Assembly: GCF_008042045.1 (NCBI RefSeq)
Contig: NZ_RDBP01000053.1
Location: forward strand, 1 to 64,000
Source of the DNA: Streptomyces sp. T39
Lineage (GTDB): Bacteria; Actinomycetota; Actinomycetes; Streptomycetales; Streptomycetaceae
Reading direction: 5' to 3'
Length of the DNA: 64,000 nt
The first letter of the stretch is position 1. Every line of letters starts with the position of its first letter. This document shows positions 1-64,000 of this stretch, in pieces. Position numbers and translations under genes: made by a program. The notes beneath the pieces are model-generated. The model had not been told where the DNA came from and made no database searches. It was given only the letters and a program-made list of their open reading frames with translations.

Positions 1-1
1 G

Positions 2-526
2 GCCGGCGAGCTGGGGGCCGGCGAGCTGGGCGGCCTCGGCCGGGGTGGCGGCGACGGTGGTCGTCTGGCGGGCACCGGTGTCCAGTTCGGTCCTGAAGTC
101 CCGGTACCTCGTGCCGGACGCGGGCGTCGTACCCGCCGTGCAGAACGACTCGTCGGCCGGAAGCCCCTTGCGCACCGGGTCCGCCGTCCAGGGCGTGCTC
201 GCCGCGGGCAGGTCGCCGGGGGCGAGGAAGCGCGGCACGGCGGCGGAGTACGCCGTGGGAAGGGCGACGGCGGGCGCGGCGGCCGCTGCGGTCAGTGCGG
301 CGCTCAGGGCGAGGTCCGCGGCGGAGCAGCCCCACACCCGTGCCAGGCGTTCCACGGGGGCGAACTCCATCGGAACGGTCCGGCCCGAGCAGTACCGGTG
401 CAGGGTCGCCGCGCCGACCCCCGCGCGGCGTGCGAGGGACTCGTAGCTCCGGCCGGAAGCGCTGCGCAGGGCGTGCAGGCGGGCCGCGAAGGCCTCGGCG
501 TCCGTACGGCGCGGGGTGTCCGCCAT
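2..526 (-). CDS. XRE-type HTH protein fused in frame to a secreted-protein body (partial)
   Basis: The reading frame opens at ATG 526 on the minus strand, behind a GGGAGC ribosome-binding site, and runs off the left edge. Residues 1 to about 70 form an XRE-like DNA-binding domain (SYESLARRAGVGAATLHRYC, then a VERLARVWGC helix), as in many Streptomyces HTH proteins. From codon 72 the sequence becomes identical to the divergently transcribed secreted protein at 704-1087, without its signal-peptide start (PTAYSAAVPRFLAPGDLPAA and onward). The join is in frame and lies exactly at the edge of a 300-bp inverted repeat. The native C-terminus has therefore been replaced by an inverted duplication, or the left end is a misassembly. 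A 14-bp unit is repeated in tandem at positions 1-30. The HTH part is secure. The fused product may not exist in vivo. Confidence 0.55.
   Translation of the reverse strand, partial: MADTPRRTDAEAFAARLHALRSASGRSYESLARRAGVGAATLHRYCSGRTVPMEFAPVERLARVWGCSAADLALSAALTAAAAAPAVALPTAYSAAVPRFLAPGDLPAASTPWTADPVRKGLPADESFCTAGTTPASGTRYRDFRTELDTGARQTTTVAATPAEAAQLAGPQLAG
15..314. repeat. Inverted repeat arm A (300 bp)
   Basis: This segment is the reverse complement of 736-1035, with no mismatch found by eye, and is separated from it by a 421-bp spacer. It carries an inverted copy of the body of the secreted-protein gene. Outside the limits the two arms diverge abruptly. Confidence 0.85.
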
Positions 527-558
527 GCCGCTCCCTTCCCGCGCACGTCCCGGGGCGC

Positions 559-601
559 GTTTCACCCCTCTGTGAAACCCCCACGTCATCGGGGGTGAAA
601 C
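559..601. promoter_or_regulatory. Probable operator cluster in the HTH/secreted-protein divergent promoter
   Basis: Three copies of the heptamer GTTTCAC/GTGAAAC occur within 43 bp: GTTTCAC at 559-565, its complement GTGAAAC at 572-578 and again at 595-601, each flanked by C or G runs. They lie between the divergent starts at 526 and 704. The clustering suggests binding sites for the HTH protein encoded alongside. The assignment is inferred from position and symmetry. Confidence 0.5.
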
Positions 602-703
602 GGTTCCACCGTTCCTGATGCCCCGTCGGACATTGCCCGCCGGGCCGGGCCGCGCGGACGCTGGTGCCTCTCGACCGGCAACGACATACGGGGAACACCA
701 GCC

Positions 704-1087
704 ATGAACCACACCCGCATCCGCACCGCCGCGGCCCTCGCCCTGAGCGCCGCACTGACCGCAGCGGCCGCCGCGCCCGCCGTCGCCCTTCCCACGGCGT
801 ACTCCGCCGCCGTGCCGCGCTTCCTCGCCCCCGGCGACCTGCCCGCGGCGAGCACGCCCTGGACGGCGGACCCGGTGCGCAAGGGGCTTCCGGCCGACGA
901 GTCGTTCTGCACGGCGGGTACGACGCCCGCGTCCGGCACGAGGTACCGGGACTTCAGGACCGAACTGGACACCGGTGCCCGCCAGACGACCACCGTCGCC
1001 GCCACCCCGGCCGAGGCCGCCCAGCTCGCCGGCCCGCTCGCCGCGTTCACCCGCACCACGGCGACCGCGGTGGCCCGGCTCCACTGA
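704..1087 (+). CDS. Small secreted protein, unknown function
   Basis: This 127-aa protein has a Sec-type signal peptide: a short basic start (MNHTRIRT), an Ala/Leu-rich core and a likely cleavage site after APAVA near residue 28. The mature part is about 100 aa, has a single cysteine and no motif I recognise. It is divergent from the XRE-type HTH gene. Small exported proteins paired with an XRE regulator are common in Streptomyces, so the HTH protein may control it through the GTGAAAC sites. Codons 12 to about 110 lie inside inverted repeat arm B, so a second copy of its body exists at 15-314. Confidence 0.7.
   Translation: MNHTRIRTAAALALSAALTAAAAAPAVALPTAYSAAVPRFLAPGDLPAASTPWTADPVRKGLPADESFCTAGTTPASGTRYRDFRTELDTGARQTTTVAATPAEAAQLAGPLAAFTRTTATAVARLH
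736..1035. repeat. Inverted repeat arm B (300 bp)
   Basis: Partner of arm A at 15-314. It lies within the secreted-protein gene and starts at codon 12, so it excludes the signal-peptide start and the last codons. Confidence 0.85.
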
Positions 1088-1262
1088 TCCCGCCGGGCCG
1101 TTCCGGCGTGCACGGGGATGCCGGAACGGCCCGGCGCCACGACCCGGCGCCCCGGCGCCGAGCCGTGGCGTGCCGCGAAATCCGGTTGTCCGCGAGGCGG
1201 CCCGTCTGCTGCACTCGCGGTGCACCGGCGAACGACGCCGGACCGATCCAGGAGGCCAGATC

Positions 1263-1364
1263 ATGCGCGGAACTCTCATGTCCACCCAGGAAGGAAACGC
1301 CCCCCATCTCGAGGACATGACACTTCGTGCACACGCTGAACCTGGGAATCCTGGCGCATGTTGA
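1263..1364 (+). CDS. Putative 33-codon leader peptide overlapping the ribosomal protection gene
   Basis: A good ribosome-binding site (GGAGG, 1251-1255) sits 7 nt before ATG 1263. The frame runs 33 codons to TGA 1362-1364, ending 38 nt inside the next gene (GTG 1327) in a different frame. Its translation would deliver ribosomes over the downstream start. tet(M)-type genes are known to be controlled through short leader ORFs, so an attenuation or coupling role is plausible here. The peptide (MRGTLMSTQEGNAPHLEDMT and onward) has no family I know. The real ORF could equally be fortuitous. Confidence 0.45.
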   Translation: MRGTLMSTQEGNAPHLEDMTLRAHAEPGNPGAC

Positions 1365-3333
1365 CGCCGGCAAGACGAGCCTGACCGAGCGGCTCCTGCA
1401 CCGCACGCACGCCATCGACACACTCGGCAGCGTCGACGCCGGCAGCACCCGGACCGACACCCTCGCGCTGGAACGCCGGCGCGGCATCACCATCAAGGCG
1501 GCCGTCGCCTCCTTCGACGCGGGCGACACCACCGTCAACCTGATCGACACCCCCGGCCACCCGGACTTCGTCGCGGAGGTGGAACGCGCGCTCGGCGTCC
1601 TCGACGGCGCGGTGCTCGTGGTCTCCGCGGTCGAGGGCGTCCAGGCGCAGACCCGGGTGCTGATGCGCGTCCTGCGGCGGCTGCGGCTGCCCGCACTGAT
1701 CTTCGTCAACAAGATCGACCGCGGCGGAGCCCGCCGGGAGGAGCTGCTGCGGTCCATCGGCGAGAAACTGACGCCCGCGCACATCGCCATGAGCCGCACC
1801 GCGGCCCTCGGTACCCCCGCGGCGTCCAGCGCTCCCCGCGCCGGGCGGTCCTTCCGCGCCGAACTGACCACGCTCCTGGCCGACTCCGACGACGAGCTGC
1901 TCGCCGCCTACGTCGACGGGGAGCTGCCGTCGGACGAGCGGCTCGGCCGCGCGCTCGCGGCGGCGACCCGTCAGGGCCGGGTGCATCCGGTGTACTTCGG
2001 ATCCGCGATCACCGGCGCCGGTGTCGACGGTCTGATCGAAGGCATCACTGCGCTGCTGCCGCCGGCCGGCGGCGACCCCGGCGGCCCCCTCTCGGGCACC
2101 GTGTTCGCCGTCGAACGGGGTCCGGACGGCGAGAAGTCGGCGTGGGTGCGCCTGTTCTCGGGCACCGCGCGTCTGCGCGACCGGGTTCCGGTCGGCGGCG
2201 ACGGCCACCCTGCCAGGGTCACCGGCATCCGCGTCGTCGGACACGGTGCGACCGTGGACCGGGACGCCGTGTCGGCGGGGCAGATCGCCGTGGTCCGCGG
2301 CCTCGCCCGGGCGCGCGTCGGCGACGGGGTCGGCGCCCCGGGGCCGGACGCCGCCCGCGGCGGCCACTTCGCCCCGCCGAGCCTGGAGACGGTGGTCGAA
2401 CCGGTGCGCCCCGAGGAGCGCGGCGCCCTCCACCAGGCCCTCGCCCACCTCGCCGAGCAGGACCCGCTGATCGGCCTGCGGCAGGACGACGTGCGGCACG
2501 AGACCTCGCTCTCCCTCTACGGGGAGGTGCAGAAGGAGGTCGTCGAGGCCACGCTCGCGGAGGAGTACGGGATCGGCGTGACGTTCCGCGCGACGACGAC
2601 CGTCCACACCGAGCGGCTCACCGGATCGGGCTCGGCGGCCGAGTTCCTCCGCACCGACCCCAATCCGTACCTCGCCACCGTCGGCCTGCGGGTCGATCCG
2701 GCGGAGGCCGGCTCGGGGTCCGCGTTCCGGCTGGAGGTCGAACCGGGTTCGCTTCCCGCCGCGTTCGTCACGGCGATCGAGGAGACGGTGGCCCGCACGC
2801 TCGAACAGGGTCTGTACGGCTGGCAGGTGGACGACTGCACGGTCACGCTGACCCACTCGGGGTACGCGGCCCGGCAGAGCCATGCGCACGCCGTCTTCGA
2901 CAAGAGCATGTCGAGCACCGCCGGCGATTTCCGCAACCTCACCCCACTGGTGCTGATGAGCGCCCTGCGCCGGGCCGGCACACGCGTCCACGAACCCGTG
3001 CACCGCTTCCGGCTGGAGGTGCCCGCCGTTCAGTACGGACCGGTGCTCGCCGCGCTCACCCGCCACGGCGCGGTACCGCGCACCACGCTCCCGCAGGCGC
3101 GCTCGTACGTGATCGAGGGCGACCTGCCGGCCGCCGCCGTGCACGCCCTGGAACGCCGCGTCCCGTCCCTCACCAGCGGGGAGGGCGTGCTGGAGACCGC
3201 CTTCGACCACTACCGGCCGGTCACCGGGGCTCCGCCGGTCCGGCCGCGTACGGACGCCGATCCGCTGGACCGCGACGGATACCTGAAGCGGGTCGCCCGC
3301 AGGGCGGGCGGCGGGCCGGTGGGCGGGAGGTAG
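1327..3333 (+). CDS. Tetracycline-resistance-type ribosomal protection GTPase (EF-G-like, OtrA/TetM group)
   Basis: This 668-aa translational GTPase has the length of ribosomal protection proteins. Visible motifs are G1 AHVDAGKT (residues 10-17), switch I RRGITIK (51-57), G3 DTPGHPDF (74-81) and G4 NKID (128-131). The beta-barrel domain II and the EF-G-like C-terminal domains follow, including the QSHAHAVFDKSMSS segment near residue 520. Members bind the ribosomal A-site region and release tetracycline using GTP. Streptomyces carry such genes either as self-resistance (otrA) or as orphan homologues, and no tetracycline biosynthetic gene is visible here. GTG 1327 is chosen because it gives the conserved start MHTLNLGILAHVDAGKT. 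A leader ORF at 1263-1364 overlaps the start. Confidence 0.85.
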   Translation: MHTLNLGILAHVDAGKTSLTERLLHRTHAIDTLGSVDAGSTRTDTLALERRRGITIKAAVASFDAGDTTVNLIDTPGHPDFVAEVERALGVLDGAVLVVSAVEGVQAQTRVLMRVLRRLRLPALIFVNKIDRGGARREELLRSIGEKLTPAHIAMSRTAALGTPAASSAPRAGRSFRAELTTLLADSDDELLAAYVDGELPSDERLGRALAAATRQGRVHPVYFGSAITGAGVDGLIEGITALLPPAGGDPGGPLSGTVFAVERGPDGEKSAWVRLFSGTARLRDRVPVGGDGHPARVTGIRVVGHGATVDRDAVSAGQIAVVRGLARARVGDGVGAPGPDAARGGHFAPPSLETVVEPVRPEERGALHQALAHLAEQDPLIGLRQDDVRHETSLSLYGEVQKEVVEATLAEEYGIGVTFRATTTVHTERLTGSGSAAEFLRTDPNPYLATVGLRVDPAEAGSGSAFRLEVEPGSLPAAFVTAIEETVARTLEQGLYGWQVDDCTVTLTHSGYAARQSHAHAVFDKSMSSTAGDFRNLTPLVLMSALRRAGTRVHEPVHRFRLEVPAVQYGPVLAALTRHGAVPRTTLPQARSYVIEGDLPAAAVHALERRVPSLTSGEGVLETAFDHYRPVTGAPPVRPRTDADPLDRDGYLKRVARRAGGGPVGGR

Positions 3334-3537
3334 ACGCCTGGGGGGCCGACCCGCCCCCGCCGCCGGGCAGTTGCGTCCGGCGGCCGGAAATCCGGTTGCC
3401 GTGCGGCGGGGGCGGTGGATCAATGTCCGGCATGGTCACCGGGGCGCGTCCGGCGCGGCGCGCGGGGCGGACGTCCCGGAACCTGCCGCCGTGCGCCGTG
3501 CACGGCGCACACATCCGGCAAGGGAGGGCGCCCGCTC

Positions 3538-4650
3538 ATGAACACGCCGTCGTCACCGTCCGCGGCGGAGCCGGAGGGCCGGCCGCCCGTGCGGATCGGT
3601 GCTCTGGCACCGCTGACCCCGCCCGGCTGGGCCGAGGCGGGCCGGCAGCTGCTCGCCGGACTCGAACTGGCCGTGCGTGACGTCAACGACTCCGGCGGGA
3701 TCGGCGGGGCACCCCTCTCCCTGGTGGTCAGGGACACCGCCGCGGATCCGCGGCGGGCCGAGGCGGCCGTGGACGAACTGGCGGACCTGGGCGTGGCCGC
3801 GCTGGCGGGGGAGTACCACAGCGTCGTCGCCCGCGCCGCCGCCGCCCGGGCGGACGCCCTCGGCCTGCCGTTCCTCTGCTCGTCGGCGGTCCTCGACGCG
3901 CTCACCGACCGGCTGGCGGAAGGGGTCGCGCGCCTCGCCCCCGCGCAGTCCCACGGCTGGCGGGTCTACGCCGACTTCCTCCTCGGCGCGGGCCACCGCC
4001 GCATCGCCGTGGCGGCCGACCCGAGCGTCTACTGGGCGTCCGGGACCCGCATCCTGCGCGACCGCCTCGCGCCGCTCGGCGGCACCGTCGTCGAACTCGA
4101 CGCGAGCGCACTCGCCCCGGCGGCCGTGTGCGACGCCCTCGCCGGTCATCGCGTCACCGCTCTCCTGCTGCTGACCGGGTACCCGGATCCGGCGGTGCCC
4201 GTCGTCGCGGCCGTCCGCCGCGACCCGCGCCTCGCCGGCCTGATGATCGGCGCCCCGGCCGGACAGCCGGAGTTCGCCGGCTGGGCGACGTCGCTGGGCG
4301 CCGACGGCGCGGCCGTCCCGTTCCTGCGCTATCTGCCCGAGCCCCCCGGACCGCTCGGCGCCCGTGTCGGGGCGGCCCTGGGCGAGCGGTTGGGCGAACC
4401 GCCCTCGTTCGTCGCCTTCGAGGGCTACGACACGATCGTTGTCCTCGCCGAGGTGCTGCGTGCGCACGGCACGGACCGGGCGGCCGTCGCCGCGTCCTGG
4501 GGGCGCGTCGCGGTCGAGGGGACCAGGGGGCCGGTCCGTTTCTCCCGCACGCCGGGCACGGGTGTGTGGCAGTGGGCCTGGGCGCCGGTCCAGGTCGCCG
4601 ACCGGGATCCGGCGGACCCGAGCAGCTTCCGGATCCTGCACACCGGCTGA
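3538..4650 (+). CDS. ABC-type substrate-binding protein, branched-chain amino acid type, without signal peptide
   Basis: The 370-aa product has the type I periplasmic-binding fold of Leu/Ile/Val-binding proteins. It opens with VRIGALAPLTPPGW and continues with GLELAVRDVNDSGGI, and the second lobe shows FVAFEGYDTIVVLAEVL. ATG 3538 follows GGGAGGG. There is no signal peptide or lipobox, unlike transporter receptors, and no permease or ATPase gene adjoins. It may act as a cytoplasmic ligand-binding protein, or the true export start may be lost. Its distal part (4345-4483) is copied in inverted orientation 225 bp downstream. Confidence 0.7.
   Translation: MNTPSSPSAAEPEGRPPVRIGALAPLTPPGWAEAGRQLLAGLELAVRDVNDSGGIGGAPLSLVVRDTAADPRRAEAAVDELADLGVAALAGEYHSVVARAAAARADALGLPFLCSSAVLDALTDRLAEGVARLAPAQSHGWRVYADFLLGAGHRRIAVAADPSVYWASGTRILRDRLAPLGGTVVELDASALAPAAVCDALAGHRVTALLLLTGYPDPAVPVVAAVRRDPRLAGLMIGAPAGQPEFAGWATSLGADGAAVPFLRYLPEPPGPLGARVGAALGERLGEPPSFVAFEGYDTIVVLAEVLRAHGTDRAAVAASWGRVAVEGTRGPVRFSRTPGTGVWQWAWAPVQVADRDPADPSSFRILHTG
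4345..4483. repeat. Inverted repeat arm C (139 bp, inside the binding-protein gene)
   Basis: The reverse complement of this segment recurs at 4709-4847 without a mismatch found by eye. The arms are 225 bp apart. Confidence 0.85.
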
Positions 4651-4708
4651 CCACCGGGCCCTCCGCGGGCACCCGACCCCCCTGCCCCCGGCCCCGCGCG
4701 GTCCGTGC

Positions 4709-4847
4709 CCGCCCGGTCCGTGCCGTGCGCACGCAGCACCTCGGCGAGGACAACGATCGTGTCGTAGCCCTCGAAGGCGACGAACGAGGGCGGTTCGCCC
4801 AACCGCTCGCCCAGGGCCGCCCCGACACGGGCGCCGAGCGGTCCGGG
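4709..4847. repeat. Inverted repeat arm D (139 bp)
   Basis: Inverted copy of 4345-4483 lying in the intergenic region. It would encode, on the minus strand, a fragment of the binding protein (GERLGEPPSFVAFEGYDT). The rest of 4651-5021 shows no gene. Confidence 0.85.
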
Positions 4848-5021
4848 TGGGCGGGGAGCCCTCGCGCCCCTCCCGTCACACTCGTGGGAACTGGCGCTCA
4901 ACGGGGGCCCTGTGACCGAGTGGGACCTCGGAGATGCGGGTGGAGCAGCTCACCAGGGATGGACCGGTTGGCATTCCGCGGCCACCTGCAGAGCACTCGT
5001 CACTCGTCGACGGGCCCGGCG

Positions 5022-5540
5022 TCACGTGCTGGTGAGCTTGTCGAGGTCGGGGGCGTAGACGGTCATCCAGTGCGGGTTCAGCCGGTAGTAGACGACCTCG
5101 CGGTTCCAGTCGAAGGCGTCGTCGTCGTAGAAGTCCGCCAAGTAGGCGAGGAGTTCCTGCCAGTCGGCCGTGGTCTCGGCGTCCTCGGGGTTGAGCTCCT
5201 CCACCGTGCCGTGGGTGAACACGCCGAGGTCCTCGCCGCGCATGTGCGCGACGCTGGCGGCCGGGCGGGCCGCGAGATGACGGGCCTTGGCGGCGTTGCG
5301 GGCCGTGCCGAAGTGCCACCGGCCGTGCAGGAAGTGCCCGTCGGCGCCGCTGATCCGCGGTTCGCCCTTCGCGGTCACCGTGGAGAGGGCGAGCGTGCAC
5401 ATGCCGGTGAGGACCCCGGTGAGCTGCGCCGCCGTGATGGTGCGGCCCTCGACGATCGAGCGAAGGTGTGCGGTCGAGCCGGCGAGGGAGGAGTCGAGGA
5501 GGGACTGGAGCTTGTCGAGTTCTTCTGGGGTTTCGCGCAT
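5022..5540 (-). CDS. Pyridoxamine 5'-phosphate oxidase-like flavin-binding protein
   Basis: The product is about 172 aa with the split-barrel pattern of the PNPOx-like superfamily: LALSTVTAKGEPRISGADG, then LHGRWHFGTARNAAKARHL, and the C-terminal YYRLNPHWMTVYAP strand. These proteins bind FMN, F420 or heme and act as small oxidoreductases. The substrate cannot be read from sequence. The start is taken at ATG 5540 (MRETPEELDKLQ). An in-frame ATG at 5579 would add 13 residues but has no ribosome-binding site. Confidence 0.75.
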   Translation of the reverse strand: MRETPEELDKLQSLLDSSLAGSTAHLRSIVEGRTITAAQLTGVLTGMCTLALSTVTAKGEPRISGADGHFLHGRWHFGTARNAAKARHLAARPAASVAHMRGEDLGVFTHGTVEELNPEDAETTADWQELLAYLADFYDDDAFDWNREVVYYRLNPHWMTVYAPDLDKLTST

Positions 5541-5820
5541 GCGTCCATCGTCGGCCGTAAACCCGACACCTTCTGTCATGATTGATGCAGCAGCGGTGAG
5601 GTTGCTCCGCGCGGGTGGCGCTCGGTGCGGCGTGGATGGCGACAGGCGGGGGACGAACGCCGGGACCTGTTCACGAGGGGTCCGTGGGCAACCCGCGCGG
5701 CCGTCCCGTAGGACCGGGACGGCTCGGCACGACTGCCCGTCTCAGGCTGCGGGCGGCGGAGGTGTCGGGAACGACTGCGGGTGACCACCGTCGGGCGAGG
5801 TGTCGCGTACGGCACCTGAG

Positions 5821-5843
5821 GCCGGGCCGGACCCCGGCCCGGC
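5821..5843 (-). terminator. Strong GC hairpin after the SDR gene
   Basis: Perfect 10-bp stem GCCGGGCCGG / CCGGCCCGGC with a 3-nt loop, 27 nt past the stop of the minus-strand SDR gene. The rest of 5541-5869 shows no gene. Confidence 0.6.
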
Positions 5844-5869
5844 GAGCCGGGCAACGAAGCCGTCGACTC

Positions 5870-6526
5870 TCAAGAGCGGCCCATGTGCAGCGCCTCGCGG
5901 TCCCACAGGTGGCGTGGCTGCGTGTGCAGGCGCCAGTAGTGCTCGGCGATGACGTCGGGGTCGAAGTCGGTGCCAGGGGCGACCGGGCCGTCCACGGTGA
6001 CGCTCGCCGCGTGGACTCCGAAGGAGCCGTACTGCTGATCGAGCAGCGCGATCAGCGTCCGGACGCCCGCTTTGCCCAGGGAAAGGCTCACATACTCCAG
6101 CTTGGGTTCGGGCATGCCGCCGGTGACAAGGAACGTTCCGCTCCCCCGAGCTGCCATCGCCGGGGCGAGGCGCGCTGCGGCATTCAGCGCGCCGACCACG
6201 TTGACCGCCCATGCTTCCATATGCTCGCGCACCGACAACTCGCCCAGTTCGTCCGCGCGGACGAGCGCGGCGTTGTACACGGCGACCTCCGGTACGCCGT
6301 GCTCGCCGACGGCCTGGTCCAGGGCCGCGTCCAACTCGGCCCGGTCGGTGCTGTCGGCCTGCAGCGCAATGATCGGGACGCCATAGGGAGCGAGCCCGTC
6401 CGCAACGACACGCAGCGCCTGCTCCCTCCTGGCGATCAGTGTGATCGGCATCCCCTCCCTGGCGAACCGACGGGCGACTGCCTGCCCGATCCCCGGTCCC
6501 GCACCAATGATCACTGCACCAGGCAT
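5870..6526 (-). CDS. Short-chain dehydrogenase/reductase family protein, atypical active site
   Basis: This 218-aa Rossmann-fold protein has the nucleotide-binding motif VIIGAGPGIGQAVARRFA at residues 5-22 and NAA near residue 87. The classical YxxxK pair is absent. The corresponding segment reads YVSLSLGKAG, with Tyr and Lys seven residues apart, so catalysis may differ or be lost. ATG 6526 follows GGAGGGG. It is divergent from a MerR regulator 80 bp away, the usual layout of a regulator with its target oxidoreductase. Confidence 0.75.
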   Translation of the reverse strand: MPGAVIIGAGPGIGQAVARRFAREGMPITLIARREQALRVVADGLAPYGVPIIALQADSTDRAELDAALDQAVGEHGVPEVAVYNAALVRADELGELSVREHMEAWAVNVVGALNAAARLAPAMAARGSGTFLVTGGMPEPKLEYVSLSLGKAGVRTLIALLDQQYGSFGVHAASVTVDGPVAPGTDFDPDVIAEHYWRLHTQPRHLWDREALHMGRS

Positions 6527-6583
6527 GATCCGACCCCTCCATTGTGTGATCAGCGATACTGGGGACGGTAAGGCATCACATCA

Positions 6584-6600
6584 CTGTGAAGGTCAAGGAG
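6584..6600. promoter_or_regulatory. Candidate MerR-family half-site
   Basis: The sequence CTGTGAAGGTCAAGGAG lies in the SDR/MerR divergent region. The complement (CTTGACCTTCAC) resembles -35/half-site sequences recognised by MerR-family regulators of small-molecule stress. It also supplies the AAGGAG ribosome-binding site of the MerR gene. Only one clear half is visible. Confidence 0.35.
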
Positions 6601-6606
6601 AAGGCC

Positions 6607-6996
6607 TTGCGAATTGGCGATCTCGCCCGCGAAACCGGGGTGAGCAGGCGGCTGTTGCGCTACTACGAGGAACAGGGTCTGCTCCGGCCGGCACGGCTGG
6701 GCAACGGCTACCGCGAGTACGCGCAGGCAGATGTCGCCATGGTGCGCCACATTCGATCCATGCTCGCCGCAGGGCTCTCCACCGCGGTGATCGGCAAGGT
6801 CGTGCATTGTGTGCGCGACACGGATGAACTGAGGGTGCCGTCCGGCTGCCCGACCTTCATCGGGGAGTTGCGGCGCGAACGCGCCCGCATCACCGAGACG
6901 ATCAGCCAACTCGAGAGTTCCCGGCGCATATTGGACGCCGTTCTCGACACGGCGCCTCGGCAGGGTGAAGACGCCTCGCGCGAGGCCGCTCTCTGA
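6607..6996 (+). CDS. MerR family transcriptional regulator
   Basis: The 129-aa product has a standard MerR N-terminal winged helix (RIGDLARETGVSRRLLRYYE, then LLRPARLGNGYREY) and a C-terminal coiled helix (ARITETISQLESSRRILDAV). There is a single cysteine in VPSGCPTF. The TTG at 6607 is preferred as start because it gives the family-typical MRIGDLA and follows AAGGAG at the right distance. A GTG at 6586 would add seven residues. It probably controls the divergent SDR gene. Confidence 0.75.
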   Translation: MRIGDLARETGVSRRLLRYYEEQGLLRPARLGNGYREYAQADVAMVRHIRSMLAAGLSTAVIGKVVHCVRDTDELRVPSGCPTFIGELRRERARITETISQLESSRRILDAVLDTAPRQGEDASREAAL

Positions 6997-7138
6997 GCCA
7001 GGTCGGTTGCGTGCAGCACCGGGGCGCGTCCGGGCTCACACGGTGTCCGCCGGGCGGCAGGGTTCGTGGCGGGTGGGGAGGGGCGCGGGCCGGGCCAGGA
7101 GGCCGTCGCGGGCGGCGCGGCGGCCTCCGGCCGGGACC

Positions 7139-7164
7139 CGCCCCGCACCACGGGGTGCGGGGCG
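7139..7164 (-). terminator. Terminator hairpin of the GH9 gene
   Basis: Perfect 11-bp stem CGCCCCGCACC / GGTGCGGGGCG with a 4-nt loop, starting 9 nt beyond the stop of the minus-strand cellulase gene. Confidence 0.65.
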
Positions 7165-7172
7165 GCGCGCAG

Positions 7173-9836
7173 TCAGCCGGTGGTGCAGGGTTCGCCGTTG
7201 AGCGCGAAGGCGGTGGGGTCGACCGCCCCGCCGCCGGAGGTGCCGTTGAAGCCGAAGTCCACCGAACCGCCGGGCGCGATGGTGCCGTTCCACGAGGCGG
7301 GGTGCGCGGCGACCTCTCGCCCGGTCTGGACGATCCGGCTGCTCCAGTGGTGGGTGACCCGCTGGTCGTCGGCGAACGACCAGGTCAGCGTCCACGGACT
7401 GATCGCCTCGGTGCCGGTGTTGGTGACCGTCACACGGCTGGTGAAGCCCCCGTTCCAGCGGTCCGACACGTAGCCGACCTCGCACGCGGCCGGGTCGGGA
7501 TCCGTGGCGCCGGAGCCGCCGAGATCGTCCGCGAAGGAGGCGACCCAGGCGAGCGGGGCGTTCCAGTTGATGGTCACCTCGTTGGTGGCCCAGGAGCCGA
7601 TGTCGTCGATGTAGCACATGGCCGGAGCGCAGCCCTTGAGCTTGTCCTGGGCGATCGGGTCCTGGATGTCGACGTTGGGGCCGCCCGCGACCGAGCCGGG
7701 TGCCGGGTTGGGCAGGCTCGGGTCGAGCTGGTGGGCCCAGTGCCGGTGATGCTGGTTGTGCGAGTCACGCTCGCCGTGCCCGGTGACGTAGGACTGGTTG
7801 AGCGGGTTGCGGCCCAGCAGGTAGTCCAGGCCGCCCAGCAGTGCGTCCCGGTACTTCGTGTCACCGGTCAGGTCGTGGGCGACCCCGAGCACCACCATGT
7901 TGTTGAGCACTCCGCTGTTGGACCCCCACACATAGCGGCTGTCCTCCGGGGCGTAGGGCACGCCGTAGGCGGCGGCCCGCGCGTCCGCGGCGTAGCGGTC
8001 GGCGCCCGTGGTCACCAGGGAGCGCACCCCGGCCAGCTCGGCGGCCGTCAGGCCGTTGTCCACCGTGGCCAGGGACAGCGCGCCCAGACCCGCGGTGCCG
8101 CCCCACCACATGCCGCCGCGCGGGAAGACCTTGTCCGCGTCCCCGTGCAGCGGGGAGTCCAGCAGGTGCCTGCGGTAGCCGTCCTGGCCGGTGGTGACGA
8201 AGAGCTCCGCCGCGGCCCAGTAGAACTCGTCGCTCACGTCTGCGTCCTCGTAGGCGCCGCCGCCGACGTTGTCGCCGGCTCCGGCGTAGACCTCCGGGTG
8301 GGCCAGAGCGGCCTGCCAGGCCCGGGTGGCCGAGGTCAGGCAACGGTCGGCGAAGGCCGCGTCGTACGGCCGGAACAGGCGGGCGCACTGGGCACCGGCC
8401 GCTGCCAGGTTGAGGGTGGCCGCGGTGGACGGCGGGTGGAGCTCCCGCTTCTCCGGGTCCTGGTGCGGCAGCAGCGGCAGCCCTGTCCACTTCTCGTCGT
8501 GGACCTTGTGGTGCGCCATGCCCGCCAGTTCCTCACCGGCGGGGACCTGCATCTTCATCAGGAAGTCGAGCTGCCAGGCGGCCTCGTCCAGGATGTCCGG
8601 GGTGCCGTTGCCCCGCTCGGGCACCCGCAGCCGGCCGTCGCCCAGGGGTTCGCCGTCGGCGTTCCGGGCGGTCAGGGTGCGTTCGTAGGTGGCCATCACC
8701 TGGGCGACCGAGATGCCTCCGTTGACGACGTACTTGCCGTGGTCCCCGGCGTCGTACCAGCCGCCGCGCACGTCCAGCCGGTAGTCGCAGACACCGGGCT
8801 GGCACGGCACGTCACCGTCGCCCTGGTTGGGTGCCGCGTCCAGGTGTCCGGCGGGCCGGGCGTACTCCTCGCCGACCAGGCCGGCGTCGATCCCGATGCC
8901 GCTGCGGTTGTGGTAGAAGTACGCGAGCGCGTCCGTGCGCAGCTGTGCGTACAGGTCGTCACCGATGGCGAACGGCTCGCTCGTCTCGCCGGCGACGGTG
9001 ACGGTGTAGTCCTGGCCGGCCCTGGTGAACTCGCCGAAGTCGAAGGTGTGCACATGCTGGCGCGAGGTCGGGTCCTGGCCGAACACCCTGGTGGTGCCGG
9101 TGGCCGCCGCGCTGCCGTCGGGCGCGTTCAGGGTCCAGGTCACGGGCTCGGCCGCCTCGGTGACGAACGTACCGATCTTGGGTCCTTCGGTCAGGTAGCC
9201 CACCTGGTTGACCCGGACCGGTGAGCCGGTGTCCGGCTGGTAGGGCGGGGGCGCGGTTCCGCCCGTGAGTGAGACGTCGTCCAGGCAGAGGGTGAACGCT
9301 TGCTCGTGGCCGCCCACCTGGAAGCCGAGCTGGGCGGCGTCGTTGTCGGCCTTCGCGGTGAAGGTGTGGGTGAAGGTCTGCGGCTCGGTGGTGATCCGGT
9401 CGGTCGAGAGGTGCTCAGCCGTGTAGGGCTCCACGGCCATCTGCAGGGCGGTGCGCATCGCGACGGGGACGGTGGCGTGCGCGGTGAAGCTCAGCACGTA
9501 GCCCTCGCCGGCCAGCAGGTCGACACCGTCCTGCCCGATGATGGCGTCCCAGGGGTTGGCGGTGCCTGCGGCGATGTCAGCGCACAGTTCGCCGCCGGTG
9601 ACCGCGGCCGGGCTGTTCGGCGTCCACCACCAGGGGGCGGTGCCGGCGGAGAAGTCGCCGTTGACGATCTGCTCGGCGCCCTCGGCGGCGCGGGTGTCCG
9701 GGATCTCGGCGGATCCGGCCGGGGCCGCGACGAGGCCGGCGATCAGGACGCCCATGACCGCGGTGCCCACGAGGCGGCTTCCGCGGCGGTACCCGCGACG
9801 GCGGGCGGGCTGGGGTAAGCGCAGGAGATGTCTCAC
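7173..9836 (-). CDS. Secreted GH9 endoglucanase with CBM4/9-like, Ig-like and CBM2 modules
   Basis: This 887-aa secreted cellulase has modules in this order: a signal peptide ending near AGSAE (about residue 43); a CBM4/9-type jelly roll (IVNGDFSAGTAPWWWTPN, about 55-192); an Ig-like cellulase N-domain (VRVNQVGYLTEGPKIGTFV, about 207-295); a GH9 catalytic barrel; and a C-terminal CBM2 (CEVGYVSDRWNGGFTSRV, from about 780) ending GEPCTTG. Catalytic signatures are WYDAGDHGKYV near 362 and NEVTINWNAP near 753, whose Glu is the expected general acid. It would cut beta-1,4-glucan outside the cell. GTG 9836 follows AAGGAC. Codon 7 is TTA (9816-9818), implying dependence on the bldA tRNA. Two CebR-type operators lie upstream. 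Confidence 0.93.
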   Translation of the reverse strand: MRHLLRLPQPARRRGYRRGSRLVGTAVMGVLIAGLVAAPAGSAEIPDTRAAEGAEQIVNGDFSAGTAPWWWTPNSPAAVTGGELCADIAAGTANPWDAIIGQDGVDLLAGEGYVLSFTAHATVPVAMRTALQMAVEPYTAEHLSTDRITTEPQTFTHTFTAKADNDAAQLGFQVGGHEQAFTLCLDDVSLTGGTAPPPYQPDTGSPVRVNQVGYLTEGPKIGTFVTEAAEPVTWTLNAPDGSAAATGTTRVFGQDPTSRQHVHTFDFGEFTRAGQDYTVTVAGETSEPFAIGDDLYAQLRTDALAYFYHNRSGIGIDAGLVGEEYARPAGHLDAAPNQGDGDVPCQPGVCDYRLDVRGGWYDAGDHGKYVVNGGISVAQVMATYERTLTARNADGEPLGDGRLRVPERGNGTPDILDEAAWQLDFLMKMQVPAGEELAGMAHHKVHDEKWTGLPLLPHQDPEKRELHPPSTAATLNLAAAGAQCARLFRPYDAAFADRCLTSATRAWQAALAHPEVYAGAGDNVGGGAYEDADVSDEFYWAAAELFVTTGQDGYRRHLLDSPLHGDADKVFPRGGMWWGGTAGLGALSLATVDNGLTAAELAGVRSLVTTGADRYAADARAAAYGVPYAPEDSRYVWGSNSGVLNNMVVLGVAHDLTGDTKYRDALLGGLDYLLGRNPLNQSYVTGHGERDSHNQHHRHWAHQLDPSLPNPAPGSVAGGPNVDIQDPIAQDKLKGCAPAMCYIDDIGSWATNEVTINWNAPLAWVASFADDLGGSGATDPDPAACEVGYVSDRWNGGFTSRVTVTNTGTEAISPWTLTWSFADDQRVTHHWSSRIVQTGREVAAHPASWNGTIAPGGSVDFGFNGTSGGGAVDPTAFALNGEPCTTG

Positions 9837-9867
9837 GCCTGGGTCCTTACTCGGTTACGGACAGGCA

Positions 9868-9881
9868 CGGGAGCGCTCCCA
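9868..9881. promoter_or_regulatory. CebR-type operator (one mismatch)
   Basis: CGGGAGCGCTCCCA differs by one base from the established CebR palindrome TGGGAGCGCTCCCA, the cello-oligosaccharide-responsive repressor site of Streptomyces. It lies 32 bp upstream of the GH9 start, where a bound repressor would block the promoter or early transcription. Confidence 0.85.
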
Positions 9882-10060
9882 CGCCTGCGGGGACTTTGGA
9901 ACTGTGGGCGCCTGGAGGGGGCATGTCAACCCCTCGCGCCACGTCCGGCGCACCCGCCCCGGACATGGGAGCGGGTTCGGCCACCCATCGGGCGCCCACC
10001 CCGCGAGCCAACGGCGCCGGTGGGGGCGCCCGGCCGCGGCACCATCCCGGTACAGCCAAC

Positions 10061-10074
10061 TGGGAGCGCTCCCA
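10061..10074. promoter_or_regulatory. CebR operator (perfect palindrome)
   Basis: TGGGAGCGCTCCCA is an exact copy of the CebR consensus. It lies 225 bp upstream of the GH9 start and 232 bp upstream of the divergent DUF3592 gene. Two sites on one promoter region suggest looping or control of both directions. The rest of 9837-10305 shows no gene. Confidence 0.9.
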
Positions 10075-10305
10075 GTCCGCCACACACTGAGGACGAGATC
10101 TCGGACAGCTCCTGCGCTCCCGAGTCACGATCGCGGCCGACGGGAAGACACCCGCCGCCGTCGACCAGTCGGGCGGACTCATCCCCACCGTGCCGGCCAT
10201 GACGCCGCACCGACCTGCGGCAACCCCGGCTTGCCCTCCGGCACGGCACCACAGGGTCATGTCCGCCCCGGCAACCAATGCCCTCACCTGCGCGTCGGAC
10301 ACCAC

Positions 10306-10731
10306 ATGAAACGTGAATGGCTCTTCTCGCTCATACCGCTGCTGATCGGCGTGAGCTTCCTCTGCATCGGCGTGTACGGGCTCCGCCGCGCCAGCGAGCT
10401 CCGACACACCGGAGTCACGGCGGTAGGCCGAGTCGTGCGTCACGACACCCGGCGAGGCGACGAGGGAGCCACCTACCACCACCCCGTGGTGGCCTGGACG
10501 ACTCGGGACGGCCGCGACTGCACATACCCCTCCGGCTTCGGCCGGGGCACCGTTCTCCACGGCTACGCCATCGGCAGCTCTGTCACGGTCCTCTACGACG
10601 AGAAGAACCCCAGCCGCTTCGAGATCCGAGGGTGGGACAGCTCGTCGATCCACCTGGTGTTCACCGTCGTGGGAGCGGCGCTCACAGCCGGCACCCTGTC
10701 GGTTCTCCTCACCCTGCTGATCACTGCCTGA
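10306..10731 (+). CDS. DUF3592-type small membrane protein
   Basis: The 141-aa product has two membrane helices (about residues 5-24, LFSLIPLLIGVSFLCIGVYG, and about 115-138). They flank an extracytoplasmic or cytoplasmic beta-rich segment with VTAVGRVVRHDTR and YAIGSSVTVLYDEKNPSRF, the pattern of DUF3592. The function of the family is unknown. Start ATG 10306 (MKREW). It is divergent from the cellulase gene and shares its upstream region, including the CebR palindromes. Confidence 0.7.
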   Translation: MKREWLFSLIPLLIGVSFLCIGVYGLRRASELRHTGVTAVGRVVRHDTRRGDEGATYHHPVVAWTTRDGRDCTYPSGFGRGTVLHGYAIGSSVTVLYDEKNPSRFEIRGWDSSSIHLVFTVVGAALTAGTLSVLLTLLITA

Positions 10732-10969
10732 TCAGCACGGGCGCCCACCAGGAGCCTGGCCCGCGCTCTGTCACATCCTCGACGAGTGAAGCGCACGCTG
10801 CCCCGGGCAGCGGTCCACGACCGGGCCGGCGTGCCCGTGTGCCGTCGTCGTCGTCATCCCTCGACCGGGGTGACGTCCTCGCCCCCTGCCCAGGCTCCGG
10901 TCGCGAACCAGGCGCGAGTCGCGCAGCCGTGGACGACGCGCCCGGACACCCCCTCGGCCGCCCTCGGGG

Positions 10970-11356
10970 TCACTCGGCGGCGGCCGGCGTGGCGAGTCCG
11001 GCGGGCAGGTCACGGAGGCCCAGGCGCAGGTGCTCGACGTGGTGGAGCGCCTGGTCGAGGAGTTCGGCGACGTGGTCGTCGTACAGCGCGTAGACGATCG
11101 AGCGTCCGCGCCGCTCCCCCGTCACCAGGCCGAGGTTGCGCAACAGGCGGAGCTGGTGGGAGCAGGCCGAGGGTTCCATCCCCACGGCGGCCGCCAGCTC
11201 GCCGACCGAGGTCGGCCCCTCGCGCAGGCGCGCGAGGATGTACAACCGCGAGGGCGTGGCGAGGGCCTGAAAGGTGGCGGCGACATCGCCGGCGCCCACC
11301 GCGTCGAGGCGCTCGCGGGTGCCTGCGCTGGTGGTGGCGTTCGATCCGTGGCCCAT
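10970..11356 (-). CDS. ArsR/SmtB family metal-sensing repressor (Zn/Co/Ni-type alpha-5 site)
   Basis: This 128-aa winged-helix repressor has the recognition helix in VGELAAAVGMEPSACSHQLR (about 60-79). The C-terminal helix contains DDHVAELLDQALHHVEH, which fits the D-x-H-x10-H-x2-H metal ligand spacing of the alpha-5 sites in CzrA, SmtB and NmtR. This supports sensing of Zn, Co or Ni rather than arsenite or cadmium through cysteines. ATG 11356 is chosen because an upstream extension lacks family similarity. It is divergent from a P1B-4 metal ATPase, its likely target. Confidence 0.85.
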   Translation of the reverse strand: MGHGSNATTSAGTRERLDAVGAGDVAATFQALATPSRLYILARLREGPTSVGELAAAVGMEPSACSHQLRLLRNLGLVTGERRGRSIVYALYDDHVAELLDQALHHVEHLRLGLRDLPAGLATPAAAE

Positions 11357-11450
11357 GCGACCATGATACGAAAGACATCTGAAGACCTGTTCATGCATTC
11401 CTGTATGGTGAGCGTGTCGCCACTGTTCGCCCGTGAAGGGGTGCTTTGTC

Positions 11451-13529
11451 ATGTCTTCTGTCCTGGAGAGGCCCTCGAAGGCCGCCACCGGTGCGGACCA
11501 GGCGCCGCCCCGGCGGCGCACCAGGATCCTGGAGCTGCCCGAAGCCCGGTGGGCCCTGATGGCACTCGTGCTGTTCCTGGCCGCCCTTCCGCTGTATCTG
11601 CTGGACGCACCGGCGTGGCTGTGGGGACCGCTGTTCGCGGCCACCTATGTCACCGGCGGATGGGAGCCGGGCTGGGAGGGGCTGAAGGCCCTCAAGGGCA
11701 AGACCCTGGACGTGGACCTCCTGATGGTGGTCGCGGCCCTCGGCGCCGCCGCGATCGGCCAGGTCCTGGACGGTGCGCTGCTGATCGTCATCTTCGCCAC
11801 CTCCGGCGCTCTGGAAGCGATCGCCACCGCCCGCACCGCGGACTCCGTACGCGGTCTGCTCGACCTCGCCCCGGAGACAGCGACCCGGATCGCGGACGAC
11901 GGCACCGAGGAGACCGTCCCGGCCGACTCGCTCGCCGTGGGCGACGTCCTGCTCGTACGGCCGGGGGAACGCATCGGCGCCGACGGCCGCGTGCTCGGCG
12001 GCGCGAGCGATGTCGACCAGGCCACCATCACCGGAGAGCCGCTGCCCGCCGCCAAGCAACGCGGCGACGAGGTGTTCGCCGGCACACTGAACGGCTCCGG
12101 AGCCCTGCGGGTGAAGGTCGAGCGCGATCCGTCGGAATCGGTGATCGCCCGGATCGTCGCGATGGTCGAGGAGGCCGCCGGGACGAAGGCGCCCACCCAG
12201 CTGTTCATCGAGAAGGTCGAGCAGCGCTACAGCCTCGGCATGGTGGCCGCCACCCTGCTGATCTTCGCGGTCCCCCTGCTGATGGGATCGGATCTCCAGG
12301 CCACGCTGCTGCGGGCGATGACCTTCATGATCGTCGCCTCGCCGTGCGCCGTCGTCCTGGCCACGATGCCGCCGCTGCTGTCCGCGATGGCCAACGCCGG
12401 CCGCCACGGCGTGCTGGTGAAGTCCGCCGTCGTCATGGAACGCCTCGGACAGGTCGACGCAGTCGCGCTCGACAAGACCGGCACCCTCACCGAGGGCACC
12501 CCGCGCCTGACGGATCTGCGCCCGCTCGACGGCTCCGGCCTCGACGAGGGCGCACTCCTGCGCCTCGCCGCGGCGGCCGAGCACCCCAGCGAACACCCCC
12601 TCGCGCGCGCGGTGGTGGACGCGGCCGGCGCCCGCGGCCTGGACCTGCCGTCGGCCGAGGACTTCTCCTCCACGCCCGGCACCGGGGTCACGGCCACCAT
12701 CGACGGCCGCGCCGTCGCGGTCGGCAGCCCCGCCCGCCTCCTCCACGGCACCGACCACCCGGTCGCCGCCCTGGCCGCCGCGCTGGAGGAGCGGGGCCAC
12801 ACCGCCGTCGTGGTCACCCTCGACGGCCGCCCGGTCGGCGTCCTCGGGATCGCCGACCGGCTGCGCCCCGAGGCCGCCGCCGCCACCCGCGCGCTGGCCG
12901 AACTGACCGGCCGCGTCCCGGTCCTGGTCACCGGCGACAATCCGCGCGCAGCCGCCCGCCTCGCCGCCGAGGTCGGCATCACCGACGTACGGGCCGGCCT
13001 GCTGCCCCAGGACAAGGTCGCCGCCGTCCACGAACTCCGGAACGACGGCGCCAGGGTCCTCGTCGTCGGCGACGGCGTCAACGACGCCCCCGCCCTCGCC
13101 GCCGCCCACACCGGCATCGCCATGGGACGGGCCGGATCCGACCTCGCCCTGGAGACCGCCGACGCCGTCGTCGTCCGCGACGAACTCGCCACCATCCCCA
13201 CCGTGGTGAACCTCTCCCGCCGCGCCCGCACCCTCGTGATCCAGAACCTCGTCATCGCGGGCACCTTCATCGCCGTCCTGGCCGTCTGGGACCTCGTCGG
13301 CACGCTGCCCCTGCCCCTCGGTGTCGCCGGACACGAGGGCTCCACCGTCCTGGTCGGCCTCAACGGCCTGCGGCTGCTCGCCGACGGCGCCTGGCGCCGC
13401 GCCCGGCCGGACATGCGAGGAGTCGCCCGGAGGAACACGCGCACGAAAGACGCCCCCACACGGGCGGGGGCCTCCTCCCCGGGGCCTGTCGGTCGGGCGG
13501 TTCGGCGTGGACGCGGCGGGAGGGGCTGA
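11451..13529 (+). CDS. P1B-4-type heavy-metal translocating ATPase (Co/Zn/Fe export, CtpD/CoaT group)
   Basis: The product is 692 aa. It shows TGEP (actuator), SPC in transmembrane helix 6 (ASPCAVVLAT), the phosphorylation motif DKTGTLTEG and the hinge GDGVNDAPAL. A final helix carries HEGSTVLVGLNGLRLL. SPC together with HEGxT and the absence of an N-terminal metal-binding HMA domain define the P1B-4 group, which exports Co, Zn or Fe. The start is ATG 11451 behind AAGGGG. The last ~30 codons run through a hairpin at 13452-13471 and look non-homologous, so the ancestral stop may have been lost. The divergent ArsR repressor probably controls it. Confidence 0.9.
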   Translation: MSSVLERPSKAATGADQAPPRRRTRILELPEARWALMALVLFLAALPLYLLDAPAWLWGPLFAATYVTGGWEPGWEGLKALKGKTLDVDLLMVVAALGAAAIGQVLDGALLIVIFATSGALEAIATARTADSVRGLLDLAPETATRIADDGTEETVPADSLAVGDVLLVRPGERIGADGRVLGGASDVDQATITGEPLPAAKQRGDEVFAGTLNGSGALRVKVERDPSESVIARIVAMVEEAAGTKAPTQLFIEKVEQRYSLGMVAATLLIFAVPLLMGSDLQATLLRAMTFMIVASPCAVVLATMPPLLSAMANAGRHGVLVKSAVVMERLGQVDAVALDKTGTLTEGTPRLTDLRPLDGSGLDEGALLRLAAAAEHPSEHPLARAVVDAAGARGLDLPSAEDFSSTPGTGVTATIDGRAVAVGSPARLLHGTDHPVAALAAALEERGHTAVVVTLDGRPVGVLGIADRLRPEAAAATRALAELTGRVPVLVTGDNPRAAARLAAEVGITDVRAGLLPQDKVAAVHELRNDGARVLVVGDGVNDAPALAAAHTGIAMGRAGSDLALETADAVVVRDELATIPTVVNLSRRARTLVIQNLVIAGTFIAVLAVWDLVGTLPLPLGVAGHEGSTVLVGLNGLRLLADGAWRRARPDMRGVARRNTRTKDAPTRAGASSPGPVGRAVRRGRGGRG
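13452..13471 (+). terminator. Terminator-like hairpin inside the ATPase reading frame
   Basis: GCCCCC (13452-13457) and GGGGGC (13466-13471) can pair within the last codons of the ATPase ORF. Its place inside the coding frame suggests that the current C-terminus is an extension into former 3' untranslated sequence. Nothing further is seen in 13530-13728. Confidence 0.4.
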
Positions 13530-13728
13530 AGACGTAGAGGTCGAGGACACCGGGCCGGTTTCGGCTTCGACGCCGCCCGGATCAGCTGCAGATGCGCGAT
13601 CTCGGCGCTGTCGTTCAGCAGCTCGCGTGGTCGACGGCAGTGTTCCACCAGCCGCCGGCGGTAACGCGGCACACGGCCGGCGGCCCGAGCGGCACGACCC
13701 GCCCCGGTCCCGGCGAGCGCCGGGGCGG

Positions 13729-14574
13729 TCAGTTCGGGTAGACCACGACGAAGTCCCCGGCGGCCTCCTCCCGACGGTCCAGAGCCCGCCGGAGCCGCCG
13801 CAGGTGCCCAGGGGTGAGCTGCAGCGGCGGCTCGTCGGGCTGGTACACGGTGCCGCGCGGGTAGTCGACTCCCGGCGTGCGCGTCATCTCGATGTGACAG
13901 CCGAGGACATGAGTGATCCGGGCCGTCGAGCAGAACGCGAGAAGCCGGTCCACGGTCGCGGAAAAGGCCTCGGTGTCACGGACGTAGAGCCGCCCCGGGT
14001 AGAGCGAGTCGCCGGTCAGCAGCAGACCCGTGTGACGGTCGTGGAACACGACGGCGGCGTCCTGGTGGCCCGGCCCGGGCAGGGCGTCGACCACCCGTCC
14101 GCCGAGGTCCAGCTCGGCGGGGCGCAGCGGCCAGTCACGGAAGCCGAACCACTCCGTGACCTCCGGGAGCGAGGGACCGACGACTTCGGTGTGCGGGCGG
14201 TCGGCGAACTGCGCGTCGCCGGCGATGTGGTCGCCGTGCCCGTGCGTGTGTGCGACGACCAGGCCGTACCGGGGGCGCGGGTGCCGCGTGAGCCAGTCGT
14301 CGATCAAGGCGTCGACGGTGGCCCGCAGCGGCATCCGGTCCGGGTCCTCGGTCGCACCGGTGTCCAGCAGCAGCGCCCGTTCCTCGCCGAACAGCAGGAA
14401 CAGGAAGGGCGCCTCGAAGTGGACGGACTTGTTCTGCCTCAGGATCAGGGTGTGCTCGGTGTACGCATGCACCTGCACGGCACCGGCGGGGTCGTGTTCG
14501 CCGGCCGGACGGCCCGCGTGCCAGGTCACGTCCAGACTGCCGGGGACCGGAGCACCGGTGACGAAGTCGATCAT
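13729..14574 (-). CDS. MBL-fold metallohydrolase
   Basis: The product is 281 aa. It carries the zinc motif HTHGHGDH near residue 110, further ligands in PGHQDAAVVFHD and LTGDSLYPGRLYV, and a late histidine in VLGCHIEM. These fit the metallo-beta-lactamase fold with two metal ions. Family members hydrolyse thioesters, lactones, phosphoesters or antibiotics, and the substrate cannot be assigned. The nearest genes are unrelated. No signal peptide is present, so it should act in the cytoplasm. Confidence 0.85.
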   Translation of the reverse strand: MIDFVTGAPVPGSLDVTWHAGRPAGEHDPAGAVQVHAYTEHTLILRQNKSVHFEAPFLFLLFGEERALLLDTGATEDPDRMPLRATVDALIDDWLTRHPRPRYGLVVAHTHGHGDHIAGDAQFADRPHTEVVGPSLPEVTEWFGFRDWPLRPAELDLGGRVVDALPGPGHQDAAVVFHDRHTGLLLTGDSLYPGRLYVRDTEAFSATVDRLLAFCSTARITHVLGCHIEMTRTPGVDYPRGTVYQPDEPPLQLTPGHLRRLRRALDRREEAAGDFVVVYPN

Positions 14575-14800
14575 CCGACAACCCTACTCGGGCCTGGCAG
14601 CAGGGCGCCGGAGTACGGGCAAGCTCCCCGGCCGGCATGTGCGTCGAGGGCGTGCGGCGCGCAGCGTGGCCTTACCGGGGCAGGCGCTACGACAAGCAGC
14701 GCTGGGCAATCCTCGCTCCCGATGGGCGGGGCATGGGGCGGTGAGCGGTCGCGTCCGGCGGCCGCGCCCGCCTCGGTCGGCCTGCGCTCCAGCCCCCGTT

Positions 14801-15553
14801 TCACGCGCAGGAGCGCACCGCATGCTCCCAGGCGCCGGCGCTCCGGTAACGGTTCCTGTGCCCGGCGGTGAGCACGTGGTGCAGTTCCGCACGGTGCCGC
14901 GTGTTCGTCGGCAGGTCCAACTGGTCGAGAAGAGCCAGCGCGGCAGCCGGCTCCAGGTCGCCGTAGAGGTCGTGGAAGCTCGCCAGGATGCCTCTGAAGA
15001 CGGCACAGTGCAGGGCAGGGACCCGCGTGGCGGTTCGGTACGCCGGCTCCTTCACCGCCCAGCGCACCGGCCCCGAGCACTCCAGGACGCGGCGGGCCCG
15101 GCGGATCAGGGGTTCCGACCGGTCGGCCACCACGCGGTCGATGTCGCTGCCGAGCACTTCGGCGAAGGCGGTGTCGGAAGTGGTGTGATCCTCGAACCAG
15201 TCCACCCACAGCGAGTAGGTGACGGCCTCGACGTCCCGCTCCGCCTCCAACCGCCGGCGGTAGCCGCCCCACAGCACATCGGCCGGCAGGGGGCCTTCCG
15301 CGCTGTCGTCCGCGATCCGGATCTCGTACGTGACCCAGTATTCCTCGAGGAGGTCCAGCAGCCCGAAGGCCAGGCGTAGTTGCTCGGCAGGCTCCACGTC
15401 CTCGGCGAACACGTCTGCGGCCCAAGAATGCGCCACCTCGTTGGCCGTGAGCACCACGTCCGGCTTCTCGTCGCTCACCCACCCGTCGCGCCCCTGGTTG
15501 ACACCCTGATCGGACAGCCAGCGCCTCGCCGCCTCCGCGTCCTGCTTCTCCAT
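14801..15553 (-). CDS. Hypothetical protein, unrecognised
   Basis: The 250-aa product is acidic and mostly helical by composition (EPAEQLRLAFGLLDLLEEYW, then AVTYSLWVDWFEDHTTSDTA). It has no signal peptide, membrane helix or motif I recognise. ATG 15553 gives MEKQDAEAARRWL. The reading frame is long, free of rare codons and has GC-biased third positions, so it is very likely real. It is divergent from the TTA-containing hydrolase. The 226 bp between it and the MBL gene holds no supported feature. Confidence 0.6.
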   Translation of the reverse strand: MEKQDAEAARRWLSDQGVNQGRDGWVSDEKPDVVLTANEVAHSWAADVFAEDVEPAEQLRLAFGLLDLLEEYWVTYEIRIADDSAEGPLPADVLWGGYRRRLEAERDVEAVTYSLWVDWFEDHTTSDTAFAEVLGSDIDRVVADRSEPLIRRARRVLECSGPVRWAVKEPAYRTATRVPALHCAVFRGILASFHDLYGDLEPAAALALLDQLDLPTNTRHRAELHHVLTAGHRNRYRSAGAWEHAVRSCA

Positions 15554-15653
15554 TCGGGAAGTATGACAAGTCTCGGATGACCCCGCTGCCCCGTTGCCGT
15601 GGGCGGCGTCCGCCGTACGGTCGAAATCCCGCCTGCCTCAAGGAGGTGCCGGC

Positions 15654-15701
15654 ATGGTGGAGCCGAACGCCGGGAACCCGTACGGTCACATTGCTGACTG
15701 A
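15654..15701 (+). CDS. Putative 15-aa leader ORF upstream of the hydrolase
   Basis: AAGGAGG, an ideal ribosome-binding site, precedes ATG 15654. The ORF (MVEPNAGNPYGHIAD) stops at TGA 15699-15701, 18 nt before the hydrolase start. The segment around this start and the segment around the hydrolase start resemble each other (GAGGTGCCGGCATG against GAGGTGCTGGCATG, then GCCGGGAACC against GCGGGGAACC). This suggests a local duplication of the translation-initiation region. It may be a leader peptide or only a relic. Confidence 0.35.
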   Translation: MVEPNAGNPYGHIAD

Positions 15702-15719
15702 GCGTAAAGAGGTGCTGGC

Positions 15720-16787
15720 ATGACGGACTCGACGGCGGGGAACCACAGGGCAGGCCTGAGCGGCGAACCGGATGCCCGACTGGCTTCGTCCTTTCACCCG
15801 GACGACACCCTGCGAAGGGCGACGAAGCCTGGGCGAAGTCGTCGACGGAGGCGTGTCACGGAAGCTGTCACCCGCGTCTTACGCTCCTCCTCCCCGGTGG
15901 GTCACTGGGACAGCGCCGAGGGTCAGGACAGGTTCCGCTCCACCTACAGGGCTGCTCTGCGTGATCTCCCGAAGCCTGCGGCGACGCTCGACGTCCGGAC
16001 CGACTACGGCCTGGTTCGCATGTACCGGTTCGCCGGGAGGACAGACACCCGTGTTCCCTTGGTACTGCTCCCCGGACGGGCCTCCGCATCACCGGTCTGG
16101 GCGGACAATCTGCCGAGCCTCCTTGCGATCGGAGACGTCTACACCGTCGACCTGCTCGGCGAACCGGGCATGAGCATCCAGGACCGGCCCATCACTGGCG
16201 ACGACGACCAAGCAGCCTGGCTGCACCAAGTCCTCGACGCACTGCCGGAAGAATCCTTCCACCTCGTCGGGCTCTCGATCGGCGGCTGGACCGCCGCCAA
16301 CCTCGCCCTGCGCGAGCCGACCCACGTCGAGACTCTGACTTTGATCGACCCCGTGTACGTCCTCGACGACATGCCCTGGGAAACCATCGCCCGGTCCCTG
16401 CCGGCCTCACTGCCCTGGCCGCCGAAATCCTGGCGCGACAGCTTCAACTCCTACACCGCGGGCGGAGCGCCCGTCGAAGACGTCCCGGTGGCCCAGATGA
16501 TCGAAGCAGGCATGAAGCACTACGCGCTGAAGCTGCCCCAACCTGAGCGCATCAGCGAAGACCGCCTCGCCACGCTGGACATGCCGGTGCTGATCATCAT
16601 CGCCGGCCAGTCCGTGATGCACGATCCGCAGACCGCCGCCAGGACAGCCGAACGCGCGCTTCCAGACGCCACCGTCCACACCTACGAGGACGCATCCCAC
16701 GCGATCAACGGCGAGTACCCGGAGCGAATCGCCGAGGACCTCGCCGCCTTCCTCACAGCACACCAGGCAACGATCCCCGCAAACTGA
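15720..16787 (+). CDS. Alpha/beta hydrolase with a TTA codon
   Basis: This 355-aa alpha/beta-hydrolase-fold protein has an oxyanion region LVLLPGRASASPVW (about 117-130), nucleophile elbow GLSIGGW (Ser near 183), acid in a late strand (VLIIIAGQSVMHDPQ) and catalytic His in DASHAIN near 325. ATG 15720 follows AAGAGGTG. Codon 54 is TTA (15879-15881), so full expression should need the bldA leucyl-tRNA, which usually means late or developmental expression. The first ~50 residues are Arg-rich and poorly conserved-looking. The substrate is unknown. Confidence 0.8.
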   Translation: MTDSTAGNHRAGLSGEPDARLASSFHPDDTLRRATKPGRSRRRRRVTEAVTRVLRSSSPVGHWDSAEGQDRFRSTYRAALRDLPKPAATLDVRTDYGLVRMYRFAGRTDTRVPLVLLPGRASASPVWADNLPSLLAIGDVYTVDLLGEPGMSIQDRPITGDDDQAAWLHQVLDALPEESFHLVGLSIGGWTAANLALREPTHVETLTLIDPVYVLDDMPWETIARSLPASLPWPPKSWRDSFNSYTAGGAPVEDVPVAQMIEAGMKHYALKLPQPERISEDRLATLDMPVLIIIAGQSVMHDPQTAARTAERALPDATVHTYEDASHAINGEYPERIAEDLAAFLTAHQATIPAN

Positions 16788-17104
16788 CGCCCCTTCACTC
16801 CGGCCGTCCAGGCAGGTACGGGCCGCGGGCTTCCGACCTCGAGGGACGGGGCAGCCACCGCGAGGGACTGCCCGGCAGCTCGTCAGTCCCGAGCGGGGTG
16901 CAGTTGCACCTGCCGCAGCGGCATGCGGTGTCGTCGAGGCCCCTCAGCACGAAAGGCCCTTCAGCACGGGAGGCCCCCGCCTGCGATGTACCCCCTCCGG
17001 CGACGGGGCCGCCTGGAGTACGACCGGGGCAGTCGTCAACGGCTCGTATGTGCCGCCGTTCTCACCCGACGCCGTCCGACCCATGCCGCCGTGCGACCGC
17101 CCCG
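16788..17104. other. Intergenic stretch without a supported gene
   Basis: 317 bp between two genes that run toward each other. Short reading frames here have the low-complexity look of shadow frames. No terminator of convincing strength was found. Confidence 0.5.
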
Positions 17105-18043
17105 TCATTGCTGAGTCCGGACGTGCAGAGCCCGGACGGACCAGTCGAGCACTGGAGCCAGACTCTCCGGGGCCGGCCAGCCGTTGACCACTGCGAGCAG
17201 CTGGAGGTACCGCTCCCTGCGGGGGTCGTTCACGCTCTCCAGTCGAGTCGCCAGCCGGCGGCGAAGCTCGACGCCGTCGGGGCGGCCGAGGAGGTGCGCG
17301 TAGTGCGCCGTGAACGCTGCGACGATCGGATCGGCCCGGGGCGAGGCAGGGTCGATGCCGGCGGTCAGGGCCGGGCCGGCCTGGTCACGGACGACCGCGG
17401 CGATGTCGCGGCGCGGGCCCGTCGTGCCGGTTCGGGTCTGCTCGGCTGCCTGGTCCTCGACCATCCGCCGCACCATGGTGCGGAAATCCGGGTCCAGCGA
17501 CATGTCGGCCAGCTCCACCCATGCCTGGACCTGCTCCGCCTCCGGGTCGTCGGGCAGCTCAGGGGTCATCGAGCGCATGACTCCCGCGAATGCGGGGGCG
17601 GCGTCGAGACCGCCGAAGACGGCGTCGAGGAAATCGCCGATCAGACGTCGGCGTTCGTCCCCGGAGAGCTGGGCCAGTCGGTGCATGAGTTCTGTCTCCT
17701 CAGGTGTGGACCCGCGCTCGGCCACCGCCGTCAGCACCGCGCGCCGCAGGCGCAGGACGCCGATCTGCACTGCCAGTGCTTCGGCATGCGCCGCGGCGAC
17801 CTCGGGAAGCGAGAGCTCGCGGTCCACGACCTTGCGGATCGTGGCGAGGTCCAGTCCCAGCTCGCGCAGGGTCCGCACGAGGTCCAGGCGTGCGACGGCG
17901 TCGATGTCGTAGAGGCGGTAGCCGGCCGGGCTGCGGTCCGTCGGCGCCACGATTCCGCGATCGGAGTAGAACCGAATGGTCTTGACCGTGAGACCGGTCC
18001 GTCGCGCGAGTTCGCCGATCGGGTAGAGCGTGTCGCCGTCCAT
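17105..18043 (-). CDS. MerR family regulator with a long effector domain
   Basis: The 312-aa product has a MerR winged helix at residues 5-75 (YPIGELARRTGLTVKTIRFY, SPAGYRLY), a coiled helix rich in Leu/Arg, and an unusually long C-terminal helical domain of about 190 residues (AWVELADMSLDPDFRTMVRR and onward). Such long MerR proteins in actinomycetes often bind organic effectors and regulate themselves. No obvious target gene is adjacent, because upstream lies a decayed transposase. A 7-5-7 dyad (18058-18076) just upstream is a likely autoregulatory operator. Confidence 0.8.
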   Translation of the reverse strand: MDGDTLYPIGELARRTGLTVKTIRFYSDRGIVAPTDRSPAGYRLYDIDAVARLDLVRTLRELGLDLATIRKVVDRELSLPEVAAAHAEALAVQIGVLRLRRAVLTAVAERGSTPEETELMHRLAQLSGDERRRLIGDFLDAVFGGLDAAPAFAGVMRSMTPELPDDPEAEQVQAWVELADMSLDPDFRTMVRRMVEDQAAEQTRTGTTGPRRDIAAVVRDQAGPALTAGIDPASPRADPIVAAFTAHYAHLLGRPDGVELRRRLATRLESVNDPRRERYLQLLAVVNGWPAPESLAPVLDWSVRALHVRTQQ

Positions 18044-18057
18044 GCCCCCACCTTCGC

Positions 18058-18076
18058 GTCTCCCCCTGCGGGAGAC
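18058..18076. promoter_or_regulatory. Dyad operator upstream of the MerR gene
   Basis: GTCTCCC-CCTGC-GGGAGAC is a perfect 7-bp dyad with a 5-bp centre, 15 bp upstream of the MerR start. MerR proteins bind such dyads placed between -35 and -10. On the minus strand TTGAGT overlaps its distal edge as a possible -35. Confidence 0.55.
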
Positions 18077-18162
18077 TCAAGTCCGTTCGCCGGCCGTGGA
18101 GTCTTTCACCGGAGGACCATCGTGTTCCGCTGGTCGCGGCGCACTGGCCCACGAACCTGACC

Positions 18163-18470
18163 ATGTGCCGGCTCGCCCCGTTGTCCGGGGTTTCCAAGTC
18201 GGCGGCGGACCGGTCATCGACCAGGTCGGGCGAATGGTCGCCTTGCAGCCCCGCAAGCGGTTCGCCGAGGTCACCGTGCTGGTCATGGACGGCACCTGGG
18301 TCCCCACGCGGGCCCAGGCCATCGCCGAGCCGTCGAAGAACTGCCGGCACTCCACCGACCACCGGGTCGTCAGTGCGCCGGCGGACGCCTGCTCGTCGTG
18401 GTCGGTCGGCCGCTCGCCGGGAACCGCGACGACTGCGGAGCCCGGATCGCATGGGAGCCGTTGAAGGGCT
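18163..18470 (+). pseudogene. Decayed IS5-type (DDE superfamily) transposase fragment
   Basis: Three reading frames must be joined to follow the similarity: LSGVSKSAADR in the first, then VALQPRKRFAEVTVLVMDGT and WVPTRAQAIAEPSKN in the second, then RLLVVVGRPLAGNRDDC in the third. This order is that of Streptomyces IS5/IS1647-like transposases, where the DG(T)xxPT strand precedes the SKNYRYSTNH segment. Both ends of the gene and any terminal inverted repeats are missing. It is a scar of an old insertion between two regulator genes. Confidence 0.65.
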
Positions 18471-19044
18471 ACGCGGGGCCTGGGGGCAGGTGGACGGTCA
18501 TGATCAGGTGGCACGTCTCGGTGCCTGAGCCGCGGTAGGTGTGCGCGTGGGCGGCGTCGAAGGCGGCGGTCTGTCCGGCGGCGACGGGATGCTCGGTGCC
18601 GTCCACGACGAGCACCATCTCGCCCGTGGTGACGCTGACGGTCTCGGTCACGCCGGCCTGGTGGGGGTGGCTGGGGTACTCCTCGCCGGGTTGCAGCGTC
18701 CATCGCCAGACCTCGGTGGGCGCGGGGCCGCTGGTGGTCAGCATCAGCCGGGCCTCGCTGCCCCGCTCCCCCTTCCACAGGGGCGTGACGGCATCGGCGC
18801 CCACCACCCGGACGCGTTGTTCGGGGGTCCCCTCCATCAGCGCGGAGACAGAGATGCCGAGGGTGTCGGCGAGGCGGACCAGGGTGGCGAAGTTCGGGTT
18901 GCCCTGCGCCTTCTCCAGGGCCACCAGGGCACCTTTGCTGACCTTCGCGCGTCGGCCGAGTTCGTCCAGGGACAGTCCGGCGCGGGTACGGGCCGCGCGA
19001 ACGTTGTGCGCGAGCGTCCGCAGCGCCGCCTCGGTCTCGGCCAT
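18469..19044 (-). CDS. XRE-cupin transcriptional regulator
   Basis: The product is 191 aa, with an N-terminal XRE helix-turn-helix (about 10-65: LSLDELGRRAKVSKGALVAL) joined to a C-terminal cupin barrel (about 105-185: PGEEYPSHPHQAGVTETVSV, then HAHTYRGSG). The regulator binds DNA and senses a small ligand or metal in the cupin. ATG 19044 follows GGAAGGG. It is divergent from an EamA-type exporter. This regulator-exporter pairing usually means that the ligand is the exporter substrate, often an amino acid or metabolite. Confidence 0.85.
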   Translation of the reverse strand: MAETEAALRTLAHNVRAARTRAGLSLDELGRRAKVSKGALVALEKAQGNPNFATLVRLADTLGISVSALMEGTPEQRVRVVGADAVTPLWKGERGSEARLMLTTSGPAPTEVWRWTLQPGEEYPSHPHQAGVTETVSVTTGEMVLVVDGTEHPVAAGQTAAFDAAHAHTYRGSGTETCHLIMTVHLPPGPA

Positions 19045-19070
19045 CGCTGCCACCCTTCCGCTCAGGGGTC

Positions 19071-19083
19071 GGTGCACTGCACC
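19071..19083. promoter_or_regulatory. Palindromic operator between XRE-cupin and DMT exporter
   Basis: GGTGCACTGCACC is a perfect 13-bp palindrome located 27 bp upstream of the regulator start. A partial copy, GGTGCAGT, lies at about 19122-19129 near a plausible exporter promoter (TTGTAC, then GATAGT). Two related sites fit control of both genes by the XRE-cupin protein. Confidence 0.5.
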
Positions 19084-19164
19084 GCTCGGTCGTTCGGTTG
19101 ACGACTGTCGGTCGGTGCGTTGTACGGTGCAGTCGTTCCATTGATAGTAAGGGATGTCCCACCT

Positions 19165-20001
19165 GTGATCGCTCTGCTGCTGGCCCTGGGCAGTTCCCTG
19201 GCCTACGGATGTGCCGACTTCCTCGGCGGTCTCGGCGCCCGCAAGGCCCACGTGCTGCGCACCGTGATGATCGCCGCACCGGCCTCGCTCACCGTCGAAC
19301 TGCTGCTGTGGCCCTTCCTCGGCGCCTCCTTCGCCCCCGCCACCCTCGCCTGGGGCGCGGCCTCCGGTGTCGCGTCGGCCGCCGCGTTCGCGCTGCTCTA
19401 CCGCACACTGGCGATCGGCCCGATGAACGTGCTGTCACCGGTGACCGCGCTGGTCTCGGCGATGCTGCCGGTCGGCGTGGGGCTGGCGCAGGGCGAGCGC
19501 CTGGGCCCGGCCGGGCTGATCGGCCTGCCGCTGGCGCTGGCGGCGGTGGTGCTGGTCAGCGCCGGGCACGGCGCCGGCGGTGCGCGTCCCTCGCGTACCG
19601 CGCTGCTGATGGCCCTCGGCGCCGGGGCCGCCATTGCCCTGCAGCTGGTCTTCCTGCACCAGGCGCCCGCCGACAGCGGCGTGGGTCCGCTGGTTGTCGG
19701 CCGCGCCGTGTCCTCGGCCGTCACGCTGGCCGCCGCCGGTGTGATGTTCCGGCGGCTGGGCCCGGAGAGGCCCGCGTATGCGATCTCGGCGACGGCCGGT
19801 GTCCTGGACTCGGCGGCCAACCTGCTGTTCCTGCTGGCCGCCCGCAGCGGCGACCTGGCCGTCGTCGCCGTGATCACCGCCCTGTATCCGGCCGGCACCG
19901 TGCTGCTCGCCCGCGGCGTCCTGGCCGAGCGCATCCACCCCGGCCAGCTGATCGGCCTGGGCACCGCCGCCGTCGCCGTCAGCCTCCTCGCCCTCACCTG
20001 A
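19165..20001 (+). CDS. EamA/DMT superfamily exporter
   Basis: The 278-aa product has about ten hydrophobic helices in two similar halves, the layout of EamA-type metabolite transporters. It opens IALLLALGSSLAYGCADFLG, and the second half holds LVVGRAVSSAVTLAAAGVMF. GTG 19165 lies between a possible promoter (TTGTAC, GATAGT) and the first helix. It should move an amino acid or small metabolite out of the cell. The divergent XRE-cupin protein is its probable regulator. Confidence 0.82.
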   Translation: MIALLLALGSSLAYGCADFLGGLGARKAHVLRTVMIAAPASLTVELLLWPFLGASFAPATLAWGAASGVASAAAFALLYRTLAIGPMNVLSPVTALVSAMLPVGVGLAQGERLGPAGLIGLPLALAAVVLVSAGHGAGGARPSRTALLMALGAGAAIALQLVFLHQAPADSGVGPLVVGRAVSSAVTLAAAGVMFRRLGPERPAYAISATAGVLDSAANLLFLLAARSGDLAVVAVITALYPAGTVLLARGVLAERIHPGQLIGLGTAAVAVSLLALT

Positions 20002-20028
20002 ACCGCACCCCGTACGGAGGACTTCGCC

Positions 20029-20115
20029 ATGGTCATACAGCCCTGGGCTGCCGACACGCCCGCCGCCGCCCAGCAGACACGCCGCCTGGACCGCATCGGC
20101 ACCTGGAAGCCGTGA
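20029..20115 (+). CDS. Putative 28-aa microprotein
   Basis: ATG 20029 follows GGAGG at a spacing of 8 nt. The ORF encodes MVIQPWAADTPAAAQQTRRL plus eight residues ending in TWKP. It lies 27 bp after the exporter gene and 52 bp before the B3/B4-domain gene, in the same direction, so it may be co-transcribed. No family is recognised. The good ribosome-binding site is the main argument. Confidence 0.4.
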   Translation: MVIQPWAADTPAAAQQTRRLDRIGTWKP

Positions 20116-20167
20116 CCCTGCCGCCCTGCCACCCAGCACTCTTCTCCCGGAACGGATTCTCTTCCCG

Positions 20168-20914
20168 ATGACCACCTTCCGCCTCAGCCCCGCCGTCGCC
20201 GACGCCTTCCCCGACACGCTCGTCGCCGTCGTCATCACCACCGGCCTGCGCGGCCGCGAAGCCTGGCCCGCTACCACCGCGGCCCTCCAGGACCTGGAGC
20301 AGCAGGTCGCCGCCGGCACCTGGGCCCCCGCCGACGAGAGCGACCCGCGTATCGAGGCCTGGCACACCGCCTACCGCTCCTTCGGCACCAACCCCCGCCG
20401 CATCCGCCCGAGCGTCGATGCTCTCGGACGCCGTCTGGCGAAGAAGGGGTCGCTGCCCCGGATCAACCCGGCCGTCGACTCCTACAACGCCGTCTCCGTC
20501 CGCCACGGACTGCCGGCCGGCGCCTTCGACCTCGACCGCGTCACCGGTGATGTCGAGATCCGCTACGCGGACAGCAGCGAAACCTTCACGCCACTCGGCG
20601 AACCCGGCACGACCGAGAACCCCAGGGCGGGGGAGATCATCTACGCCGACACCACGGACGTCCTCACCCGCCACTGGAACCACCGCGACGCCCACCGCAC
20701 CCGGGTCACCGAGGACTCCACCCACGTCGCCTTCGTCCTCGAGACCCTGCACGCCACTCGCGACGGCCACCTCCTGAGGACCGCCGCCGGCGAACTGCAG
20801 GACCTGCTCACCGGGCATTCCACCCGGAGCACCGTCCACTACCTCGGCCCCGCCCACCCGCGGGTCACCACCCAAGGGTCCGCGCCCGGGTCGCACGTGC
20901 CCTCGCCCGGATGA
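20168..20914 (+). CDS. B3/B4 tRNA-binding domain protein
   Basis: This 248-aa stand-alone protein resembles the B3/B4 editing domain of the phenylalanyl-tRNA synthetase beta subunit. It includes WHTAYRSFGTNPRRIRPSVD, LPRINPAVDSYNAVSVRHGL and PAGAFDLDRVTGDVEIRYA. Free-standing versions are thought to edit mischarged tRNA or bind amino acids. The context behind an EamA exporter and an XRE-cupin regulator hints at a shared amino-acid-related role. This is inference. ATG 20168. Confidence 0.8.
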   Translation: MTTFRLSPAVADAFPDTLVAVVITTGLRGREAWPATTAALQDLEQQVAAGTWAPADESDPRIEAWHTAYRSFGTNPRRIRPSVDALGRRLAKKGSLPRINPAVDSYNAVSVRHGLPAGAFDLDRVTGDVEIRYADSSETFTPLGEPGTTENPRAGEIIYADTTDVLTRHWNHRDAHRTRVTEDSTHVAFVLETLHATRDGHLLRTAAGELQDLLTGHSTRSTVHYLGPAHPRVTTQGSAPGSHVPSPG

Positions 20915-21051
20915 AGTCCTGGAATGCGGTGCCCGTGCCACCGTTCGATCCAGCCGACGTGCGTGGGTGAGGCGCACCTGATGTGGTGAAAGTGCCGGCA
21001 GTCGGGTACCCACCCGGGTATCCAATCGCCGGGCCAGCGGAGGGCAGCGGG

Positions 21052-21621
21052 ATGTCGAGCAGTGCGAGCGCGGAGCGTCGGAGCGCGATGTCGGGTCAGG
21101 AGCCCCGGAGTCTGCAACTGCCCGGGATCATCCTCGGCGTGGGGCTGGGTGGCTTCGTGGACGGGATTCTGCTTCATCAGTTGCTGCAGTGGCATCACAT
21201 GCTCACCAGCACCAATGACGACCGGATCGGGGTGGAGTACTACCCCGCGAACACCGTGTCCGGGCTGGAGATGAACACGGTGTGGGACGGGATCTTCCAC
21301 ACGGTCTGCTGGGTGGCGGTACTCGCCGGTCTGGCGACCTTGTACGCGCGAGTGACGCACCACCGGCGCCGGCTGTGGACGTCTGGGGCGTTGTGGGGCT
21401 GGATCCTGGTCGGCTGGGGCCTGTTCAACCTCGTCGAGGGCGTCCTCGACCACCACATCCTGGGAATCCACCACGTCTACGCCGGGGACCAGCAGATCTG
21501 GTGGGACCTGGGGTTCCTTCTGCTGGGCGCCGTCCTGGTCGCGGTGGGCTGGCTGATGCAGCGCCGGGCGGTGCCCCATGCCCCGGAGGATGGCGGGCCG
21601 TCAAAGGTGCGGCACGCATGA
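21052..21621 (+). CDS. DUF2243 membrane protein
   Basis: The 189-aa product has four membrane helices and the conserved DUF2243 features GVGLGGFVDGILLHQLLQWH near residue 25, LEMNTVWDGIFHT and LFNLVEGVLDHHILGIHHV. The many histidines in membrane-facing positions suggest metal or heme binding, but no function is established. ATG 21052 follows GGAGGG. The stop overlaps the start of the CtaG-like gene (ATGA), so the two are translationally coupled and probably act together. Confidence 0.85.
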   Translation: MSSSASAERRSAMSGQEPRSLQLPGIILGVGLGGFVDGILLHQLLQWHHMLTSTNDDRIGVEYYPANTVSGLEMNTVWDGIFHTVCWVAVLAGLATLYARVTHHRRRLWTSGALWGWILVGWGLFNLVEGVLDHHILGIHHVYAGDQQIWWDLGFLLLGAVLVAVGWLMQRRAVPHAPEDGGPSKVRHA

Positions 21622-22457
21622 CGGGCCACTCCCCCCATCACGACCAGGAGACGGCCGGCCTGCCGCTGGATGTTCTGCTGCCGGCCGTGCTCGTCGTGCT
21701 GTTGGCCGGCGGCTACCTGGTGCTGGCGGGCCGCGCGCGGAGGCGTCATCCGCAGGCCGGGTGGAGCCGGTGGCGCACCGGATGGTTCCTGGCCGGGTGC
21801 GTGCTGCTGGCGGTGGGGCTGCTGCCTCCGATCGCGCCGTGGGCGCACAGCGACTTCCGGGGCCACATGTTCCAGCACGTGCTGATCGGCATGTACGCGC
21901 CGCTGGGGCTGGTGCTGGGAGCGCCCGTCACACTGCTGCTGCGGAGCCTTCCCGCCGCACAGGGGCGGCGCCTTGTCGGCCTGGTGCGGAGCAGGCCAGT
22001 GCACGTGCTGGCCAACCCGGTGACCGCGCTCGTGCTCAGTGTCGGCACGCTGGGGCTGCTGTACTTCACGCCGCTGTACAACGCGATGTCGGCCGGCACG
22101 GGGATGCACTGGCTGCTGCACGCCCACTTCCTGCTCGCCGGATGCCTGTTCGCCTACGTCATGGCCGGACCCGACCCCGCCCCCGCCCGGCCCGGGGTTC
22201 CGGTGCGGCTGGTGGTGCTGGGGGTGGCGATCGCCGCGCACGCGGTGATCTCGCAGCTCATGTACGGCGGCTTCGGCATCGACATCCACGCCCCCGTCGA
22301 CCAGGTTCGGGGCGGCGCCGAGATCATGTACTACGGCGGCGACATCGCCGAACTGCTCCTGGCCGTCGCACTGGTGGCGACGTGGCGCCCGCAGGCCGCA
22401 GCCCGCCGGGCACCGCGTCCGCAGCGCCGGCCAAAGGCGCGTCCCATGCTGCCGTGA
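21618..22457 (+). CDS. CtaG/caa3-type cytochrome c oxidase assembly protein
   Basis: The product is 279 aa with about seven membrane helices and family hallmarks: HMFQHVLIGMYAPLGLVLGA (about 92-111), HWLLHAHFLLAGCLFAYVMA and QVRGGAEIMYYGGDIAELLL. The group assists copper delivery to the CuB centre of heme-copper oxidases. ATG 21618 overlaps the DUF2243 stop. DUF2243 and CtaG-like genes commonly pair in actinomycetes, which suggests a joint membrane redox or copper function. No oxidase subunits are present here. Confidence 0.85.
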   Translation: MTGHSPHHDQETAGLPLDVLLPAVLVVLLAGGYLVLAGRARRRHPQAGWSRWRTGWFLAGCVLLAVGLLPPIAPWAHSDFRGHMFQHVLIGMYAPLGLVLGAPVTLLLRSLPAAQGRRLVGLVRSRPVHVLANPVTALVLSVGTLGLLYFTPLYNAMSAGTGMHWLLHAHFLLAGCLFAYVMAGPDPAPARPGVPVRLVVLGVAIAAHAVISQLMYGGFGIDIHAPVDQVRGGAEIMYYGGDIAELLLAVALVATWRPQAAARRAPRPQRRPKARPMLP

Positions 22458-22670
22458 GCCACTCGCCGCTGGACGGGGGTTCCACACGTCGTCGCCGATT
22501 CCCTCTCGGGCCGGCTCAGCAACCCCAGCCGCCAGACGTTCAGGAACGGGCCCGGCTACCGCCTCGGCAAGCGACCCGGGGGCGCCCAAGGCTGACCGAT
22601 GTGCGCATCAGCAGGCCGCGCCGGCCGTGACCGGCCGGCTTGCCGGACGCGGGGACGGCGGACGGTCCCG

Positions 22671-23897
22671 TCAGGGCCGGGGATGCCATTCGACGAGCAC
22701 GATGGTCGCGTCGTCGTGGAGCCGTTGGTCCTGGTGCACGACGATTTCCTCGACCAGGCGGCGCAGGGCTTCGGGGGCGGCGAAACCGTCCACCATCGCG
22801 CGCACCACGATGTCCGCCAGCCGCTGTTCCCCGAACAGCTCCCCCGAGGCCGAGCGCGCTTCGGTGACACCGTCGGTTGTCAGCAGGACCCGGTCGCCCG
22901 GCTCCAGATGGGCCGTATGGACGGGGGGAGGTGCCACGTCATAGCCGGTCAGCCCGAGCGGCAGGTGGGGGACGCCGTCCAGCGCTCCGGTCACGATGTG
23001 CCGGTCACGGATCAGCAGCGGCGGCGGATGACCGCAGTTGACCCAGTCCAAGCGGCCGGTGACCGTGTCCAGGTCGGCGATGACGCACGTCAGCAACCGG
23101 TCGGGGATCCACTGCTCCAGCGTGCGGTCGATCTCCCCCGCGATGTCGCCGAGCCCGCCGCCGGCGCGACGGGTGGAACGGCAGGCGGCCAGCGCCACGG
23201 CGCTGCAACCCCCGGAGGCGAGATCGTGGCCCATGGCGTCCAGCAGCGTCAGATGCAGCATCCCGCCGGACAGACTGTGATCGTAGGCGTCGCCGCCCGC
23301 CTCGTAGGCCGGCTCCAGGACTGCACTGGAGGTCACGGAATCCGTGCCGATGGTACGAGGCGGCAGGAACGCCCACAGGAGTTCGGCCTGCAGGCTCATC
23401 GGCCGGGTGCGCATGGTCCGGGCCAGGTCGTCGCTGTAGGGCTGCTTGGTCGTCAGCACCATGGCCACCAGGTCGGCAAGGGCCCGGCACCGTTCGAGGA
23501 GCGGTGCGTCGAGTTCCGGGGCCTGGACACGCAGCACCCCCAGGCGGCCGATGCCGTCCACGACGGGGATCCAACCGGTGAGCGGTGCGCCGGCGATGCT
23601 CGGCTTCGCCACGCGGACCGTCTCCGTGCGATAGGCGTGTCCGGCGAGCGAGTTGTCGACCGGCAGCTGCACCGGGGCCTCGCCCCCGTCCCCGTCGGCG
23701 ACACGCCGCACCGCCTCAGGAGAGGGCAGCGCGACCAGGTGCCGTTGCTGGAGGTCGGCCACGTACACCCGCGCCGAGGAGAGCCCCAGGCGCTCCCCGG
23801 CCTCCCCCACCAGTTCCGGGATGCCACGCGGGGGAAGACGGTGGGACGCGGCCAGCATGGCGGCCAGCACGCCGTCCGTACCGTCCACCACTGGCAT
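22671..23897 (-). CDS. GAF-PP2C serine/threonine phosphatase (RsbU/SpoIIE type)
   Basis: The 408-aa product has an N-terminal GAF-like sensor (about 10-175) and a C-terminal PP2C/SpoIIE domain, with metal-binding aspartates in YEAGGDAYDH and LTLLDAMGHDLASG, CGHPPPLL, and LLTTDGVTEAR. Such enzymes dephosphorylate anti-anti-sigma (STAS) proteins in the partner-switching control of stress sigma factors. ATG 23897 follows GAGGGCGG. A STAS protein and MEDS proteins occur 9-12 kb downstream, and a decayed PP2C paralogue lies at 28783-28985. Confidence 0.85.
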   Translation of the reverse strand: MPVVDGTDGVLAAMLAASHRLPPRGIPELVGEAGERLGLSSARVYVADLQQRHLVALPSPEAVRRVADGDGGEAPVQLPVDNSLAGHAYRTETVRVAKPSIAGAPLTGWIPVVDGIGRLGVLRVQAPELDAPLLERCRALADLVAMVLTTKQPYSDDLARTMRTRPMSLQAELLWAFLPPRTIGTDSVTSSAVLEPAYEAGGDAYDHSLSGGMLHLTLLDAMGHDLASGGCSAVALAACRSTRRAGGGLGDIAGEIDRTLEQWIPDRLLTCVIADLDTVTGRLDWVNCGHPPPLLIRDRHIVTGALDGVPHLPLGLTGYDVAPPPVHTAHLEPGDRVLLTTDGVTEARSASGELFGEQRLADIVVRAMVDGFAAPEALRRLVEEIVVHQDQRLHDDATIVLVEWHPRP

Positions 23898-24521
23898 CAG
23901 CCCGCCCTCACCACAGACAACCTCACCACAGACAGCCGGACGCCCCGGCGCGCCCTCATCATGCGCCGAAACGCCCGGCCCCTCCGGGTGCCGCGCCGAA
24001 GCTCTGACCGGCCAGGGAGACGGCATTCCCCCACCGGTCACGGCCGCCGCACGAGCACACCTGCCGGTGGCAGCCACCGCACGCCCCCGGCCGGCCGCCA
24101 GGCGTCGACGTCCGGCGCGCCCGGTTCGCGGCACTGCCGGGCGTCATCGAGCCGCAGGCGGCCTGCGACGGCCATGCCCTGCAGGGACGCGCTCCTGCCG
24201 TCGCTGACGAGGTCGGGAAGCGTGCCGGGAGGAAGGGCCCGTGCATCGGCGCGGGCCCGGGCCGGGCGCGGTGACACCGACAGGCCGCTCCCTTCGCGGA
24301 TCGGTGGCGGGGGCCGGCCGGAGGCGGAGTCATCGTCGAGTTCTTTCACCAGGCGCGCGCTTGCCGGGGCGGGTCCGTCGCTTTCGCGTTCGTCATCGGG
24401 CCCGGCGTCGCGGCGAAGTCCTCGTCACGGCCGGGTAGCCGCCGACCGGCCGCCCTTCGTGCCGGATTCCGTTCCCTTTCGTTCAAGACCACCCGGTCGC
24501 CGGCCTGTGACGATCGTCCGC
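23898..24521. other. Intergenic stretch with a small tandem repeat
   Basis: Two 15-bp units (CCTCACCACAGACAA, last base variable) lie in tandem at 23906-23935. A minus-strand frame at 24038-24349 (103 codons, ending AGVLVRRP) has fairly ordinary composition and might be a small gene, but it has no recognised similarity. No other feature is seen. Confidence 0.35.
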
Positions 24522-24992
24522 ATGAGACTCGTCGACCACGAACACAACGCCATCGACCTGCGGACGACCCCCGTGCACCTGGGGCTGGGCTCGCGAGCGA
24601 AACCCGTTGAGGGCTTCGCCTGGGACCCGGAGGTGCTCCAGGCCTACAGCGCCGCTGTCGCGGCGGACGGCGCCGAGGGCCGGATGGTCACGATCTTCGA
24701 CGGCGACGGCCCCGGCGACCACTGGGAGCGCCACCCCGCCGGCGACGAACTGGTCGTCTGCCTCAGCGGGTCGGTGACGGTCACCCGCGACGTGGACGGG
24801 GTGCCCGAGCACGTGGTGCTCGGGCCGGGCGAGGCCACCGTCAATCCGGCCGGGGCTTGGCACGCGGTCGACATGGCGGGGCCGGCGTCCATCCTGACCG
24901 TCACCGCCGGCCTCGGCACCGACCACCGCCCCCGGACCGACACCTGCCCGACCGAACGCGTCGGCACGCTCAGCCCCGAGGAAGCACCGTGA
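24522..24992 (+). CDS. Cupin-domain protein
   Basis: The 156-aa product has a conserved cupin barrel. It shows GDHWERHPAGDELVVCLSGS (motif 1 with His and Glu ligands, about 67-86) and GEATVNPAGAWHAVDMAG (motif 2, about 105-122). It probably binds a metal, while the substrate is unknown. ATG 24522 lies 9 nt after a weak ribosome-binding region. The stop overlaps the next start (GTGA), so it forms an operon with the SGNH hydrolase. Confidence 0.8.
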   Translation: MRLVDHEHNAIDLRTTPVHLGLGSRAKPVEGFAWDPEVLQAYSAAVAADGAEGRMVTIFDGDGPGDHWERHPAGDELVVCLSGSVTVTRDVDGVPEHVVLGPGEATVNPAGAWHAVDMAGPASILTVTAGLGTDHRPRTDTCPTERVGTLSPEEAP

Positions 24993-25708
24993 CGAGACGC
25001 ATCGCGTGCCTCGGCGACAGCCTCACCCGCGCGCAGTTCAGCGTCGACTACCTGGATCTTCTCGGACGACGCCACTGTGCCGGTGACGTGCGGCTCGCCC
25101 GTTTCGGCACCAACGGCGACTTCGCCTACAACCTCTTGCAGCGCCTCGATGCCGTCGTCACGAATCCACCCGATGTGATCACCGTGCTGATCGGGACCAA
25201 CGACGCGCGAGCGAGCCTTGCGGGCCACCCCGTCGAGCAGGCCATGAAGCGCAAACGGCTGCCCGCTCGCCCGTCGGCCGGCTGGTTCCAGCAGAGCCTG
25301 GGAGCCGTCGTCGCCCGGCTGCGGGCGGAGACCGACGCGACGATCGGTCTGCTGTCGCTACCGGTACTCGGCCAACAACTCGACGGAGCAGCGGCACAGG
25401 CATCGCAGGCCTACAGCCGGATGATCGCCGAGGTCGCCGCCGCCGAGGAGGTGGCCTACCTGCCCCTCCACGAACGCCAGATCGAGGAACTGCGCCGAGC
25501 GGACCCGCCGCCCGTTGCGTACCGGGAGGCGACACCCGCGGCGGTCATCGGCGTCCTCCTCCAGCATGCGGTGCTGCGCCGCAGCCTCGACACGATCTCG
25601 CGGCGGCGAGGTCTCGTGCTCACGACCGACCACATCCACCAGAACAGCCGCGGCGCCGCCCTTGTCGCCGAGGTCATCGACGCCGGTCTGCTGACCCGGA
25701 GCACGTAG
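24989..25708 (+). CDS. SGNH/GDSL-type esterase
   Basis: This 239-aa SGNH hydrolase has block I GDSLTRAQF (nucleophile Ser, about 9-17), block II Gly in FGTNGDFAYNLL, block III GTNDARA and block V DHIHQN with the catalytic Asp/His pair near 214-217. The family cleaves ester bonds of lipids, sugars or peptides. There is no signal peptide, so it is cytoplasmic. GTG 24989 overlaps the cupin stop by 4 nt. The pair probably acts on the same metabolite. Confidence 0.85.
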   Translation: MTRRIACLGDSLTRAQFSVDYLDLLGRRHCAGDVRLARFGTNGDFAYNLLQRLDAVVTNPPDVITVLIGTNDARASLAGHPVEQAMKRKRLPARPSAGWFQQSLGAVVARLRAETDATIGLLSLPVLGQQLDGAAAQASQAYSRMIAEVAAAEEVAYLPLHERQIEELRRADPPPVAYREATPAAVIGVLLQHAVLRRSLDTISRRRGLVLTTDHIHQNSRGAALVAEVIDAGLLTRST

Positions 25709-25945
25709 CTGGTTCCGTGCCCGGCCGGGCGGACGCCGTGTCGGCGGCCCGGCTTCGGCTTGCGGCCCCTGCGTCGTACGACGGGGCATCGAGCGGCGGC
25801 CGGCGCCGCTGGACCGCACCACGGCTCTCACGAAGGATCACATCGCCGGCCTGCGCACATCCGAGCAGATCAGGGCCTGAAGATCATCCCGTTGCTCCTC
25901 TGGCGTGCCTCGGCCGCGCCCCTTCGACGCGTGCGAACGGGCCGG

Positions 25946-26839
25946 TCAGGCCCAGGTGCGGGTGAGGAAGTCGGCGATCAGCGGGGCGATGTCGGGCAAG
26001 TGGTCCTCCAGGGCGAAATGGCCGGTGTCGAACAGGTGAAGTTCGGCGTCCGGCAGATCGGAGAGGTAGGCGAGCGCGCCGGGTTCGGGGAAGAACGGGT
26101 CACGGCTACCCCAGGTGATCAGAGTCGGCGGCCTGTGCTTGCGCAGCCACGCCTGCCAGTCGGAGTAGGCGGCGATGTTGCTCTTGTAGTCGTAGGCGAG
26201 CGCACGCTGGGCGTGCTTGCGGCCGGGCTGGTCGAGAAAGTACTGGTCGAGCAGCCAGCCTTCGGGGGCGATCAGTTCGGGGTCGGCGGTGCCGCCCTCG
26301 TACTGGGAGCGGGTGGCGTCCAGGGTGAACAGGTCGAGGACGGCCTGGTCGGCGCCGGGGGTGTCGGGGGTGAGGGCGGTGAACTCGCGGGCCGCCTCCG
26401 ACAGCCCTGCGGCGTAGGCGTTGCCGTTCTGCACGATCAGGCCCGCGACACGATCCGGGCGGCGGAGTGCCAGGCGGAAGCCGACGGGGGCGCCGAAGTC
26501 GAAGAGGTACATCGCGAAACGGGTCAGGCCCAGGCGTTCGGTGAAGCCCTCGACGACATCCGCGAGCCGCTCGAAGGAGTAGGTGAACCCTTCCGGGGCG
26601 CGGGTGGGTCCGAAGCCCGGGTAGTCGGGGGCGATCAGGCGGTAGTGGCGGCCGAGGGTGTCGATGAGGCGACGGAACTGGTGCGAGCCGGAGGGAAAGC
26701 CGTGAAGGAGCAGCAGCACCGGGGCGTCGGGACGCTCGGGCAGGGACTCCCGGTAGAAGACCTCCACCTGATCGACCTCGACGAACCGGTGGACGGTCCG
26801 GGCCGGAACAGCGATGCGGGGCGGTGTCGCGGACCTCAT
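25946..26839 (-). CDS. Alpha/beta hydrolase with Asp nucleophile (epoxide hydrolase/haloalkane dehalogenase-like)
   Basis: The product is 297 aa. The oxyanion motif is HGFPSGSHQFRRL (about 45-57). The nucleophile elbow reads FDFGAPVG near 115, with Asp where esterases have Ser, as in epoxide hydrolases and haloalkane dehalogenases. The charge-relay His lies in DTGHFALEDH near 278. ATG 26839 (MRSATPPRIAV). It is divergent from a CGNR-type regulator with a 25-bp dyad between them, so it is likely regulated by that protein. 25709-25945 shows nothing else. Confidence 0.85.
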   Translation of the reverse strand: MRSATPPRIAVPARTVHRFVEVDQVEVFYRESLPERPDAPVLLLLHGFPSGSHQFRRLIDTLGRHYRLIAPDYPGFGPTRAPEGFTYSFERLADVVEGFTERLGLTRFAMYLFDFGAPVGFRLALRRPDRVAGLIVQNGNAYAAGLSEAAREFTALTPDTPGADQAVLDLFTLDATRSQYEGGTADPELIAPEGWLLDQYFLDQPGRKHAQRALAYDYKSNIAAYSDWQAWLRKHRPPTLITWGSRDPFFPEPGALAYLSDLPDAELHLFDTGHFALEDHLPDIAPLIADFLTRTWA

Positions 26840-26868
26840 GTCACATGCCTCCTTGGCGTGAAGATGCA

Positions 26869-26893
26869 TTAGTCCTAGCCTCACTCGGACTAA
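26869..26893. promoter_or_regulatory. Dyad operator between hydrolase and CGNR regulator
   Basis: TTAGTCC (26869-26875) and GGACTAA (26887-26893) form a 7-bp dyad with an 11-bp centre. A third, reversed copy with one change, TTAGGAC, lies at 26917-26923 against the CGNR start codon. Three sites in the shared promoter region suggest control of both genes. Confidence 0.6.
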
Positions 26894-26923
26894 CGCGTCA
26901 AGTGCGCGATGTAGCATTAGGAC

Positions 26924-27511
26924 ATGGCTGACAGCGCACCGCTGACCGGTGAGGTCCTGGCCCTGGACCTGGTCAACACCCGCCCCATGGGCGCCCACGG
27001 GCGCGTGGATCTGCTCGCCACCCCGCGGCAGCTGTCCGACTGGCTGACCCTTCAGGGGGACCGGCTCCCGCGAGAGGTCCGGGACACCGCACCGACCCGG
27101 GCCGACCTCGCCCCCGTCCACGCCGTCAGAGCACACGCCGAAGCCGCCGTCCGGGCCTTGCTGGACCGAACCGAACCCCCCGGGTCCGCCCTGCGCGGAC
27201 TCACCGAGGCCCAGCGTGCGGCGCCATCCGTCCGCGAACTCGGCTGGGACGGCACCGCCATCACTGCCATCTCCCGCCGCACGGGCCCCCTCGGCACCCG
27301 CCTCGCCGCACTGCTGGCCGAGGCCGCTGCCGAGATGCTCAGCGCCCCCGCGATCGACAGGCTCAGAGAGTGCGAGGCCGACGGCTGCGTCATGGTGTTC
27401 CTGCCGTCACACCCCCGCCGTCGCTGGTGCTCCCCCACCCGCTGCGGCAACCGGGCCCGCGTCGCCCGCTACTACCGGCGCAACAACCCGGCCGACGCGT
27501 CCGGTACATGA
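26924..27511 (+). CDS. CGNR zinc-finger transcriptional regulator
   Basis: The 195-aa product has an N-terminal ABATE-type ligand-binding region (LALDLVNTRPM, about 13-23) and a C-terminal CGNR zinc finger (CEADGCVMVFLPSHPRRRWC, followed by CGNRARVARYYRR). Such proteins act as small-molecule-responsive regulators. The start ATG 26924 has no ribosome-binding site. A possible -10 (TAGCAT, 26912-26917) sits 6 nt upstream, so the transcript could be leaderless. Its target is probably the divergent hydrolase. Confidence 0.85.
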   Translation: MADSAPLTGEVLALDLVNTRPMGAHGRVDLLATPRQLSDWLTLQGDRLPREVRDTAPTRADLAPVHAVRAHAEAAVRALLDRTEPPGSALRGLTEAQRAAPSVRELGWDGTAITAISRRTGPLGTRLAALLAEAAAEMLSAPAIDRLRECEADGCVMVFLPSHPRRRWCSPTRCGNRARVARYYRRNNPADASGT

Positions 27512-27834
27512 CGGAGACGGCGCCCACTCCCGCGGCTGCCCGCCCGGGGCCGAGATCTCATGAGGCGGACTCGGACGCTCAGGCAGACCGATGGTGTGCG
27601 GACGCGTCCCGGTCCATGGCGGGAGCTCCGGCACGGCCCCGTCCATCGAGCGCCGCGCGCCGCCGCTCGCGCCTCAGCTGTCCGGACAGCTCCACGGCCG
27701 CCCTTGCGGACCACGTCCGCGCCCTGACACCGCACCATGGCCACCGGCGTCCCGGAGCAGCGCGGCTCGACCCGGTGAGTGCGGCCTGCGGGACGGCTCC
27801 GACGCCGTGATCGGAGGACGGCTAGCCTTCCGCT

Positions 27835-28029
27835 GCGCACCTCTACTTCGATCCGGTGGCTCCACTCGCCGATGCACGCGGACAGTTCCTGGGCCAGTGG
27901 GCGGATCGGAAGTGGCTCAACGTGCCCGGCCCTTTCTACGGAGCCGACACGGACGACTGCGGCACTCGCCGCATCCATACCCCCGGAACTCGTGCTCTAC
28001 GAGGCCGACCGATTCGAGTCGTCAAGTGA
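27835..28029 (+). pseudogene. Frameshifted, 5'-truncated gene remnant (conserved Streptomyces hypothetical)
   Basis: The frame contains YFDPVAPLADARGQFLGQWA and DRKWLNVPGPFYGADTDDC, which read as a genuine folded protein. A TAG lies just before and there is no start codon. After GADTDDC the similarity-like reading continues in another frame (ALAASIPPELVLYEADRFES), so a frameshift is likely near 27965. The gene ends against the CRISPR remnant. Function is unknown. I recall similar LNVPGPFY proteins as hypotheticals in streptomycetes, from memory only. 27512-27834 shows nothing supported. Confidence 0.5.
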
Positions 28030-28061
28030 GCGCACAAGGCCGGCTGGTCGAGTCGGCGGCC

Positions 28062-28151
28062 GGGACCACCCCCACAGGCGCGGAGGGCAACTCGGCGCGG
28101 ACTCCGACACCAGCCTCGGCCAGGGACCACCCCCGCGGGCGCGGGGAGCAC
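28062..28151 (-). CRISPR. Two-repeat type I-E CRISPR remnant
   Basis: Two 29-nt repeats (28062-28090 and 28123-28151) flank one 32-nt spacer (28091-28122). The 61-bp period is that of type I-E arrays. Read on the minus strand, the right-hand repeat starts GTGCTCCCCGCG and ends GGGGGTGGTCCC, matching the GTGCTCCCCGCG...GGTCCC pattern of actinomycete I-E repeats. The left repeat is degenerate, as trailer-end repeats usually are, so the leader side would be near 28152. No cas genes occur in the window. Confidence 0.75.
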
Positions 28152-28180
28152 ACGTAAAGGACGTACGGACTCCGGCTTCC

Positions 28181-28756
28181 TCAGAGTTTGCCTGCCATGA
28201 GAACCGTGCGATGCCCCCCGAGCGCGCGCGAGAGACCTTCCAGGAACCCGGGGCTGAAGTCGGGCCAGTCCCAGAACTCGAAACCGAGATACCCGAAGGC
28301 GAAGCAGTCATCCGACCAGGTCCACGCAGTCAGGTCACCGGGACGCCGACAATGCGGGCAGGCGACTGCCGCGCTGCCCGTGTCGCTCCAGGCGTCGATG
28401 GCCTCACCGAAGGGCTCCCACGCACCCTCGATCTCCTCCAGCCGGTCAGTGGAGAAATCCGCCCGCCCGGCACAATGGGGGCACACCGCGAATCTGGGTT
28501 CGCCCTGACCGCAGTCGAATACGGTGCGGCTGGTCTCGATCCTGAGTCCGCCGCTGGGCTCCCAGTCCTCCTGGCCGACCGCCTCGGCCCAGGAGGGACC
28601 GGGCGGATACCCGGACGGCGCCCCGAGAACACAGTCGGTGAGCTCGGCCCGCACTATCCCCTCACTGACCAGCCATTCGAGTCCGCGGCCTGCAAGGGTG
28701 CGGGCGTCGGCATGCGCGGCGTCGAGGTCGACGATGGTCTGAAAATAGTTCCCCAT
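28181..28756 (-). CDS. Hypothetical protein with two CPxC zinc-ribbon-like pairs
   Basis: The 191-aa product carries two knuckles, CPHCAGRADFS (near 92) and CPHCRRPGDLT (near 133), spaced about 40 residues apart, suitable for binding one zinc. The C-terminal part is aromatic-rich (FAFGYLGFEFWDWPDFSPGF). ATG 28756 (MGNYFQTIVDLDAAHADA) gives a plausible helical start. I recognise no named family. It lies beside the CRISPR remnant but has no evident link to it. Confidence 0.65.
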   Translation of the reverse strand: MGNYFQTIVDLDAAHADARTLAGRGLEWLVSEGIVRAELTDCVLGAPSGYPPGPSWAEAVGQEDWEPSGGLRIETSRTVFDCGQGEPRFAVCPHCAGRADFSTDRLEEIEGAWEPFGEAIDAWSDTGSAAVACPHCRRPGDLTAWTWSDDCFAFGYLGFEFWDWPDFSPGFLEGLSRALGGHRTVLMAGKL

Positions 28757-28782
28757 GAGGCAACAGTAGAAGCTGCCACCGA

Positions 28783-28985
28783 CAGCTGGAGCAGGTGTGG
28801 GGGGCCGCGCACGCGCTTGCCTGCGTCATCGTCGCCGATCGACGCTTCACCGACCCCTACCCCTGGGGCAATCGCACCACCACGGTCAGCCTGGCCGCGG
28901 AGATCGAGCGTCAACTCCTGCCCACCGCGGCCTCCTGTGAAGCCCTCGGTTCACCCTGGCCGGCGCCCTGGTCCCGGCGTCCACC
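28783..28985 (+). pseudogene. Decayed PP2C/RsbU-like phosphatase fragment
   Basis: The frame reads WGAAHALACVIVADRRFTDP and TTTVSLAAEIERQLLPTAAS. This matches the linker before the catalytic domain of Streptomyces PP2C phosphatases (VVTDRRFTDLFEWGQRTTPM-like, then SLAAEIQRRLLP). After CEA the continuation FTLAGALVPAS lies in another frame, showing a frameshift near 28945. Both the sensor and the catalytic domain are missing. The stretch 28990-29217 shows nothing else supported. Confidence 0.55.
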
Positions 28986-29217
28986 ACCCCGACCACGGCA
29001 CCTGCCTGGTCCAGGACTTCGACGTCCGCCCGGGTGACCGACTCCTCCTCTGGCCGAGGACTGCGCTGGTAGACGCTCCCGCAGCGCCTGTCGGCGGGAG
29101 GCGAGCGTCTCGTGCCAGTCGTACACCTCGGTCACCTCGGTCCGCTCGGCTCGGTGACGACCAGGTCAGCCGGCGGATCGCGGGCCAACCCTGAAAAGGC
29201 CCGCGGAACTGAGCGGT

Positions 29218-29637
29218 TCAGCCTGCCGGTTGAGTGCTGCGGTCACCCCTGGGGCGGCCAGCTGCGGACACTGCCGCATCCGGGGCGACTGCCCGCAGCG
29301 GGCATCCGGTGCCGACGCGCTCGACAAGTTCGGCGCGCAGGGTGGCGAGTTCAGCCATGCGTGCGTCGATGAGCCGGATCTTTTCCTCGAGCAGTGCGGA
29401 CAGGGCTGCCGCACTGTCCGAGACCCCACGCAATGCCTCGCCGGTCCGCGCGATCTCTGTCAGGGAGAAGCCCAGTGTCTGCGCGGTGCGGACATAGTGC
29501 AGCCAGGCCACCGTCTCGGGCGGGAAGTCGCGGTAGCCGTTGGCCAGGCGTCGGCCCGTGATCAGACCGAGCCCCTCGTAGAACCGAATCGCGTCCCTGG
29601 TCAGCCGCGTCTGCGCGGCTAGCTCTCCGATGCGCAC
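29218..29637 (-). CDS. MerR family transcriptional regulator
   Basis: The 139-aa product has a MerR winged helix (MRIGELAAQTRLTRDAIRFY, then GRRLANGYRDFP), a dimerisation helix (LSALLEEKIRLIDARMAELA) and one cysteine near residue 114 (VGTGCPLRAV). The spacing lacks the several cysteines of MerR or CueR metal sensors, so an organic or redox signal is more likely. GTG 29637. It is divergent from a membrane-protein gene whose promoter has the long spacer typical of MerR-activated promoters. Confidence 0.78.
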   Translation of the reverse strand: MRIGELAAQTRLTRDAIRFYEGLGLITGRRLANGYRDFPPETVAWLHYVRTAQTLGFSLTEIARTGEALRGVSDSAAALSALLEEKIRLIDARMAELATLRAELVERVGTGCPLRAVAPDAAVSAAGRPRGDRSTQPAG

Positions 29638-29660
29638 AACCAGCCCCCCGGGACGACGAC

Positions 29661-29690
29661 TTGACCTTGGACCCTACTCCACTGTTTAGC
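29661..29690 (+). promoter_or_regulatory. MerR-type promoter of the 29730 membrane-protein gene
   Basis: TTGACC (29661-29666) and TTTAGC (29685-29690) are separated by 18 bp, longer than usual and typical of promoters distorted by MerR proteins. The spacer holds an imperfect dyad TGGA-CCCTAC-TCCA. Confidence 0.5.
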
Positions 29691-29729
29691 GTGAGGTGTC
29701 CCTGCACCCCCACCATCCGGAGCCTCATC

Positions 29730-30194
29730 ATGACCCCTCCCCTCGCCCGCCCCGCCTATCTCCAGCTCGTACGCGCGAGCGCTTGGTACGACCTGGCTGT
29801 CACCGGGGGGTTCGCGACCCCGTGGACGTTCATGCTGGTGCACGACGCTCTGTCCTCGTCGGGCGAGGCGTTCGGATGGGGCGCCCTGCCCGAACTCGAT
29901 ACATGGCAGATCCTCTACGCGAATCTGATGGGTTCGGTCGTCGTCGTCTGGGCCGCGCTGCGCGTCATCCGGCCGCTGCCCCTGCACGGAGCGTTCGACG
30001 GTGCAGCGCGCATCCTGTTCTCCACCTGGATGGTGTACGCCCTGGCCCATGGTGCCTCGCGGGTTGTATGGCTGTTCCTCAGCGTCGAGGTCGCGTGGGG
30101 GATCCTCCAGCTGGCGCCCTGGCTGCGTTACCTGCAGAGCAACGCTCGCTCTGATGACCGAAGCGGCCCGGTGGAGCGCTCGGGGGCCATCTGA
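29730..30194 (+). CDS. Four-helix membrane protein
   Basis: The 154-aa product has about four hydrophobic segments (near 14-36, 57-80, 93-113 and 112-130) with many Trp residues (SAWYDLAVTGGFATPWTFML). I recognise no named family. ATG 29730. The MerR regulator is divergent and the promoter has a MerR-like spacer, so the protein is probably induced by the signal that the regulator senses. Confidence 0.65.
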   Translation: MTPPLARPAYLQLVRASAWYDLAVTGGFATPWTFMLVHDALSSSGEAFGWGALPELDTWQILYANLMGSVVVVWAALRVIRPLPLHGAFDGAARILFSTWMVYALAHGASRVVWLFLSVEVAWGILQLAPWLRYLQSNARSDDRSGPVERSGAI

Positions 30195-30245
30195 AGCACC
30201 CCGGTCCCCTCCGGCAGCGGGCCTGACGCCGCAGGCTGCGGTGCC

Positions 30246-30371
30246 GTGGCGGAGCGGCCCCTTGCGATCGCCGTGGGCGAGGTCCCGGACGCTCTCGGCT
30301 GGTGGACGGTCGACCGGCCCGAAGGTCCCGGTCCGGAGTCGGCCATCGGCACGATCGTCCTGGAGCCCTGA
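30246..30371 (+). pseudogene. C-terminal gene remnant
   Basis: This 41-codon frame reads VAERPLAIAVGEVPDALGWW and ends ESAIGTIVLEP before TGA. It has the look of the end of a folded protein without its body. No ribosome-binding site or family is recognised. It is likely a relic between two membrane-protein genes. Confidence 0.3.
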
Positions 30372-30477
30372 GGCCGGCCCCACGAGCCCTGCGCAGCCCT
30401 AAGTCCCCTCGGAAGAAAGCTCCTTGGAGGCGCACTCCGGGCTTTCCACGATGACGGGCAGACCCCATGATGGCGGC

Positions 30478-30975
30478 ATGGCTGCGAGTGATGACCTGCT
30501 CTGGGACGCAGACGACAAGAGCATGCATATGGTTCCGCGGCTCTGGCGCATCGGGGTCACTGCCGGCGCCCTCGGCTTTCTCGGCCTCCTGCTGTGGACG
30601 GACTCGGACGCCACATGGGTCCTCTGCGCAGGCGCCCTCTACCTACTGGGGGAGAGCGCGTACTGGGCGTGGGACCGACGGCGTCTGGTCGAGGCGCGCA
30701 TCGTCCCGGGCGAAACCGGCGGCCCCGCCAGACTCCGCCTCCGTCGCGTCGGCGGACAGATCACCGAACACGACCCCCGGCACGTAGCGCGCGTCCTCCT
30801 CATCCACGACAACGTCCACGACCTGGCGACACTCCGCCTGAAGGTGCACGGTCGGCCGCTCCTCTTCGGGCGCCTGGGCCGTCCCCCGGCGCTCACCACG
30901 TGGCGCCACACCTGTCCGAAAGCCCAGGTCGGCGACAGAGCCGCCCATTGGGGCATGCCGGGAATCCCCGACTAG
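30478..30975 (+). CDS. Small membrane-associated hypothetical protein
   Basis: The 165-aa product has two close hydrophobic segments near residues 25-42 (IGVTAGALGFLGLLLW) and 47-64. A soluble basic C-terminal part follows with a beta-rich pattern (RVGGQITEHDPRHVARVLLI). ATG 30478 has no strong ribosome-binding site. I recognise no family. A minus-strand frame overlapping it (30643-31251) is judged a shadow for most of its length. Confidence 0.5.
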   Translation: MAASDDLLWDADDKSMHMVPRLWRIGVTAGALGFLGLLLWTDSDATWVLCAGALYLLGESAYWAWDRRRLVEARIVPGETGGPARLRLRRVGGQITEHDPRHVARVLLIHDNVHDLATLRLKVHGRPLLFGRLGRPPALTTWRHTCPKAQVGDRAAHWGMPGIPD

Positions 30976-31520
30976 GACGTGTCCGGCCGATGATGCTGCC
31001 TGTGGGGGATCGGCGCCAGGCAGGCCGTGATGGGCACGTACAGAGGAGCCGGGCTGCGGGCCTGTAAGGCGCCAGGCCGGTGACCTCCCGTTCTTGTTGA
31101 ACCATCCGAGCGACTGGACGACGGACGCGCCGATCACGAGGATGCCGGGAGGAACGACCGTGAACCAGGTGGCATCGGCTTCCCTCGCCGCCAGCGGTGC
31201 GATGGCGCCGAAGGCCGGAGCCAGCAGCACGAGCGGTCGGCCACACCTCATGCAGAGCAGCCGAGTCGACGCGTCGACCCCTGTTCTCCGCTCGCGCCGC
31301 GAGATGAGGGGTCGGGTAGGGGGCGCGTGCCCGGGTGCGAGCCCGCTGCGTTGTCTAGGCTGGTGGTGTCGCCCCGGCAGCCATCCCCCGTCTGCTGGGG
31401 CGACACGACGTTCCCGTCGGCCACGACACGTCCCGACGGCGCCCCCTCACTCGGGTCCGCCCCATCACGCGTGACGGTGAGGTGGGCGCGCCCGCCTCCC
31501 GTGGCAGGCCGCCCCACGCT
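30976..31520. other. Intergenic stretch with a possible decayed membrane-protein start
   Basis: On the minus strand from 31251 the residues MRCGRPLVLLAPAFGAIAPL, then PPGILVIGASVVQSLGWFNK, look like two membrane helices. The frame then runs into low-complexity sequence and overlaps the 30478 gene. It is best read as a relic. No other feature was seen. Confidence 0.3.
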
Positions 31521-32036
31521 TCACGAAGGACTGGTGGTCGCGGACGGATCGGGTGCGGCCGGGACGGCAGCGTCGTCGACGACTGCGGCCGGCACCTCGG
31601 TGGGCGGCTTGCCCCTCTCGATCCGGTCGACCACAGGAGCAATCGCGTCGTACATCCGCCGCGAGAGCTGCTCGGTGGAAGCGTCGGCGAAGAAGCCCCC
31701 GCTGACGTCCTCCTCCAACGTCTTCAGATAATCGACCAGTTGCGCGCCGGTGAGGGTGATCTCGACCAGCGCGCGCTCACCTTGATCACCGCCGAGCCGG
31801 CGAGGCTTGGCGTCCTCGTGCGAGTCCGCCTGAAGGTCCCTCCCTGGCTTGGTGCGGTCCCACATGTCCTGCGTGCAGGTGATCTTGAAGGAGGCGACAC
31901 CGGCGGCTTTGTCCAACCGCTCCTCGTGTCCGGCCGGCGGGTCTCCGGCGCAGCCAGTGACGAGCGCAAGGGCGGCAGCAGCGACAAGGACAGCAGACAC
32001 GCAACGGCGCCCGCGAACGCGGTTCAAGGTGATCAC
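31521..32036 (-). CDS. Putative lipoprotein, unknown function
   Basis: The 171-aa product has a type II signal peptide: basic MITLNRVRGRR, a hydrophobic core and the lipobox VTGC with Cys near residue 29. The mature domain (about 30-150) includes FKITCTQDMWDRTKPGRDLQ and LTGAQLVDYLKTLEEDVSGG and ends in a Pro/Ala/Ser-rich tail. It should be anchored to the outer face of the cytoplasmic membrane. No named family is recognised. ATG 32036. Confidence 0.7.
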   Translation of the reverse strand: MITLNRVRGRRCVSAVLVAAAALALVTGCAGDPPAGHEERLDKAAGVASFKITCTQDMWDRTKPGRDLQADSHEDAKPRRLGGDQGERALVEITLTGAQLVDYLKTLEEDVSGGFFADASTEQLSRRMYDAIAPVVDRIERGKPPTEVPAAVVDDAAVPAAPDPSATTSPS

Positions 32037-32374
32037 CCGCTGATCATCCGTACCCGGGCACGGCCTGTTCCGCGATCAGCCGACAGGTCACCGGATCGTG
32101 TGACTCGACGGACACATACGCACAGGCCGGTCCTCCGCCGGGCAGGACGGGGGCTGGGCCACGTCTTCGGGGCGCTGCTCAGTGCGCGGTTGCCGGGAGG
32201 CCGTGGCTGCGCCCGGCCTCCCGGCGCTCCAGGGCGGCGATGCGTTCCAGGGCGGGCTGGAGGGGGGAGATCGAGCCGGGTCGCAGAAGCTGCCGCATCC
32301 CCGCATCCGCAGGCCGGGGTGCAGCGGAACGACGAACAGAGGACATCGGACGGGCCACAGGGACGAGGACTTTC
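32037..32374. other. Divergent intergenic region
   Basis: This region lies between the lipoprotein and DUF427 starts. A minus-strand frame ending at 32179 (PLQPALERIAALERREAGRS) looks protein-like for about 35 residues but lacks a good start. No clear promoter was identified. Confidence 0.3.
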
Positions 32375-32893
32375 ATGGTCAGTGACGGTGCACAGGGCGG
32401 CCCCCGGCGGGCTCCTCGGCCGGGCGCCCGGCCGAAGGAGTCCGTCTGGACATACCCGCGGCCTCCGGCAGTGGCGGGTGACGACCGCCGGGTGACGGTC
32501 ACGGTGGGTGCGCAGACGGTGGCGGAGACACACGAAAGCCTGCGGGTTCTCGAGACGAGTCACCCGCCGGTCTTCTACCTGCCCCGACGCGACGTGCGCA
32601 CGGATTTCCTGCACCCTCGCCCGGGCCGTACCCACTGCGAGTGGAAGGGCACGGCGTCCTACTGGGACGTCGTCGTCGGTGACGTCGTGGTCCCGCGGGC
32701 CGCCTGGAGCTACGAACGGCCCCTCGACCCCTTCGCAGCGCTCCGGAGCCACGTGGCCTTCTACCCTTCCGCCGTGCACTGCACGGTCGACGGCGAGGTG
32801 GTCGTCGCGCAGGAGGGCGACTTCTACGGCGGGTGGATCACATCCGAGATCGAAGGCCCTTTCAAGGGCGGTGCCGGTACGTGGGGCTGGTGA
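32375..32893 (+). CDS. DUF427 domain protein
   Basis: The 172-aa product has a single DUF427 domain. It includes TVAETHESLRVLETSHPPVF, the histidine/cysteine segment THCEWKGTASYWDVVVG (near 88) and AAWSYERPLDPFAAL, with AFYPSAVHCTVDGEVV toward the end. The fold is a small beta-barrel whose biochemical role is not established. ATG 32375 is the most upstream good start. The first ~35 residues are Pro/Arg-rich and may not be translated. Confidence 0.75.
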   Translation: MVSDGAQGGPRRAPRPGARPKESVWTYPRPPAVAGDDRRVTVTVGAQTVAETHESLRVLETSHPPVFYLPRRDVRTDFLHPRPGRTHCEWKGTASYWDVVVGDVVVPRAAWSYERPLDPFAALRSHVAFYPSAVHCTVDGEVVVAQEGDFYGGWITSEIEGPFKGGAGTWGW

Positions 32894-33122
32894 CCGGCCC
32901 GCGGTCGCCGGGTCCCGCCTCGCTGAGACGCCTGACGGAGCCCGGTGGAGCGGCGAGTTCGTCGCGCGCAGCGTCGACAGGCCGGGACGGTCAGTTGCTC
33001 TCCCCGGGGTCGTGCCGCAGCTCGTTCTCGCGGCTGGAGGCGACCAGCCCTTCCCAGCACGGCCGCGCCAGGAGTGGACGACGGAGTTGCGGGGAAGGCG
33101 TGCAACCGCAGCGGGGAACGGC

Positions 33123-33539
33123 ATGGCCGAACAGCAAGGACGAATCGGGAGTACGTATTCCATGCTCACCGTGCGGATGCAGAACGAGGACACAGCGGTC
33201 GCTCAGCTCCCGAAGCGGCTCGACTACGACAACGCCTCGATCGTCGGTTGGCACTGCCAGGACCTGGTCGGGCAGGGCTGTGCCACCTTGGTGCTGGACG
33301 CTTCCCACGTGGAGTATCTCGACTCCTCGGGGGTCAGCATGATCGTCGCGCTGTGGCGCGTCCTCGACGGCCGTGCCGGCATTCTGCGCGTCGCCGCACT
33401 CAGCGACCACTACCAGCAGGTGTGGCGCATCCTCGGGCTCGACTCCGTGCTCCCCCTCTCCCCCACGGTGCAGGCCGCGCTCTCCGCACCCGTAGCGGGC
33501 GATCATGCTGGAACGACCGGTTCGTCCGGCGTTGTCTGA
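33123..33539 (+). CDS. STAS-domain anti-sigma factor antagonist
   Basis: This 138-aa protein has the SpoIIAA/RsbV fold. It contains VAQLPKRLDYDNASIVGWHC, then the phosphorylatable serine in VEYLDSSGVSMIVALW (about 64-79), and LRVAALSDHYQQVWRILGLD. It would bind an anti-sigma kinase when dephosphorylated and so release a stress sigma factor. It lies near the HATPase-bearing MEDS protein at 33813, which could phosphorylate it, and PP2C phosphatases occur upstream. Confidence 0.85.
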   Translation: MAEQQGRIGSTYSMLTVRMQNEDTAVAQLPKRLDYDNASIVGWHCQDLVGQGCATLVLDASHVEYLDSSGVSMIVALWRVLDGRAGILRVAALSDHYQQVWRILGLDSVLPLSPTVQAALSAPVAGDHAGTTGSSGVV

Positions 33540-33812
33540 CCACTGGTGCGTGGGCGCCGGCCGGCAGCCGCGGGATCCGCCCCGAACGGGCTGTGCCGGC
33601 GGTGAAGACAGGCGCCGCCCCGGACCGGTCGTCGCCCCGGTACCGTCCGCAGCGCACTGTGGCCGAAGGGGACGTGGGCTGACGCTCTCCGCAGCGGTGC
33701 GCATCCGGTACGGGGTCACGCGGAAGGCTCCGGCCGTACGTCGTCGTTGCCGGAAGCCTCGTCCCAGGTACCCCTCGATGGTCGTTCGGCCGGGCAGCGG
33801 GCGGTCGTGGGC

Positions 33813-34769
33813 TCACTCCGGCAGTTCGGTGTGGAGACGCACCGTGGTTCCCTCGTCCGGCGTGGAGCGGATCTCGACCAGATCGGTGAGCTGGTGGACC
33901 AGCCACAGTCCGCGCCCGCCGATCTGCGTGGGGTCGGGCCGTGTCCGCCCGATCAGGGGGTTCTGGATGTAGCCGGCGTCGCGGAATTCGCACACGAGGC
34001 GGTGGTCCTCGCTCCACGTGCGCAGCACCCCTTGCCCGCCGCCGTGCCGGATGCTGTTGGTGGCCACCTCCGTGGCGGCCAGATGCAGCTGGCGCAGGCG
34101 CATACCGGTCACACCGTGCTCCTCGGCGCACGCAGCGATCTTTTCCCGCAGGGCCGGAAGGTCACCGGTGCTGTAAGTGAATTCGTCGTAGGGATCACAG
34201 GGGTGGGTGAGCGGGACGAAGGCATACGGTGCCTCGGGGTCGTAGTCCTCGCACGGCATCGTCCGGCCGCCCCTGCGGACCTCGGGGTGGCATCGGGCCA
34301 TGGCCTGCAGGCCGGCACTGTCGTGAGCGGTGTCGTAGGGACACAGCAGCCACCAGGCCGGCCCGTGGGCGAAGGCCCTGTTGAGCAGCCATTCGTGGTA
34401 GCGCAGTTGCTCGGCCTCGGCAGGGCTGCGCACCTGGTCCCAGGGCGCTTCGCCGATCCCGCGGACGGGCCGCCCCTCCGCGACGTGCTTCTTGATCCAC
34501 TCCTGCCAGGCATCGATGAGCCGTCCCGGACGACGGGCCACCCGGCTCGTGTCGACGTAGCGCACCGCCTCGTCCTCGTGGATCTCTGCGCGCAGCAGGG
34601 ACGCCTTGTCCTGCGGAACGGCCACGACGACGGCCTCGCCCCCCTCGAGCGCGTCCCGGATGAAGCTCAATGTGCCGTGGACGAACTCGTCCCCGCCGGC
34701 GTACGGGTACAACTCGTGCCGATATCCGGTGCCCGACGTGGCGGAGGCGGGCTCGAGGGAGGCGGTCAC
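33813..34769 (-). CDS. MEDS-HATPase sensor anti-sigma kinase
   Basis: The 318-aa product has an N-terminal MEDS domain (HELYPYAGGDEFVHGTLSFI, about 18-37; AFAHGPAWWLLCPYDTAHD) thought to sense methanogen/methylotroph-like or hydrocarbon-derived signals. A C-terminal RsbW-like ATPase follows (LHLAATEVATNSIRHGGGQG, about 235-254; GGRGLWLVHQLTDLVEIR). It should phosphorylate a STAS antagonist. GTG 34769 overlaps the stop of the MEDS-STAS gene by 4 nt, so the two are co-translated. Confidence 0.82.
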   Translation of the reverse strand: MTASLEPASATSGTGYRHELYPYAGGDEFVHGTLSFIRDALEGGEAVVVAVPQDKASLLRAEIHEDEAVRYVDTSRVARRPGRLIDAWQEWIKKHVAEGRPVRGIGEAPWDQVRSPAEAEQLRYHEWLLNRAFAHGPAWWLLCPYDTAHDSAGLQAMARCHPEVRRGGRTMPCEDYDPEAPYAFVPLTHPCDPYDEFTYSTGDLPALREKIAACAEEHGVTGMRLRQLHLAATEVATNSIRHGGGQGVLRTWSEDHRLVCEFRDAGYIQNPLIGRTRPDPTQIGGRGLWLVHQLTDLVEIRSTPDEGTTVRLHTELPE

Positions 34770-35548
34770 GGTGCCATCACCACCGGAATGTCGGGGACCG
34801 CGAAGCCGGACAGTTCCCAGGCGAGGCGCACGGTCTCGTTGGTTCCTTCCAGGATCACCTTGCGGTCCGGAAGGTGCCTGGCGGCATCCGCCAGGGCGCT
34901 CATCCCGGCGGCGTCGAAGAACTCCAGAGCATGGCAGAGCAGGCGCACCGTCACGGTCTGCCCGAGGAGTGTGCACAGGATGGTGCGGAAGAGCGCCGCA
35001 CCGTCGCTGTCGACGGTCCCGTCCACCTTCCATCCGTTCTGTCCCGCTCTGTACACCTGAAACGCGGGGGACGCCGGACGGCTGCCCAGATGATGCGGAT
35101 GTACGCAACCGATCTGCTGCAGGGTGGTCTGGTCCCCAGCGGCACCGCTGTAGGCACAGACCACCAGGGCTCCGGTGTCGGCGGCGAACTCCTCGAGTTC
35201 GAGCTCGCTGCGCAACAGTTCCCCGGTCCGCTCCTCGCGGCAGCCGGGCCGGACGTGGCGCAACACCCGGAGCGAGCGGAAGCCCTCACGGCCGGCGCTG
35301 GCGGCCTCGCGACGCACCGCGGCGAGAAGGGACCCGTCCAGGCGGGCAGGATCCAGAACGAGCTGAGCGAACTCGCTCACTGTCCGGAGGGCGGACCCGA
35401 CGATCACGACCTTGTCACCGTGCAGCGCTCCGTCCGCGAGGAAGGCCCGGCTGCGGTCGATGACGTCATCGGTGCTGTCCATCACCTGGCAGACGTGGTC
35501 GCCGATGTCCACCTCGTCCAGGGTTGTCAGCGTGCGCGGCGCTCTCAC
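34766..35548 (-). CDS. MEDS-STAS protein (sensor fused to anti-anti-sigma domain)
   Basis: The 260-aa product has a MEDS domain (VDIGDHVCQVMDSTDDVIDR, then ALHGDKVVIVG, CVHPHHLGSR) and a C-terminal STAS domain (about 170-260) with LCHALEFFDAAGMSALADAA. At the usual serine position of DSSG the sequence reads DAAG, so it cannot be phosphorylated there and may stay constitutively active. GTG 35548 follows GAGGAGC. It is first in a two-gene operon with the MEDS-HATPase. Confidence 0.82.
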   Translation of the reverse strand: MRAPRTLTTLDEVDIGDHVCQVMDSTDDVIDRSRAFLADGALHGDKVVIVGSALRTVSEFAQLVLDPARLDGSLLAAVRREAASAGREGFRSLRVLRHVRPGCREERTGELLRSELELEEFAADTGALVVCAYSGAAGDQTTLQQIGCVHPHHLGSRPASPAFQVYRAGQNGWKVDGTVDSDGAALFRTILCTLLGQTVTVRLLCHALEFFDAAGMSALADAARHLPDRKVILEGTNETVRLAWELSGFAVPDIPVVMAP

Positions 35549-35861
35549 TGCTCCTCCCTCGCTTCCACGGATCACTCTACTGACATCCGCGCGGCCCTAC
35601 TCCGCCCTGCGCTTCGAGAGCATCGGGTGGGCATGCCGCCGCTCGGTTCCGGGCAGGGGTGCCGGTGGACCTTGCGCGTCCTGGAAGCTCGACGACTCGA
35701 TGCGGGCGCCGCAGCGCAGACCGGTGCGAGAACCGCCTGGGCGGCCCCCTCCAGCGCGGTCTGCAATCGATGGCGGCCCCGCTGATGCCTCGAAGGCGCC
35801 GAGATGTGGTTTCCGAGCGTGTTGTCGTGCCCACCATGGCCCGACGTGGAACCGTCTCGGT
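35549..35861. other. Intergenic stretch without supported feature
   Basis: This is the divergent promoter region between the MEDS-STAS gene and a small ORF. No clear promoter hexamers or dyads were recognised. Confidence 0.4.
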
Positions 35862-36098
35862 ATGACCGAAGGATTCCCACCTCACCTCTCCGCGGCGCGG
35901 ATCACCGTACTCGGCATCCAGCCCGGCAACCCGCCCTTTCGTATCGTGGAGGTCGACGGCGAGTTCGTCGGCAGGGCGATGTCGATGGCCGACGTGCTGC
36001 AGGTGGCCGCGGAGGCAGGGATCCCCATCCACGACATCGACGACCTGGACGAGGTGCGATGGGTGGGGGGAGGCAAATACGCCTGGACTCCGCACTGA
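35862..36098 (+). CDS. Small conserved-looking hypothetical protein (78 aa)
   Basis: The 78-aa product (SAARITVLGIQPGNPPFRIV, then MADVLQVAAEAGIPIHDIDD, ending GGGKYAWTPH) has well-balanced composition and alternating strand and helix segments. This suggests a small alpha/beta domain. ATG 35862 is preferred. The function is not recognised, and its neighbours give no clear hint. Confidence 0.6.
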   Translation: MTEGFPPHLSAARITVLGIQPGNPPFRIVEVDGEFVGRAMSMADVLQVAAEAGIPIHDIDDLDEVRWVGGGKYAWTPH

Positions 36099-36197
36099 GC
36101 CGGGGTCCCGGGGTGGTCGGCGCGGAAGGGAACCGAGCCTCAGCCGCAGGCACTGCCCTGCCCCTGCGGTCCTTGCCCTGAACCCGGCGAGAGCCGT

Positions 36198-37742
36198 TCA
36201 GCGCTCCGGGCCGAACGAGAGCATGCGAGCCTGGGACCTGGTGTCGTCCCCGTGGACGACGGACGGCGTGATGACGATCCTGCCGTTCGTCCAGGTCACG
36301 CGGCCGGCGGACATTCCCGCCTCCGCGGCACGGGCCGATGCGGGGTGTCGCAGCACATGCCGCTTCGTGTCCGTGCCGCCCTTGCCGAGCCGGATGATCC
36401 CGCCCGGGCGGCTCGACGAGGCCGCCTCGTAGACGAGCGCGCCTGACTCACCGCCCTCCGCGCGCAGGGGATGGAGCGTGCTGTCCTCGGACTTCACGCC
36501 CCAGACCAGGCTGCCCGTGCCCAGGTCGTACGCACCGACCCGGTCGGCACCCCCCAGGAAGACGGTGTCGTCGCCGACGACGGCACCGGCGCAGTTCTGG
36601 AGGTTCTCGTCCGAACTCCCTTCCCCGGCGCAGTACAAGAAGCCCTTGGCCCGCGCGTCGACGGTGGTCCGATGGGTGCCACCCGGGCCCAGGGCGACCA
36701 CCCGCCAGTTGTCGGTGCGTTCCTCGGCATGGAACGTGGTGATGACGAGCGGGTCGGCGGAGAGCACCTTGCCGACCTGCCAGCCCTGCGCCGTCCGGTG
36801 TCGCCAGAGCACCTTGCCGGTGCGCGGGTCGATCTCACGGAGTTGGCTGTAGCTCCTGCCGCGGTCGACGTCGATCGCACAGTCGGACTTCACCAGGAGC
36901 CGGGAACCACCCGCCACATCGTCGGGATGGCATCCGCCGGGATTCTCCATGGAGATGTCGTAGAGCTTGGTGCCGTCGCCGACCCGGTAGGCGGCGCCTC
37001 TCATGCCCTGGACGACGGCGAGGACGTCGCCGCTGATGGCGGTGTTCACGACGATCGTGTCGTCCAGGGGACCGGTCTCGGCCAGTTCCCTGTGCCAGCC
37101 AGCCTCTCCGGTCCGGAGATCGATCATCTGCAGCTGATTGCACCGGTTGCCGTGGACGGCCTGGCTGCTCTTGTACGCCAGGACGACCCTGCCGTCGGGG
37201 GTCGGGTCGACCGGTGTCTCGCAGACGGGGGCGGGCAGGGGAACGCTCCATACCTCGGCGCCGTCCGAGAGCCGGTGGGCCGAGACCTTCCTGTGCACGG
37301 CCTGGACGACCGTGTCGCCGACGACCCACAGGTCGTGGAACTCGATACTGCGCCGGGGCAGGTCGGTGGGGTCGTTGACGATCCACGCCGTTGCGTCCCC
37401 CGGCGCGCGGTGTGCGTTGATCTCCCGCGACGTCGGCATCCGCCGGGTTCCGGGTGTGCTCGCCGCGGGGGTGGGGCCGCCGGTGGGCTCCGCGGAGGAG
37501 CGGGGATCCTGCTCGGCCACCGGCCGGTGAGGGCCTGCCGCCCAACCGCCGTTGACGGCGTACAGCCCGCCGCCCGCCGCCAGGAGGAGGAGCACGGCGG
37601 CCAGGGCGAGGCCCGGGCCCCGGCCGAAGCGCCTGCGGCGGCCGGGCGGTCCCGGTGTGCCGCCCTGCGGGGCGTACGGGTTGTCCGCGACCGGCTGCTG
37701 CGGTGTGCCGGGCCTGTACCACGGCTGGTGCTGGTGCGGCAT
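36198..37742 (-). CDS. Membrane-anchored PQQ-like beta-propeller protein
   Basis: The 514-aa product has a Pro/Gln-rich cytoplasmic start, one membrane helix (about 46-66, LALAAVLLLLAAGGGLYAVN) and an extracytoplasmic beta-propeller. Repeated blades show the pattern of PQQ-like repeats: HRLSDGAEVWSVPLP, IDLRTGEAGWHREL, IDPRTGKVLWRHRT, YDLGTGSLVWGVKS. Proteins of this form in Streptomyces are cell-envelope proteins of unclear role. The stop is followed 98 nt downstream by the 35862 gene in opposite direction. It forms a likely operon with the gene at 37745-38293. Confidence 0.8.
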   Translation of the reverse strand: MPHQHQPWYRPGTPQQPVADNPYAPQGGTPGPPGRRRRFGRGPGLALAAVLLLLAAGGGLYAVNGGWAAGPHRPVAEQDPRSSAEPTGGPTPAASTPGTRRMPTSREINAHRAPGDATAWIVNDPTDLPRRSIEFHDLWVVGDTVVQAVHRKVSAHRLSDGAEVWSVPLPAPVCETPVDPTPDGRVVLAYKSSQAVHGNRCNQLQMIDLRTGEAGWHRELAETGPLDDTIVVNTAISGDVLAVVQGMRGAAYRVGDGTKLYDISMENPGGCHPDDVAGGSRLLVKSDCAIDVDRGRSYSQLREIDPRTGKVLWRHRTAQGWQVGKVLSADPLVITTFHAEERTDNWRVVALGPGGTHRTTVDARAKGFLYCAGEGSSDENLQNCAGAVVGDDTVFLGGADRVGAYDLGTGSLVWGVKSEDSTLHPLRAEGGESGALVYEAASSSRPGGIIRLGKGGTDTKRHVLRHPASARAAEAGMSAGRVTWTNGRIVITPSVVHGDDTRSQARMLSFGPER

Positions 37743-37744
37743 GG

Positions 37745-38293
37745 TCAGGTCGCCACCCGTTCACCGGACGGTTCGGCGATCACGATCCGGATGTGCGACG
37801 GGGCGTACGTGCGCGCCTTGCGGACCATCTTCGCCAGATCGAACTTCGCGCCCGGAACGGCGACATGGATGGGCGCCGGCATGGCTGGGTGACGGGTCGG
37901 CCCGGGCACGCCTGCGGGCAGGGACACGCCGGGGCGCAGCCTTGCCCCGATCAGCGCGCTGTCGCTGTCCGGCGGTGTGGCGACCACGAACTCGGTGACG
38001 TCGGGCCACGGCAGCAGCACCGCGCCGAAGCGGGCGCCGGCCGCGTCGAACTGGAACGCCGTACGCCGCTTCTCGAACCAGGAGATGATGAAGGGCGCGG
38101 CTGCGACGAGGATCACGCCGCCCTTCATGTCCAGCGCCCAGCCGAGCAGTACGGCGAGTGCGACGACGCCGGCCACCGATCCCCACAGGGCCGCTTGGTC
38201 CTGAGCGGAGAACGGATGGGCGACCCGGTAGCGCTCCCACCGGCCGCCGCGGCGGGTGGGCCCGGCGCCGGAGGCAGGGTTGACGTGTGACAT
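37745..38293 (-). CDS. Membrane protein, PH-like domain, hypothetical
   Basis: The 182-aa product has two adjacent hydrophobic segments (about 37-52, WGSVAGVVALAVLLGW, and 57-72). A soluble beta-rich domain follows (FDAAGARFGAVLLPWPDVTE, then HIRIVIAEPSGERVAT) that resembles bacterial PH-like domains following two helices. ATG 38293 (MSHVNPASGAG). It ends 2 nt before the beta-propeller gene on the same strand, so the two are an operon. It is divergent from the SARP regulator. Confidence 0.65.
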   Translation of the reverse strand: MSHVNPASGAGPTRRGGRWERYRVAHPFSAQDQAALWGSVAGVVALAVLLGWALDMKGGVILVAAAPFIISWFEKRRTAFQFDAAGARFGAVLLPWPDVTEFVVATPPDSDSALIGARLRPGVSLPAGVPGPTRHPAMPAPIHVAVPGAKFDLAKMVRKARTYAPSHIRIVIAEPSGERVAT

Positions 38294-38518
38294 GGCGAAG
38301 CAACCTCTCTCGATGACGCGTCTGCGGCAGCCGTGAACCCCGCGGGAGGAGTCCCGCCCCGCGGGTGGGGCAGACCACCTGCCCTCCGGTTCGGCGGCGG
38401 CCGAGGCAACCGGGCAGACTCTGCCGTGAGGCGCTGCAAGGCCGATGAAATCCTGCTGAAACGGGGATGTGATCGGCTGCGCAGGCGCGGAGCGCACGGA
38501 GGACACGGGGGCTGAGCG

Positions 38519-41500
38519 ATGAGCGGGCAGGCGAAGGAGCGGGGCCGGGATCCGGTCGCTGCGCAGGGGGAACTGCGGATCGATCTTCTCGGCCCGGTGC
38601 GGGCACGCCGTGGTGACGCCCCGCTCGCCCTCGGCCCGGTACGGCGGCAGGCGGTACTCTCCGTCCTCGTTCTGCGTGCGCCGTCGTTCGTGACGTATGG
38701 ACAACTCCTCGCCGACGTATGGGGATCCGAGCCCCCGGCCACGGGCCACCGGGTTCTGTCGAGCTACGTCTACTCGCTGCGCAAGGCACTCGACGTGGCC
38801 GCGGCCGGTCCCGGCCGCTCGGTCATCGGCAGCGACCGCGGCAGCTACCGGTTCGTGCCCGGCAGAGCACGGACCGACCTCGCGAACCTCGCCGAGGAGG
38901 CCTCCCGCGCCCGGCGCGCGAAGGACTCCGGCGACCTCGGCGCCGCGCTGGAGCACGGCAGCCGGGCACTGGAACTGTTCCGCGGCGAACCGCTGCCCGG
39001 CCTGCCGGGGCCGTTCGCCGACGGCGAGCGGCAGCGCCTCGCCCGGCAGCGGCGCATGCTGCACCAGGACCGGGCGGAGTGCCTGGTGTCGGCCGGCCGC
39101 TGGGCGGAAGCCCTGGACGAACTCCTGGCTCCAGCCCTGGACCAGCCGTACGACGAAGTGCTCGCCGCGCTGCGGATGCGGGCGCTGTACGGGCACGGCC
39201 GGCAGGCCGAGGCGCTTGCCGTCCACCGGGAGACACGCCGTCGTCTCCTCGACGAGCTCGGTGTGGAGCCCGGCGAGGAGCTGCGGGCCGTGCACCAGGC
39301 CGTCCTGCGCCGGGACGACCACCTGCTGCTCGGCCCGGCGGCGCGGCGCGGGGGGACCGCTCTCCCCACCCCCGGGGTCACCCGGGCCGAGGAGTCCCGG
39401 CACCGGCCCTCCCCCGGGCCCCCACGCACCGGCGGACCCTCGTCCCGTCGAAACGAACTCCCCGGCGACGCCGCCTGCCTGACAGGACGCGAGAGGGAAC
39501 TCGCCCTGCTCACCGCCCCCGTACCCCCCGGCGCGGTGACCGTGGTCGCGGTCGACGGGGCGGCGGGGGTCGGCAAGTCGGCCCTGGTGGTGCGCGCCGC
39601 CTGGGCGCTCAGCGACGCCTACCCCGACGGCTGCCTGTTCGTGGACCTCCATGCACACGGCGCCACGCGCGAGAAGGGCAGCCCGTGGCGAGCGCTGCGC
39701 CGACTGCTTCGTGCGGTCCGCGGCGGAGCCGAGCTCCCCGACGCGGCGGACGACGAACCGGTGCACCTGGTCGCGGCCTGGCGCGCGCCAACGAGCGGAC
39801 TGCGGCTGCTGCTCGTCGTCGACGACGCCCGCAGTGCGGAGCAGGTGCGCCCGCTGCTGCCGGCCGGGCCGGGAAGCCGGGTCCTGGTCACCGGCCGGCA
39901 GCGTCTGGCCGGTCTCGACGCCGATCTGCGGATGACCGTGGAACCCCTCGACACGGGTGACGCGGTCGGTCTGCTGCGCGAACTTCTCGGGGCGTCCCGC
40001 ACGGACCGCGAGCCCGAGGCGGCTCTCGAACTCGCCCTGCGGTGCGGCGGTCTCCCCCTGGCGCTGCGCATCGCGAGCGCCCGACTCCAGAACCGCCCGT
40101 CCTGGACCCTGAGCCATCTGGCCGACCGGATGTCGGACGACACGCGCAGCCTCGGCGAGCTGCGGGCCGGTGACCGCAGCGTGGAGGCCGCCTTCCGGAT
40201 GTCCTACGACCAGCTGACGCCTGAACTGCGGCGCGCCTTCCGGGCGCTGGGCCTGGTTCCGACAGCCGTCTTCGACGGTCTCGTCCTCGCCTCGATGCTG
40301 GGCGGGACACCTGAGCACGCCGAAGGGCTCCTCGAGGATCTGGTCGACGCGAGCCTGTTGCAGCAGCCGCATCCCGGCCGTTACCGGCTGCACGACCTCG
40401 TACGGGCGCATGCGCGGCACCTCGCGGCCGAGGCGCCGGAGCAGGCCGCCGCGGACCGTGCCGCCGTACTGGGCCTCTACACAGTCGCCGGCCGCATGGC
40501 CGGCGACTGGGGCCCCGGGGCCTTCCCCACCGGTCCCGTCCTCGCCGACGTCCCCTTCCGGGACCGGCGGGAAGCCTCGGCGTGGCTCACCGCGGCGGGC
40601 GGGGAACTGGTCGACGTGGTCGCCTACGCGACCGCCGCCGATTGCTTCGACGAGGCGTGCTGGGTCGCAGAGGCCCTGGTCGACCCTCTCGTGTGCCAGG
40701 GCCGGTACCACGAGTGCCGCAGCATGCTGGATCTGGCGCTCGCGGGCGCCGACCGGGCCACCGACCGGCGGATGCCCGCCGCGCTGCGCAACTGCCTGGG
40801 AATGATCGACGTCTACCAGGGGCGGCTGCAGGGGGCACACAGGTGGTTCACCGAGGCGCTCCTTCGCGGTGGCGGCGAGGACGATCCACGGGAAAGGGCT
40901 CGCTCCGCCGCCGGCCTGGGGATCGCGGAGTGGATGCTGGGCCGCGTCGACGCCGCGGTGGCCCACCTGGACGAGGCGGTCGAGCTCGTGTCCGGGATCG
41001 ACGACGCCTGGCTGACCACGATGGCGATCTGCAGTCTCGGCGCGATCCGCTCCCAGCAGGGGCGGCACGAGCAGGCGTTCGCACTGAACGCGACCGCTCT
41101 CGCCGTCGCCGAGAAGAGCGGCCGGCTCAGGGTGCTCAGCAACTCCCTGTGCTTCCTGGCCGACACGCATCTGGCCATCGGCCAGTACGCGGAGGCCAGG
41201 GACGTGCTGCTGCGGGCCGCCGATCTGGCCCGCGAGGCAGGAGACCTGCCCCTGCACGCGGCAAGCCTGTCACGGCTCGCGACCGTGGAACACGCCCGGG
41301 GCAGCGTGCACTCCGCCGTCGACACCCACCACCAGGCCCTGGCCACGCTCACCGAGCATTCGAGCACGGGGCTGGAGATGGACGTCCGCATCCGCCTCGG
41401 CAGCACCTACGCTGCGGCGGGCCGCCGCGCCGAAGCGCGAGAGGAGTTCCGCACCGTCCTCGCCCTGCCCGGAGCCAGCGACCACCCACGGCAGTTCGGC

Positions 41501-41569
41501 CTCGCACGGGACGGACTGGCAAGCATGGGTTGCCGGCCGACGGGAGAACCCGAGCCAGGCGATCGGTGA
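38519..41569 (+). CDS. AfsR/SARP-type regulator with NB-ARC and TPR domains
   Basis: The 1016-aa product has an N-terminal SARP winged helix (about 20-110: ELRIDLLGPVRARRGDAPLA, YVYSLRKALDV) and a BTAD domain (about 115-270: ALYGHGRQAEALAVHRETRR). A NB-ARC ATPase follows, with Walker A GAAGVGKSALV near 350 and LLLVVDDAR as Walker B near 440. TPR repeats occupy the C-terminal third (to residue about 1000). Such proteins activate secondary-metabolite or developmental genes. No biosynthetic cluster is visible here, so it may act at a distance or on the beta-propeller operon, from which it is divergent. Confidence 0.9.
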   Translation: MSGQAKERGRDPVAAQGELRIDLLGPVRARRGDAPLALGPVRRQAVLSVLVLRAPSFVTYGQLLADVWGSEPPATGHRVLSSYVYSLRKALDVAAAGPGRSVIGSDRGSYRFVPGRARTDLANLAEEASRARRAKDSGDLGAALEHGSRALELFRGEPLPGLPGPFADGERQRLARQRRMLHQDRAECLVSAGRWAEALDELLAPALDQPYDEVLAALRMRALYGHGRQAEALAVHRETRRRLLDELGVEPGEELRAVHQAVLRRDDHLLLGPAARRGGTALPTPGVTRAEESRHRPSPGPPRTGGPSSRRNELPGDAACLTGRERELALLTAPVPPGAVTVVAVDGAAGVGKSALVVRAAWALSDAYPDGCLFVDLHAHGATREKGSPWRALRRLLRAVRGGAELPDAADDEPVHLVAAWRAPTSGLRLLLVVDDARSAEQVRPLLPAGPGSRVLVTGRQRLAGLDADLRMTVEPLDTGDAVGLLRELLGASRTDREPEAALELALRCGGLPLALRIASARLQNRPSWTLSHLADRMSDDTRSLGELRAGDRSVEAAFRMSYDQLTPELRRAFRALGLVPTAVFDGLVLASMLGGTPEHAEGLLEDLVDASLLQQPHPGRYRLHDLVRAHARHLAAEAPEQAAADRAAVLGLYTVAGRMAGDWGPGAFPTGPVLADVPFRDRREASAWLTAAGGELVDVVAYATAADCFDEACWVAEALVDPLVCQGRYHECRSMLDLALAGADRATDRRMPAALRNCLGMIDVYQGRLQGAHRWFTEALLRGGGEDDPRERARSAAGLGIAEWMLGRVDAAVAHLDEAVELVSGIDDAWLTTMAICSLGAIRSQQGRHEQAFALNATALAVAEKSGRLRVLSNSLCFLADTHLAIGQYAEARDVLLRAADLAREAGDLPLHAASLSRLATVEHARGSVHSAVDTHHQALATLTEHSSTGLEMDVRIRLGSTYAAAGRRAEAREEFRTVLALPGASDHPRQFGLARDGLASMGCRPTGEPEPGDR

Positions 41570-42408
41570 TCCCCGCCGGCCTCCGGACGGCCTGCTGTGC
41601 ACGACGGCCGTTCTCCGTATGACCGATCTGTGGCCGGCTGACCCTGAGCGCCCGGCCACCGGACCTGGACATCCGGCGCCACCCCGCGGGGACCGGCACG
41701 ATGGTGCGCTGCTCGGGGGTGGACATGCCGGACGAGTGGACCCGGTACCAGTGGGTCCTCACAACGCCGGATGGAGGCCCCGCCTGGCGGGAACGGACGT
41801 CGTCCATCTGCGGCGGAGCCTCATCGACCAGGTCATCGTCTTCGCGGGGGAGATCGAGCCGTCAGCCTCCTCAGTCATTCCCCTCCGGCGCCGTCGTTCT
41901 CCCGAACCGCCCCGTTCGGGGCTCCGGGTCTGCCCGGCCGAGATCGTCTCCACCACGCTTCGGTCGTCCGCGCTCGGCCACGAGCGGACCGATGATGCGC
42001 TGTGGCCGTGCACGTTCGCGGTGGGTCAGGCTGCGAGGGAGGGCCTCGTCCCCGCCCGCGTCGCCACCCCGCCCCATCCCGACGCGAACGGTTCCGAGGC
42101 CATCGGAAGCGTCCTCGCCGCCACGGCCCTCTCCACCGCTCGCACCGGCTGAACCCACGTGCTGGGGGCGGCCGGTACGGCTCGCGGGCTGCACGCGCGG
42201 GCCCGAGGATTCACCGCCGTCGGTCCTGCGACGACTGCCGGGAAGGGGAAGTCCGGTCGCTCCCCTCCCCCGCAGCTCGCCGGTGGGTCACACTCACGTC
42301 TGGAGTACGGCGGCCGGGGGTGCGGTGACCGGTGCGTCGGGCCGGATCCCACCCTTCTTCCCTGTGCGGCCGCACCCCGCCACCCCAGCACCCCCGCGTG
42401 GGACGGAA
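41570..42408. other. Long intergenic stretch, possible boundary of the accessory region
   Basis: 839 bp with no convincing gene on either strand. It separates ordinary chromosome-arm genes from plasmid- or phage-like genes. No integrase, tRNA or direct-repeat attachment site was recognised. Confidence 0.4.
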
Positions 42409-42747
42409 ATGACCGCCGAGAGCGCGGCCGCAGAGTACCGGCACGAGGCCCTGGTGATGCTCGGCCGCAGCGAGGACGCCCAGGCCGAGGCCCGCAAGGC
42501 GTACGCCACCGAGCTCGCCAAGCCCTGGTTCCAGGCGCTGCCCGACAGCGACGACGCCCAGCGTGCCGCGACCGAGGCCGCCGCGAAGGCGCAGACCCGC
42601 ACCGCCGAGCACCTGCTCGCCGTGCGGCTGGAGCAGCTGCATACCCAGGCCCGCCCCACCCCGGTCCGGCCCGCGCCGTGGACCCAGCGCCTGCCCGACC
42701 TCGCCGCCCGCCCGCTGGACGGCGAGGCCCTGGAGGTGATCGCGTGA
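42409..42747 (+). CDS. Hypothetical accessory protein upstream of the DciA-like gene
   Basis: This 112-aa, Ala-rich helical protein (AAEYRHEALVMLGRSEDAQA, then TRTAEHLLAVRLEQLHTQAR) has no recognised family. ATG 42409 follows GGGACGG. The stop overlaps the start of the DUF721 gene (GTGA), which indicates translational coupling and a related role, perhaps in plasmid or phage replication. Confidence 0.65.
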   Translation: MTAESAAAEYRHEALVMLGRSEDAQAEARKAYATELAKPWFQALPDSDDAQRAATEAAAKAQTRTAEHLLAVRLEQLHTQARPTPVRPAPWTQRLPDLAARPLDGEALEVIA

Positions 42748-43601
42748 GCGCCGTCCCGGAGATGTCCGGCGTTGACCTCGCCCGCCAGGCCCTGCTCGCT
42801 GCCCGGGAGGCGGCGAGGAAGAACGGCGCTCAGACGAAGAAGCCGAAGCGGCGCACCGGCACGACTCTGCGGCGGGACGGCCGCGAGCCGCTCGGGCTCG
42901 GCGCGGCGATCACGATGATGATGACCGAGCGCGGCCTGGTCGCCCCGGCCGCCGGCGGCAGCGTCCTCGCCCAGTGGGAGACCATCCTCGCCGCGGCCGC
43001 GCCCGAACTCACCGGGCACGTCCAGGCGGTGAAGTTCGATGCGGACACCGGCCGCCTGGAGGTCGTCCCCGACGCCCCTGCGTACGGCACGAAGGTGCGC
43101 TGGATCGCGCTGCGGCTCGTCGCGGCTGCCAACGAGAAGGTGCCTGGCACGAACGTACGGTTCCTGCATGTCCTGCCACCCGCGGCCGCCCCGCCGAGAA
43201 CATCGTCGGCCGAAGCCGCTGGCATCAGCCTCTCCTCGGGGGACCGGACGATGCCTGCCGGGCAGGTGAAGACGCCGCGGACGCCGTCGGCTGGGTACCG
43301 CAGGGCGCTCGAAGCCCACCGGGCCGCCGCGCCCGAGCCGTTCTCCGACCCGGCCGCCGAAGGGGTCGCCGAGCGGCAGATCGAGGCGATGCGCGAGCGC
43401 AGCCTCCTCGACTTCCCCGAGCCGGCCGAAGACGAGCCTGTCTCCCTCGAGGAGACGGAGCTGCTGCGCCGGCACCAGGCCGCCCTGGCTCAGGCGGCCG
43501 CGCTGCGCCGAGCACGCGCGGAACGAGCCGCCCGACAGCACACCACCACAGGCTCGTACGCAGAGGAGCGTGCCGGTTCGTACAAGGAGCCTGCGGCGTG
43601 A
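42744..43601 (+). CDS. DUF721/DciA-like protein
   Basis: The 285-aa product has a central DUF721 (DciA-type) domain at about 65-160: SVLAQWETILAAAAPELTGH, VQAVKFDADTGRLEVVPDAP, IALRLVAAANEKVPGTNVRF. DciA is the ancestral operator or loader of the replicative helicase DnaB in most bacteria. Here it is long, has a Lys-rich N-terminal linker and sits in an accessory region. This suggests a replicon-encoded helicase loader. Its C-terminal 110 residues are low-complexity Glu/Ala-rich helices. GTG 42744 overlaps the upstream stop. Confidence 0.7.
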   Translation: MSAVPEMSGVDLARQALLAAREAARKNGAQTKKPKRRTGTTLRRDGREPLGLGAAITMMMTERGLVAPAAGGSVLAQWETILAAAAPELTGHVQAVKFDADTGRLEVVPDAPAYGTKVRWIALRLVAAANEKVPGTNVRFLHVLPPAAAPPRTSSAEAAGISLSSGDRTMPAGQVKTPRTPSAGYRRALEAHRAAAPEPFSDPAAEGVAERQIEAMRERSLLDFPEPAEDEPVSLEETELLRRHQAALAQAAALRRARAERAARQHTTTGSYAEERAGSYKEPAA

Positions 43602-43773
43602 CCTGCGGACGGTCGGAGGTCACGCGCGGGCCACGAGCAAGGCGTCTGCGTACACCTGCACAGGCCGAGGGCCCCTTCACCGGGGAGGCCGCCTCGTGTG
43701 GCAGGGGCGCCGTCTGAGGGCGGGTCGACCGGGGCTGATCGCAAGCACTAGGTTCGAAACGGAGGTTCGACAG

Positions 43774-43917
43774 GTGAAGTTACGAGAAGCGATCGAGCGC
43801 GTGCGGATACCGGCGTCCATGCCCGGGTGTCCCGTCTCGGAGGGCATCGTTAGGCAGCACACGGGAGTCGCCCTGGGCGGCGCGGCCGGGTGTGTGAGGG
43901 TGGGAGGAAACCGGTGA
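43774..43917 (+). CDS. 47-aa microprotein with a TTA codon, coupled to the DUF5131 gene
   Basis: GTG 43774 follows GGAGGTTCGACAG. The third codon is TTA (43780-43782), very rare in this genome type and read by the bldA tRNA. The product (MKLREAIERVRIPASMPGCP and onward) holds two cysteines and ends VGGNR. Its stop overlaps the start of the DUF5131 gene (GTGA at 43914). The ribosome-binding site for that gene lies inside this ORF, so translation of the microprotein should gate the downstream gene. No family is recognised. Confidence 0.55.
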   Translation: MKLREAIERVRIPASMPGCPVSEGIVRQHTGVALGGAAGCVRVGGNR

Positions 43918-44660
43918 GCGACCGCAGCGCGATCGAGTGGACCGAGGCGACCTGGAACCCGACGACCGGCTGCGACCGTGTCTCCTCGGGGTGCGACAAC
44001 TGCTACGCCCTGACCCTGGCGAAACGGTTGAAGGCCATGGGGGCGGCGAAGTACCAGAACGACGGCGATCCGCGTACGTCAGGGCCAGGGTTCGATGTCA
44101 CCCTGCACCCCGACGCGCTGGACGTGCCGTACGGGTGGAGGAGCCCGCGGACGGTGTTCGTGAACTCGATGTCTGACCTGTTCCACGCCCGGGTGCCGCT
44201 CGACTTCGTCCGCCAGGTCTTCCAGGTCATGGCCGACACTCCGCAGCACACCTACCAGGTCCTCACCAAGCGGGCCCGGCGGCTTCGGCAGGTCGCCCCG
44301 AAGCTGGACTGGCCGGAGAACCTCTGGATGGGTGTCTCGGTGGAGACGGAGAAGGAACTCGTCCGCGTCGACGACCTGCGCGAGGTCCCCGCCGCCGTGC
44401 GGTTCTTGTCCTGTGAACCGCTGCTGGGCCCGCTGCCCGGACTGAACCTGGACGACATCCACTGGGTCATCGCCGGCGGCGAGTCCGGACCTGGGCATCG
44501 GCCACTCGATCCCAGCTGGGTCACCCAGATCCGTGACACCTGCCAGGGCGCTGGCGTGGCGTTCTTCTTCAAGCAATGGGGCGGCCGCACCCCGAAGGCC
44601 GGCGGCCGGCTCCTCGAGGGGCAGACGTGGGATCAGATGCCGCTGTCGGTCGCGGTCTGA
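43914..44660 (+). CDS. Gp37/Gp68 (DUF5131) three-Cys protein, partner of TcmP
   Basis: The 248-aa product opens IEWTEATWNPTTGCDRVSSG with cysteines at 20, 27 and 30 (GC-x6-C-x2-CYA). This three-Cys motif resembles radical-SAM cluster sites without being one. Conserved later segments are VFVNSMSDLFHARVPLDFV, YQVLTKRARRL, LWMGVSVET, FLSCEPLLGP and IAGGESGPGHRPL. The family is named from phage proteins and is regularly found beside tcmP genes, as here (convergent, next gene). Its biochemical activity is not established. Confidence 0.85.
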   Translation: MSDRSAIEWTEATWNPTTGCDRVSSGCDNCYALTLAKRLKAMGAAKYQNDGDPRTSGPGFDVTLHPDALDVPYGWRSPRTVFVNSMSDLFHARVPLDFVRQVFQVMADTPQHTYQVLTKRARRLRQVAPKLDWPENLWMGVSVETEKELVRVDDLREVPAAVRFLSCEPLLGPLPGLNLDDIHWVIAGGESGPGHRPLDPSWVTQIRDTCQGAGVAFFFKQWGGRTPKAGGRLLEGQTWDQMPLSVAV

Positions 44661-44672
44661 CGTGAGCAGGTG

Positions 44673-44723
44673 GTGTGGCCTGGCCCGGCTGAGGCCCGGC
44701 CACGAGGTCAGGCCGCCACACCT
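44673..44723. terminator. Possible shared terminator between DUF5131 and tcmP
   Basis: GGTGTGGC-CTG (44673 onward) can pair with CAGGCCGCCACACC (ending 44723) around a C-rich centre, with a 3-nt bulge. It lies between the convergent stops and overlaps the last codons of tcmP. Confidence 0.4.
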
Positions 44724-45889
44724 CCGGGGTAGACGATGATGTCCCGGACCTTCTTCACGCCGACCCCGTCACTGGGCGTCCGTCCCTGCTCGTGCAGAAG
44801 CCGCACGGCCTGGCGCACCACGGGCTCGGTGATCTGGCCGTAGAAGGAGCCGAAGATTTCCAGCGGGTAGTCGACAAGCTTGACCTTCTGCCGGGTTCGG
44901 GACAGCAGCTTCGCCAGGTTCTCTGCGATCTCCGGCACCGCTTGGCGCTCGACCTCCTTCGGGTCCGGACGTGCCATGGAGACCATGGAGAACAGGGCAC
45001 CGTCGTCCTCGCGCTCCTCCAGCGTCGCCCACCAGGTCGCCCGTGCTCGGGCCACGGTGTCGCCGAACACCCACAGGCCGTACGGGCTCCGGGTGGCGAA
45101 CACCAGCCGGTAGACGGCCCTCTTGCGTGGCGAGTGCGAGACCGGCACCGACTGCACCAGCATCCCGGTGCGTTGCGCGAGCCGGCGGGCGTACTCTTCC
45201 GCGACGGCCTCGATCGCGTCCTCGGCCGCGCCTTCCTTCTCGCGCGAGGCCACCGCGTCGGCGAAGTAGTCCCGCCACCATGTTCCGCCGCACACGTCGT
45301 CGAACCGCTGCAGCGACTTCTCGTTCCCGTGCGGGGAGCGGACGTGCCCGCCCAGGCGCCACACGGCCATCATGCTGAAGTTCATCAGGAGCTCGGTCGC
45401 CGGCCGCTTCTGCGGGCGCTTGCAGGCGAGGACGTCGACCAGGCGGTCTTGGGGCAAGACGAGCCCGCACGGATCCAGGAAGAGGAACAGCGGCTCCCGA
45501 ATCGCGCGCTCGACGACCTGGTCCAGGACGCCGTTGACCTCACCGTGGTGGGCGTGCGCTCTCACACCGTGGGCGCGGTACTGCTGGACGACGTCGTGCA
45601 GCCGGTCGAATGACTTCTGCTGGGGTTCGGAGAAGAAGCACTCCAGCGTCAGCCCCGGCTTGCCCCGCAGGTACAAGGCGACCCTCATCGCGATCTCGCC
45701 CGAGGCCGGATCTCCGTTCTCATACCTGCCTTCGCCGGCGTACCCGTCGAGGTAGACCACGCGCTTGTCGTGGGACTGCGTGCCGGTCATCCCGCCGAAC
45801 TGCGGCAGGTACCGCTTGAGGAGGTCGTGCTTGAACACGCTGGGCAGCGCCTTGTCCGCCCAGTAGCCCCCGCCTGTACCTGACGACAT
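44708..45889 (-). CDS. tcmP: Three-Cys-motif partner protein TcmP
   Basis: The 393-aa product carries the TcmP signature near the start: FKHDLLKRYLPQFGGMTG (about 19-36), then VVYLDGYAGEGRYENGDP (about 48-65), CFFSEPQQKSFDRL and LFLFLDPCGL (near 130). TcmP proteins occur with DUF5131 proteins and have no proven function. The DGYAG segment recalls nucleotide- or SAM-binding loops. ATG 45889 follows GGGGGTAGAG. It is divergent from an HTH gene and convergent with its DUF5131 partner. Confidence 0.85.
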   Translation of the reverse strand: MSSGTGGGYWADKALPSVFKHDLLKRYLPQFGGMTGTQSHDKRVVYLDGYAGEGRYENGDPASGEIAMRVALYLRGKPGLTLECFFSEPQQKSFDRLHDVVQQYRAHGVRAHAHHGEVNGVLDQVVERAIREPLFLFLDPCGLVLPQDRLVDVLACKRPQKRPATELLMNFSMMAVWRLGGHVRSPHGNEKSLQRFDDVCGGTWWRDYFADAVASREKEGAAEDAIEAVAEEYARRLAQRTGMLVQSVPVSHSPRKRAVYRLVFATRSPYGLWVFGDTVARARATWWATLEEREDDGALFSMVSMARPDPKEVERQAVPEIAENLAKLLSRTRQKVKLVDYPLEIFGSFYGQITEPVVRQAVRLLHEQGRTPSDGVGVKKVRDIIVYPGGVAA

Positions 45890-46058
45890 CTCTACCCCCA
45901 GATGCTGTATCCGCCCCATTACAGATGGTGAAGCATCGAGGGAAGCCTGAGCAACCGTGCCGCAGAGCCCCTGGGCCAACCCGTGGAGCCTTGCGGCTAG
46001 AGGGGGCGTAACTTATGTGATACGTTTGCAACGCTGGCAGAGGAAACAGGAGGCAGCA

Positions 46059-46493
46059 ATGACTACAGAGCATGGCGCCTTCTGGGACGACCTTGCCGAG
46101 GATCTGCAGGATCCCGAATTTCTCCGCCACTACGTGGTCGAGTCGATGCGCATTGCCACGATCGACAGCATCGTGAACGCGCTGGATGAGGCGCGCGACG
46201 AGGCTGGCCTGTCCAAGGCCGCACTGGCTCGAGCCATCAACCTGGAGCCTGCCGCCGTGCGGCGACTGTTCTCGGCGGGACACGTGAATCCGACGCTCGG
46301 TACCTTGGCTGAAGTGGCAGCGGCACTAGGGATGCGGATCACCCTTGAGCCGCTGCCAGCGGCTGAACGGAAGTCGGTCACGGACCCCCTCCTGGCAGGC
46401 CAGGCGGAGAATCCCCGCGAGCTGGCAAAGAGCCTCAGCAACCTGCGAAGCCCAAAGTCGAAGTCCCGGTCCCGCTCGCGTACAGCCGCCTGA
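46059..46493 (+). CDS. XRE-type HTH protein (HigA-like antitoxin or regulator)
   Basis: The 144-aa product has a central helix-turn-helix (about 45-100: EAGLSKAALARAINLEPAAV, then NPTLGTLAEVAAALGMRITL) and a Ser/Arg/Lys-rich tail. ATG 46059 follows AGGAGG. A possible promoter is TTGCGG (45991) with TATGTG (46014), 17 bp apart. It faces a RelE/HigB-like gene tail to tail with 12 bp between stops, so the two may be an unusual toxin-antitoxin pair. It could also repress divergent tcmP. Confidence 0.75.
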   Translation: MTTEHGAFWDDLAEDLQDPEFLRHYVVESMRIATIDSIVNALDEARDEAGLSKAALARAINLEPAAVRRLFSAGHVNPTLGTLAEVAAALGMRITLEPLPAAERKSVTDPLLAGQAENPRELAKSLSNLRSPKSKSRSRSRTAA

Positions 46494-46505
46494 CCAGAGG
46501 TCGGG

Positions 46506-47003
46506 TTACTGCGTCGAGCGGGGGTTACGGCTGCGGTACTCGGCGCCCAGCTGGCGTACGGACTCGTAGTCGCCGTCTGAGAGGACGGTACGAAACGGCT
46601 TGTCCAGGCCGGCAACGACGACCAGCAGTGGCTTCTCGCGTCCTTCCGCTTCGTAGTCCAGCAGGCAGAAGAGGCGATAGTGGTGGCGGCTGGGGCCGTC
46701 TACGCGAACCTCGAACCAGCCCGCCATATCCTCCTTCATCGCTTCCCAGTACCCGCCGCCTGCGAAGCGTTTTGGCGGGGCGGCGGCAACCGCGGCAAGC
46801 ACGGCTCTCATTTTCGCCCGCACGCTCGCCGGGCACACGTCGTTCAGGAACACCCGCCCTGGAGCTGTCTGGAGGGGGTCGTCGTCGGGGTGGCGCTTGA
46901 AGTAGACGATCTGATGTTCGTCGTCGCTGGACGGCCGCGTTCGCACCTGCGGCTTGGCCGGGCTCTTCCGCGAGCGCCGACGGTCACGTGGATCTGGAGT
47001 CAC
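46506..47003 (-). CDS. RelE/HigB-like (Gp49 family) putative toxin
   Basis: The 165-aa product has a conserved-looking core of about 110 residues (VRAKMRAVLAAVAAAPPKRF, then GWFEVRVDGPSRHHYRLFCL, and LLVVVAGLDKPFRTVLSDGD). This is the alpha/beta arrangement of RelE/HigB ribosome-dependent mRNA endonucleases, with a basic surface before the strand. The N-terminal ~35 residues are Arg/Pro-rich. GTG 47003 is tentative, as the similarity begins near residue 30. The HTH gene faces it. Confidence 0.65.
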   Translation of the reverse strand: MTPDPRDRRRSRKSPAKPQVRTRPSSDDEHQIVYFKRHPDDDPLQTAPGRVFLNDVCPASVRAKMRAVLAAVAAAPPKRFAGGGYWEAMKEDMAGWFEVRVDGPSRHHYRLFCLLDYEAEGREKPLLVVVAGLDKPFRTVLSDGDYESVRQLGAEYRSRNPRSTQ

Positions 47004-47121
47004 ATTCCGATCATTTCGCGGACGCCTATATCGCGGAGCACATTCCACAGGGATGCCGGACGGCAGTGTCCCCGTGGCCGCGCGGCGTTGTGGACGGTAT
47101 GGGGCTGGTGGACCGGGCAGG

Positions 47122-47340
47122 GCCCGGCATCGAGGAGCAGGCCGACCAGGTGGCGGAGCCCGTCACAGGCTCGGTGTCATGGTCCACGCCGTCTTCAACG
47201 TCGCCTGCCGAGCCGATGGACGAGACCGTCTGCGCGGCCCTCGGCATCCCGGCCGGATCCCCCGGCTTCCGGATCGTCGGCATCACCCGCAGCTCCCAGG
47301 GCGAGACAGTGCTAGACCATCACCTCGGCACAACTCCACC
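47122..47340 (+). pseudogene. Decayed GntR-type regulator fragment (UTRA-like)
   Basis: The residues ETVCAALGIPAGSPGFRIVG, then ITRSSQGETVLDHH, match the GIPAG-P-hydrophobic-V-R-xxR pattern at the core of the UTRA effector domain of HutC-type GntR regulators. The DNA-binding half is missing and the frame is interrupted. It is a relic behind the toxin-like gene. 47004-47121 and 47341-47471 show nothing else. Confidence 0.4.
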
Positions 47341-47471
47341 ACCGCGTCACCCTGAACATCATCGGCTGATGAACAAGCCGTCTGCGGCGTCCCACCAGCC
47401 CACCTGGTGGGACGCCAGCCCCGGACGCCGGCGCCAAAACTCCACCGCATAGAGGTGTACCGGGTGCAGCG

Positions 47472-47993
47472 CTATCCGGCTGGCTGCAGTGCCCAGTAGT
47501 GCGGTTCGATGGGGGCCCTCCTGACCACGATCCGGCCGGTCACGCCGGGGTCGTCCACGATCTTTCCGTACGAGGGGGAGAAGTCGCCGGGCGTGTGCTC
47601 GATGTCGGCCCATACCACGCTGCCGGGCCCGGCGGAGCCGTAGGAGACGGTCCACTCGGTGTACCGGTCACCGCAGCTGGCGACCGACACGCTGTACTGC
47701 GACGTCACCTTCAGGCAGGTGCGCGGGTCCGAGCCCGGCGGAGAGACCTCCATCATTCCGTCGGGGCGGCGCAGCACCTGCCAGTTCGCCGAGGTGTTCG
47801 CGTTCTCCGTACAGTCGCCCAGCGACACCAAGCCCATATTCGAGTGTGTCTTGGGCCAGACCAGGCATTTGCCGTCCGTGAGGGTCGCGAACCGGTAGAC
47901 CCCGTCGGGGAGCGGGGCGGCGTGGGCGGGTTGCGCGAGTGCCGCGGTGGCCGCGAGCGCGGCGGCCGCGACGGCGATGACGCGTGAACGCAT
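47472..47993 (-). CDS. Secreted protein, beta-trefoil-like, unknown function
   Basis: The 173-aa product has a Sec signal peptide (MRSRVIAVAAAALAATAALA, cleavage after AHA near 29). The mature part has four cysteines and repeated aromatic strands (VYRFATLTDGKCLVWPKTHS, WQVLRRPDGMMEVSP, CLKVTSQYSVSVASCGDRYT). This recalls lectin-type beta-trefoil repeats. ATG 47993. It should be exported. The assignment to a lectin fold is tentative. Confidence 0.6.
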   Translation of the reverse strand: MRSRVIAVAAAALAATAALAQPAHAAPLPDGVYRFATLTDGKCLVWPKTHSNMGLVSLGDCTENANTSANWQVLRRPDGMMEVSPPGSDPRTCLKVTSQYSVSVASCGDRYTEWTVSYGSAGPGSVVWADIEHTPGDFSPSYGKIVDDPGVTGRIVVRRAPIEPHYWALQPAG

Positions 47994-48271
47994 GGGGTGA
48001 GACTCCTCGAACAGTCGTGGTCGATCCGACCGCACGGCACAGACGCGGTGGAGGGCAGTTGCCGCCGGAGACGGCGGCGGCACTGATCTTGAATGACCGG
48101 CCCGTCCGGCAGCGGCCCCGCGGCGACCGCTGTCACTCGTCCGGCCGAGCCGTGTCATCCGATGGCATGGCGGTACGGGATACGGCCTCGACGAATCATG
48201 AGGTGACCCGGACGGTCTTCTATGGCTGGGAATATGATGCTGCATCAGCCAACCAGCCGGGGGATCCCGCC

Positions 48272-49057
48272 GTGTCCGTACGCCTCCACCGTCTCCGTCT
48301 GCCTGTTCACGCACTCACCGCCGTCCTGCTCTCCGCCTCCCTCGCCGCCTGCGGCAGCGCGGCCGAGGACAAGACGGCCGACGCGAAGCCGAGTACGACG
48401 GCCGGCTCCACGTCCGAGGGCGCGTCGTCGGGGACGGCTACGCCGTCCGCGACCCCTCCACCGGCGGCGCCCGGCGGCAACGCGGCCGGCGGAGGGATGC
48501 CGCTGGCCGAGGCGATCGGAAAGCTCCCCGCCGCCGCCGAGGTCCGGGACGGCTACAAGCGCACCAGCTTCAAGCACTGGATCGACGAGGACGACGACAG
48601 CTGCGACACCCGCGAGGAGGTCCTCCTCGCCGAGGCCCTCGAGCCCCCTCAGCAGGGCGCGGGCTGCAAGATCACCGGCGGCTCCTGGATCTCCTTCTAC
48701 GACGAGGTCGCGGTCACCGAGGCCGGGAAACTCGACATCGACCACATGGTCCCGCTTGCCGAGGCCTGGGACTCCGGAGCGGCGGCCTGGACCGCCGAAC
48801 GCCGTCAACGGTACGCCAACGACCTCGGCTTCGACCGGGCGCTGGTCGCTGTCACAGCGAAGACGAACCGGTCCAAGGGCGACAAGAACCCGGCCCAGTG
48901 GATGCCGCCGGCCGCCTCCGCGAAGTGCGCCTACATTGCGGATTGGGTCGCGGTGAAGCTCCGCTGGGGGCTCGCCGCCGACACCGAGGAGACCGCCGCA
49001 CTCACCCGCTACGCAACCGATTGCACCACCACCATCTCGTACGAACCCGCCCCCTGA
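48272..49057 (+). CDS. HNH (DUF1524-like) endonuclease lipoprotein
   Basis: The 261-aa product has a lipobox LAAC near residue 27, a Ser/Thr/Pro/Gly-rich linker (about 30-75) and a nuclease domain. It includes REEVLLAEALEPPQQGAGCK, then LDIDHMVPLAEAWDSGA (the HNH-type DH motif) and NRSKGDKNPAQWMPP. This is the DUF1524/HNH type of secreted or surface nucleases. GTG 48272 follows GGGGGATCC. A possible -10 (TATGAT, 48233-48238) lies upstream. Role: extracellular DNA degradation or competition, inferred. Confidence 0.82.
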   Translation: MSVRLHRLRLPVHALTAVLLSASLAACGSAAEDKTADAKPSTTAGSTSEGASSGTATPSATPPPAAPGGNAAGGGMPLAEAIGKLPAAAEVRDGYKRTSFKHWIDEDDDSCDTREEVLLAEALEPPQQGAGCKITGGSWISFYDEVAVTEAGKLDIDHMVPLAEAWDSGAAAWTAERRQRYANDLGFDRALVAVTAKTNRSKGDKNPAQWMPPAASAKCAYIADWVAVKLRWGLAADTEETAALTRYATDCTTTISYEPAP

Positions 49058-49238
49058 CCTTGCCCAGCCGGAGACGCTGATCACCGAGCGGTGGATGTGG
49101 GCTGATGAAAGGGGAGCTCCATCAGGCAGGCCCATGTGGCGTGAATCACAGCAGGTGTCGGAAGAATGAGTGCCGGATCAGCTCTCTCCCGCCGCAGGTA
49201 GGTGAACCGACTTACCAAAGCAACAAAGGAGGCCCGAG

Positions 49239-50765
49239 ATGCCTGCGGCTTCAACGCCGGATCCGGCACCCGCGGATACCGCTCAGCGGATTGCTGCAGC
49301 ACCGTCCGAGGTAACTGGAGCGCTGCTCGTTCCCTCGGTGGAAGGATGCGGCTTGTCCGAGAACGTGGCGCTCGACGAGCTGAGCGACGCCGGGCTTGCA
49401 GCACCGGTGGACGGGACCGGCCTGGCCATGGACAGGTCCGATCTGGATCATGGCGCCTTCTCGCTGCTTGACGACGCCGTCCTGCACTCGGGGGGCCTGG
49501 CTGACGTCGTGGACACGGCCGCCTTCTGGTCTGGCGTCAGCGACTCCTTCAAACCGCTGATCGGTCTCAGCACGATGCTCAGCGAGTTCACCGCGCGGGC
49601 GAACTTCGGCCTCGCCCCGGCTCTAGCCGGCATCGAGGTGGCCGTTCCCCGGCTACCCAACATCGGAGAGGTGGTCGGCCAGTCGCTGCTCGACGGGCTG
49701 GGGGCGCACAATGCCGCCCTGTCGGCGCTGGCGGATGTGCGGCCCCAGATCCTCTCGCTGTCCGAGACCGTGAACTCCGTACTGCCCTCCGTCGCGAACA
49801 CCTTGGGGCTGCTGGACGGACTCAGCCCGGCCAAGGCGGCCTTGTCTGCAATCGAGCCGCAGCTCAGGAGCCTTGCGGGCGTGGTGCGACCAGCCGCTCT
49901 GTCATCGATGGCTGACGCCTTCCAGCCGCTGTTCGGTCTCGGTGAACTCGTTCGTCAGCCGCACTTCGACCTGTCCCCGGTGTTGGAAGGTCTCCCCGCT
50001 CTGCTTCCCCCGCTGCCCAGTCTGGCGAAGATGGCAGAGACGCTCGCACCATACTTCGCCGTCCAGGTGGAAGTACCGCGGATGATGCAGGAGGCCCTGC
50101 GCACCCTGCCGTCAGTGGCGGACCTCATCGGTGGCCATATGGCCGACCTCTTCGCCGGGGTCCGGTCCGTCGCCGACTGGGCGAAGCGGCTGAGGCCATC
50201 GGTCCTTGCCGAAGCCCGCTATGCCTTCGACGCGTACATGAAGGGCGACACGGAGCCGATGAAGGACTTCCTGCACCGCTGCCTGCGTCTGTGGCCGGTG
50301 CTGGAGGACCACTGCCAGGCCCTGGCTGTGGCGATGTTCGAACGCGCGTGGGAGCAGGAAGCCGACCTCACCGACGACCAGTCGGTGCGCAGGGTCCTGG
50401 TCCGGTATGCCCGCCAGGGCTGCGACTTTGAACGCGATCACCAGATCCGCGGCGCCTCGGTCGGTTACATCCCGGAGGGCTGGGAGCAGCCGGACACCGT
50501 GCCCGGGCCGGAGGATCTGGTGATTCCTCGCCTCGTTCCCTGGGCCCAGCGGTTCGAGACCGCTCCGGTGCGCTACGTGGCAGGCCGGCTCAACGAGCAG
50601 GAACAGGCCCTGGTCCGTGTCTGGTCGGAGAACCACCGCATGACGTGGCCCAAAGCATCGGACCTCGTGCAGCAGGATGAGGCACAAGGAGAGCGGGCCC
50701 GACGCAAGCTGCACCGGCTCGGCAAAGAGTGGCGCAGGCGCGAGCACCTTCAGGAGCTGTCGTGA
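49239..50765 (+). CDS. Unrecognised 508-aa accessory protein
   Basis: The protein has a Ser/Ala/Pro-rich head. Residues about 100-290 hold repeated amphipathic segments built on L-x-x-L and V-P-x-L-P (IEVAVPRLPNIGEVVGQSLL, LPALLPPLPSLAKMAETLAP). Residues about 300-400 are alpha-helical (LEDHCQALAVAMFERAWEQE). The basic C-terminal part ends TWPKASDLVQQDEAQGERAR, like a small HTH. Neither signal peptide nor membrane helix is seen. ATG 49239 follows AAGGAGG. It overlaps a two-helix membrane gene and faces a STAND NTPase. No family is recognised. Confidence 0.7.
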   Translation: MPAASTPDPAPADTAQRIAAAPSEVTGALLVPSVEGCGLSENVALDELSDAGLAAPVDGTGLAMDRSDLDHGAFSLLDDAVLHSGGLADVVDTAAFWSGVSDSFKPLIGLSTMLSEFTARANFGLAPALAGIEVAVPRLPNIGEVVGQSLLDGLGAHNAALSALADVRPQILSLSETVNSVLPSVANTLGLLDGLSPAKAALSAIEPQLRSLAGVVRPAALSSMADAFQPLFGLGELVRQPHFDLSPVLEGLPALLPPLPSLAKMAETLAPYFAVQVEVPRMMQEALRTLPSVADLIGGHMADLFAGVRSVADWAKRLRPSVLAEARYAFDAYMKGDTEPMKDFLHRCLRLWPVLEDHCQALAVAMFERAWEQEADLTDDQSVRRVLVRYARQGCDFERDHQIRGASVGYIPEGWEQPDTVPGPEDLVIPRLVPWAQRFETAPVRYVAGRLNEQEQALVRVWSENHRMTWPKASDLVQQDEAQGERARRKLHRLGKEWRRREHLQELS

Positions 50766-50959
50766 GTGCGCCGTCCGACCGGTCGCAGGAGCCGCTGATG
50801 ACGGTGCGGGCCGCGGTCATCCTGATGCTGGGCACGCAGATCGCCGTGGCTGCTGGCGTACTGACCGTGCTGGCTGGGAACGCATGGGCTGTCGCCGTAC
50901 TGGCTGCCGGGGGCGCCTTCGCCGGCACGGTCGCCTTCGCACGGTCCGTGATCGGCTGA
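50762..50959 (+). CDS. Small two-helix membrane protein
   Basis: The 65-aa product has two hydrophobic helices (TVRAAVILMLGTQIAVAAGV and NAWAVAVLAAGGAFAGTVAF) separated by a few residues. GTG 50762 overlaps the stop of the 508-aa gene, so translation is coupled. Small membrane proteins at the end of such operons often act as effectors or anchors. That is inference. The stop lies 39 bp from the convergent STAND gene stop. Confidence 0.6.
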   Translation: MSAPSDRSQEPLMTVRAAVILMLGTQIAVAAGVLTVLAGNAWAVAVLAAGGAFAGTVAFARSVIG

Positions 50960-50998
50960 GCTGGCCCTGGGCGAACAGGACGCCCAGGGCGGGCCCCG

Positions 50999-53674
50999 TC
51001 ACGGCGAAGTACGCAGGGCGTCGTGGCGGGCGGTGACCAGCCCTCGCCATCGCCGCCGTGTGTGCTGTGCTCCGTCGATCCAGTGGGTCGGTGAGGCTTC
51101 CTCGAGCGGCAGGCTCGCCCTGAAGGCGGCGATGTCGCCGTAGTAGGCGAAGTCGCCACCGCGGGTGTTCTCGCGCAGCCGGGCGATCGTCGCGGACGCC
51201 TGGTCCTGCTCGTCGCGGACGGCGTGGTGGAAGGTGAGAGCGAGGTCCAGGGCGAGCTCGGTATACGTGACGCCCGCTGTCTGGATCTCGGCGCGCAGCA
51301 CCTGGGCGCGGTCTTCGATGTCGGCGTCGGTGCGGCCGGCGTCGCGGGCAAGCGCCGCGATATGGGTGATCAGGGTGGTGGCGCGCATATCCACGCCAGC
51401 CAGCAGCTGCTCGGCGAGGGCGAGCTCACTGTCGGCGGCGGCCGGGTCACAGAAGGCGAGGGCGAAGGCGCGGTGAGCCTGGCTGTTGCCGCGCTCACCT
51501 GTGATGCCGTGGTGTTCGGCCTCGTCGCGTGCGGCGGCGTACGCGAGGGCGGCGCGGTCCATGTCGCCGTGGGGCCACCAGATGTCGCCTTGGACGCGGT
51601 GGTGGCGGCCTTCCCAGCCCAGGGTGTGGGCGGTGGCGAGGGCGGTGGGGAAGTCGCCGGCCATGCGGGCGAGATGGGCGAGTCCGCGGCGGGCGGCGGG
51701 GGCGAGGCGGCCCTGGCCGTCGGCGACGGTCTGCATGCCGGCGCGGGAGGCCGGGCTGTTGCCGAGGTCGCGGTGGGCCTTGGCCCGGTAGTACAGGGCC
51801 ATGTGCTGGAGGTCGTCGGGGAGCAGATGGCTGCCGATGACCGCGGTGAGGCGGGCGACGGTGTACGAGCGGTGCTGGTGCTGGCGGCGGGCGAGTGCGC
51901 TGAGGAGTTCGACCAGGGCGTCGGCGGCCGTGTCCAGTCCTGTGCTGTCTGTGTCGGGTGGGGCGAGGGGTTCCCACACCGAGTCGCTGACGTACGCCCA
52001 GGCGGCGTCGGCGAGCCAGCCCAGGTCGAGACGAAAGTCGCGGGCCAGAGTCAGGCCCTGGCGCAGGCAGCCGACCAGGAGCATCCGGTTCCGGCCGGTG
52101 CGCGCGCTGAACTGCTCGCCGAGGGCGGCGAGCGCACGCTGGGCGGCCTGCTCCCAGTTGCGTGTCGACCAGGGGTCGTCGGCCTGGTCGTCGGCGCCGC
52201 GGACGGTGGAGCGGATCAGCCCGTGCAGGTGGTACGGCCACAGGCCGAAGACGTTCTCGCGGACGAAGGGCCGTTCGATCAGCCGCAGGGCCGGCGCTTC
52301 GTGGCGAAGGCCGGCGGCCGCGGTGGCCAGGTGCAGGTCGAAGGCGTCCAGCAGGGCCACGGATCGCAGGACGTGCCGCTCGTCGGGGGTGAGGTCGGAC
52401 AGGGTGCGGGCGATCAGCGCCGGGAAGTCGTGGTCGAAGTCGTCCGGCTGCGGGGTGCGGCCGGCGCGGCGGATCTCCAGGAACCGCATCACCGACAGGT
52501 CCAGGTAGAGGGGCAGGCCGTGGGAGCGGCCGGTGATGACCTGGCGGATGTCTGCGCTGATGAGCGGCTCGCCGTCACGGGTGAGGCGGCGGGCGAGGTG
52601 GTCGTCGCAGTCCTCGGGGGAGAAGTCGCCGACGAGGACCTGCCGTCCGTGGCCGTGCGGCGGCCGGGCGGCGCGGGCGGCCGGGATGGCAGCGGGCAGG
52701 GCCAGGCCCGGCCAGGCGGCGGGGCCGGTGTAGTCGAGCTGCCCTTGGAGAGCGACGTCGGCCCATTGCAGGCGGGAGCGGCCGGTGATGACGAAGAAAC
52801 AGTTCGGCATCAGCCACACCACCCGCTGGATGAGGCGCTCCAGGTCGCGGTGCGTACGGTCGCCGACGTCCTCGAAGGTGTCCAGCAGGATCACCGGCAG
52901 GACGCGCTTGTCCGTCGGCAGCTGGGCGAGCTCCCAGGCCAGCAGGTGCGGGTAGAAGGACAGCGCCTCCAGGTCGCATTCGGCCTCCAGCAGGTCCGCC
53001 AGCCGCGCGCACCCGGCGAGCGCCCGTACGGTCTGGCGCCGCTCCCGCAACGCCCCCGTGAGGGAGCCGACCACCGCGCCGACTGCCGTGCCGACAGTGC
53101 CGGGCAGAAGGAGCGCCTGGGCGACGTCGGCGAGGGCGGACTGCATCTGCTGGGGCATCGCCTTGCCGAACCGGCCCGCCAGGCCGCCGCGGCGCAGGTA
53201 CTCCTCCAGGCTCTCGCCGGGATGCTGGCTCTCCCAGTAGCGGCGAAGGGCGATGTCGAAGGCGGGCAGCGGGCGGCCCAGCTCGGCGAGCGCGGCCCGG
53301 ATCGTGAGGACGACGTCCTCGAAGGACGTGCCGGCCGAGCGCGCGAGATCGATGCGTACGGGCAGGATCCGCTCCCCTGCCCAGGTGGGCTCACCCCACT
53401 GGGCGGGCCGCTGGTCGGCCCCGGCGAGCGCGGCCTCCAACTTGCGGGACAAGGTCGTCTTGCCGATCCCGCCGACCCCGTGGAACACCATCACGTTGTG
53501 CCGCGGGCGCTCTAGGTCCTCGACATCGAACCCGGCAGCGGTGACCTGCCGCAGATGTTCGGCCAGCGCGGCCGCGACCAGCTCCCACTGAAGCTGCCGG
53601 TTCGTGAACGCCTCCACGGCCGTCAGGCCCCGGTCGTTCGTGCTGAACAGCGCCCGCAGATCCCGACCCGCCAC
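50999..53674 (-). CDS. STAND NTPase (NB-ARC/NACHT-like) with C-terminal TPR-like region
   Basis: The 891-aa product has a leading segment with DRGLTAVEAFTNRQLQWELV (about 15-34), Walker A GVGGIGKTTLSRKL near 66, Walker B LPVILLDTFEDVGD near 260 and sensor NCFFVITGRSRLQWA near 293. Helical domains with TPR-like periodicity run from about 560 to 870. Such ATPases act as ligand-triggered switches, some in antiviral defence. No effector domain is visible, so signal output is unknown. GTG 53674 follows GGTGGAGC. Confidence 0.85.
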   Translation of the reverse strand: MAGRDLRALFSTNDRGLTAVEAFTNRQLQWELVAAALAEHLRQVTAAGFDVEDLERPRHNVMVFHGVGGIGKTTLSRKLEAALAGADQRPAQWGEPTWAGERILPVRIDLARSAGTSFEDVVLTIRAALAELGRPLPAFDIALRRYWESQHPGESLEEYLRRGGLAGRFGKAMPQQMQSALADVAQALLLPGTVGTAVGAVVGSLTGALRERRQTVRALAGCARLADLLEAECDLEALSFYPHLLAWELAQLPTDKRVLPVILLDTFEDVGDRTHRDLERLIQRVVWLMPNCFFVITGRSRLQWADVALQGQLDYTGPAAWPGLALPAAIPAARAARPPHGHGRQVLVGDFSPEDCDDHLARRLTRDGEPLISADIRQVITGRSHGLPLYLDLSVMRFLEIRRAGRTPQPDDFDHDFPALIARTLSDLTPDERHVLRSVALLDAFDLHLATAAAGLRHEAPALRLIERPFVRENVFGLWPYHLHGLIRSTVRGADDQADDPWSTRNWEQAAQRALAALGEQFSARTGRNRMLLVGCLRQGLTLARDFRLDLGWLADAAWAYVSDSVWEPLAPPDTDSTGLDTAADALVELLSALARRQHQHRSYTVARLTAVIGSHLLPDDLQHMALYYRAKAHRDLGNSPASRAGMQTVADGQGRLAPAARRGLAHLARMAGDFPTALATAHTLGWEGRHHRVQGDIWWPHGDMDRAALAYAAARDEAEHHGITGERGNSQAHRAFALAFCDPAAADSELALAEQLLAGVDMRATTLITHIAALARDAGRTDADIEDRAQVLRAEIQTAGVTYTELALDLALTFHHAVRDEQDQASATIARLRENTRGGDFAYYGDIAAFRASLPLEEASPTHWIDGAQHTRRRWRGLVTARHDALRTSP

Positions 53675-53872
53675 GCTCCACCCCCCGAAACGATGATCAC
53701 CTGGGGCCAACCTATGCCCGTGCCGGGCCCCTTGGAGAAGCATCTCCCGCAGGGGCCGCAGCGCCCAGGAGCCCTGCCCCCGGCTCGTGGCGCGTCGCGG
53801 CACTGGGCCACTGGATCCGGCCAGGGAGACAATGACCGTTTCCAACCAAGATCAACACGAAGGCGGTGGGCC

Positions 53873-54148
53873 GTGTCCGACAACCCCAGCCCCGATTTCT
53901 CCGGCCTGGAGGGCGGCGAGGAGCAGGCAGCCGAGGAGGCCATCCAGGAGGTGATCAACTGGTACAACACCCAGCTCCTCGAGGAGCGCCGCTCGCCCGT
54001 GCCGGACGAGGGGCGGGCCGAGGAGCTGAAGGCCGGCAGGGAAGCCGCCCTCGCAGATCGGGCCCAGCTGGCGACGGCGGATCCGGAGGAAGCTGGCCGG
54101 GTCGCCGCCACCTACGCCGCCGGGCTGAAGGAGCTCAAGGAGTCGTAG
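53873..54148 (+). CDS. Small acidic hypothetical protein
   Basis: This 91-aa, Glu/Ala-rich helical protein (SGLEGGEEQAAEEAIQEVIN, then LKAGREAALADRAQLATADP) could be a small antitoxin-like or adaptor protein. GTG 53873 follows AAGGCGG. It is divergent from the STAND gene, and its 3' end overlaps the end of the zeta-like gene by 37 bp in opposite orientation. No family is recognised. Confidence 0.5.
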   Translation: MSDNPSPDFSGLEGGEEQAAEEAIQEVINWYNTQLLEERRSPVPDEGRAEELKAGREAALADRAQLATADPEEAGRVAATYAAGLKELKES

Positions 54149-55947
54149 CCGGCGGACCTGCTCGGTACGGGCAGGGGCCAGAGGCGCGGGTGCGGCCGGC
54201 CGAGGCGAGCCGGCTGCACCCGCGCGGGCATCAGCGGCCGGGCGAGCGCGGCGATCTCGTCCAGCTCCTGGCGGTGGCGGGGGAGCGCCCGGCGCAGGCC
54301 CTGATGGAGGCGGAGGAAGGCCTCGGCCTCCTGATCGGTGTAGGGGCGGAGTCGCTCTGCGGCCAGAGCCCACGAAGCCCGCCCGGCGCCGGAGCCGTTC
54401 TCGTGGCGCAGCAGGGCTTGGCCGTCCCGGCGGATCACCGTGATGGCCGTGATCTGCGGGTGCTGCTCGGCGACGGCGACGACATCGGCGAGCGCACGGA
54501 AGCAGGTGTCGTGTCCGGAGCGGCTGGTGAACCGGCCGGTGCCGCCGCGTTGCAGGGCACGGGCGTAGCGCAGCGCGGTGGAGAGCCGGCTGTCGGCCTC
54601 CCTCACGGCCAGGACGACGAGTTCGACCGGGTAGCCGGTAGTCGCGAAGGGCAGCGCGCTGGCGAGGAACTCCTCCACGCTGCCGGGGGCGGCCTCGATC
54701 AGGACGTCACCGCGCCGCTCGCGGACGTACTGCTCGGCCCAGGCGAACCAGGACCGGTAGTCGGCGCGGATCGCCGCTCCGGCGCTGCGGGGGTCGTCGC
54801 GCAGCAGCTGGAAGTAGTCGGGGTGCTGGGCCTTGAAGTCGTCGCCGACCAGCCGGGTCGTGCCGGGCCGCATCGCGCGGCGGACCATCCGGGTGGCCAG
54901 CAGCTTGCCCGCCCCGGGCTGCCCCATGACGTAGACGGTGCGCGGATCGTCCCGGGTGACGATGCCGTCCAGGTACGACGGGACGATCAGCTCGTCGAAG
55001 ACCCACCGGTGCTCGGTGGTGGAGAGCCGGTGGTAGTCGACGCCCGGCGCGCGCCGTCGGGCCTGGGCGATGCGACGGACCGGCTCGGCGAGCGCTGCGG
55101 CCCGCCGCGCGTCCCGTACGACGGCCAGGCGCTCGTCCTCGCCCGGCACATCGCGGTGCACGCGCACCTCGGCACGGGCTATCTCCTGCTGGAACACAGC
55201 CGTCTCCCGGGCCGTCCAGGCGCGCGAGCGGCCTCGGGCGACCGCCTTGTCGGCGGCGGGCCGACGCCGCCACGCGCCGGCGACGAGCTCGTTGTCATAC
55301 AGCACCGTGCCGGAGCGGGTCACCACGGTGATGCGGTCGGCGAGCTGCTCGGCCTCGATGACCGCGAGCGTCGCGAGCATGTTCTTCGCGCAGGAGTCAT
55401 GGTTCGCCCAGGTCACGAACCGTCCACCCGCCCCGCCGGAGGCCTCGGTGAGGAAGCGATCAATGATGCCCAGCTGGCTTAACGCCTCCGGCGTCGCGAG
55501 CGCGACGACCTCGATCCGGTGCCGGGAACGGCGGTACGCCGCCGCCGACGCACGGAAGTCATCGGGGTCGGCGAGGGCGGATTCGACGACCGCGTCCAGG
55601 CCGTGGTCACGGACGTACTCCTCGACGGCTGCCTGCCAGAAGCTGGTGTCCGGCCGGACCTTCGCGCCGGCGGTCCGGACGTCGGCGGCCAGCGCTGCGG
55701 CGTAGTGGCAGTGGGCGGCCTTGTAGAGGTCGCGGCCGATCCGCACGGAGCCACCGCGCCGCCCGAGTGCCGCCTGGACCAAGTCGGCGGCGTTGGTCTT
55801 CCCGGCCCCCGGCTGGCCACCGACGAACACCACGACCGGACGGGCCTGGGGCGCAGCGCTCGCGGCGGCAGTGGGCAGGATCACCCGCCTCAGCACGGCC
55901 CGGCTCTCGCGGTCCGGAAGCACGGCGTAGCCGTCCAGGTCGTCCAC
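54112..55947 (-). CDS. Double zeta-toxin-like kinase protein with a TTA codon
   Basis: The 611-aa product has two tandem zeta-like P-loop kinase domains. Domain 1 (about 35-270) has GGQPGAGKTNAADLVQAALG with an intact Walker A. Domain 2 (about 335-560) has GQPGAGKLLATRMVRRAMRP, with Leu in place of the usual Thr/Ser after GK, but keeps LVGDDFKAQHPDYFQLL, the Asp/Lys/His-Pro motif of zeta toxins. Zeta enzymes phosphorylate UDP-N-acetylglucosamine. Codon 156 is TTA (55480-55482). GTG 55947 follows GGAGG. No epsilon antitoxin is seen. Confidence 0.82.
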   Translation of the reverse strand: MDDLDGYAVLPDRESRAVLRRVILPTAAASAAPQARPVVVFVGGQPGAGKTNAADLVQAALGRRGGSVRIGRDLYKAAHCHYAAALAADVRTAGAKVRPDTSFWQAAVEEYVRDHGLDAVVESALADPDDFRASAAAYRRSRHRIEVVALATPEALSQLGIIDRFLTEASGGAGGRFVTWANHDSCAKNMLATLAVIEAEQLADRITVVTRSGTVLYDNELVAGAWRRRPAADKAVARGRSRAWTARETAVFQQEIARAEVRVHRDVPGEDERLAVVRDARRAAALAEPVRRIAQARRRAPGVDYHRLSTTEHRWVFDELIVPSYLDGIVTRDDPRTVYVMGQPGAGKLLATRMVRRAMRPGTTRLVGDDFKAQHPDYFQLLRDDPRSAGAAIRADYRSWFAWAEQYVRERRGDVLIEAAPGSVEEFLASALPFATTGYPVELVVLAVREADSRLSTALRYARALQRGGTGRFTSRSGHDTCFRALADVVAVAEQHPQITAITVIRRDGQALLRHENGSGAGRASWALAAERLRPYTDQEAEAFLRLHQGLRRALPRHRQELDEIAALARPLMPARVQPARLGRPHPRLWPLPVPSRSAGYDSLSSFSPAA

Positions 55948-56002
55948 AGAGCCTCCAGCGCTTCCCGGTCTAGATCGTCCCGGGAGACCATAGCCGCAAT
56001 GA

Positions 56003-56042
56003 GCAATCCATGTGAAATTCAATGCGCAATCCGAGGTGCGAT
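56003..56042. promoter_or_regulatory. Repeated GCAATCC motif in the zeta-like/tap divergent promoter
   Basis: GCAATCC occurs at 56003-56009 and 56026-56032, 23 bp apart, about two helical turns. An inverted partial copy CGATTG lies at about 56038-56043. They sit in the 126-bp region between GTG 55947 and GTG 56074. The region is visibly richer in A and T than its surroundings. The tap-encoded HTH could bind here and control both directions. Confidence 0.45.
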
Positions 56043-56073
56043 TGAGATATGGTGTGCTGTGGAGGTGAGCTCT

Positions 56074-58281
56074 GTGCCCATTGAGAACGAGCTGTTCAGC
56101 GCCGTCGATGCGCTGCTGGAAGAGGTCGCTCAGGACGATCTCCCGACACCCGAGGAGCGCAAGCGTCTGCGCGAGGCCGCCGGGCTGAGCCAGGAACAGA
56201 TCGCCAAGGCATTGAAGAGCCGGCGGGAGACCATCGGGAACTGGGAGTCTGGCGTCACAGAGCCGCGGCCGCCGAAGCGCGCCGCGTACGCCCGGCTGCT
56301 GGAGGGCCTCGCCGCCCGCTTCCCCGCCCCGGCCGCCGAAGCGCCCGCCGCGCCCCCGGCGCCGGTGATCCCGGAGGCGTTCACCGGCTCCGCCCCCGTT
56401 CCCGCCCCGGCCGCCGAAGCGCGGGTGGCCCCGGCTGCTGCCGTACGCCCGGCGCCCGCCGCGAAGCCCGCCTCGTCGTCCCGGCGCCAGGGCGCGAAGA
56501 AGGCGGCGGCGAAGAAGACCACGGCGTCGGCGGCCGACGTCGACCCGCGCTTCGAGAACGGGCCGCTCGCGGTCGTCGACATTGACGCCGACGGGCAGGT
56601 GTCGGCGTACTGCGTCGGCGGCCTGGTCCTGGACGTGCCCGCCAAGACGATCCCGGCCCTGGTCGACTGGACGCTGGCGGAGGCGAAGCTCGGGCAGGCC
56701 CGGCTGCACCGCAACGGCCGGGACGCCGACCCGATCCTCGTCCTGACCGCGTCCGCGCTGGAGCGCTTCGGTCTGCCCGCCGCCCTGTCGGAGGAGGAGC
56801 GGCACGCGGGTCGTCTTCCGTCCGGCCACAAGGTGATCAAGCAGATCGAACGCGCTGGCCTGCAGATGACCCAGCGGGGCCTTGGCCCGTGGGCCCGGCT
56901 CTACCGCGACCCGGAGGGCTCCCGGCGGCGCTGCGTCCAGCTGTGCATCCTGCCGTGGAACGCGCTGGACACCCGGGAGTGGGGCCGCAAGGACGACCCG
57001 GAGCTGCTGCTGACGATGCACCCGGCCGACCTCGCCCGCTACCTCGGCCTGTACGCGGCCCGCGTGATGACGCCGCGCGGCTCCACCGCGACGACCGGCC
57101 TGGAGCTGATGACCGCGCTGCGCCCGCCGACCCGCTCGGAGAAGGACGAGGCCACCGGCGAGTTCAAGCGGGCGTTCAACGACGACGCCCTCACCCATCT
57201 CTACCCCGTGGTGGAGTGCGAGGTCCCCGACGAGCACCCGATCCTCAAGGACAAGTTCGCCCGCCACCACATGCGCACTCCGGCAGAGATGCTGATGGAG
57301 GAGGCATACGACTGGTGCCGGCCGCTGACCGATGAGGAGTGCGCGAACCCGTACCTGGTCGCCATCGACATCAACATGTCGTACGCCGCGGCCGCGAACG
57401 GGCTCACGATCGGGCTGAACGGGCCGACCCACCTGACCGGCAACCCGACGTTCGACGCGTCGCTGCCCGGCTCCTGGCTGGTCGACCTGTCCCACGTCGA
57501 CCTCTCCCGCGTCCGGGTCAACGGCCGCACCGTCGACGGCGACCGGCTCCCCTCGCCGTTCACGCCGACCGGCGAGCGCCCCACCGGCCCGGCCTGGTAC
57601 TCCACGCCGACCGTCGCCTACGCCGTGGAGCTCGGCTTCGACGTCGCGCCGATCGAGGCGTACGTGCGCACCCAGACCGGCCGCTACCTGGACTCCTGGT
57701 ACAAGCGACTGCGTGATGCGTACGTGGAGACGATGGCCGACATGGGCGTCACCACCGACCTCCAAGGCGAGGAGTTCCTCGAGGCGATGGCGCGGCGCAA
57801 GCAGACCGACCCGACGATGGCGCTACTGGAGACCGCGATCAAGGCCACGGCCAAGGGCGCGATCGGCAAGCTGCGCCAGCGCTCCCGGGGCCAGGTGCCG
57901 TACTACGAGCCCTACCCGGCGCTGGAGCGCGTGAACTGGCGCCCGGACATCCGGGCCGCCGTCCTCGCCAACCAGCGCACCGGCCTGCACCGCAAGCTGA
58001 TGAAGACGGCGGCCGCCGCCGACCTCTACCCGACCTCCATCGGCACCGACGCCATCGTCTACCCCTCGCCCGGCCCGTCCCCGCTGGACCTCCTGCCGAC
58101 CACGCCCGAGGGCAAGCCGGTGCCCGGCGGCTTCCGGCTCGGCGTCTCGCCCGGCATGGTCAAACACCAGGGCACCCAGACCGTCTTGTGGGCGGAGCAG
58201 CAGTTCGAGGAGCGCGGCGGCGTCTTCAACATCTCCAACCTCATCAAGACCGCCGACCCGACCGCCGGAGAAGGGGAGTAA
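56074..58281 (+). CDS. tap: Telomere-associated protein Tap
   Basis: This 735-aa protein, close to the usual length of Streptomyces Tap, has an N-terminal HTH (about 28-65: LREAAGLSQEQIAKALKSRR, ETIGNWESGVTEP). A Pro/Ala-rich linker (about 85-145) and a large C-terminal domain follow, with YLVAIDINMSYAAAANGLTI and YVRTQTGRYLDSWYKRLRDA. Tap binds the 3' overhang of replicated telomeres and recruits Tpg, which primes end patching. Here it is 3 nt upstream of tpg. GTG 56074 follows GGAGG by 8 nt. It is divergent from the zeta-like gene. Confidence 0.92.
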   Translation: MPIENELFSAVDALLEEVAQDDLPTPEERKRLREAAGLSQEQIAKALKSRRETIGNWESGVTEPRPPKRAAYARLLEGLAARFPAPAAEAPAAPPAPVIPEAFTGSAPVPAPAAEARVAPAAAVRPAPAAKPASSSRRQGAKKAAAKKTTASAADVDPRFENGPLAVVDIDADGQVSAYCVGGLVLDVPAKTIPALVDWTLAEAKLGQARLHRNGRDADPILVLTASALERFGLPAALSEEERHAGRLPSGHKVIKQIERAGLQMTQRGLGPWARLYRDPEGSRRRCVQLCILPWNALDTREWGRKDDPELLLTMHPADLARYLGLYAARVMTPRGSTATTGLELMTALRPPTRSEKDEATGEFKRAFNDDALTHLYPVVECEVPDEHPILKDKFARHHMRTPAEMLMEEAYDWCRPLTDEECANPYLVAIDINMSYAAAANGLTIGLNGPTHLTGNPTFDASLPGSWLVDLSHVDLSRVRVNGRTVDGDRLPSPFTPTGERPTGPAWYSTPTVAYAVELGFDVAPIEAYVRTQTGRYLDSWYKRLRDAYVETMADMGVTTDLQGEEFLEAMARRKQTDPTMALLETAIKATAKGAIGKLRQRSRGQVPYYEPYPALERVNWRPDIRAAVLANQRTGLHRKLMKTAAAADLYPTSIGTDAIVYPSPGPSPLDLLPTTPEGKPVPGGFRLGVSPGMVKHQGTQTVLWAEQQFEERGGVFNISNLIKTADPTAGEGE

Positions 58282-58284
58282 CCC

Positions 58285-58842
58285 ATGGTCGACTCGCTCG
58301 GGGACAGCCTGGACCGCGCACTGGAGAAGGCGTTCACCCGCCCCGCTCCCAAGAGCGCCCAGGCCCAGATGAAGTACCTCGTCAAGCAGCTCAAGGGCAC
58401 CAAGGCCGCCGCCCAGGCCCTCGGGGTCTCCCAGCGCACCGTGGAGCGGTACGTGACGGGCAAGCTCAAGCGGCCCCGCCAGGACCTGCGCGCCCGCCTG
58501 GAGAGCGAGGTCAAGAAGAGGTGGCAGCCGCAGGTCCGCGCGAAGGCGAGGCAGAAGGCGGCGACCACGACCGGGCTGGTCGTCTCCACCCGCGCCCGCT
58601 TCGGCTTCGAAGCCGCCGGGGGCACGACCGACGATGCCCGGATCCGGGACATCACCCAGGCCCTGCCGCCCGAGTACGCCGACCAGCTGTTCACCGCCCG
58701 GGAGCAGGGCGTCGGCGAGGCCCAGCTCCGGCAGATCGCCGCCGACGGCCTGGCCCGGATGTACTTCCGCGCCAACAACAGCAGGGCGCACGGCCTGGAC
58801 GTGGAGTTCACCGACGTGGAGCGGCTCGACATCGACCTGTAG
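58285..58842 (+). CDS. tpg: Telomere-terminal protein Tpg
   Basis: The 185-aa protein is the expected length for Streptomyces terminal proteins. It opens MVDSLGDSLDRALEKAFTRP and has an HTH (about 42-62: GTKAAAQALGVSQRTVERYV). It continues VVSTRARFGFEAAGG and ends IAADGLARMYFRANNSRAHG, then the acidic tail DVERLDIDL. Tpg is covalently bound to the DNA 5' ends and primes completion of telomeres. It follows tap immediately, and a strong hairpin ends the operon. Confidence 0.93.
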   Translation: MVDSLGDSLDRALEKAFTRPAPKSAQAQMKYLVKQLKGTKAAAQALGVSQRTVERYVTGKLKRPRQDLRARLESEVKKRWQPQVRAKARQKAATTTGLVVSTRARFGFEAAGGTTDDARIRDITQALPPEYADQLFTAREQGVGEAQLRQIAADGLARMYFRANNSRAHGLDVEFTDVERLDIDL

Positions 58843-58856
58843 CCCGCTCCCGCACG

Positions 58857-58902
58857 AGCGCCGCGCCCCCCCGGCATTCGAGCTGCCGGGGGGCGCGGCG
58901 CT
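58857..58902 (+). terminator. Terminator of tap-tpg
   Basis: A long GC stem AGCGCCGCGCC...GGCGCGGCGCT closes on the loop region CCGGCATTCGAGCTGCCGG, starting 14 nt after the tpg stop. The loop core recurs almost unchanged after the tpg relic at 62210-62324. Confidence 0.8.
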
Positions 58903-59473
58903 TCGCATCCTACGGAAGGCCCGTCACGGTCAGGCCGTACGCGCGGCACGGCACCGTGCCCACCAGGACAGCACGGCGCGGTGGCGGCGTTGATGGCCGG
59001 TCGGAAAAGCGCAGAGCGGGGCGACGGCGGTGACGGCCCGGGTAAGGAGCTCGCGCAAGGCGGCCGTCCTATCCAGGTCGGGCTGCTACTGCCCACCGCG
59101 GGAACCGAGCAAGACCGAAAAGGCGGAGACGAAGGGCTGATGGTGCGTTAATCTGGTGGGCGCCGACGCTCGCGCGTCGGCCGCGTACCGCTCCGGTTAT
59201 GCAGAACCGCACGCCACAGGGTTGGACCTGCGGCGTGAAGAGTGGCTGGCGCCCGTCCACGACGGGAGTCCGGGTCCAGATGGCCTGGCCGACCAGCAGC
59301 TCGCCTGGCTCTGCGGAACGCCGGTCGGCACGAGAGGTCCCGGACACGAGCCGAGGACTGACCGTGACGACGCTCGCCGCCCTGTGACGGCGCGCAGTGG
59401 AGTCCCAGGCACGGTGCCGGGACGGCAGGCCCGGCCTGCAGCGCGCTGATCCCCCAGAAGGGCGAGATCGATC
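58903..59473. other. Intergenic stretch without supported gene
   Basis: 571 bp between the tap-tpg operon and the next operon. Plus-strand frames are short or low-complexity. No promoter of clear quality was found, and it contains no obvious telomere-type palindromes. Confidence 0.4.
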
Positions 59474-61585
59474 GTGAACACTTTCGGTGACGAGAGCAAC
59501 AACCTGCCCCCTCTGCTGCGTAAGCCCGACCCGGTGTCCGACCCGGTGCCTGTGGCTCAGCTGCGGGGCGCCCGCAAGGCCCTGACCGAGAACCCCGCCA
59601 GTCCCCTGGACGACGGCGCGGCCAGCATCGTCACGGCGGGCGCGGTGGAACCGATGCTGCTGCGCAAGATGATCGAGGCGCAGGGAGAAACCGCGGAAGC
59701 CGGGCTGTTGATGGCCAAGCCCGTGGCCGGCGGCACGCTCTACGCCATCCCACCGCACCGGCGCTTCCTCGACCTGGACGTGCTGCCGGACTTCGTCAAC
59801 CAGCGGTGGGCCCACAAGGTGTGGACCGCTATGGACGTGGAGACCTCGACCGCGGCGCCGATCACCTACGAGACCTTGATCGACGAGGAGAGCGGCGAGC
59901 CGCAGGCGGTCTTCGTGGTCCGGATGCCGAACCGCAAGGCGCTGGCAGACGCGGTGACCAAGAGCATGCGTCGGACGTTCTACGCGCAGAACGGGAAGAA
60001 CGTCTACACCGAGAGCGTGCTCCAGCAGGGCGTCAAGGAGCCGATGACGCTCTTCCTGGTCCGCGTGGTGTACGACGACGGCACCCAGGAGACCTTCACC
60101 GTCGCCGGAGACGGCAACAGCCGGCTCGTGAGCATGTGGCTGGCCCGCACCGGCGGTGACATCGACGAGGCTGCCGCCGCGTGCGTGGCCGCTGTCATCG
60201 GCTCGGTGGACCGCTCCGGGCCCCGCCGCCCGGCCGACCAGCGTGCCGCCCGCACGAAGGTGGCGGAGATGGCCGCCCGCGTCCGCCGCGGCCTGGCCGA
60301 ACCCACGCTCACCGAGGCGACCCGCCGCGAGGGCCACACCATCACCTTCCCCGCCATGGTGATCGTCGGCGCGGTCACGGAGGACGGCTCTCCCATGCCC
60401 GACCTCGTGGCCGCGCGGGACGACCTCGTCGCCAACCTGCACGTGAACGTCACCGCGTGGACCGAGGGCGCACAGAACACCCAGGGCATGCAGCGCGTCT
60501 ACCGCCACGCCCTGCACAACGGCCTGATCGACAAGGACACCTATCGAATCCTGCTCGGCGAGGTCGCCGCCGAGCAGATGCACCAGCTCCTCGGGCTGCC
60601 GCCGCACCGGCTGTGGTCCTCCGCGCTCCACCAGCAGACCGTGCTGGCCGGCTACCGCGCCGAACAGATGAACCTGCTCATCAAGCAGGAGTTCGGCATG
60701 GGCAAGGCCGACCGGCAGCGTGTCAGCGACCACCTGGCGCCCATGGCGCTGTCCGCGTACCGCAGCTCCGAGCGGATCGAGCCCGCCATCCGCGCCTTCG
60801 GTAACGGCGGCACGATCACCGACGCGGTATGGAAGCAGCCCTGGGAGCTGAGCACCGGCGACGACGCCTTCAAGGTGCTCGACGACATCTTCTCCAAGGC
60901 GGTCAACGGCGACACCGCCGCCGTGGCCGAACTGACGGTGCTGGGCGGGACGGCGGCGATCCTCGACGGGTACATCACCCGCGACCGTGGCTCCAAGGTG
61001 GGCGTCACCCGTGAGGGCGGCAAGGCGCCGTTCCGGGCCAGCCCGAACAAGCTGCTGGCCATTCTGGCCTCCACCCACGGCGGCCTGAGCATGCTCCACT
61101 CCATCGCGCGCGCACACATCGCGGCCGACCCGGGCATCCTGCCCAAGCGCTACCACACCTACGACCACGAGGTCGACGGCGTGATCGTGCGCGACGGCGA
61201 CCCGGTCCGCGACAAGGTGGGCGCGCTGGTCACCATCGACTACGAGTGGGACCTGGTCTACGCGGCCGACCCCATCGGTGCCGAGGCCGCTATCGCCGAG
61301 AACCGGGCGGCGCTCGGCAACAACCACACCAAGGACGACGACCGGATGGCCGAGGACACGCGCCAGCGGCGAATCCTGGAGCAGGGCATCAAGAACGCCC
61401 GCAAGGCCGTCAACACGTTGGCCAAGATGGTGCCGACCCGGGGCCGCGAGGTCTTCGGCAGCCACGAGGGCGTACAGATGCTGCGCGAGCACCTGCGCAA
61501 GGTCGACGACATCCTTGTCGCCTTCGGCCCCGAGCGGACCGCAGTGCTGGACCTGGACGACGAGGGCGACGGCGACGAGGAGTGA
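59474..61585 (+). CDS. Unrecognised 703-aa protein with ParB/DGQHR-like motif
   Basis: The protein shows GTLYAIPPHRRFLDLDVLPD (about 86-105) and, near 213, GDGNSRLVSMWLA. The latter resembles the D-G-x-x-R motif of ParB-like and DGQHR (DndB-related) domains, which bind or cleave nucleotides or DNA. Helical regions follow (GEVAAEQMHQLLGLPPHRLW, EQMNLLIKQEFGMGKADRQR). The end is acidic. GTG 59474 follows AAGGGCGAG. Its stop overlaps a GIY-YIG-like gene. I know no named family, and the nuclease link is inference. Confidence 0.65.
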   Translation: MNTFGDESNNLPPLLRKPDPVSDPVPVAQLRGARKALTENPASPLDDGAASIVTAGAVEPMLLRKMIEAQGETAEAGLLMAKPVAGGTLYAIPPHRRFLDLDVLPDFVNQRWAHKVWTAMDVETSTAAPITYETLIDEESGEPQAVFVVRMPNRKALADAVTKSMRRTFYAQNGKNVYTESVLQQGVKEPMTLFLVRVVYDDGTQETFTVAGDGNSRLVSMWLARTGGDIDEAAAACVAAVIGSVDRSGPRRPADQRAARTKVAEMAARVRRGLAEPTLTEATRREGHTITFPAMVIVGAVTEDGSPMPDLVAARDDLVANLHVNVTAWTEGAQNTQGMQRVYRHALHNGLIDKDTYRILLGEVAAEQMHQLLGLPPHRLWSSALHQQTVLAGYRAEQMNLLIKQEFGMGKADRQRVSDHLAPMALSAYRSSERIEPAIRAFGNGGTITDAVWKQPWELSTGDDAFKVLDDIFSKAVNGDTAAVAELTVLGGTAAILDGYITRDRGSKVGVTREGGKAPFRASPNKLLAILASTHGGLSMLHSIARAHIAADPGILPKRYHTYDHEVDGVIVRDGDPVRDKVGALVTIDYEWDLVYAADPIGAEAAIAENRAALGNNHTKDDDRMAEDTRQRRILEQGIKNARKAVNTLAKMVPTRGREVFGSHEGVQMLREHLRKVDDILVAFGPERTAVLDLDDEGDGDEE

Positions 61586-62061
61586 GCCCGGCCATACTGA
61601 TCCCCCGGCAGATCACCCGCCAACTTTTCCCTGCGGTCAAGAAGTTGGCTCCACTGCTCAACGCCGCCGCCTTCACCAACGACGGCATCCTGCGGGCCGA
61701 GCTGACCTGCCGTGCCGCCGTTGCGACGGTCCGGCGGGAGATCACAGCGGCCAGCGCGGTGTACGTCACCTGGGACGTGCGCGGCCGCTGCCGCTATGTC
61801 GGCAGCGTTCACCGCGGGGCACCCACGGCAGTGAGTAACCGGCTTGCTGAGCATCACCAGCACCGCACCGAAGGGGGCGTACGACGGGAGGAGTGGGTCC
61901 TGCTGACGGTCCTGCCGATGCGGGTCGACGCCTCACCGCCGGTCGTCCTGGCCGCCGAAGGGTGGGCTGCTCGAATTCTCAGCCCGCTCGATGGTGTCGC
62001 CCATCCCCAGATTGACCTCGTACGACCGCCCGCGGTGATAGCAGCGGCCATGGGCACCTAG
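61582..62061 (+). CDS. GIY-YIG-like nuclease domain protein
   Basis: The 159-aa product has the GIY-YIG layout in its middle. AVYVTWDVRGRCRYVGSVHR (about 59-78) supplies the two short motifs, with VYV standing for GIY and YVG for YIG. SNRLAEHHQHR (about 84-94) gives the conserved Arg and His, and AAEGWAARIL the later Glu. The N-terminal ~55 residues are a helical extension (QLFPAVKKLAPLLNAAAFTN). GTG 61582 overlaps the 703-aa stop by 4 nt, so the two form one unit. A terminator follows. Confidence 0.65.
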   Translation: MSPAILIPRQITRQLFPAVKKLAPLLNAAAFTNDGILRAELTCRAAVATVRREITAASAVYVTWDVRGRCRYVGSVHRGAPTAVSNRLAEHHQHRTEGGVRREEWVLLTVLPMRVDASPPVVLAAEGWAARILSPLDGVAHPQIDLVRPPAVIAAAMGT

Positions 62062-62089
62062 ACGCCTGTAACCCCATTCCGTCACTGAC

Positions 62090-62124
62090 AAGGGCCTGTT
62101 CTCCCAACGGGAGAACAGGCCCTT
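62090..62124 (+). terminator. Terminator of the 703-aa/GIY-YIG operon
   Basis: Near-perfect hairpin AAGGGCCTGTTCTCCC / GGGAGAACAGGCCCTT, 29 nt after the GIY-YIG stop. The stem is long and ends in T-rich sequence. Confidence 0.8.
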
Positions 62125-62209
62125 ACGCCATGGGCCGGTCTGGGGCATGTCACGCGAACCGGACGGGACGATGTGGCCGGATGGCGGATCCCCGGCTTCG
62201 CGAAAGCAC

Positions 62210-62324
62210 GGCTTGTCGAGATGGGCATCCCGCTGGCTCCGTGCCTCATCGAAGCGAACAACACAAGGGCCGCCGGCCTCGAGGTGTTCTCAACGACGTA
62301 CTCGACCTCGACATCCAGATGTAG
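62210..62324 (+). pseudogene. Relic of a tpg gene (3' end)
   Basis: One frame reads LAPCLIEANNTRAAGLEV, which aligns without gaps to LARMYFRANNSRAHGLDV near the end of intact Tpg. After a frameshift near 62288 another frame reads LNDVLDLDIQM before TAG, matching the Tpg acidic tail. Upstream parts of the gene are lost. The following hairpin shares its loop core with the tpg terminator, so the whole 3' end including terminator was copied from a tpg locus. Confidence 0.7.
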
Positions 62325-62340
62325 AACGTCCGAGCAAAAC

Positions 62341-62377
62341 GCCTGGTCCCCGGCATTGGAGCTGCCGGGGACCAGGC
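62341..62377. terminator. Terminator hairpin behind the tpg relic and the AlbA_2 gene
   Basis: GCCTGGTCCCCGGCA / TGCCGGGGACCAGGC is a perfect 15-bp stem with a 7-nt loop. It lies between the tpg relic and the convergent AlbA_2-type gene, so it can serve both strands. Its core CCGGCATTGGAGCTGCCGG differs by one base from the tpg terminator core. Confidence 0.85.
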
Positions 62378-62394
62378 ATTTCCCAATCTACGGG

Positions 62395-63720
62395 CTACAC
62401 CGGCATCGGGGCGGTGGCCCGGTAGCGCTCGACCAGGCTCTCCATGCCGGTCAGGCCGGCGTCCAGGCCGAGCTGGCGGAGCCAGTCGTCCACCTGCTCC
62501 TGGCGGTCGGTGAAGCTGCGCAGGTCCAGCGCCGGGTTGGCACGGAAGACGCCACCGGCCGATGCCCCGGCCTCCGGGATCTCCTCCAGCCCGTGGGAGG
62601 CCAGGAGTTCCTTGACCTGCCGGTCCGCGACGAGATGGAGCTCGCGCGGCTGCGCCACCAGGGCGGGGTCGATGTCGGCGATGCGGGCGATCTCCGCGAC
62701 GACCTTGGGATCGACGGCGGTCTTCAGCAGCCCGTCGAACAGGACGGCCAGGTCCGGCACCGGGTACCGGTGCGTCCATCCCGCCTTCCCGCGTCCCTCG
62801 GCGTACTGGCAGACCCGGGCGATGACGTCGATGGTGACGCTCGCGACCGCGGACGTCGCAGCGCCGTACGGTTCGGGCAGGTCGACCGACACGATCGCCT
62901 CGACCAGGTGCGTCTTGTCCGCGGGCCAGCCGGCGGCCTGCCACACCAGCCGGGCCTTGCGGGCCCTGTTGTGCCCGAGCCGGCGGAAGCCCGTGTCGTA
63001 GTCGATCGCCCCGTTCCCGAGGTTGCGCAGGGCCGGAGGGAAGGCGGAGTCGTTCAGCGCCTGGGCGAGGGCGTCGACGGTCCTCTCCGACAGCGGGCGC
63101 CAGGCGCCGGCCTGGCCCATCGGGAGGTTGATGCCGGTGCGCAGGATGAAGTCGGCGGTGGCCTTGCCCTCGTTGTCCCTCTCCAGGTTCGGGGACATGA
63201 CGTTCTGCCCCATGGGCAGCACTCTTGCCGACGGCTCCTCCCGGGCGAGCTGGAGGAGCCGGTTACGGTCGGCGGTGGCGTTGCGTCCGCTCAGCCGGAT
63301 CGGCGCTTTCAGTTTCACCAGCACCGGCCGGGGCGCGACGTCGGCGTCCACCCGGATCACCACCACGCTGCGCCCCGACTCGTCGTCGAGGGGCACGTTG
63401 AAGAAGGCCGGCTCCCAGGGCGGATCGAGCATCGTGCTGCACCCGCTGACGATCTGGTCGATCGTCGCCTGGGCGTCGACGCCGACGACCCGCTCGATGC
63501 CCGGCTCCACCCTGTCGTTGATGCCGACCAGGATCATGCCGCCGTAGGTGTTCGCCATCGCCGCGATGGTCTGCACCAGGCTGGAGGAGTACTCGCTCTT
63601 GTACTCCAGCGTCAGGCTCTCCACCTGGTCCAGACGCGCGGCGAGGGCGCGGATGCGCTCGATCGTCAGGTCCGCCGCCGACGCGGCGAACAAAGAGTTA
63701 TTCATCGCCCCATATTCCAT
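62395..63720 (-). CDS. AlbA_2/Schlafen-type ATP-binding protein
   Basis: The 441-aa product has an N-terminal AlbA_2 (Schlafen) domain (about 25-155: LTLEYKSEYSSSLVQTIAAM, then NTYGGMILVGINDRVEPG). Helical regions follow (AGWPADKTHLVEAIVSVDLP, then VFDGLLKTAVDPKVVAEIAR). Proteins of this type bind nucleic acid or ATP and are often found in accessory and defence regions. The start is ATG 63720 or 63705. The first has a better-spaced upstream GGAG. Confidence 0.75.
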   Translation of the reverse strand: MEYGAMNNSLFAASAADLTIERIRALAARLDQVESLTLEYKSEYSSSLVQTIAAMANTYGGMILVGINDRVEPGIERVVGVDAQATIDQIVSGCSTMLDPPWEPAFFNVPLDDESGRSVVVIRVDADVAPRPVLVKLKAPIRLSGRNATADRNRLLQLAREEPSARVLPMGQNVMSPNLERDNEGKATADFILRTGINLPMGQAGAWRPLSERTVDALAQALNDSAFPPALRNLGNGAIDYDTGFRRLGHNRARKARLVWQAAGWPADKTHLVEAIVSVDLPEPYGAATSAVASVTIDVIARVCQYAEGRGKAGWTHRYPVPDLAVLFDGLLKTAVDPKVVAEIARIADIDPALVAQPRELHLVADRQVKELLASHGLEEIPEAGASAGGVFRANPALDLRSFTDRQEQVDDWLRQLGLDAGLTGMESLVERYRATAPMPV

Positions 63721-63831
63721 CAACGGCCCTATCTCCACACCGAATTACCGGGTTCGGCTGAACGCGACAGTCTCGGCCCGAGGTGAACCACCTCACCTGC
63801 AGTCTCCTGCGGCCCCGACCGATCGGTCGCG

Positions 63832-64000
63832 ATGATGCGCAGGATGGCGTTCGTGAGCTGCTACAAGCCGGCGGTCTTCAGCATGGCGCTCAGGGTCTCC
63901 AAGCACACCGAAGATCAGCTCCGGCATATCGCCGCCGAGGGTCTGGCCCGGATGTACGTCCGCGCCAACAGCGCCCTCGCGCACGGCCTGGACGTGGAGT
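63832..64000 (+). pseudogene. Second tpg relic, cut by the window end
   Basis: The frame opens at ATG 63832 or 63835 and runs off the window. DQLRHIAAEGLARMYVRANS, then ALAHGLDVE, matches QLRQIAADGLARMYFRANNS, RAHGLDVE of intact Tpg. Just before, MALRVSKHTE resembles the Tpg HTH segment ALGVSQRTVE, as if an internal deletion joined the HTH to the C-terminus. The N-terminal domain is missing. It may continue as a short truncated protein outside the window. Confidence 0.65.

Follow-up and report, generated by a model that had tools for sequence, protein, structure and literature searches.

A conserved two-gene module of actinomycetes pairs a DGxxR-motif protein with a predicted GIY-YIG-type nuclease and favors positions close to linear chromosome ends

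Several described systems resemble parts of the locus analyzed here, a pair of overlapping genes for a large and a small protein in Streptomyces sp. T39. The GIY-YIG superfamily (PF01541), which includes UvrC, Cho, I-TevI and Eco29kI, shares with the small protein the motif order Y...(Y/W)xG...R...H...E and a profile-profile match; the small protein differs, however, in being a stand-alone protein with an N-terminal extension and a large partner, and in that its Pfam match is either absent (as for the protein studied here, P0002, and most members) or weak. GmrSD type IV restriction (DUF262 plus DUF1524) likewise joins a DGxxR protein to a nuclease, sometimes in two genes (PMC4619093), but the nuclease there is of the HNH type rather than GIY-YIG, and our large protein shows no match to PF03235. 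Indeed, neither DUF262 nor DUF1524 was matched by either protein in Pfam searches. A PF03235 gene of this genome is found on another contig. The DndB/DGQHR (PF14072) plus SspE systems have in common with our pair the DGxxR motif, QR-type residues upstream of it and the register of these motifs in a profile alignment, whereas the large protein, at ~700 aa, gives no significant profile match to them; PF14072 has no match in the genome. SNIPE (PMC13190303) provides a precedent for a GIY-YIG nuclease in anti-phage defense, but is a single membrane-anchored protein that combines DUF4041 with GIY-YIG, in contrast to the two proteins here. Finally, Tap/Tpg and Tac/Tpc of Streptomyces are two-gene units located at or near the ends of linear replicons, and tap-tpg is adjacent to our pair; the pair itself, however, matches neither the Tap nor the Tpg models and is found in only a small fraction of genomes.

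Two overlapping genes downstream of tap-tpg

The stretch of DNA that we analyzed (the window) comprises bases 1 to 64,000 of a 74-kb contig of Streptomyces sp. T39, which has a genome of 8.27 Mb. A first-pass annotation of the window had proposed two ORFs of 703 and 159 aa that overlap by 4 nt, with a DGNSR motif in the larger product, and we found all of these features in place, the motif at residues 213 to 217. The large gene (plus strand, 59474..61585) has a GTG start at 59474, which is backed by alignment of the N terminus with those of the homologs L047 and L043, and a stop at 61585; a possible ribosome-binding site (agaaggg, plus strand, 59456..59462) is located shortly 5' of the start. 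The small gene (plus strand, 61582..62061) starts with GTG at 61582 and stops at 62061, such that the junction, GAGTGAGC, contains a GTGA overlap. The GC contents by codon position (0.70/0.45/0.94 for the large and 0.74/0.53/0.79 for the small gene) and the dN/dS values relative to the nearest homolog, in G396 (~0.45 and ~0.31, respectively), indicate that both genes are coding and constrained. The annotation had also placed a strong terminator after the unit. A perfect inverted repeat with 16-bp arms and a 3-nt loop is indeed present 3' of the small gene (plus strand, 62090..62124), and the hairpin is terminator-like in that respect; it has no T run and is missing from the output of a consensus terminator scan. 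Directly upstream of the pair are tap, encoding a telomere-associated protein (plus strand, 56425..58281; NF047542, E 8e-274; the start is a simple gene call and the ORF reaches further upstream), and tpg, encoding a terminal protein (plus strand, 58285..58842; NF047541, E 6e-85). On its other side, the pair is adjoined by a gene for a Schlafen/AlbA_2 domain protein (minus strand, 62395..63738; PF04326, E 1.8e-13), given here as context. A zeta-toxin gene is also found near the pair.

The small protein contains the residues of a GIY-YIG domain. Comparison of 19 members revealed an invariant tyrosine of the GIY motif, which is VYV here (Tyr61, 61762..61764), a YIG motif (Y72-V73-G74, 61795..61803) in which G74 is invariant and position 72 is Tyr or Trp, an invariant arginine and histidine that bound a stretch of the predicted catalytic helix (Arg87 to His91, 61840..61854), and an invariant glutamate, the predicted metal ligand (Glu126, 61957..61959), all encoded on the plus strand. 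The GIY and YIG motifs are thus ~10 residues apart, as in the superfamily, and are followed by the conserved Arg and Glu that GIY-YIG proteins have in the next helix and after the third strand. The order Y...R...H...E is that expected of GIY-YIG enzymes, and in I-TevI and Eco29kI the Arg and His are also four residues apart. When aligned by hhalign with three GIY-YIG domains of the same genome, the small-protein profile gave a probability of 92% (E 6e-7), with the Tyr, the Tyr-Gly and the Arg in register; the negative control gave 0.05%. PF01541 was the only Pfam family matched by several members (5 of 19, weakly, best E 0.0041), the window protein itself having no Pfam match, and UvrC was the only PDB match (E 0.08). 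A profile search over the class (profile A9) yielded hits of low significance in scores of genomes from actinomycetes. Four of these were inspected and proved to be UvrC/Cho-type GIY-YIG proteins, and we did not accept the many matches with E above 1e-6 as new pairs. An AlphaFold model of the small protein, of low confidence (pLDDT 51), has the element order strand-strand-helix-strand-helix, and Foldseek found nothing with it; as the models of both proteins, from five sequences, are of low confidence, the Foldseek results carry no meaning and the models were excluded as evidence. The invariant residues, the hhalign result and the profile matches to UvrC and Cho argue strongly that the small protein is a GIY-YIG-type nuclease, its activity being predicted, as the first-pass annotation had suggested.

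The large protein is a candidate DNA or nucleotide sensor. Its D213-G214-N215-S216-R217 motif (60110..60124) belongs to a DGxxR signature that is invariant in alignment A8. Upstream of it are the QR-type residues N109-Q110-R111 (59798..59806), with R111 invariant in 12 diverse members, and downstream are H323 to W329 (60440..60460), which follow the stretch PAMVIVGA and of which both end residues are invariant in A8, and N444-G445-G446 (60803..60811), also invariant in A8 (all on the plus strand). In other linked subfamilies, the motif reads DGISR, DGQSR, DGFGR, EGSSR or DCYGR, and a further group of large proteins has TGANR or KGANR in its place. The arrangement SVLQQGVKEP...DGNSRLVSMWLARTGG of the window protein recalls the SIKEVGLLQPVVV...MGERRWRACREAG of ParB; that is, a DGxxR/GxxR signature follows a SIxxxGVxxP stretch, which is the pattern that we took to mark ParB/Srx-type proteins. 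DGQHR domains have been described as containing a QR pair, the DGQHR motif and FxxxN (PMC4619093), and the window protein has an LxxxH stretch where the FxxxN might be. In profile comparisons, shuffled sequences scored equally well or better in 1 of 100 cases for DndB, 4 of 100 for ParB and 9 of 100 for GmrSD_N, values that are not significant, and we therefore do not claim membership in any of these families. Searches of Pfam, PDB and NCBIfam recovered no relatives of the large protein, and its low-confidence AlphaFold model (pLDDT 41) gave no usable Foldseek match. Thus, in the proposal that this protein is ParB/DndB-like, the register of the DGxxR motif is correct, and we treat a ParB-like fold as a lead rather than as a finding.

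Conservation of the pair

The co-occurrence of the two genes was surveyed by searching a profile of the small protein (A7) over 393 Streptomyces genomes. The small protein was present in 29 of these (~7%), and the large gene was located directly 5' of it in 26 of the 27 genomes in which pairing could be judged; G152, where the contig ends, and G075, where the stretch is masked, could not be judged. The sole exception was G027, for which we found no large gene. A script applied to the junctions nearly always gave a 4-nt overlap (ATGA or GTGA) or a 1-nt overlap (TGATG), the exception being G151, in which the possible starts of the small gene are at -28 or +5. The script-read junctions rule out a miscalled overlap, and conservation of the pair in dozens of genomes rules out chance co-occurrence. 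The claim that the genes form a conserved unit therefore withstood the survey, which had been set beforehand as its test.

Close relatives of the large protein (57 to 69% identity) were found in S. albogriseolus, Streptomyces sp. NRRL S-118, S. spinoverrucosus, S. gardneri and G396, the last a member of another family of the same order, and in all five the gene is followed, with a 4-nt overlap, by one for a small protein of this type. A distant relative (25%) from Streptomyces sp. NBC_01724, encoded on an annotated linear plasmid, has the same arrangement, and two strong profile matches outside the order, G1137 and G1188, also carry the pair. The large proteins comprise at least eight subfamilies that are linked directly or by chain with E values of ~1e-3 or better, the best decoy scoring 0.3. 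The TGANR and KGANR proteins are linked to each other and reach the rest with a best E of ~3, and the large protein of G117 reaches the others with a best E of ~0.03; for these, which have no sequence link, kinship is based on partner, size, place and motif register. One clade of large proteins, with the motif RDGITR, stands alone without a nuclease, and the nuclease is replaced by a small membrane protein in pNL15-2K-Lin and G307. The large protein must therefore also work alone or with another partner. Decaying copies of the module were evident as well: the pair is frameshifted in G225, the large gene is truncated in G165 and the small gene lacks a start in G080. In a tree of the large proteins, paired genes occur in all deep branches (the branches are long and the details unsure), and the pair/solo label requires four changes on this tree versus 12 when shuffled. 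The pairing is thus likely old and was likely lost in the solo clade, as judged from these sequences, and it has outlasted very deep divergence of both proteins. We conclude that the window locus represents a two-gene module that has no name so far and is widespread among actinomycetes.

That no named system contains this pair, also a claim of the first-pass annotation, agrees with our searches: neither window protein was matched in Pfam, PADLOC, PHROGs or NCBIfam, no PADLOC system includes the pair, and it is named in no library or paper that we searched, within an incomplete coverage of libraries and open-access literature. An origin as a phage gene is unlikely, as no relative turned up among viral sequences in IMG/VR scans with four queries, nor in PHROGs.

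Chromosome ends and genomic neighbors

The module shows a preference for the end regions of linear chromosomes. On near-complete chromosomes, 6 of 10 pairs were located within 25 kb of a contig end and four were internal. The distances in the six genomes were 0.3, 2.4, 6.7, 7.8, 20.8 and 21.8 kb, where the 0.3 kb of G385 reflects a contig that starts inside the large gene and is not a distance to the true chromosome end, and where the nearest contig ends of G080 and G165 were not recognized as telomeres. By comparison, 0 of 14 PF03235 (DUF262) control genes, taken from 19 mostly complete genomes that include the ten with pairs, were located within 25 kb of an end (Fisher p = 0.0016; the counts are small), and the same was true of the solo large genes (0 of 5). 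In G068, identical terminal repeats at the two chromosome ends each carry the pair, and G151 also has it at both ends, with tpg-tap convergent 33 nt away. A remnant of the small gene lies 4.6 kb from the end of a G457 replicon, an end that we take to be an archetypal telomere sequence.

The pair is directly beside tap-tpg in the window, in G160 and G017, which have the same gene order, and in the convergent arrangement of G151, and it is near tpg in G457 and G306. The large proteins of G160 and G017 have no detectable similarity to that of the window. Tpg was present in 17 of the 19 genomes looked at and is itself often encoded near ends, so that adjacency of the pair to tpg is partly expected. 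The pair is also present at an end in G068 and G080, two genomes without tpg. The literature that we searched contained no paper joining Streptomyces, GIY-YIG and telomeres.

Other neighbors are of the defense type. A helicase of the PADLOC family PDC-S28 (E 2e-300 and 4e-292; PDC families are defense candidates by PADLOC naming) is encoded directly downstream of the pair in three divergent subfamilies, namely in S. albogriseolus (L040, DGNSR), in G068, G385, G020, G195 and G138 (TGANR), and in NBC_01724 (DGQSR). The window locus has no PDC-S28 helicase, and the helicase is therefore an optional companion. SLFN_AlbA_2 genes flank the window pair and are found near that of G068.

Candidate functions

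We favor, with a probability of about 55%, the reading that the pair, for which there is no name yet, combines a sensor with a nuclease to counter invading DNA. This model starts from three observations, the pairing, the type of the nuclease and the place of the genes, and adds sensing, complex formation and a target, which we infer. The large protein would act as a sensor of the ParB/DGQHR type, its ligand being DNA, a nucleotide or both, and would hold the small protein inactive in a complex until it meets a feature of incoming DNA, be it from a phage, a conjugative plasmid or a linear plasmid, upon which the GIY-YIG nuclease would be released to cut. Coupled translation would ensure that no nuclease is made without its large partner. 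Functionally, this would be close to restriction by two-part systems that depend on modification or structure, such as GmrSD, with GIY-YIG replacing HNH. Defense genes located at the ends of Streptomyces chromosomes have a precedent in Lamassu and Wadjet (PMC10482375). The restriction-like role put forward at first pass is retained as a lead, on the strength of the PDC-S28 helicase, the Schlafen-AlbA genes and other defense-type neighbors, and so is the suggested link to terminal DNA, given the location near ends and the adjacency to tap-tpg. A more tentative reading, and an unlikely one, is a dedicated chromosome-end system in which a DGxxR sensor and GIY-YIG nuclease would police or drive end exchange by cutting foreign or module-less telomeric regions; this would explain the terminal position, the recurrent tap-tpg adjacency in unrelated lineages and the presence at tpg-less ends.

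The same observations bear on a role in telomere maintenance or processing, which we consider rather improbable. Here, recognition of terminal palindromes or of the Tap/Tpg complex would fall to the large protein, while its GIY-YIG partner would nick or trim terminal folds, recombination intermediates or fused ends. The excess of pairs within 25 kb of contig ends over both the DUF262 and the solo large genes, the paired copies at both ends of G068 and G151, and the shared order of tap-tpg and pair in the window and G160/G017 despite dissimilar large proteins are all consistent with this role, as is the pair at the tpg-less ends of G068 and G080, given that some telomere classes still have no known end-patching system (PMC8743542). 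Location at ends and beside tap-tpg fits a role in terminal DNA at least as well as it fits defense. However, four of the ten pairs are internal, the tap-tpg adjacency is in part expected, and decaying copies are unlike what an essential end-patching gene would show; that the pair serves as an essential end-patching system is unlikely, as it occurs in ~7% of Streptomyces versus Tpg in 17 of 19 genomes (the telomere classes being incompletely typed). Moreover, the defense systems that occur most frequently at the chromosome ends of Streptomyces are Lamassu and Wadjet, both directed at plasmids (PMC10482375), and position alone thus does not favor a telomere function.

A unit akin to toxin-antitoxin systems, in which the large protein would restrain the nuclease and the pair would secure the maintenance of linear plasmids or chromosome ends without acting against phages, seems improbable to us. 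The strict gene overlap, the near absence of the nuclease without the large protein and the nearby zeta-toxin gene suit such a unit, but the large gene stands alone in one clade and accompanies a membrane protein in two loci, and a 700-aa antitoxin encoded 5' of its toxin would be unusual. Still more doubtful is a selfish, homing-like module, whose nuclease would cut ends or tap-tpg loci that lack it, such that break-induced arm exchange copies the module in. Homing endonucleases do the same with introns, and GIY-YIG is a classical homing-nuclease family. The patchy occurrence of the module, its place in the most exchanged part of the chromosome and beside tap-tpg in unrelated lineages, and its decaying copies point the same way, whereas we saw neither an intron nor an intein nor a defined interruption of a target, homing would not need a large conserved partner, and internal locations exist. 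Alternatively, the two proteins could be enzymes of ordinary DNA or RNA physiology, the GIY-YIG domain serving in repair as it does in UvrC. This would accord with UvrC and Cho being the nearest named relatives by profile; the module is, however, accessory and patchy, occupies variable chromosome ends and has defense-type neighbors, and we regard this explanation as very improbable.

The pair, which has no model in any library searched, would add a nuclease type to the logic of DGxxR/ParB-like defense. If the large protein is ParB-like, the pair would be of the GmrSD/SspE kind with another nuclease; should its site of action be the chromosome ends, it would represent something new. Its concentration at ends makes it testable why some defense systems are located at the extremities of the chromosome in Streptomyces (PMC10482375), and also what acts on telomeres without Tap/Tpg (PMC8743542).

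Other defence-type, toxin-like and resistance-type genes

Two convergent genes of the window, at 43914-44660 (+ strand) and 44708-45838 (− strand), encode between them the three-Cys-motif partner TcmP (TIGR04474) and its Gp37-like partner, and match the PADLOC candidates PDC-M41/M30. GmrSD_C (HNH) is the sole domain (E 1e-12) of the protein encoded at 48497-49057 on the + strand, and no DUF262 partner was seen adjoining its gene. The 891-aa TPR protein encoded on the − strand at 50999-53674 looks like a STAND/NLR-type NTPase, and has no PADLOC match. Adjoining tap lies a − strand gene (54112-55947) for a 611-aa Zeta toxin-like protein, which matches PF06414 (E 2.5e-87) in two stretches. The + strand gene at 1327-3333 encodes an Otr(A)/Tet-type ribosomal protection protein, which matches NF000120 at E 3e-227, below the cut-off.

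At the S. albogriseolus locus (L040), the PDC-S28 helicase is followed by a gene for a 378-aa protein (11585-12721), which matches AbiJ_NTD3 weakly and whose C terminus resembles a nuclease.

Further tpg copies on the contig

Beyond the pair, on the flank opposite tap-tpg, the same contig carries a tpg fragment (window 63898-64000) and a second, divergent tpg (47%; contig 66737-67276, corresponding to 6738-7274 of stretch L045).

Variants of the large protein and its partner

The large protein's solo clade, with the motif RDGITR (L173 and L174, genomes G137 and G009), is encoded at chromosome-internal, nuclease-less loci with ordinary-looking neighbours. Two close relatives, L001 (4388-4753) and L006 (genome G307), have a small predicted membrane protein in the nuclease's place with the same 4-nt overlap, which is a partner swap. 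The record of plasmid pNL15-2K-Lin (NZ_CP130631.1, L152) is titled Streptomyces sp. NL15-2K and filed under Kutzneria buriramensis, an organism label that looks doubtful.

Two further genomes, G035 (L028/L025) and G229 (L029/L023), encode the large protein in two ORFs overlapping by 4 nt, with DGISR in the N-terminal half and the other ORF supplying the C-terminal half. The split point is a natural domain boundary of the large protein.
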